Source: a virus
Strand: one strand, 5' to 3'
Length of the DNA stretch: 20,646 bases
IMG/VR virus record: IMGVR_UViG_3300023110_000207
Span: 1-20,646 of that record
Shown: in pieces, positions 1 to 20,646 of the stretch
How positions within the stretch are numbered: position 1 is the first letter of the stretch
How the letters are laid out: each line of letters starts with the position of its first letter
Notes under the pieces: generated by a model
Database searches by the model: none
The model's input: only the letters and a program-made list of their open reading frames with translations
What the model was told of the DNA's origin: nothing
Made by a program: the position numbers and the translations under genes

Positions 1-341
1 CTAAGTGGTGATTTAACTGGTGATGTGCTTGGTAATGTAGTTGGTGATGTAACTGGAAGTATTAGCGGTTCCAGTGCTACACTGTTGACACTAAGTGGTG
101 ATTTAACTGGTGATGTGATTGGTAATGTAGTTGGTGATGTAACTGGAAGTATTAGCGGTTCCAGTGCTACACTGTTGACACTAAGTGGTGATTTAACTGG
201 TGATGTGCTTGGTAATGTAGTTGGTGATGTAACTGGTAGTGTAAGTGGATCAACCGCAACATTTGATACTTTAAGTGGTGATTTAACTGGTGATGTGCTT
301 GGTAATGTAGTTGGTGATGTAACTGGAAGTATTAGCGGTTC
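1..341 (+). repeat. 90-bp tandem repeat array encoding Gly-Asp tetrads
   Basis: Units start at 1, 91, 181 and 271. Units 1 and 2 differ at one base (C28 versus A118). Unit 3 matches until about 230 and then diverges into a GSVSGSTATFDT version. Unit 4 matches for 71 bp, to base 341. Each unit encodes 30 residues made of G-(D/N/S)-hydrophobic-x tetrads, so a 12-nt sub-period lies within the 90-bp period. The array probably extends upstream of the window. Near-identity at synonymous positions indicates recent expansion or homogenisation. Confidence 0.95.
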
Positions 342-3300
342 TATAGGCAAATTTAATTTAGTTGGAATAGGTTCAAATTCACCATCTAATACATTAGATG
401 TTAAAGGAAACACATTATTAGATGGAAATTTAACTGTTACTGGCCAGTCTTTATTTTTAAGTGCAAGTTACATTAACATAACAAGTAGTGTTGTTACCAT
501 AGGTGATAATATTCTCACGCTTAATGCTTACAGTCCATTTAAACGATACGCTGGAATTGAAATGCATGACAGTGGTTCTTCTGCTTTAGCACAGTTTTTA
601 TGGGATAGCGAGAACAATTATTTCTTTGTAAGTGGATCAACTGCAACAAATAGTCAAAATTTATTAATTCTAGGTCCAGATAATAATTCATCTTTAACAG
701 CTGGTGCTTTGCCTGTTTCATATAATGGTAATGAACTATCAAGTAGTATAGTTTATCAAAAAGGTGATTTTGTTGGTATAGGTGTTGTAAGTCCATCTTA
801 TAAATTAGATATAAACGATGGTTCAATATTTTTAGATTCTGATTGGCCACTTTACTTAGGTAGTACAAATGCTTTTATTGAGGGAAACAGTTCTGGCACT
901 ATAGTTAGAATTAATGGTTCAGCTGGTTTTAAAGTTACTGACGGTGGAGATACAAGATTTTTAATAGATACCAACGGTAATGTTGGTATAGGAGGTTCAC
1001 CGACAACAGTAACTCACGGTCCTCATTTAGATATTGTAGGAAATAGAGGAACTTTAACTGTAGGTACAGGTTACTTTGAAGACAATGGGACTACAAATTT
1101 CTTAAACGGAGCTAGACCTTTAGCATTTGGATACGCAGGTAGTGAAAAAATGCGTATTAACTTCACCGGCAATGTTGGTATAGGCACTTCAAGTCCGAAT
1201 GCTAAATTAGAAGTAAGTGGTTCAAGTAATTCAAGTTTATTAAATATTAAAAGTTCAGTTGGTGATGAGTTACTATCTGTGAGTGGTTCTGGTGAAATAA
1301 AATTAAGTCAATATGGATTAGGAACATTTACTGGAACACCAACTTATAAATTATCCGTCGATGTAAACGGAAATATTATAGAAACATCAATTGGTGCTGG
1401 TCAAGTTGATGGATCTGGAATAACAAATTATATTTCTAAGTGGACTGACAGTAATACACTCGCGACTTCAAGCCTCTACGATGATGGTACTAATGTTGGT
1501 ATAGGTACTACAAGTCCAGAGGCTAAACTTTATGTTTTAGGCGCTGATGCCTCTGTCGCTCCTGATACAACAGCAGATATAGCTGCATTTGAATTCAGTG
1601 CGGGAGCAGGAGTTGATGGTGTTTCATTGTTATTCCCTGATGACAAAGCTGGTCAATTAGTTTTCGGAACACCTTCAGACAATTTAGCGGGAAGAATTGT
1701 TTACACTGGGCCTTCAGTTGCAACAGCAGCTAATCAAGATTCCATGCGTTTTTATACAAGTGGATCTCAACAAGCTATAATTAATAAAGACGGTAATGTT
1801 GGTATAGGTATTACAAGTCCTTCTGCTAAGTTAGATATAGTATCCCCAAATGATTCCAATGCTATTTTTGTTCGTAACAGTAGCAACCTAAGTCGTTTGA
1901 CTCACAATATATTCATAGATTCATCAAATTATGGAAAAGTTGCAATATACGATAATGCGCAAAATACTAAGATATTCTTAAATACAAACGGAAACTCTTA
2001 TTTCAATGGAGGTAATGTTGGTATAGGTACTACAAGTCCATCTCACAACCTTCATGTAGATGGATTAACAAAATTAGGAGAAGCTGGCAAAACGGAAGGT
2101 GGAGCAGTTATAAATTACGCATCTTTTGGAGAAGTCAAAAGCGGAGCACAAACCCTATTGGGTAATGCTGTGGTCCCCGGTACCACTGACAATACCATTC
2201 AACATTCAAAGTCTGATGCAGGCAATTTTATGCGAATGGTTTACAGTAAAGGCATATCATTTCATACCAATATAACATCTAGTTTAAATACAGATGTAAA
2301 TATCGATACCAACGAAAGAATGCGAATCGACACTTCTGGTAATGTTGGTATAGGTACTGCAAGTCCTTCTGAAAAATTACATGTATCTGGTTATTTATTA
2401 GTGGATTCAGGGTTGCATTTTAGAGCACTAGCAAGTAGTGGCTTACAATGTATTGGTTTTAACAGAAACACTGGGAACGGTAATATTTATGACTCAAATT
2501 ATTACGCATACCAAATTAATAATAGTGCCAACATCTTTGAACTCCAACAATATAGTGGATCGGGAACATTTTTAACTCACCCATTTAGAGCAACTACAAC
2601 TGAGTTAGTTGTAAATGATAGCGGTACCAATTATGATTTCAGAGTAGAGGGTGATAATGATGTTAATCTATTGGTATGTGATGCTAGCACGGATAGAGTT
2701 GGTATAGGTAATACAAGTCCCGATTATAAATTAGATGTTGCAGGAGATATAAGAATATCTAACAGCAACATATTTAGATTATTTACCTCTGGAAATGTTG
2801 AAAGAGGTTCTATTCAAGCTACCGATACGGACCATTTAATTATAGCAACAAGTGGTGGCGAACATATTCGATTTAAAGATGGTGGCGTTAGCGGCACTAC
2901 GAATATGTCTATTTTGGGAAATGGCCAAATTGTATTTAATAATTATGGTTCCGGTAGTTTCACAGGAACAGCTACTCAAAAGTTAGCTGTAGATTCTTCC
3001 GGTAATGTAATCGAAACAGAACAAGAAAAAAGTTTAAGTACAACGGGTGGAACAATTGATACTGGATTTACAGCTGATCAATTTACAATGTTGGAAGTTA
3101 TTGGGTATGTTAATCCAAATAGTGCAGGTTCCGTAAACTATAAAGATCCTGTTCATATATTTGTATATAACGGTGTTGGATGGAATGGTTCGGTGGTAAC
3201 TAATTATATTTATAGTTCACAGATGGCACCTTTAGCAAGAGAAATATATTCTTCTGGAAGTAGTGCATCCGGTAATGAAATAGAGGCAGTATTTTTGACG

Positions 3301-3426
3301 GGATCAACTGAATCCGATGATTGTCCAAATAGTTCAGCAAGTAGTTATCAAGTGAGATTGAAAATATCAAATTATAATCAGGCAGGAACTTCCGGATTTA
3401 CAGTGAAGGTAATTAAAAAGTATTAA
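1..3426 (+). CDS. Tail-fibre-like NVGIGT-repeat protein 1 (5'-truncated by window)
   Basis: The reading frame is open from base 1, and the GTG at 25 is only an internal codon, so the true start lies upstream. The visible part is 1141 residues. It opens with a Gly-Asp/Asn tetrad region (GDLT, GDVL, GNVV, GDVT, GSIS) encoded by a 90-bp tandem array. It continues with about nine VGIGxxSP units, each followed by a K-L-x-V strand. These are separated by beta-rich spacers that include the 354-bp shared module (406-759), two FTGTxTxKLxVD linkers near 1330 and 2955, and a FRVEG...LLVCDAS module (2602-2709). About 130 residues without repeats form the C-terminus, after GNVIET. Such repeats are known from marine phage fibre and structural proteins and are inferred to form trimeric beta fibres. 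No SDxRLK motif of an S74 intramolecular chaperone is present. It is the first of four paralogues in one operon. The exact fibre type (proximal, distal or whisker) cannot be told. Confidence 0.85.
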   Translation, partial: LSGDLTGDVLGNVVGDVTGSISGSSATLLTLSGDLTGDVIGNVVGDVTGSISGSSATLLTLSGDLTGDVLGNVVGDVTGSVSGSTATFDTLSGDLTGDVLGNVVGDVTGSISGSIGKFNLVGIGSNSPSNTLDVKGNTLLDGNLTVTGQSLFLSASYINITSSVVTIGDNILTLNAYSPFKRYAGIEMHDSGSSALAQFLWDSENNYFFVSGSTATNSQNLLILGPDNNSSLTAGALPVSYNGNELSSSIVYQKGDFVGIGVVSPSYKLDINDGSIFLDSDWPLYLGSTNAFIEGNSSGTIVRINGSAGFKVTDGGDTRFLIDTNGNVGIGGSPTTVTHGPHLDIVGNRGTLTVGTGYFEDNGTTNFLNGARPLAFGYAGSEKMRINFTGNVGIGTSSPNAKLEVSGSSNSSLLNIKSSVGDELLSVSGSGEIKLSQYGLGTFTGTPTYKLSVDVNGNIIETSIGAGQVDGSGITNYISKWTDSNTLATSSLYDDGTNVGIGTTSPEAKLYVLGADASVAPDTTADIAAFEFSAGAGVDGVSLLFPDDKAGQLVFGTPSDNLAGRIVYTGPSVATAANQDSMRFYTSGSQQAIINKDGNVGIGITSPSAKLDIVSPNDSNAIFVRNSSNLSRLTHNIFIDSSNYGKVAIYDNAQNTKIFLNTNGNSYFNGGNVGIGTTSPSHNLHVDGLTKLGEAGKTEGGAVINYASFGEVKSGAQTLLGNAVVPGTTDNTIQHSKSDAGNFMRMVYSKGISFHTNITSSLNTDVNIDTNERMRIDTSGNVGIGTASPSEKLHVSGYLLVDSGLHFRALASSGLQCIGFNRNTGNGNIYDSNYYAYQINNSANIFELQQYSGSGTFLTHPFRATTTELVVNDSGTNYDFRVEGDNDVNLLVCDASTDRVGIGNTSPDYKLDVAGDIRISNSNIFRLFTSGNVERGSIQATDTDHLIIATSGGEHIRFKDGGVSGTTNMSILGNGQIVFNNYGSGSFTGTATQKLAVDSSGNVIETEQEKSLSTTGGTIDTGFTADQFTMLEVIGYVNPNSAGSVNYKDPVHIFVYNGVGWNGSVVTNYIYSSQMAPLAREIYSSGSSASGNEIEAVFLTGSTESDDCPNSSASSYQVRLKISNYNQAGTSGFTVKVIKKY
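406..759 (+). repeat. 354-bp fibre module, copy 1
   Basis: This 118-codon block begins GNTLLDGNLTVTG and ends SSSIVYQ. It recurs at the same length and in frame in genes 2 (5562-5915) and 3 (9920-10273). The DNA is nearly identical, with long runs unchanged even at third positions (for example 490-600 against the other copies). The encoded pattern, with TIGDNILTLN, AGIEMHDSG, FLWDSE and NLLILGP, resembles the DNxxELN...SGIxIERG...WDES domain of T4-like cyanophage fibre proteins; that comparison is from memory. It is probably a folded spacer domain of the fibre shaft. Confidence 0.93.
2602..2709 (+). repeat. FRVEG-LLVCDAS module, copy 1
   Basis: This 36-codon block leads into a VGIG unit and matches 15081-15188 in gene 4. 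Shared residues are VVN, a Phe-Arg-Val-Glu-Gly core, LLVCDAS and D-(R/K)-VGIG. Protein identity is clear but the DNA has diverged at many third positions. This is therefore an older duplication than the 354-bp module. Confidence 0.8.
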
Positions 3427-3431
3427 AAAAT

Positions 3432-6400
3432 ATGTCCAAAACTTATTATAAAATTTATAAAAATGAAAATGGTAATGTTGGTATAGGTACAACAGAACCA
3501 TCCAGTAGACTCCATGTAGCAGAGGATAATGGGGTTAGTATTTTAACTCTTCATAGAGAAGGATCAAATCCTTCAACTGATACAGTTATTGGTCAAATTA
3601 AGTTTGATCAAGATTGGAATTCAAATCAAGAAAATTGGGGTTATATACAATTATCTACAAACACAGTTTCTTTTCGTACAGACTTAGATTTCTATGTTAA
3701 ATCGACAAGTGGTAATTTGATGCAAGGTATGACTATACATGGAACCACTAATAATGGTCCTTATGTTGGTATAGGTACTACAAGTCCAGTAGAAATATTA
3801 GATGTAGCTGGAAAACAAAGAATCACTCAAAATATTGTTTCTAACACTACGTATCCCATGCTAGCTTTTGGAAGCAACCGAAGTATAAATGATTACGGTG
3901 GATTAAATAAAGACTATTGGAGAATAAACGTAGTTACTCCCGGTGCTAACACCACAGGAGAAGCGTCTGCCCATGCGTTTGGGGACCTCGTATTCTCAGG
4001 CGTGGCTGGTAGCAATACAACTTATCTTGATCGTTTTGTAATTCGTGCCGGTGGTAATGTTGGTATAGGTACAACTAACCCAACTTCTCTATTACATATT
4101 GACACAGGAGCTAATAGTGCAGCTAATTTTAGGTTAGGAGCGAATAGAACGGTAGCCAACGCTGCAGTAGGTCAAATAATTGGTGACTGGAATGGTACTG
4201 TTGTATCTAAAATAGCATTTAAAACCGGGGATGACACTATTAACAAAGATAACGGTGAAATCGCTTTTGAAGTTGCAGCTGCAGGAACGACTACAGAAGC
4301 GATGCGTATTAATTCTACTGGTAATGTTGGTATAGGTACAGATAGTCCCGGTTCTAAGTTACATGTGCAGTTAACTAATCAATCTGCTTATTCAGCCTCG
4401 TCATCTTCTACGGATCATTTACAAATTCGTACACAACAAAACACTGGAACGTCTGGAGCGTATTCATCTCTTAGAATGTTAGCTAGCTCTAACAATGGAA
4501 CTAATAATGCAGTTGGTATAATTAATCTAGTTTCGCCTATAAATGGTAATAATGATAGCGCATTTACTTTTCAATTAAGAGACTCTTCATCAGTTTATGG
4601 AGAAAAAGTTAGAATACAAGCTGACGGTAATGTTGGTATAGGTACAACTAATCCTACATTAGGCAAGTTGCAAGTTGCTGGTAGAGGGTATTTTGGTCCT
4701 ATTGGGACGGGAGATGCTACAACTAAAGCTTTAATGGATACATATAGTGTCCTCAAACTAAAGCCGCACGATAGCAACTCTACTAATATGACTTTCGCAC
4801 AAGTTAATAATGGTAGTGGTATTGGTATTCAAGTAACAAATAGTACGCAAACAGCAGATTGGGATATAGCATTAAATCCTTATGGTGGTAATGTTGGTAT
4901 AGGTACTACAAGTCCAACTGCTCAACTTGAGATTAGTAGTTCATCAGCATCAAGTTTATTAAATGTTAAAGGAGCTGGTGGTGATTCGTTATTATTTGTC
5001 AGTGGATCTGGTAAAGTTGGTATAGGTACTCCAAGTCCTGATTCTCTATTGCATCTATCTAGCGCAAGTACATCAGTATTAACAATTCAAAATACTACTA
5101 ATGCAGGAAACGCCTCGTTAAACTTTAGAGATGAGGGTGGGACAGATCAGTTTAAAGTATTTTATGATTTACCTAATAATAGAGCTTGGAATTACGTAAA
5201 TGGTAATGGTTTAACAATATACTCTACTCAAACAAACGCTGAAATAGTTAGATTTGGATTAGGCGGCGCAAACACTTATATAGATTCTTTGTTTAATGGT
5301 AATGTAGGCATAGGAATTACTTCGAGTGCGAAATTAGATGTAAATGGCATAAGTAGATTTAGAGATGAGCTGCAAATTTATAGCTCTACTACTGATATTG
5401 GAGCAATTGGTAATTATAATGGCGCCTTAAATATTCAAGGGACATCTACACGGGATGTCAGTTTGGGCAGCGACTCATATCCTCAAGCTGTATTTATCGA
5501 AGGAACGAATGGTCATGTTGGTATAGGTAATACAAGTCCCACTGCTAAATTACATGTAGATGGAAACACATTATTAGATGGAGATTTAACTGTTACTGGT
5601 CAGACTATAATGTTGAGTGCTAGTTATGTGAATATTACAAGTAGTGTTGTTACCATAGGTGATAATATTCTCACGCTTAACGCTTACAGTCCATTTAAAC
5701 GGTATGCGGGACTTGAAATGCATGACAGCGGTTCTTCTGCTTTAGCACAGTTTTTATGGGATAGTGAGAACAATTACTTTTTTATAAGTGGATCAACTGC
5801 AACAAATAGTCAAAATTTATTAATTCTGGGTCCAGATGGTAAAGCTGATTTAACAGCTGGTGCTTTGCCTGTTTCATACAATGGTAATGAAGTTTCAAGT
5901 AGTATAGTTTATCAAGCTGGAGGTAACGTTGGTATAGGTATAGCTAATCCAAGTACAACTTTAGATGTAGCTGGTACTTTTAAAGTCTCTGATTGGGGTC
6001 ATTTTTCTAATAGTGGAGGGAATGAAATTGTATTGGGTAGTTCAGGCGCTAATTATGGTTTCATTATGAATCCGAGTGCTGGGGTATGGTCTTTAGGTTA
6101 CGGTAGTGATCGAGATACTTTAGGCGCATCTGTTTTGTCTTGGAGTAGTTCTAATCTTGTCACTATTAATAATGCATATAATTTATTTTTAGACGGTGGA
6201 AACATTACATTAGAAAATAGCGCAGGAGATAATTCAGCTACTATTAGTAATGATGGGGCTGCGGGTAGTAGTAAAATTAACGTAGCAGACTCATTATATG
6301 TTATAGAGAGCGGTAATGTTGGTATAGGTACTACAAGTCCAACTGCTCAACTTGAGATTAGTAGTTCATCTGCATCAAGTTTATTAAATATTAAGGGACC

Positions 6401-9400
6401 CGGTGGAGATGGTATGCTTTATGTTAGTGGTTCTGTCTTTGGTCGTGTTGGTATAAATACTACAAGTCCATCTTATAATTTACATGTAACCAACCCCGGC
6501 CCCTATGAGTCGTCGATTGCTATAACAGGAAATGGTGCAAATCAAGACACTTGGGTTATAAAAAGTGAAGATGATTCGGATGGTTCTGCGATTCTTAATT
6601 TTAGAGATGACGATTCATTCACAACAGCATTAACTCTTAAACAAGATGGTAATGTTGGTATAGGTACTAACAGTCCTACTGCAAACTTAGAATTAGCGGG
6701 TTTCAACGCCACTACAGGACCTGTTCTTAGACTTTCGAATTATTCTCCTTCAATTGGTGCTGGTGGTACACATGGAACTATAGAATTTTACTCTGGAGAT
6801 ACCAGTGCCCCTGGCGCTCAGGTTGTTAGCAGTATTAAATCAATTCATGTTGCAACTTCTTCCAATTTTGGAGAATTAGCTTTTTCCACTAATTCTAATA
6901 ATGAGGCAGTCAGGATTGATTTGAATGGTAATGTTGGTATAGGTACTACAAGTCCGGGTTCTAAACTTACAATAAGTGATGGTGATATTAAACTTCAAGG
7001 AAGTCGTTCTGGAGACGCAGATATTCAGTCAATTATATGGCATAATACTAACTCTACAGGATTTGATGTTGCTAAAATTGTAGGTAAAACAGGAACTAAT
7101 ATTTATGAGGGTATCATAAGATTTGAAACCAAAGATTCTGGAGGGACGATGGCTGAAAGAATGCGTATTGATTCTTCTGGCAATGTTAAGATAGGACTTA
7201 ATGGCAGCGGTGGTGGAGCTATTATTAGACCTGCTGGTCAAACAAGTGTATATGCATTAGAAGTTGATCGATCAGGAACAGGTAGTAGTGTTGATATATG
7301 GGATAATAATGATGATTCAGTTATTATTGGCGCTACTAGTAGTGAGCAAATCCTTACAGTAAAGACTGGTGGTAATGTTGGTATAGGTACTACAAGTCCA
7401 ACTGCTCAACTTGAGATTAGTAGTTCATCTGCATCAAGTTTATTAAATATTAAAGGATCGAGCGGCACTGGACTATTATTTGTCAGTGGATCTGGTAAAG
7501 TTGGTATAGGTACTACAGACCCTGCCGTGCAGTTGAATGTTTATGGTACTGATGCAGAATTTAGATTACAAAGAGCTGGTGGTAGTTATACAGGAATTAT
7601 GTATCAAGGATTCCCTAGCGGATTGCCATTTATTGCAGGAGATAATGAATTAGCTTTTGGAGGAGCTGGTACATGGGTGGAACACATGAGAATAACCTCT
7701 GGAGGTAATGTTGGTATAGGCACAACAAGTCCAACTGCTCAACTTGAGATTAGTAGTTCATCAGCATCAAGTTTATTAAATGTTAAAGGAGCTGGTGGCA
7801 CTGGACTATTATTTGTCAGTGGATCTGGTAATGTTGGTATAGGTACTGCAAGTCCCGATGCTACGCTTGATGTTTTAAGGGGAACAGCTACGGGAGGCAC
7901 AGCTCAGTTTAGAGGAACTACCTACACTACTCACATTAATTACAGCACAAATGAACGCACCTATATTCGAGCGGGAAAAGCTGGGGCGTATGTTACTATT
8001 AATGATGCTCACAACGGTGATGTTCATCTAGCGAATGGTGGCGGTAATGTTGGTATAGGTACTGGAAGTCCTTCTCAAAAATTACATGTAGTAGGCACAG
8101 GTTATTTTTCTTCTAATCTTTTATCTGTTGGATTAGCAGCTCAAACAAATTCAAGTTACATAAGAGAATCGAGTGATCAAATTAGATATTTAAGCCGTAT
8201 ACAAGGAAGAAATATTAATCACAATTCTCAATTTATAGCAGGAACTACAAGTGGATATTCTGTATATAATAACTCTGGAGGTTCAGCGGTTGGAATTAGT
8301 GCTGTTTATTATACTAATGATACTGCAATTAGCACATCTGCCGTGCCTAATTCAACTGGATATGTATTAAAAATAAGTTATACTAGCGGCGTTGGATCAA
8401 CAATTCCGGGTTATGGAGGTTTTTATCTTGCAACGAGTAATAGCGAAGTAATTAATGGCGATAAGCAATATAAACAAAAAAATAGAATAGTTTATAGAAT
8501 TTGGGCTAAGATTCCTAGCGGCAGGAATATAGCTTTTGCGAGTAATGCTTATGGATCTAATGGATTTGTTACTTGGCTAACAACAACTGCCGGAAATGAC
8601 GATTGGTATGAGTATATAGCTGTTCAACAAATTGGTTTTGGAGGATCATTTAGTTCAACTGCTTTTTTTAATATAAGTGGTGGATCAGATACTAGCTTTG
8701 ATTGGTATGTAGCGGAATGCTCTGTTATAGATGTTGATTGTCCAGCTGACATTTTATATTCGCCGGGGTTATCAATTGGTTATGGTGGAGGCACTAACTA
8801 CAATAGCGTTCAAGCTGGATGGGGTGGTTTGGGAGTTTTGAATAAAGCTATAATTGGTGGTAGGGTTGGTATAGGTACTACAAGTCCTAATGTTAAATTA
8901 GAAATTCACGGTAGTGATATCACAACTTCGGCTGATACTACAGCAGAACCTGTTTTAAGATTGGTCAGAGATGTTGTCGATCCTAACGCTACATTAAGAA
9001 AAGATAGTGCTGTAGATTTCATGTTGTCTAGGCAGCAAGCTGTAGCTAATAATTTACCTTATACTAGGTTAGATATTAGATTAGCTGGTATTACAGACTC
9101 TTCAACACCTTCTGTGGATGTAATGAGTCTGCTTTATGATGGTAATGTTGGTATAGGCACATCATCGCCGTCATCAAATTTACAAATTGATAATAACAAT
9201 CGAGGCAATTATTTTGGAGGTAAAACAGTTAGTATAAATAATACAGCATTCAACGATATTTTAAGCATAGAATTGCCAGATCATCGATCAGCATATATTA
9301 AGATATTTATGAATGGAGATTGGGCAAGTCATAGTTCAATAGCATATGTTGGTGAGTTTATGATTCAAAATGGAGGTAATAGTTATAATGAACCAGGCAC

Positions 9401-9566
9401 AATTATATCTGAATTTGATAATACCTTCAATGGAAATGTAATTACTCAAATTTTAGATTCAACCAATGACACATTTAAAATACAAGCAAAATTAAGTACA
9501 ACTGGTAATCTATCAAATATTAATCTTACATATCACATAATGGGATCAGTAACATCAATTACATAA
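3432..9566 (+). CDS. Tail-fibre-like NVGIGT-repeat protein 2 (2044 aa)
   Basis: The ATG lies five bases after the TAA of gene 1, with no clear Shine-Dalgarno, so initiation is probably coupled to termination upstream. A 15-residue N-terminus leads directly into the first NVGIGTTEP unit. About 22 such units follow, some degenerate (VGINTTSP, VKIGLNGS), between beta-rich spacers. The spacers include four copies of the LEISSSSASSLLN module and one 354-bp module (5562-5915). Residues about 1555-1810 form an uninterrupted repeat-free insert that looks like a jelly-roll, galactose-binding or CBM-like domain. The last ~105 residues form a separate C-terminal beta domain ending GSVTSIT, which resembles the end of gene 3. 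No S74 chaperone motif is visible. The role is inferred to be a structural, receptor-facing fibre. It could instead be a baseplate or capsid decoration fibre. Confidence 0.88.
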   Translation: MSKTYYKIYKNENGNVGIGTTEPSSRLHVAEDNGVSILTLHREGSNPSTDTVIGQIKFDQDWNSNQENWGYIQLSTNTVSFRTDLDFYVKSTSGNLMQGMTIHGTTNNGPYVGIGTTSPVEILDVAGKQRITQNIVSNTTYPMLAFGSNRSINDYGGLNKDYWRINVVTPGANTTGEASAHAFGDLVFSGVAGSNTTYLDRFVIRAGGNVGIGTTNPTSLLHIDTGANSAANFRLGANRTVANAAVGQIIGDWNGTVVSKIAFKTGDDTINKDNGEIAFEVAAAGTTTEAMRINSTGNVGIGTDSPGSKLHVQLTNQSAYSASSSSTDHLQIRTQQNTGTSGAYSSLRMLASSNNGTNNAVGIINLVSPINGNNDSAFTFQLRDSSSVYGEKVRIQADGNVGIGTTNPTLGKLQVAGRGYFGPIGTGDATTKALMDTYSVLKLKPHDSNSTNMTFAQVNNGSGIGIQVTNSTQTADWDIALNPYGGNVGIGTTSPTAQLEISSSSASSLLNVKGAGGDSLLFVSGSGKVGIGTPSPDSLLHLSSASTSVLTIQNTTNAGNASLNFRDEGGTDQFKVFYDLPNNRAWNYVNGNGLTIYSTQTNAEIVRFGLGGANTYIDSLFNGNVGIGITSSAKLDVNGISRFRDELQIYSSTTDIGAIGNYNGALNIQGTSTRDVSLGSDSYPQAVFIEGTNGHVGIGNTSPTAKLHVDGNTLLDGDLTVTGQTIMLSASYVNITSSVVTIGDNILTLNAYSPFKRYAGLEMHDSGSSALAQFLWDSENNYFFISGSTATNSQNLLILGPDGKADLTAGALPVSYNGNEVSSSIVYQAGGNVGIGIANPSTTLDVAGTFKVSDWGHFSNSGGNEIVLGSSGANYGFIMNPSAGVWSLGYGSDRDTLGASVLSWSSSNLVTINNAYNLFLDGGNITLENSAGDNSATISNDGAAGSSKINVADSLYVIESGNVGIGTTSPTAQLEISSSSASSLLNIKGPGGDGMLYVSGSVFGRVGINTTSPSYNLHVTNPGPYESSIAITGNGANQDTWVIKSEDDSDGSAILNFRDDDSFTTALTLKQDGNVGIGTNSPTANLELAGFNATTGPVLRLSNYSPSIGAGGTHGTIEFYSGDTSAPGAQVVSSIKSIHVATSSNFGELAFSTNSNNEAVRIDLNGNVGIGTTSPGSKLTISDGDIKLQGSRSGDADIQSIIWHNTNSTGFDVAKIVGKTGTNIYEGIIRFETKDSGGTMAERMRIDSSGNVKIGLNGSGGGAIIRPAGQTSVYALEVDRSGTGSSVDIWDNNDDSVIIGATSSEQILTVKTGGNVGIGTTSPTAQLEISSSSASSLLNIKGSSGTGLLFVSGSGKVGIGTTDPAVQLNVYGTDAEFRLQRAGGSYTGIMYQGFPSGLPFIAGDNELAFGGAGTWVEHMRITSGGNVGIGTTSPTAQLEISSSSASSLLNVKGAGGTGLLFVSGSGNVGIGTASPDATLDVLRGTATGGTAQFRGTTYTTHINYSTNERTYIRAGKAGAYVTINDAHNGDVHLANGGGNVGIGTGSPSQKLHVVGTGYFSSNLLSVGLAAQTNSSYIRESSDQIRYLSRIQGRNINHNSQFIAGTTSGYSVYNNSGGSAVGISAVYYTNDTAISTSAVPNSTGYVLKISYTSGVGSTIPGYGGFYLATSNSEVINGDKQYKQKNRIVYRIWAKIPSGRNIAFASNAYGSNGFVTWLTTTAGNDDWYEYIAVQQIGFGGSFSSTAFFNISGGSDTSFDWYVAECSVIDVDCPADILYSPGLSIGYGGGTNYNSVQAGWGGLGVLNKAIIGGRVGIGTTSPNVKLEIHGSDITTSADTTAEPVLRLVRDVVDPNATLRKDSAVDFMLSRQQAVANNLPYTRLDIRLAGITDSSTPSVDVMSLLYDGNVGIGTSSPSSNLQIDNNNRGNYFGGKTVSINNTAFNDILSIELPDHRSAYIKIFMNGDWASHSSIAYVGEFMIQNGGNSYNEPGTIISEFDNTFNGNVITQILDSTNDTFKIQAKLSTTGNLSNINLTYHIMGSVTSIT
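4887..5030 (+). repeat. LEISSSSASSLLN module, copy A
   Basis: This 48-codon block runs from GNVGIGTTSPTAQLEI through SLLNVKGAGG and LLFVSGSGK into the next VGIGT. The DNA is nearly identical to copies starting at 6312, 7371 and 7704 in the same gene, and more distantly to the copy starting at 14076 in gene 4. Because each copy both starts and ends with the NVGIGT motif, it behaves as an exchangeable cassette. Confidence 0.9.
5562..5915 (+). repeat. 354-bp fibre module, copy 2
   Basis: This is the same 118-codon block as at 406-759 and 9920-10273. It differs locally near 5603-5635, where TIMLSASYVNIT replaces SLFLSASYINIT. It shares the GPDGKADLTAG ending with copy 3, whereas copy 1 has GPDNNSSLTAG. 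This patchwork of shared and differing segments suggests gene conversion among copies. Confidence 0.93.
6312..6461 (+). repeat. LEISSSSASSLLN module, copy B
   Basis: The first ~80 bases are nearly identical to copy A. The second half then diverges (KGPGGDGMLYVSGSVFGRVGINT), and the block is two codons longer than the other copies. Confidence 0.85.
7371..7514 (+). repeat. LEISSSSASSLLN module, copy C
   Basis: This 48-codon copy has SLLNIKGSSGTGLLFVSG in its middle. Its 3' half, from ACTGGACTATTATTTGTC on, is identical to copy D apart from the last Lys/Asn codon. Confidence 0.9.
7704..7847 (+). repeat. LEISSSSASSLLN module, copy D (A/C mosaic)
   Basis: The 5' half matches copy A, including AATGTTAAAGGAGCTGGTGG. 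The 3' half matches copy C (the GGCACTGGACTATTATTTGTC segment). The copy is therefore a recombinant of the two types, only about 190 bp downstream of copy C. Confidence 0.88.
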
Positions 9567-9571
9567 AAAAT

Positions 9572-12500
9572 ATGGCAAATCAATTAACAGCATCATTTAA
9601 AATATTAGACAAAAATGTTGGCATAGGCACAACTTCACCTGTTCAAAAACTTCATGTTGTAAATTCTTCTACTGGAGAAATTGCTAGGCTTCAAACTGTA
9701 GGTGGTTCTACAGGAGGTTCATGGTTAGGATTTCATAATTCAACTCTTGACTTAGGTTATTTTGGTTGGGGAAGTACTAATAATAACAATTTATTTATAG
9801 TTAATTATCAAAATGCTCCAGTGTTATTTTATACAAATGGAACAGAAAAAATGCGTATTGCTGCAAATGGGGATGTTGGTATAGGTATTGCAACTCCTAC
9901 TGCTAAATTACATGTAGATGGAAACACATTATTAAACGGAGATTTAACTGTTACTGGTCAGTCTTTATTTTTAAGTGCTAGTTATATAAATATTACAAGT
10001 AGTGTTGTTACCATAGGTGATAATATTCTTACACTTAATGCTTACAGTCCATTTAAACGATACGCTGGAATTGAAATGCATGACAGCGGTTCTTCTGCTT
10101 TAGCACAATTTTTATGGGATAGTGAGAAGAATTATTTCTTTGTAAGTGGATCAACTGCAACAAATAGTCAAAATTTATTAATTCTGGGCCCAGATGGTAA
10201 AGCTGATTTAACAGCTGGTGCTTTGCCTGTTTCATATAATGGTAATGAAGTTTCAAGTAGTATAGTTTATCAAGATGGAGATAAGATTGGTATAGGTACA
10301 GCAAGTCCTCTGAACAAGTTGCACGTTTTTAGTTCGATTGCAAACAATCTGCGAATGGAGCGAGATGCTTCTAACGATTGGCAATTTTTACTTACCGGTG
10401 GATCGCTTCAGCTTCAAGACGCTACTAACAGCGCAACTCGCTTGACCATCGACTCATCCGGTAATGTTGGTATAGGTACAACAAATCCTACATCCCCACT
10501 ACATGTAAAAGCTGGTAATTCTGCTATAGCTTTAAATGAATATTCCAATGGTGCGACAATTTGGCTTGATGGAGCAGATGGTGATTTTACAGGTGGAGAT
10601 TATTTTCAAATTCTAGCTAATAGTAGTTCTTATTTAGGATTAGGCGGTTATGGCGGAGGCGCTACACCTTTAAATGTAACAAACACAGGTAAAGTTGGTA
10701 TAGGTACTACAAGTCCAGCTTATAGATTAGATAATAACGATTTATCTATTCGAACAACTTCTGCTACAGCTGAAAAAGATTTTTACATTAATTTTGCTAA
10801 CGGTGCAGCTAATCAAAAAGTTGACATATCTTTTCCTTATTACAATGGAAGTGTGTTCTGGGGGTATTTAGAAGTAACAATTACTGCGGGGTATAGTAAT
10901 CAGTTATCTACTGGTAAAATAACTAAAGTATTTTCAGTTGGGTTAAATGCCCCTGGAGGGAGTCCAGGAAGTTATACTTCACAAATTTATGATGATACAA
11001 ATTACTATACTTCTGTTTATGGATCAATTTCTAATCAATGGGGTATAGAAGGTATTAACTTTAATTCAACAACTGGTCAATACTACATTACAATAGCCCA
11101 CAGAGTATCTACGGGGAATGCTATACGGGTAAAAGTCAAAGGGTTCGGCATTGAGACGGGGTACTTTGCTGATACTCAATTCGGTGGTTTATCGGCTGGC
11201 AGCGTTTACACTACAGATACAACAGTTTTTGATGCTCCTGTTATAACAGTTCCGAAGTTGAATGTAGAAACCACCGGAACTTTTGGAGATGATTTGTTAA
11301 TTGGTCCTACAGCCACTCCTGATATTGTATTACAGTCTTCAGGTACCGGCGTTAACACAAATGGCAAACTTTATTGGAAAGATTCTGGAGGCACAGTAAG
11401 GGCTTCTGCTGGATACGAAACTGGTAGTACAGAGTTTTTTATTGATAATACTTTTAGTGGAGGAGTTTATTTAAAGTCAAATGGCACGATAGGCTTAACA
11501 GTTAATTCTGCTGCTAATGTAGGTATAGGTACTACAAGTCCAAATTACTTATTAGATGTAGAAAAAGATGGTGCTGGATTACGAGTGTATAATACTACTT
11601 CTGGTAGTCAAACTGATCTTCTACTAACTCAAGAAGGTACAACAGGTCTTTCCCGTATTTTTTTCGGAGATACAGCTAATCATGATATTGGAAGTATTAT
11701 TTATCGTCATAATGGCGACTCAATGGCATTTGAGACAAGTGGTTCAGAAGCTGTACGAATTGATTCATCCGGTAATGTTGGTATAGGTACTACAATTCCC
11801 AATTATGAATTACATGTAGGAGGATCTATCTACTCTTCTGTGAGGCTAGGTGTTCAAGCTCTTAACACTAGTTATATAGCGACCCTTGGAGGAGCTACTG
11901 ATGCAAAACTAGTACTAGCTGGAGCTACTAATCCTTACATTCGTTTTCAAGAAGGGACTACTGATAAAGCTTACATACAATGGGATTCTGGTGAAGGAGC
12001 TATATTATTTAGAAATCAAGAGGGTGATAATTTTTGTTTTAACCCAAATGATACAGCAGGAGCTGTATGGATAAAACTTCAAGGTTCAGATCACGATAAT
12101 TGGGGAGGGATTTATGCTCAAGAAAACGGAGGAACTCATCAAATAGGATTTTTAGACGGCGACAATCACTGGGCTTCACGACATACCGATAATACGTCTT
12201 GGGAATGGTTAGTTAATAATAGCGTTAAGATGACGCTTAATAGTTCTGGTAGTGTTGGTATAGGAACAACTTCACCGACATCAACGCTTAACATTTACGA
12301 TTCTACCGCTGGCGCTTCCGTGCTAAAAGTTGATGGAACAAGCGGTACTATTTTCGAAGTCACTGACGACTTAAGTAATTCATTAATGTCGGTAAACACA
12401 ATCTCAGGCTTACCTGCGTTTGAAGTTTTCGCTGATTATCACATAGTAGCAGGAAGATATAACCAAAACGATTTTTATTTAGACACGAATGGTAATTTAG

Positions 12501-13150
12501 GGCTAGGTACTGCAAGTCCATCCTATAAACTTGAAATCGATGGGACAACAGACTTTGGTAACACAACGACATATAACGACGGTGCTGCTGGATTAATTAG
12601 TTGGAATTCTGGTACTAAATTTAAAGTAAAAGGTCAATCTGGTCATGCATTAAGTTTAGGAGCTAATGGAACAGAAGATTATGTATGGATAGCTACCGAT
12701 GGCAATGTTGGTATCGGTACATCAAGTCCAGCAGCCACGCTTGATGTAACACAAGGAACTGCAAACACTAATAACAAATTAATGAAAGTCGCTGATGATG
12801 TTCTCAGTGTTTATAAAGTAACCGGCCAAACAAATCACACGGTAACTTTAACTTGCGGTTCTTACTTCCAAGCGGAAGTAGTCATCACCGCAAATCAAAC
12901 AAACAGCGGTACATATAACAATTTATATATTAGAGGTATTTGGTCTAATAACCATACATCGCATCATTGGGATGAAATAGAAAACATTGGCAGCTTAACG
13001 GGAAGCAGTTTCTCGATTACGGTAGGTCAAAACGATGTAACTAATTCTGGAAAGCTAACGATCACGCACACATATTCTAGTGGGAGTTTTTCTCAAATGG
13101 TAGTTAGAATAACAGATCTTTATGGAGTACATTCATATTCAATAACTTAA
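9572..13150 (+). CDS. Tail-fibre-like NVGIGT-repeat protein 3 (1192 aa)
   Basis: The ATG follows the TAA of gene 2 by five bases, in the same 11-base context as the gene 1/2 junction. The N-terminus is 14 residues long before the first NVGIGTTSP. About ten repeat units follow, with the third 354-bp module at residues ~117-234. A repeat-free beta segment at residues ~390-570 (ENDs near GDDLLIGP) may be an inserted folded domain. The last ~110 residues (from about VADDVLSVYK) form a C-terminal domain with an NQTNSGTYNN...IWSNNHTSHHW pattern ending HSYSIT; it resembles the end of gene 2. Segments 10320-10460 and 12240-12570 look richer in C and G than their surroundings, consistent with cassette exchange. 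No catalytic or S74 motif was seen. A fibre role is inferred from the repeat family and gene context. Confidence 0.87.
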   Translation: MANQLTASFKILDKNVGIGTTSPVQKLHVVNSSTGEIARLQTVGGSTGGSWLGFHNSTLDLGYFGWGSTNNNNLFIVNYQNAPVLFYTNGTEKMRIAANGDVGIGIATPTAKLHVDGNTLLNGDLTVTGQSLFLSASYINITSSVVTIGDNILTLNAYSPFKRYAGIEMHDSGSSALAQFLWDSEKNYFFVSGSTATNSQNLLILGPDGKADLTAGALPVSYNGNEVSSSIVYQDGDKIGIGTASPLNKLHVFSSIANNLRMERDASNDWQFLLTGGSLQLQDATNSATRLTIDSSGNVGIGTTNPTSPLHVKAGNSAIALNEYSNGATIWLDGADGDFTGGDYFQILANSSSYLGLGGYGGGATPLNVTNTGKVGIGTTSPAYRLDNNDLSIRTTSATAEKDFYINFANGAANQKVDISFPYYNGSVFWGYLEVTITAGYSNQLSTGKITKVFSVGLNAPGGSPGSYTSQIYDDTNYYTSVYGSISNQWGIEGINFNSTTGQYYITIAHRVSTGNAIRVKVKGFGIETGYFADTQFGGLSAGSVYTTDTTVFDAPVITVPKLNVETTGTFGDDLLIGPTATPDIVLQSSGTGVNTNGKLYWKDSGGTVRASAGYETGSTEFFIDNTFSGGVYLKSNGTIGLTVNSAANVGIGTTSPNYLLDVEKDGAGLRVYNTTSGSQTDLLLTQEGTTGLSRIFFGDTANHDIGSIIYRHNGDSMAFETSGSEAVRIDSSGNVGIGTTIPNYELHVGGSIYSSVRLGVQALNTSYIATLGGATDAKLVLAGATNPYIRFQEGTTDKAYIQWDSGEGAILFRNQEGDNFCFNPNDTAGAVWIKLQGSDHDNWGGIYAQENGGTHQIGFLDGDNHWASRHTDNTSWEWLVNNSVKMTLNSSGSVGIGTTSPTSTLNIYDSTAGASVLKVDGTSGTIFEVTDDLSNSLMSVNTISGLPAFEVFADYHIVAGRYNQNDFYLDTNGNLGLGTASPSYKLEIDGTTDFGNTTTYNDGAAGLISWNSGTKFKVKGQSGHALSLGANGTEDYVWIATDGNVGIGTSSPAATLDVTQGTANTNNKLMKVADDVLSVYKVTGQTNHTVTLTCGSYFQAEVVITANQTNSGTYNNLYIRGIWSNNHTSHHWDEIENIGSLTGSSFSITVGQNDVTNSGKLTITHTYSSGSFSQMVVRITDLYGVHSYSIT
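9920..10273 (+). repeat. 354-bp fibre module, copy 3
   Basis: Its 5' part encodes SLFLSASYINIT as in copy 1, and its 3' part encodes GPDGKADLTAG as in copy 2. It is thus intermediate between the other two. Long stretches are unchanged at synonymous sites relative to 406-759. Confidence 0.93.
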
Positions 13151-13154
13151 AATC

Positions 13155-16100
13155 ATGGGAATAGCAACGCAAACATCAGATGGATTAAAATTTAACACAA
13201 CGTACATGTACGTTAAGAATAACTCGGGTACCACTTTAGCCGCTATTTCCAGCGGTGGCAATCTTGGTATAGGTACTGCAAGTCCATCTTATAAATTAGA
13301 TGTGAATGGAGATGTTCGTGTAAATGGTTCTACTTCAGCAATTGATGCAAATTACGGAGTTTTTCTGGGAACATATTCTGGTGGTACTAATATTAGTCCG
13401 GGTGAACTTGTGTTAGCGACTCAAGCTAAAACCGGTTGGGGACCGGGAGACGAGTTAGGTAGAATTAGGTTTTGGCTAGGGGACGCCTCTGGAGTTGGAC
13501 GTAGAGATGTTGCAAAAATTATAGCTGTTAACGAAGATGGCAACGGATCTACCACAACAACTGCTAGCGGTGCTTTAGCTTTTTATACTTCCAACTATAA
13601 TAGTAGCGTTGCGGAAAGAGTAAGAATCGCTCAAGATGGTAAAGTTGGTTTAGGCGCTAGTAGTCCCACTGCCAGATTTCAAATAAATAATGATTATACA
13701 ATAGACGCTAATTATGGTTCAGCCGACCTTTACGTCAAAGAAACTGCATCTCAATCAAGCTATGATCCTGATGTTCAAAACACAACTGATCTTCAAGCAT
13801 TAATTACTGTTTCTAGTAATAATACAGCAGGTCCAGATAAACCCGGTTTAGTATTATACAATGATGATAATACTGCAGGTGGTTTTTCACCGATGCTTCT
13901 TTTCTCTAAAAGAGAAAGTGGGTCTTCTCCGTATAAAGCTACAATGGCTGGAATTTATGCCCGATCCCCTTTAGGAACAGGGGATAACAATAGTTGGATT
14001 GATGGTGAGTTAATATTTGCAACTGCTGGTGCTTCGACTTCTGGTATAACACAACGGATGGTCATTAATAAAGAGGGGCTAGTTGGTATAGGTACTACAA
14101 GTCCTTCTGCTCAACTTGAAATTAGCAGTTCATCTGCATTAAGTTTATTAAATATTGAGGGATCTGGAGGAAATAACATATTATATGTAAGTGGATCTGG
14201 TCGTGTTGGTATAGGAACCACACAACTATATGAAAACTTAACAGTAGCTGGTCAATCAATTGGTATTCGAGGAGATGTACCTCAATTAAAATTAATTGAT
14301 ACAAATAGTAACTCAGATTATAATCTTGTAAATAATAATGGAAACTTTGGCATTTATGATTCTACGAATGCTGCATATAGATTATATACACTAGCAAATG
14401 GTAATGTAGGTATAGGTACTACAAGTCCCAGTTATAAACTGGACGTTAACGGGGATGCTTCTGCTACAACCCTTTTATCAGACTACAGAAGACTGAGGTC
14501 TTATGGTAATTTTAGCACCTCAACCAATAACACCGCAGGTTGGTATCCATTGGCTCACTGGGGAACATCGTCTGGAAACAGAGGTGGGTTTATAATTTAC
14601 GTTTCTTACACTGGTGGAAGCTGGGGTCCTACAACATATGTAATCAAAGTTTTTAAAGACTGGGGTAGTACAGGCACAATATTGGTAGAAAAGTATGGCG
14701 GCAATAATTACATAACTGATGTAAGAATAATCGCAAATTCCAGTTCTGTTTATTATCTCGAACTATACCTTACAGCTCAATCAGTAGGGCATAGTTTCTC
14801 TGCTTATTATGAAGGGTATGGCTATGACGAAAGTGGTACTAGCACTATGACTTTCGTTAATACAAGTTTAGCTCTTTCTACAAATACCGGAACTGTCGCA
14901 GCAAGCATGGGCCTAGGTATGGGGCAAGGATTAGCTACTGTTAATGCTTTAGTGCGAGATAACTTGTTTTTAGGCTCTAGAATGTATCATTACGGTGATA
15001 ATGATACATATTTAGGTTTCAACACTAATGAAGCATTTCTTGTTGCCGGGAGCATTAACGCATTGCATTTATATTCGACAGAGGCAGTAGTAAACGAAAA
15101 CGGAGCGAATTTTAATTTCAGAGTCGAAGGCGCCACTGATCAAAACTTGTTAGTTTGTGATGCTAGTGCAGATAAAGTTGGTATAGGCACTGCAAGTCCA
15201 TCTTATCCTCTTACAGTTGCTGGCGCAGACTCTATCGGTATTGATGATTATATATTGCATAATGGAGATGGTAATACTAAATTTGGTTTTTCTGGAGCAG
15301 ATACATTTAAAATTAGGACAGCTGGGGTAGATGCTTTATTTGTAAATTCATCACAAAATGTTGGTATAGGTACTGCAAGTCCAACTTCTGCTAAGCTTGA
15401 AATTCATCAGAATTCTGGTAATAATTTTAAAATTTTTGGGCAAAGCGCATTAGAAGTATTTGGAATTGGTGCGACTGGTGTAACGACAATAACTGGTCAA
15501 ACAGGTAGCACTGTATTCGGAATAACGAATAGTGGTGCAGGGGATTTTATGAATGTCGGTGGTGGATCTCTATATGTTCAAAAAAGTGGTAATGTTGGTA
15601 TAGGTACCGTAAGTCCGACTGAAAAATTAGAAGTATCTGGGTCTATTTTAAGTAATTCATTTGGTGTGTCAGGATCTGCTGTTACTCCTTCTTTTATAGG
15701 AGTTCCCCAAGGTGGTAGTTACAACAGTAATTCCACTGAAACTGGTTACTTAAAAATTAATTTACCAATAGAACCAGTTAGCACCACTGATGTAACCGTA
15801 AGTTTTAAAGTTAGAGTTTCAGAAGGAAGCATCAATAAAATTTCAATATACAATGTTACAGGAACATTATCTGGCGCAACAATATGGCAAGCTTCTTCAG
15901 CATATTTTGAAACTCCATGGAAAACTACTACTGGTGCTACTTCAGGTAGTTTTATAGATTTAGGAAGAGATGGAACTAGTACTACAGGTAAATCTTCTGT
16001 TTTAATAAACTCTGGACGAAATGAGTTGTCTTCGTGGTTTTCTCCAATTGTTCAAGTATATGATGTAAGTATTGGAGGAGTAAACACCTATAATGTAAGT

Positions 16101-16538
16101 GATTGGCTTGAAGGATGGAATGTTTCTTTCACAACATCAAAATTGGGTTATACAAACACTTCATATGCGATGGGAAGAATTAGTGGTACAAATCCAACTC
16201 CTCTAAAATATAATCAATCGAAAAGTGGTACGGTTATATTATCAATTCAAGGTAATTGGGGTGGTTTTCAAAGAATATCTCTAGCTAGTGGAACTACTAT
16301 ACAATCAATTTCTTATACTAATATACCAGTTGGATATTCTGTTACAATTGCTATACTGCTTTTATACGGAGGTACTGCGACTGTTACATGGACTAATGTT
16401 AAATGGTCCGGCGGCGTAACACCAACATTAACCGGTGTAAATGGAAAAGCAGACTTATTTACAATAACTTCATATGATGGTGGTAGTAATTGGATTGGAT
16501 CAGTAGTAGCTCAAAATCTAGATAGTACTAATTTATAA
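13155..16538 (+). CDS. Tail-fibre-like NVGIGT-repeat protein 4 (1127 aa)
   Basis: The gene starts four bases after the TAA of gene 3. A ~37-residue N-terminus precedes NLGIGTASP. About eight repeat units are present, fewer per residue than in gene 2. A repeat-free segment at residues ~440-600, rich in Tyr, Trp and Gly, probably forms a separate beta domain. The VVNENG...FRVEG...LLVCDAS module lies at 15081-15188. The final ~300 residues (after ~830) contain no repeat and end with a KADLFTITSYDGGSNWIGSV stretch, a type of ending seen in phage fibre tips (from memory). As the last giant protein before the LamG-like gene and the chaperone-like gene, it is a plausible distal or receptor-binding fibre. 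That placement is an inference. Confidence 0.86.
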   Translation: MGIATQTSDGLKFNTTYMYVKNNSGTTLAAISSGGNLGIGTASPSYKLDVNGDVRVNGSTSAIDANYGVFLGTYSGGTNISPGELVLATQAKTGWGPGDELGRIRFWLGDASGVGRRDVAKIIAVNEDGNGSTTTTASGALAFYTSNYNSSVAERVRIAQDGKVGLGASSPTARFQINNDYTIDANYGSADLYVKETASQSSYDPDVQNTTDLQALITVSSNNTAGPDKPGLVLYNDDNTAGGFSPMLLFSKRESGSSPYKATMAGIYARSPLGTGDNNSWIDGELIFATAGASTSGITQRMVINKEGLVGIGTTSPSAQLEISSSSALSLLNIEGSGGNNILYVSGSGRVGIGTTQLYENLTVAGQSIGIRGDVPQLKLIDTNSNSDYNLVNNNGNFGIYDSTNAAYRLYTLANGNVGIGTTSPSYKLDVNGDASATTLLSDYRRLRSYGNFSTSTNNTAGWYPLAHWGTSSGNRGGFIIYVSYTGGSWGPTTYVIKVFKDWGSTGTILVEKYGGNNYITDVRIIANSSSVYYLELYLTAQSVGHSFSAYYEGYGYDESGTSTMTFVNTSLALSTNTGTVAASMGLGMGQGLATVNALVRDNLFLGSRMYHYGDNDTYLGFNTNEAFLVAGSINALHLYSTEAVVNENGANFNFRVEGATDQNLLVCDASADKVGIGTASPSYPLTVAGADSIGIDDYILHNGDGNTKFGFSGADTFKIRTAGVDALFVNSSQNVGIGTASPTSAKLEIHQNSGNNFKIFGQSALEVFGIGATGVTTITGQTGSTVFGITNSGAGDFMNVGGGSLYVQKSGNVGIGTVSPTEKLEVSGSILSNSFGVSGSAVTPSFIGVPQGGSYNSNSTETGYLKINLPIEPVSTTDVTVSFKVRVSEGSINKISIYNVTGTLSGATIWQASSAYFETPWKTTTGATSGSFIDLGRDGTSTTGKSSVLINSGRNELSSWFSPIVQVYDVSIGGVNTYNVSDWLEGWNVSFTTSKLGYTNTSYAMGRISGTNPTPLKYNQSKSGTVILSIQGNWGGFQRISLASGTTIQSISYTNIPVGYSVTIAILLLYGGTATVTWTNVKWSGGVTPTLTGVNGKADLFTITSYDGGSNWIGSVVAQNLDSTNL
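14076..14219 (+). repeat. LEISSSSASSLLN module, copy E (in gene 4)
   Basis: This block has the same 48-codon layout as the gene 2 copies (TTSPSAQLEISSSSALSLLN...LYVSGSGRVGIGT). It has more substitutions, so it is an older or transferred copy. It shows that modules move between genes as well as within them. Confidence 0.82.
15081..15188 (+). repeat. FRVEG-LLVCDAS module, copy 2
   Basis: This 36-codon counterpart of 2602-2709 has the same length and the same anchor residues. It leads into KVGIGTASP. Divergence at synonymous sites is high compared with the 354-bp module. Confidence 0.8.
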
Positions 16539-16539
16539 A

Positions 16540-17322
16540 ATGCTAATACAACAAAATACATACGGATTACCTTTAATGCCCCAGATAGCTAAAATAGCTG
16601 GTAGAAATGATTTCTCCATGGGTTTTAACGGCGGTCCAGATATCTCAGGCACTTATAGTACAGCTGATCAATCTCAAAATCAAATAAGTGCTAGTTATAA
16701 TAATTCAGCAACTCAAAATAGTTATATTTATGGAGGATCGTCATCTGGTACTATAACAACTGCTGATAATTATAATCCACACGATGGAACATTTTATTTT
16801 GACAATGCAAGTACCTCAGATGGTGTTCAGTTGAGAAGTCCTGTTTTTAAACGACCCAGTTGGAGTTGTTCTTTTATGTTTCAATATGAAGAAACTACAA
16901 ATGGATCGTACAGAATGATAGTTGGAGGAACTCAAGGTGGCAGTTGGAATGTTCATACATATAGTACTGATACTCGATTTAGATTTGATTCAAGTGGTGG
17001 ACTTATATATACTTCAAGCGGTTTAAGAGCTTCAGGAAGAAAATATATAATGGTTTTATCAAATGACAGCGTTAATAGAAGCGGAGGAGCAAGAATTACT
17101 TGGTTGGCAGATAATGGTGCTAGTGGAACTTCTACTGGAACTGCTGGCAGTAGTGGTAATCTGGCTCCATACTATATATCATGTGCGGGGTGGGGATCTG
17201 TTAGAACATCATACTCCGCGAAAATAAGATTGGGACATTTTATTTGGTGGAATGATATGGTGTTGTCATCTACAGAACATGATGATGTGATAGAAGCTTA
17301 TAGATACAAGTACGGATTTTAA
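16540..17322 (+). CDS. Probable LamG/concanavalin-like phage tail protein (260 aa)
   Basis: The ATG is one base after the TAA of gene 4, with no Shine-Dalgarno, so coupled translation is likely. The protein has no NVGIGT repeat. It contains short beta-strand patterns such as GTFYFDNAS, WSCSFMFQYEE and RLGHFIWWNDM. It ends with LSSTEHDDVIEAYRYKYGF, which recalls the closing helix of LamG or concanavalin-type jelly rolls (often LSxxEixxl). This fold often binds glycans, so a role in surface recognition at the fibre tip fits the position, but no binding residue can be assigned. I see no signal peptide or membrane segment. Fold assignment is by pattern only; the structural tail role is better supported by context. 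Confidence 0.75.
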   Translation: MLIQQNTYGLPLMPQIAKIAGRNDFSMGFNGGPDISGTYSTADQSQNQISASYNNSATQNSYIYGGSSSGTITTADNYNPHDGTFYFDNASTSDGVQLRSPVFKRPSWSCSFMFQYEETTNGSYRMIVGGTQGGSWNVHTYSTDTRFRFDSSGGLIYTSSGLRASGRKYIMVLSNDSVNRSGGARITWLADNGASGTSTGTAGSSGNLAPYYISCAGWGSVRTSYSAKIRLGHFIWWNDMVLSSTEHDDVIEAYRYKYGF

Positions 17323-17324
17323 TT

Positions 17325-17879
17325 ATGAAAAAATATTATTATATGCAAATAGAAAGTAATGAAGGAACGATAACAAATGCGTCAATAATATCAGGACCAG
17401 TTTATCTTCCAAAAAATTATAAAAATGTTTCTAACTTTAGTGACATTTCAGATGATTCACTATTAATAAATTTAGAATGGATGGGGGATTCCGACAAAGC
17501 ATTTTGGGAAGCGATTTTTCCAGAAACTACACCATCAACTTCATCAACTCAAAAATTAATAGAAAATACATCTGTTAACATTTCCAATTCTACTGTCGAT
17601 GTCACCTTTTCTATAGTAGAAATGTCATCCGATGAAATAAATGAAAAAATAGAAAATTATAAAACTGAATGGAGAGAACACCGAAATAGATTATTGTTTT
17701 TAACAGATTTTACTCAGTTGCCAGATGTGCCATTAACTGATCAAGTTAAATCAAACTTCGCAGTTTATAGAGAAAATTTAAGAAATTTGTTTGATGTAGC
17801 AACTGTTGAAGATATTGTTTGGCCTGAACCACCGTCAGGCACAAACATTGACTTCGACCAATATTATATACCAAATTAA
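17325..17879 (+). CDS. Tail assembly chaperone-like protein (Phage_tail_APC type C-terminus)
   Basis: The gene starts two bases after the stop of the LamG-like gene. Residues ~115-155 show the pattern W-R-x-x-R-N-x-L-L, then LTDFTQLPDVPLT, then K-x-x-F-x-x-YR-x-x-LR. This is the hallmark of the C-terminal domain in phage tail or fibre assembly chaperones (Phage_tail_APC, DUF4376-like), where SDWTQ-PD-PL is usual. The N-terminal ~100 residues are not recognised and contain a low-complexity TTPSTSST stretch at ~68-75. Small proteins of this kind commonly follow fibre genes and help their folding or attachment. That fits its place as the last gene of the operon. Its TAA shares the bases TTAA with the stop of the converging 51-aa gene. 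Confidence 0.82.
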   Translation: MKKYYYMQIESNEGTITNASIISGPVYLPKNYKNVSNFSDISDDSLLINLEWMGDSDKAFWEAIFPETTPSTSSTQKLIENTSVNISNSTVDVTFSIVEMSSDEINEKIENYKTEWREHRNRLLFLTDFTQLPDVPLTDQVKSNFAVYRENLRNLFDVATVEDIVWPEPPSGTNIDFDQYYIPN

Positions 17880-18031
17880 GGTCTTCCTTGACCTCTATAT
17901 TTTTTTCTATAGTTCTTACTGTTTTTGTTTGAAGAACTTTTATTTTTTGAATGACGACCTTTCATATTGTGAATTTTGTCATTCAATCCTTTTTTTTCTT
18001 GATGTTTACCTGAACCTTTTGCTTTAGCCAT
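17876..18031 (-). CDS. Small, highly basic protein (51 aa), function unknown
   Basis: The sequence begins MAKAKGSGKHQEKKG and ends YRKKYRGQGRP. I count 13 Lys and 4 Arg against 2 acidic residues in 51, so it is strongly cationic and probably disordered. Nucleic acid binding or a packaged virion role is plausible but not shown. The start is supported by an AAAGGAAAT ribosome site ~10 nt upstream and by a leader copied in front of the methyltransferase. Its first 11 codons resemble those of the methyltransferase. The stop overlaps the last four bases of the converging chaperone-like gene. The overlapping plus-strand frame at 17806-18027 is judged spurious in comparison. Confidence 0.8.
   Translation of the reverse strand: MAKAKGSGKHQEKKGLNDKIHNMKGRHSKNKSSSNKNSKNYRKKYRGQGRP
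17879..17906 (+). terminator. Possible weak terminator of the fibre operon
   Basis: AGGTC (17879-17883) can pair with GACCT (17890-17894) around a TTCCTT loop, followed by CTATATTTTTTT. The stem is only five base pairs, so activity is uncertain. It sits immediately after the last stop codon, inside the 3' end of the opposing 51-aa gene. Confidence 0.4.
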
Positions 18032-18064
18032 ATTTTATATTTCCTTTCTTGTTTATATTAAAAT
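17999..18064 (-). repeat. 66-nt leader/start cassette, copy 1
   Basis: This covers the leader and the first 11 codons of the 51-aa gene. It aligns without gaps to 19149-19214, with six mismatches: one in the leader and five in the coding part. Homology ends abruptly after the CAA codon on one side and at the TGA of the 59-aa gene on the other. Confidence 0.9.
18032..18064 (-). promoter_or_regulatory. Leader copy 1: candidate late promoter plus RBS
   Basis: Read on the minus strand, this leader has ATATAAACA followed by AAGAAAGGAAATATAAAAT and then ATG. TATAAACA is one base from the T4-type late promoter TATAAATA, so a late promoter is possible. The purine run is a credible ribosome site. The leader is identical, except for one base, to that at 19182-19214. 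Confidence 0.5.
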
Positions 18065-18080
18065 TATTTTTATAGAAAAT

Positions 18081-19181
18081 TTAATCCCATTCTATTACTT
18101 TAAATTTATTATCAATTAATTGTTTTTTTATTTCATTATGATAACAACCACCATTCAAAACTATATGATCAGGATTCGCATTTAAAACTGGAGTGCAAAA
18201 ATGATTAGTCCCGTATAGTCTTAAATCATGTTTCAGATGGTCATTATCTAAAATCGAAATTATTTTATTTTGATCCATTTTTTTAGATAAATACAATAGT
18301 AATCCAGTCATTATATGACAACCAAACAAATAAAATTTATCTATTTGACTTAGCTTTTTCTCTATAAGAGATATTTTGTCATTTATATTTTTTAGATAGT
18401 TATTTACATAATCTTTAATCTTACAATTTTCTACCTCTGTGGATCTAGTAAACCGAAAATCGTTTGTTTTTTCAGCTTGAATAAAGATACTATGGTCTTT
18501 ATAGGTATCAAACACGCAATTTTGAAAACCATTTTTGTTTAAAACTTTTTCACTAGAAGTTAATGTGAAGTACGATACATGTTCGCTATTGAATATCGTG
18601 AAGTGTTCACTTTCAATGGAAGCTGTTAGATTTGGAAATGATAAAAATATTTTTCCTTGGTCAGTTAAACTTTGTCTTAGATCGTTTAAAAAATCATCTA
18701 AATTAGGAACATGTTCTAACACATGAGATAAAAGTATGATATCATACTTTTTGTTAGGATCTCCATAGAAAAATCTTTTGTGTATCTTAATATTTTGATT
18801 TTCTTCGAAAAACGGATTAGGTTCATAACAATCTATTTGATAATGTCGTCCAATTTGTTTGGCAAGATAACCTGATCCAGAACCTATTTCGCAGATTTTT
18901 TTATCTTTTAAATCAATTCTTGAGATAAATTTGAAAAACTCATCGTGGTGTTCCAACCAAACTTTTCCTACTGCGGAATTTCTAGGTAATGCGTAAACAA
19001 TGTCTTGAGGTGGTATATTTTTTTGATGTACTAGACCTGTATCAGTATCAATTTGGATGAAGAAATCATAAAAAATATCATCAGATGGGGGTGTTTTACA
19101 ACACGAGTGTAATACAGGAAAGTTATTCCATTCGAAAATTTTCATAATTTGATGTTCATTTAAACTTTTTGCTTTAGCCAT
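18081..19181 (-). CDS. SAM-dependent C-methyltransferase-like protein (366 aa)
   Basis: The layout matches the sugar C-methyltransferase family (Methyltransf_13, Methyltransf_11/23, Methyltransf_14 order). Residues ~20-90 look like the N-terminal domain, with a CC pair at 27-28 but not the usual set of zinc-binding cysteines. The SAM-binding loop EIGSGSGY is at 98-105, with E120 at the end of the next strand. LSHVLEHV is at 152-158 and GKIFLSFPN at 176-184. Residues ~280-360 fit the C-terminal domain (YLFGCHIMTG, SILDND). Relatives act on nucleotide sugars or related carbonyl substrates in surface glycan or antibiotic pathways; the substrate here is unknown. The first ~10 residues (MAKAKSLNEHQ) resemble the start of the 51-aa protein and seem added to the family's usual N-terminus. 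It may alter phage or host surface glycans. Confidence 0.82.
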   Translation of the reverse strand: MAKAKSLNEHQIMKIFEWNNFPVLHSCCKTPPSDDIFYDFFIQIDTDTGLVHQKNIPPQDIVYALPRNSAVGKVWLEHHDEFFKFISRIDLKDKKICEIGSGSGYLAKQIGRHYQIDCYEPNPFFEENQNIKIHKRFFYGDPNKKYDIILLSHVLEHVPNLDDFLNDLRQSLTDQGKIFLSFPNLTASIESEHFTIFNSEHVSYFTLTSSEKVLNKNGFQNCVFDTYKDHSIFIQAEKTNDFRFTRSTEVENCKIKDYVNNYLKNINDKISLIEKKLSQIDKFYLFGCHIMTGLLLYLSKKMDQNKIISILDNDHLKHDLRLYGTNHFCTPVLNANPDHIVLNGGCYHNEIKKQLIDNKFKVIEWD

Positions 19182-19214
19182 ATTTTATATTTCCTTCCTT
19201 GTTTATATTAAAAT
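19149..19214 (-). repeat. 66-nt leader/start cassette, copy 2
   Basis: This covers the leader and first 11 codons of the methyltransferase gene and is the counterpart of 17999-18064, 1150 bp away in the same orientation. Direct repeats flanking the methyltransferase would allow its gain or loss by one homologous exchange. Confidence 0.9.
19182..19214 (-). promoter_or_regulatory. Leader copy 2: candidate late promoter plus RBS
   Basis: The minus strand reads ATATAAACAAGGAAGGAAATATAAAAT before the ATG of the methyltransferase. It differs from leader copy 1 at a single base, which makes the purine-rich ribosome site slightly stronger (AAGGAAGGAAA). It begins exactly at the TGA of the 59-aa gene upstream. 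Confidence 0.5.
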
Positions 19215-19393
19215 CAATTACAGTGACAATCTCCTCCACAACATTCACTATCAGATAAGTTGTCTTCTGATTCTAAACAGTTTTCAATAATTTGTGCTAA
19301 TTGAAATCTAGCTACATTGGAGTCTAAGTTGACTTGTGGATTTGAACTTATAAATTCATCGATACATTGCTTAATTTTATTTAATTGTGTCAT
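19214..19393 (-). CDS. Small protein with Cys-rich C-terminus (59 aa)
   Basis: The protein starts MTQLNKIKQCIDEFI and ends ECCGGDCHCN. Cysteines at 51, 52, 56 and 58 with His57 give a CCx3CHC tail, which could bind a metal or take part in thiol chemistry; this is inference. The body looks helical and acidic. The start is supported by AGGA five bases upstream of the ATG. It overlaps the end of the 130-aa gene by 17 nt, as expected for compact phage operons. I do not recognise a family. Confidence 0.75.
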   Translation of the reverse strand: MTQLNKIKQCIDEFISSNPQVNLDSNVARFQLAQIIENCLESEDNLSDSECCGGDCHCN

Positions 19394-19769
19394 TATATTC
19401 CTGTTCTATTTCGCCTTTTAATACTTGTTGAATACTATCAAATTGTTCAAATTCATCTATTAAATCAATTCTTGGTTCAACAATATTTTCATTGAATGGT
19501 ATTAAAGGATTGTTTATTTTAGACTCAATATCTTTTATTGTATCATGTAATGATTTTACTTCAAGTTTAATTTGAGAAATTTTGTCTACAAATACTTTTT
19601 CTATCGCCATATTTCTAACTTGATTTTGCAAATTAGAAGTTCTTATTTCCGAAGAAAAAGATGATACACCCCTCCACATTTCAGTAAAAAATGTCATGGT
19701 GATTCCAACTATAATACCCCCCAGTATTGTTAATAACAAATGATATAAAACTTTTTGAAACTTATTCAT
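19377..19769 (-). CDS. Membrane-anchored coiled-coil protein (130 aa), unknown function
   Basis: Residues ~7-29 form one strong hydrophobic helix (LYHLLLTILGGIIVGITMTFF) after a short basic N-terminus. This is consistent with a signal anchor. Residues ~40-90 are charged with heptad-like hydrophobics (VFVDKISQIKLEVKSLHDTIKDIE), suggesting a coiled coil. The acidic C-terminus (~100-130) is probably soluble. The layout is compatible with an inner-membrane spanin-like protein, but no lipoprotein partner is visible, and many small phage membrane proteins look similar. No Shine-Dalgarno is evident. The gene begins 18 nt after the 63-aa gene. Confidence 0.78.
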   Translation of the reverse strand: MNKFQKVLYHLLLTILGGIIVGITMTFFTEMWRGVSSFSSEIRTSNLQNQVRNMAIEKVFVDKISQIKLEVKSLHDTIKDIESKINNPLIPFNENIVEPRIDLIDEFEQFDSIQQVLKGEIEQEYNDTIK

Positions 19770-19787
19770 TGTTAATAAATATTAAAA

Positions 19788-19979
19788 TTATTTGTACTGT
19801 GGATACATATCTCTCAATATAACATATTGTGGTCTGTCTTTAAATAAGATAATATCATCAATTAAGTTCTTAAAGTTTCTACCTTTTATTTTTTGTCGAA
19901 TTCGAAGTAAATGCTCTTTCTCTTGTTTAGTTAACCTTGGCAATTTATATTTTTCATCAGAACTGTCCATAGTATTCAT
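19788..19979 (-). CDS. Hypothetical small protein (63 aa)
   Basis: This is a basic protein with a KLPRLTKQEKEHLLRIRQKIKGR stretch that looks helical. No family is recognised. The frame overlaps the 3' end of the GcvH-like gene by 23 nt from the first ATG, or 14 nt if translation starts at Met4 (19970). Neither start has a convincing ribosome site. It fills the space between two supported genes on the same strand, which argues for it being real. Confidence 0.6.
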   Translation of the reverse strand: MNTMDSSDEKYKLPRLTKQEKEHLLRIRQKIKGRNFKNLIDDIILFKDRPQYVILRDMYPQYK

Positions 19980-20313
19980 CTTTATCCATCAATAAATTTA
20001 TTTCAGATATATCTTCTAATTTTATTTTAAAAAACCAACCGGATTCTTCAGCATCTTGATTTACAACTGACGGATCATTTATAACTTCTTCATTTATTTC
20101 TATTATTTCTCCACTGACAGGACAAAATACATCACTAGCAGATTTAACTGATTCAACTACACAGCACGGGTCTCCCGCTTTAAATGTTTTTCCAACATCA
20201 GGTAATTCAATAAAACATAATTCTGTTAATTCATTTTGAGCATGGTCGCTTATTCCTATTGTTCCCACATCACCTTCAATTTTAATCCATTCATGACTTT
20301 TTGCAAATTTCAT
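19957..20313 (-). CDS. gcvH: Glycine cleavage system H protein-like lipoyl carrier (118 aa)
   Basis: H protein shuttles the aminomethyl intermediate between the P, T and L proteins of glycine cleavage on a lipoyl-lysine arm. The whole family pattern is visible: KSHEWIKIEGDVGTIGIS near the start, then ELPDVG. The lipoylation site is ESVKSASDVFCPVSGE, with the acceptor expected at Lys57. Near the end come VVNQDAEESGWFFKIKLED and LLMDKDEYY. Length is slightly below the usual ~125-130. The acceptor lysine is intact, so it could be lipoylated by host enzymes. No gcvT, gcvP or lipoate gene lies in the window, so it would work with host partners. It starts 10 nt after the phosphoesterase stop, so the two are probably co-transcribed. 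In a phage it would be an auxiliary metabolic gene. Confidence 0.9.
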   Translation of the reverse strand: MKFAKSHEWIKIEGDVGTIGISDHAQNELTELCFIELPDVGKTFKAGDPCCVVESVKSASDVFCPVSGEIIEINEEVINDPSVVNQDAEESGWFFKIKLEDISEINLLMDKDEYYGQF

Positions 20314-20323
20314 TATTTATGAC

Positions 20324-20646
20324 TCAATGACTTTTATCTCTCAAAACATGTTTTTTATTTTTCATTATTTTTTTCAAATCATCAAAAGATAAAACTTTTT
20401 TGTATCCATCCCATCCTACATCTAATATTTTTCCTTCTGGGTTTTCTGATTTTGTTTCTGGACATGTATAGTGACTATGACCACACAAACACCAACTACC
20501 TCGTTGACATTGATTCCATATATAAAGAGGATAATGTGACAAAACTATTTCTTGTCCATCTATTTCAATCTCTTTGTAATGTCCTAACATTGTAAATCCG
20601 TGTTGAGTATTTTGCGACGGATAAGGTTCTATAGATTTATTTTGAC
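20324..20646 (-). CDS. Calcineurin-like metallophosphoesterase (C-terminal part; 5' end outside window)
   Basis: The frame is open to the window edge, and the internal Met at 20590 is not the start. The visible 106 residues contain the C-terminal metal-binding motifs of the family. These are LSHYPL (metal-ligand His, after a GHYKEIEIDGQEIV strand) and LCGHSHYTCP (GHSH), followed by LDVGWDGYKKVLSFDDL, which matches the usual DVGxD...SxxEl ending. The N-terminal DxH and GNHD motifs should lie just outside the window. Such proteins are frequent in phages and hydrolyse phosphoesters, with varied substrates; the target here is unknown. Together with the GcvH-like gene it belongs to the leftward accessory operon. 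Confidence 0.85.
   Translation of the reverse strand, partial: QNKSIEPYPSQNTQHGFTMLGHYKEIEIDGQEIVLSHYPLYIWNQCQRGSWCLCGHSHYTCPETKSENPEGKILDVGWDGYKKVLSFDDLKKIMKNKKHVLRDKSH

Follow-up and report, generated by a model that had tools for sequence, protein, structure and literature searches.

A 27-nucleotide seam with frozen codons joins the cassettes of phage tail-fibre genes and marks sites of cassette exchange in related arrays

It is not settled how phages can rebuild the long fibres used in host recognition and keep them intact; the question is addressed here through an array of repeated motifs in a virus contig of 20,646 nt (the window). Positions 1-16538 are taken up by four consecutive tail-fibre genes (A-D), all matching the PHROG tail-fibre families phrog_9942 and phrog_18345. 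The genes, the positions of the V codon of each repeated motif, and the gene that follows the fibre block are:

1..3426, plus strand: tail-fibre gene A, 5' end off the contig (ORF, motifs; PHROG tail fiber phrog_9942, E=5e-28)
Gene A seams (n=9), V codon: 361, 772, 982, 1174, 1495, 1798, 2017, 2344, 2698
3432..9566, plus strand: tail-fibre gene B, 2044 aa (ORF, motifs; phrog_9942, E=5.5e-67)
Gene B seams (n=20), first ten, V codon: 3477, 3765, 4059, 4326, 4632, 4893, 5016, 5304, 5517, 5928
Gene B seams, last ten, V codon: 6318, 6654, 6933, 7377, 7500, 7710, 7833, 8049, 8865, 9147
9572..13150, plus strand: tail-fibre gene C (ORF, motifs, PHROG)
Gene C seams (n=10), V codon: 9617, 9875, 10286, 10466, 10694, 11519, 11777, 12254, 12497, 12707
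13155..16538, plus strand: tail-fibre gene D (ORF, motifs, PHROG)
Gene D seams (n=8), V codon: 13263, 13644, 14082, 14205, 14406, 15177, 15360, 15594
17325..17879, plus strand: tail-fibre assembly chaperone-like gene (Pfam PF16778, E=1.6e-10; phrog_4912)

Genes A-D had no Pfam match, the C-terminal S74 chaperone-protease domain (Peptidase_S74) included, and genes B and D, the two scanned against NCBIfam, had none there. The best PDB sequence match of gene B (phmmer) was a distant one, to the Bdellovibrio MAT fibre Bd2133 (PDB 8ond, E=5e-7), and an AlphaFold2 monomer of one window cassette was all-beta at low confidence (pLDDT 59).

A regular-expression search of the four genes ([VILM]G[ILV]G) returned 49 sites, the approximate number of motifs originally predicted; 47 are true copies of VGIGTTSPxxKLxV, with exact VGIGT in 34, and the other two (LGLGG at 10634 and MGLGM at 14907) are spurious. 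An additional degenerate copy, VGIN, lies near 6447. At the DNA level, GGTATAGGTAC was matched with at most one mismatch 40 times on the plus strand and never on the minus strand, against 0.33 matches in shuffles. The conserved DNA around each motif, here termed the seam, runs from -6 to +20 relative to the start of the V codon:

4887..4913, plus strand: consensus 27-nt seam GGTAATGTTGGTATAGGTACTACAAGT (motif list; extent from the homogenised block)

The codons of the motifs do not follow the codon usage of the spacers, the comparison on which the original prediction of recombination seams depended. Ile is encoded in the motifs by ATA 44 times, ATC once and ATT never (n=45), against ATA/ATC/ATT counts of 120/20/168 in the spacers (Fisher p=2e-15), and the ATA excess persists once copies with related spacers are dropped (binomial p about 4e-12). 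To cover all codons, copies with related neighbouring spacers were removed, leaving a non-redundant set of 34, and the probability of codon identity between two copies was compared with draws from spacer codon usage. Excess synonymous identity was confined to codons -2 to +6 around V, that is, 27 nt, with observed/expected values of 0.82/0.37 for V, 0.78/0.35 for the first Gly, 0.94/0.45 for Ile and 0.68/0.25 for Ser+6. No excess was found at the near-invariant Pro+7 (0.27/0.35), at Leu+11 (0.43/0.38) or at the frequent Ile at -6 (0.31/0.44). The predicted similarity of the motif DNA, with near-fixed codons, is thus real and sharper than had been stated, extending over 27 nt only, and its three named codon exceptions were all recovered: GGC ATA GGC in the seam from 9611, ATC at 12713, and GTA GGC ATA GGA at 5304.

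Since the Pro+7 and Leu+11 codons sit at background diversity, protein constraint fails to explain the seam. These two residues form the key internal control, because a cause lying in protein conservation, in the young age of the repeats or in preferred codons at conserved positions would be expected to show there as well. Recent expansion by duplication, in which the copies would be alike because they are young, does describe a few cassettes, which are true duplicates (361/5517/9875 and 4893/7377/7710/14082). For the bulk of the copies it is rejected, since the codon excess survives in the 34 copies left after those with related neighbours are removed and the flanking spacers are unrelated; as an account of the seam it is extremely improbable.

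The description of the spacers as unrelated holds for most of them, the exceptions being a 137-codon cassette found in three genes and a recurring 41-codon cassette. Among the 42 internal cassettes of the window, 12 have a full-length homologue, and nine have one in another, unrelated phage (loci are denoted by L numbers):

361..771, plus strand: 137-codon cassette, gene A copy (88-92% aa identity to the copies at 5517 and 9875; both flanks unrelated)
5517..5927, plus strand: 137-codon cassette, gene B copy
9875..10285, plus strand: 137-codon cassette, gene C copy
4893..5015, plus strand: 41-codon cassette (repeats at 7377, 7710 and 14082; also in L166, L250, L251, L254, L196 and L282)
7377..7499, plus strand: 41-codon cassette, second copy
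7710..7832, plus strand: 41-codon cassette, third copy
14082..14204, plus strand: 41-codon cassette, gene D copy
4632..4892, plus strand: cassette common to the unrelated phage L195/L140 (both 87 codons, 96% aa, body 89% nt)
4059..4325, plus strand: cassette present in L195 at another place, also in L225, L235 and L173 (89 codons in both, 92% aa with L195)
12254..12496, plus strand: cassette that has different neighbours in L173, L168, L219, L248, L235 and others
13644..14081, plus strand: cassette homologous over its full length to one in L223 (68% aa), neighbours unrelated
14406..15176, plus strand: cassette homologous over its full length to one in L225 (56% aa), neighbours unrelated

The 137-codon cassette common to genes A, B and C lies between different neighbours in each, and no copy was found in annotated phages; the 41-codon cassette has longer relatives at 1174 and 6318. 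The flanks of the cassette at 4632..4892 are only 36% and 40% identical in nucleotides to those in L195/L140, i.e. unrelated. Searches with the 260-aa gene, the methyltransferase and the gene D C-terminus recovered no relative of the window's phage, only the same fragment (L009/L240); the recombinants described below belong to other phages.

Other arrays were sought in IMG/VR with codon-degenerate patterns and were found in many viruses. The first degenerate pattern biased Ser+6 towards AGY, and the pooled virus profile was restricted to loci obtained from codon-degenerate patterns, those picked by the exact seam being excluded as biased. The same block emerged in the 67 virus loci whose codons were not fixed in selection (478 copies), with a weak signal at Pro+7 and none at Leu+11. 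Arrays in cellular genomes carry it at about half the strength, so the 27-nt block is not specific to phages. Which codons are frozen differs among lineages: ATT fills 34 of 35 motifs in L083, GTC GGT ATC GGG nearly all motifs in L030, and TCA/TCT encodes Ser+6 in L139, while the AT-rich L023 and L089 have seams with GTC, ATC, GGG and ACG, all rare in their own spacers. The seam of the cultured cyanophage S-CRES2 reads GGC AAC GTT GGT ATC GGT ACG, and pelagiphages use still other codon sets. The same block with different frozen codons means that no universal codon rule explains the seam. The earlier argument that protein constraint cannot account for ATA stands, but the special status that it gave to ATA does not: a universal ATA is rejected, other phages having frozen ATT or ATC.

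These alleles bear on the proposal that the capping loop has to be encoded by certain codons, whether to set the speed or accuracy of translation or the shape of the mRNA, with DNA likeness as a by-product. The frozen zone does fall within the protein motif, and viral and cellular arrays share a weak tendency towards AAC GTC GGC ATC GGG ACG over background, which points to an additional contribution from codon-level selection or from old common ancestry. However, the frozen codons differ among phages and include codons rare for their genome, the equally conserved Pro+7 and Leu+11 remain free in codon, and the seam RNA of five alleles folds no better than shuffles. Codon-level selection as the main cause is accordingly improbable, and it does not predict the match in seam codons between cassette-sharing phages described below.

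Whether cassettes move at the seams was assessed in related arrays. With one fibre N-terminus as anchor, phages whose N-termini are near-identical differ in the order of the cassettes that they share, so the spacer order questioned in the original prediction is not fixed. In 163 independent pairs of cassettes, the two members are homologous (at least 70% aa identity) and their neighbours to either side are unrelated; 121 of the pairs are equal in length, and at the seam the nucleotide identity within pairs flips between the background and the homologous level. Wherever a cassette homology had an unrelated flank, it ended within 6 residues of a seam in 61% of cases on the left and 73% on the right, against 11% for uniform breakpoints; DNA-level alignments in fibre genes ended at motifs in 37% of cases, against 10% at random positions. 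Close pairs yielded 14 insertion or replacement events, and of their 28 breakpoints no more than 10 lay at seams, compared with 12.9% by chance (binomial p=0.002).

Near-identical phages also differ by seam-to-seam insertion or deletion of cassettes. Compared with L199, L135 holds one more cassette, of 237 nt, and the flanks are 97-98% identical between the two; at its single seam L199 resembles the left parent on the left side and the right parent on the right, the switch falling inside 24 identical nt. Similarly, L166 is without 990 nt found in L254 (the same contig as L209), and its seam is of the left type through GTT and of the right type from ATA, placing the switch within 6 nt. Comparison of viruses thus shows two crossovers located inside seams, and exchange at seams in related arrays, through which viruses lose and gain whole cassettes and transfer them to one another. 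Motif-bounded swaps had been anticipated, and are seen among window genes A, B and C, between phages, and as the indels just described.

A frozen 27-nt block, alleles particular to a lineage and seam-bounded cassette movement might also be read as rare non-homologous joins followed by selection for intact beta-helix units, the seams being structural boundaries and their DNA likeness leftover ancestry. Some breakpoints do lie elsewhere than seams, and the boundaries coincide with the beta-helix-capping loop described for Bdellovibrio MAT fibres (PMC10769870). Leftover ancestry, though, would have preserved the Pro+7 and Leu+11 codons too; the spacers have diverged beyond recognition where the third positions of the seams have not; and in two recombinants the parent switch lies inside identical seam DNA. 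Since cassette exchange, moreover, follows seam codons, joining of this kind is improbable as the main process.

This link to seam codons was measured across 110 phage clusters as the excess seam-codon match over codon-usage expectation, with seams adjoining shared cassettes excluded; if exchange runs through seam DNA, cassette-sharing phages should share seam codons. The excess was 0.177 in 147 cassette-sharing pairs and 0.022 in non-sharing pairs; restricting the set to the 64 clusters whose selection had not used the exact seam gave 0.117 against -0.022. None of 2000 permutations gave a difference as large in either set, and sharing and non-sharing pairs did not differ significantly at the control codons Pro+7/Leu+11. 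The comparison thus links cassette sharing, at the level of sequence, to seam codons. Matching seams could permit exchange, or the seam could be spread by it; in either direction, recombination at the seam is required.

Another candidate is site-specific recombination, as in shufflons or by invertases, with the 27 bp as its target; the seam has a length and sharp edges like those of a recombinase site. Against it, two seams tested contained no inverted repeat, all 38 seam matches lie on one strand with none in reverse, seam alleles vary between phages, and no recombinase gene was found by Pfam or PHROG in the window, itself a genome fragment. None is annotated in HTVC168P, nor in the parts of S-CRES2 covered, which lie outside 50-62 kb. 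Such a system is very unlikely here. A diversity-generating retroelement would have a reverse transcriptase and a template/variable repeat pair; no reverse transcriptase was found among the nine window proteins scanned from this contig fragment.

The best reading, and one held with high confidence, is homologous recombination, probably annealase-driven, at seams that encode a beta-helix capping loop. The four genes encode long tail fibres built of cassettes of roughly 40-270 residues, with a conserved VGIGTxxPxxxL loop at each junction. The DNA for GNVGIGTTS (27 nt), near-identical at all junctions of one phage, would act as the recombination seam, pairing by homologous recombination with seams of the same gene, of sister genes or of co-infecting phages. 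Minimum identities for recombination are 23-27 bp for Red beta and 31-34 bp for RecA (PMC3945230), and a seam of 27-29 nt fits the Red beta-type pairing length more closely than that of RecA. We infer that the enzyme is most likely a phage single-strand-annealing protein, for which some 23-27 bp of identity is enough; an annealing protein, Sak (PF06378), is encoded by S-CRES2. Crossing over within the seam would join whole cassettes in frame and damage neither. Repeated exchange would homogenise the seam within a lineage, giving each lineage its own frozen synonymous codons, and exchange would then occur mainly between phages with matching seams.

The capping role is suggested by the MAT fibres, in which V-G-G/N-pi-X-X-P-X-X-X-L loops cap the edges of trimeric beta-helix units (PMC10769870). 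With that consensus and Bd2133 as the best PDB match of gene B, the seam probably encodes a cap between units, so that a crossover there would leave both units whole. The cassettes are probably structural units too, and selection that keeps domains whole would lead to these boundaries as well, which weighs against the seam reading. From homology, they may form receptor-binding surfaces; exchange at the seams might benefit receptor binding or change host range, and the seams might be an adaptation selected for shuffling.

The closest precedents are the T-even gp38 adhesins and the MAT fibres. In gp38, recombination between conserved glycine-rich motifs is reported to swap specificity (Tetart, Desplats & Krisch 1998, as cited in PMC6027323 and PMC12529663), and these motifs form polyglycine II helices (PMC6851490). 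As in gp38, a presumed phage host-recognition protein here has conserved glycine-containing motifs set between variable segments, and in related arrays these segments are swapped by recombination at the motifs. Unlike the small gp38 adhesin, the present fibres have beta-rich units of 40-270 residues, dozens per phage, and lineage-specific seam alleles; genes A-D do not match the gp38 sequence family (no Pfam match, and PHROG matches to other tail-fibre families). With the MAT fibres the loop consensus is shared, VGIGTTSPxxKL in the 47 window copies corresponding to the consensus in passages of PMC10769870. MAT fibres are, however, bacterial surface fibres, and those passages do not describe DNA-level homogenisation or recombination at the loop. 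In annealing-protein mosaicism of phages, short identity (23-27 bp for Red beta) similarly suffices for exchange, but it is scattered rather than repeated as an in-frame seam in one gene (PMC3945230). Shufflon or inversion systems differ in that the present seams all lie on one strand, with no inverted repeats in two seams and no recombinase in the window fragment. The families phrog_9942 and phrog_18345 do not describe the seam, and a search of the open-access literature for the word VGIGT found no phage-fibre paper.

The results support the seam interpretation originally proposed. More tentatively, and with considerable doubt, seams could be a maintained DNA feature, favoured because a common allele on its flanks would help a spacer to recombine and spread; phages, and possibly fibre-bearing bacteria, would then form synonymous-codon compatibility groups, within each of which cassettes circulate as a pool across unrelated viruses. 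Synonymous codons serve as a readable record of exchange partners, so that sequence alone suffices to test gene flow among uncultured viruses. Because the protein loop and the recombination seam coincide, any crossover would give a working join, and the cassette joints would let phages readily remodel their long surface fibres. If seam-dependent exchange is true, it would constitute a concrete, general mechanism for fibre diversification in marine and freshwater phages.

Gene A, the first of the four tail-fibre genes, begins in the window with 90-nt tandem repeats (GDVTGSISGSSATLLTLSGDLTGDVLGNVV; positions 1-341), which are distinct from the seam repeat, the near-identical DNA block found at each joint between fibre cassettes. 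Three genes lie on the minus strand near the 3' end of the window:

18081-19181 (-), class I methyltransferase, matching phrog_24523 and phrog_37107
19957-20313 (-), glycine cleavage H protein (PF01597, E = 1.7e-38)
20324-20644 (-), putative metallophosphoesterase fragment (GHSHY; resemblance judged by eye)

The glycine cleavage H protein gene is probably an auxiliary metabolic gene of this phage contig.

Among the other loci carrying seam arrays, L206 and L212 belong to phages that are identical except for a 111-nt copy-number difference, which is located outside the seams. The consensus seam AAC GTC GGC ATC GGG ACG is common to L292 (Doudnabacteria), L384 and L120, comprising cellular genomes and one phage; arrays of viruses and of cellular organisms alike show a weak bias towards it, contrary to their own codon usage. 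In the cultured cyanophage S-CRES2 (L284; array codons 338-1213), the seam allele, i.e., the lineage-specific set of frozen synonymous codons, switches partway along the array, as it likewise does in L180, as if two blocks of different origins had been joined.

Follow-up and report, generated by a model that had tools for sequence, protein, structure and literature searches.

A start region shared by a small basic protein gene and an adjacent methyltransferase gene in a viral genome fragment

Results

Organization of the locus

The analyzed DNA (hereafter, the window) is the entire 20,646-base virus record IMGVR_UViG_3300023110_000207. Positions 1–16538 hold four huge tandem open reading frames (1141, 2044, 1192, and 1127 aa) with NVGIGTTSP-type repeats, and near-identical segments (the 300-nt family D7) recur among them. 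On the plus strand, a 260-aa gene and then a tail fibre assembly gene precede a minus-strand cluster, whose order from position 20,646 downward is phosphoesterase, GcvH, 63-aa, 130-aa, 59-aa, methyltransferase, and 51-aa gene. The GcvH gene (19957–20313) encodes a phage-borne glycine cleavage H protein that matches PF01597 (E = 1.7e-38) and contains ESVKSASD, the lipoyl-lysine motif, and GcvH proteins with 71% identity are found in two IMG/VR contigs (L064 and L065), where they adjoin a QueE-like gene. No family match was obtained for the 59-aa gene product in Pfam or PHROGs or for the 51-aa protein in Pfam, PHROGs, or NCBIfam, and the Rfam search gave no match. At the lower end of the cluster (17876–17895), the stop codons of the 51-aa and tail fibre assembly genes overlap convergently, and the adjoining hairpin is terminator-like on both strands. 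The features to which the analysis refers are the following:

17876–18031, minus strand: 51-aa basic protein gene, a member of a family of small basic phage proteins with 58 IMG/VR loci
17878–17895: terminator-like hairpin where the 51-aa and tail fibre assembly genes converge (terminator-like sites: 2 found, 0.6 expected)
17999–18064, minus strand: copy A of the start block (−33 to +33 of the 51-aa gene), the proposed source copy
18042–18046, minus strand: Shine–Dalgarno-like AAGGA of copy A (−15 to −11)
18055–18066, minus strand: TAATTTTAATAT element of copy A, from the motif count
18081–19181, minus strand: gene of a 366-aa class I SAM-dependent methyltransferase (PF13489), whose residues 1–11 would come from the start of the 51-aa gene
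19149–19214, minus strand: copy B of the start block, before and inside the methyltransferase gene, from sequence comparison
19192–19196, minus strand: Shine–Dalgarno-like AAGGA of copy B (−15 to −11)
19205–19216, minus strand: TGATTTTAATAT element of copy B, which contains the 59-aa gene's stop (TGA), from the motif count
19214–19393, minus strand: 59-aa gene, from the list of open reading frames, whose stop codon abuts copy B
19779–19790, minus strand: third copy of the TAATTTTAATAT element, lying upstream of the 130-aa gene and lacking AAGGA, from the motif count
Upstream of the 51-aa, methyltransferase, and 130-aa genes: TTTTAATAT, a candidate promoter-like stretch

Two neighbouring genes carry the same start block

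Comparison of the 51-aa and methyltransferase genes around their start codons revealed 60 identical bases out of 66 between −33 and +33, without gaps and on the minus strand, exactly to the base as the original prediction had it. Copy A comprises an AT-rich leader, the Shine–Dalgarno-like AAGGA, the ATG, and the first 11 codons. Copy B begins with the final base of the TGA that stops the 59-aa gene, and the predicted coincidence of the block's edge with that stop was hence confirmed. Equally correct were the statements that the copies are direct repeats flanking the methyltransferase, which lie 1150 bp apart, and that the two genes are unrelated, their bodies being alike at 28 of 85 positions, a background level.

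A 37-nt core of the block occurs twice in the window and in none of 100 dinucleotide-preserving shuffles, with up to three mismatches allowed. When 65 phage loci (640 kb, 8950 gene pairs, open reading frames of at least 45 aa) were surveyed, the 51-aa/methyltransferase pair was the only one to reach at least 36 of 50 identical bases over −35 to +15. Misassembly appears an unlikely source of the repeat, considering that the longest exact run common to both copies is only 30 nt and that their flanks differ.

Common descent and uneven conservation of the block

The six mismatches between the copies (−16, +16, +20, +22, +23, and +25) are all transitions, which make up 29.5% of the mismatches between unrelated bases here, so that the chance of six out of six is about 7e-4. 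This transition-only pattern marks the two starts as descendants of a single sequence. Transversions begin at +35 and identity past +33 falls to 10/27; the duplicated block therefore ends at the HQ codons (CATCAA) and spans 11 codons. The common leader could stem from selection for the same promoter and ribosome-binding site (RBS), but selection on the leader alone would be insufficient, because the common codons run up to CATCAA. The pair accordingly consists of tandem, same-strand genes with unrelated bodies whose RBS, start codon, and first codons are of common origin.

Within the block, identity amounts to 47/48 over −33 to +15, i.e. to codon 5, and then to 13/18 over +16 to +33 (Fisher p ~0.004). 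Every one of the five differences in codons 6–11 changes an amino acid, resulting in the N-termini MAKAKGSGKHQ for the 51-aa protein and MAKAKSLNEHQ for the methyltransferase. Few as these sites are, they suggest that the leader and initiation region are maintained, whereas the peptide past codon 5 drifts.

Three parts of the leader are separable, namely the 12-mer TRATTTTAATAT, the AAGGA motif (−15 to −11), and the start codons. The 2771-nt minus-strand cluster holds three sites of the 12-mer against 0.006 expected, two of which belong to the duplicated block, and none of 500 shuffles contained at least two copies; the 12-mer may be a promoter element that is separable from the RBS. The label "promoter" that had been given to the whole leader was not borne out by a sigma-70 scan, which remained at background (22 found, 18.9 expected), and the leader RNA folds no better than its shuffles (z of 0.45 and 1.09). 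No terminator-like site was detected within the block or in the stretch that separates the methyltransferase from the 51-aa gene; therefore, both genes are probably also transcribed together. The proposal that the methyltransferase is a moron is doubtful, as no terminator-like site separates it from the 51-aa gene; promoter-like matches are at background.

The 51-aa gene as the probable donor of the start

The family of the 51-aa protein (58 IMG/VR loci, L003–L060) is widespread, and its members combine a variable N-terminal half with a conserved C-terminal half and the nearly fixed end YRKKYRGQGR. A MAK or MAR start was found in 21 of 32 compared relatives versus 12 of 1327 other phage genes (0.9%; background genes from eight phage records), a large effect among relatives that are not independent of one another.

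The methyltransferase matches PF13489 with an E value of 2.6e-19 (70 bits against a cut-off of 27) and displays the SAM-binding motif CEIGSGSG; its PHROG matches are phrog_24523 and phrog_37107. Three relatives were available, all distant (32–36% identity), in phage S-SKS1 (32%) and in the IMG/VR contigs L062 and L063. The phage relatives start with MTERNN, and the two IMG/VR relatives with MTERNNCILDNK. Before the conserved part, the relatives have their own extension of about 15–18 residues, similar in length but different in sequence. Since most of the compared 51-aa relatives start with MAK or MAR and the methyltransferase relatives with MTERNN, the MAKAK start in all likelihood originated in the 51-aa gene, its donor, and is foreign to the methyltransferase. 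The original prediction of a foreign N-terminal tag is thereby upheld for the origin of the start codons; a role of the tag was not supported.

All three methyltransferase relatives reside in sugar/glycan-type, glycosyltransferase-like gene clusters, where unannotated neighbours were named by eye, and no methyltransferase match was found near the 51-aa family members in the 58 IMG/VR loci. The pairing of the two genes consequently does not look ancestral. In cellular genomes, two scans with short peptide patterns, which miss distant relatives, revealed no relative of the methyltransferase. It is the glycan-type context of the relatives that suggests sugar C-methylation as its activity; no specific NCBIfam model for a sugar C-methyltransferase reached its cut-off. 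The predicted structures had low confidence values (mean pLDDT of 64.9 and 51.7).

The S-SKS1 relative SWZG_00045 (L061, 7955–9056) looks frameshifted near its start when compared with L062 and L063, and its annotated start is probably wrong. Residue 13 (MKIFEW) was considered as the former start of the methyltransferase, since the S-SKS1 match begins at residue 14; against this choice, ~16–18 residues precede the corresponding point in L062 and L063, and it is here that S-SKS1 looks frameshifted. The T4 prohead protease cuts at LxE sites, and the LxE in MAKAKSLNE was weighed as a possible site of cleavage during packaging but rejected, being one weak three-residue match that is absent from the 51-aa protein. 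A PADLOC mad2 match was likewise not taken as a defence role for the methyltransferase, as it spans only the common methyltransferase domain.

Search for further copies and for syntenic relatives

The 20.6-kb fragment contains two leader copies only, and every other gene of the window lacks the full leader. Outside the window, the leader was not found in IMG/VR with three exact patterns containing degenerate positions, nor in T4, S-SKS1, or six other records and contigs. None of the 57 other 51-aa-family loci had its own start block copied (best 32/50, the same strand being no better than the other), and hence the 51-aa start does not appear to be a recurrent donor elsewhere. The original prediction of a reusable, mobile expression start had singled out beforehand the occurrence of this leader before other genes in related phages; none was seen in the collections covered, which is part of the outcome that it had named as counter-evidence, and a mobile start is thus not supported. 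Queries with the methyltransferase, the 51-aa protein, GcvH, and the joined 59-/63-/130-aa proteins retrieved only non-syntenic loci or none.

Common N-termini were also observed in other contigs. In a 200-kb IMG/VR contig (L091, 4275–5758), four tandem small genes with unrelated bodies begin with M(K/R)DKDAxLMMEAL, which is possibly a shared targeting peptide. Members of a ~100-aa protein family (L098, 14053–15089, and L104, 4685–6375) have the near-identical N-terminal stretch EEKLYPxFKKFMETQF, which recurs in many genes of one phage contig.

Discussion

Taken together, we consider it probable that recombination placed a copy of the 51-aa gene's 5′ end, namely its leader, RBS, and first 11 codons, onto the methyltransferase gene that now lies directly upstream. 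The methyltransferase, fused to the copied start, would have acquired the short foreign N-terminus MAKAKSLNEHQ, and the start signals that serve the 51-aa gene would drive its expression as well. Selection would then keep positions −33 to +15, which correspond to the leader and the stretch covered by the initiating ribosome, and let codons 6–11 drift. Two routes can be envisaged, in which the methyltransferase either entered from elsewhere as a ready-made fusion or acquired the fusion locally, following a tandem duplication; the order of events can only be inferred, because no relative without the methyltransferase, or with the methyltransferase but without the repeat, was found. The event itself may have been a short-homology recombination of the T4 type. 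T4 recombines at microhomologies of 6–10 bp, amplifying segments (PMC9391042), and the required recombination would therefore be ordinary for such phages. The repeats, which lie 1150 bp apart, could also recombine with each other and thereby cleanly delete the methyltransferase.

The closest known parallel is the ipII/ipIII pair of T4, which the same start-region survey recovered when applied to eight records, and the window pair is of this same, already known kind. In both cases, adjacent tandem genes with unrelated bodies have in common the DNA of the RBS, the start, and the first 10–11 codons. The two cases differ in what is conserved: the shared peptide in T4, and in the window the upstream DNA but not the peptide past codon 5. 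Moreover, the family of the window's donor is unrelated to ipII/ipIII. The T4 genes imm.1 and nrdC.10, likewise recovered by that survey, have unrelated bodies and a leader and RBS that are alike up to the start codon (38/50), yet they are located ~27 kb apart rather than in tandem, and their coding starts diverge after the first codons.

A different reading is that the leader and first codons form a mobile cassette, a recurrent recombination site at which accessory genes are swapped. The direct repeats on either side of the methyltransferase, which coincide exactly with a gene boundary, would be compatible with it, as would the PeSLs of T4-type phages, which are reported to be regulatory DNA common to gene boundaries and a proposed recombination site that mediates gene shuffling between T4-like phages (as cited in PMC4503421). 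To that extent, PeSLs resemble the window block as shared regulatory DNA at gene boundaries. However, a PeSL consists of an early promoter and a stem-loop, whereas the window block lacks a stem-loop, extends over the start codon into the coding sequence, and has no other copies that we could find, either in the three IMG/VR pattern searches and the eight records (T4 and S-SKS1 among them) or as a copied start in the 57 other family loci. We regard such a cassette as unlikely.

Alternatively, the leader could be a start signal used genome-wide, i.e. the promoter and RBS of many genes, with early codons made alike by selection on initiation. Cluster K mycobacteriophages provide a precedent in the SAS/ESAS, repeats immediately upstream of start codons that cover the RBS (PMC3203893), and the window block similarly is a repeated sequence covering the RBS next to start codons. 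The 12-mer upstream of the 130-aa gene and a conserved region that fits the initiation footprint would agree with this reading. Yet the SAS are 13 bp long, are present in 11–19 copies per genome, and lie upstream of the start codon, and the SAS sequence GGGATAGGAGCCC had no match in the window with up to two mismatches. The absence of the full leader from the window's other genes, together with a transition-only homology that continues beyond codon 5 as far as CATCAA, more than a start signal would require, renders this second reading quite improbable.

Least credible, and in our judgement very improbable, is a functional N-terminal tag that would send both proteins to the same place, e.g. the capsid: the 51-aa protein is indeed very basic, and the MKTYQEFIAEA that adjacent ipII and ipIII share together with their RBS is a capsid targeting sequence, the packaging signal of T4 internal proteins (PMC3012670), but no conserved targeting peptide of that kind is present in the window N-termini, where codons 6–11 carry five changes, all of them amino-acid-changing, unlike the conserved T4 peptide, and members of the 51-aa family vary in their N-terminal region.

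Returning to the copying of the 51-aa gene's start onto the methyltransferase, a further-reaching proposal would make the 51-aa gene a start donor in its lineage, in which accessory genes are captured behind its copied leader and first codons and can later be lost through recombination between the repeats. We offer this as a speculation that is very probably wrong; if it were true, new genes would at once obtain the expression timing and level of the 51-aa gene.

The window case by itself leaves current understanding unchanged. It nevertheless represents a clear case of a phage accessory gene that gains an expression start copied from the adjacent gene, in which the edges are exact and the donor can be identified, and it differs from the T4 pair in that the regulatory part is conserved instead of the peptide. 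Together with T4 ipII/ipIII, it indicates that start regions, beyond promoters alone, are units copied by recombination.
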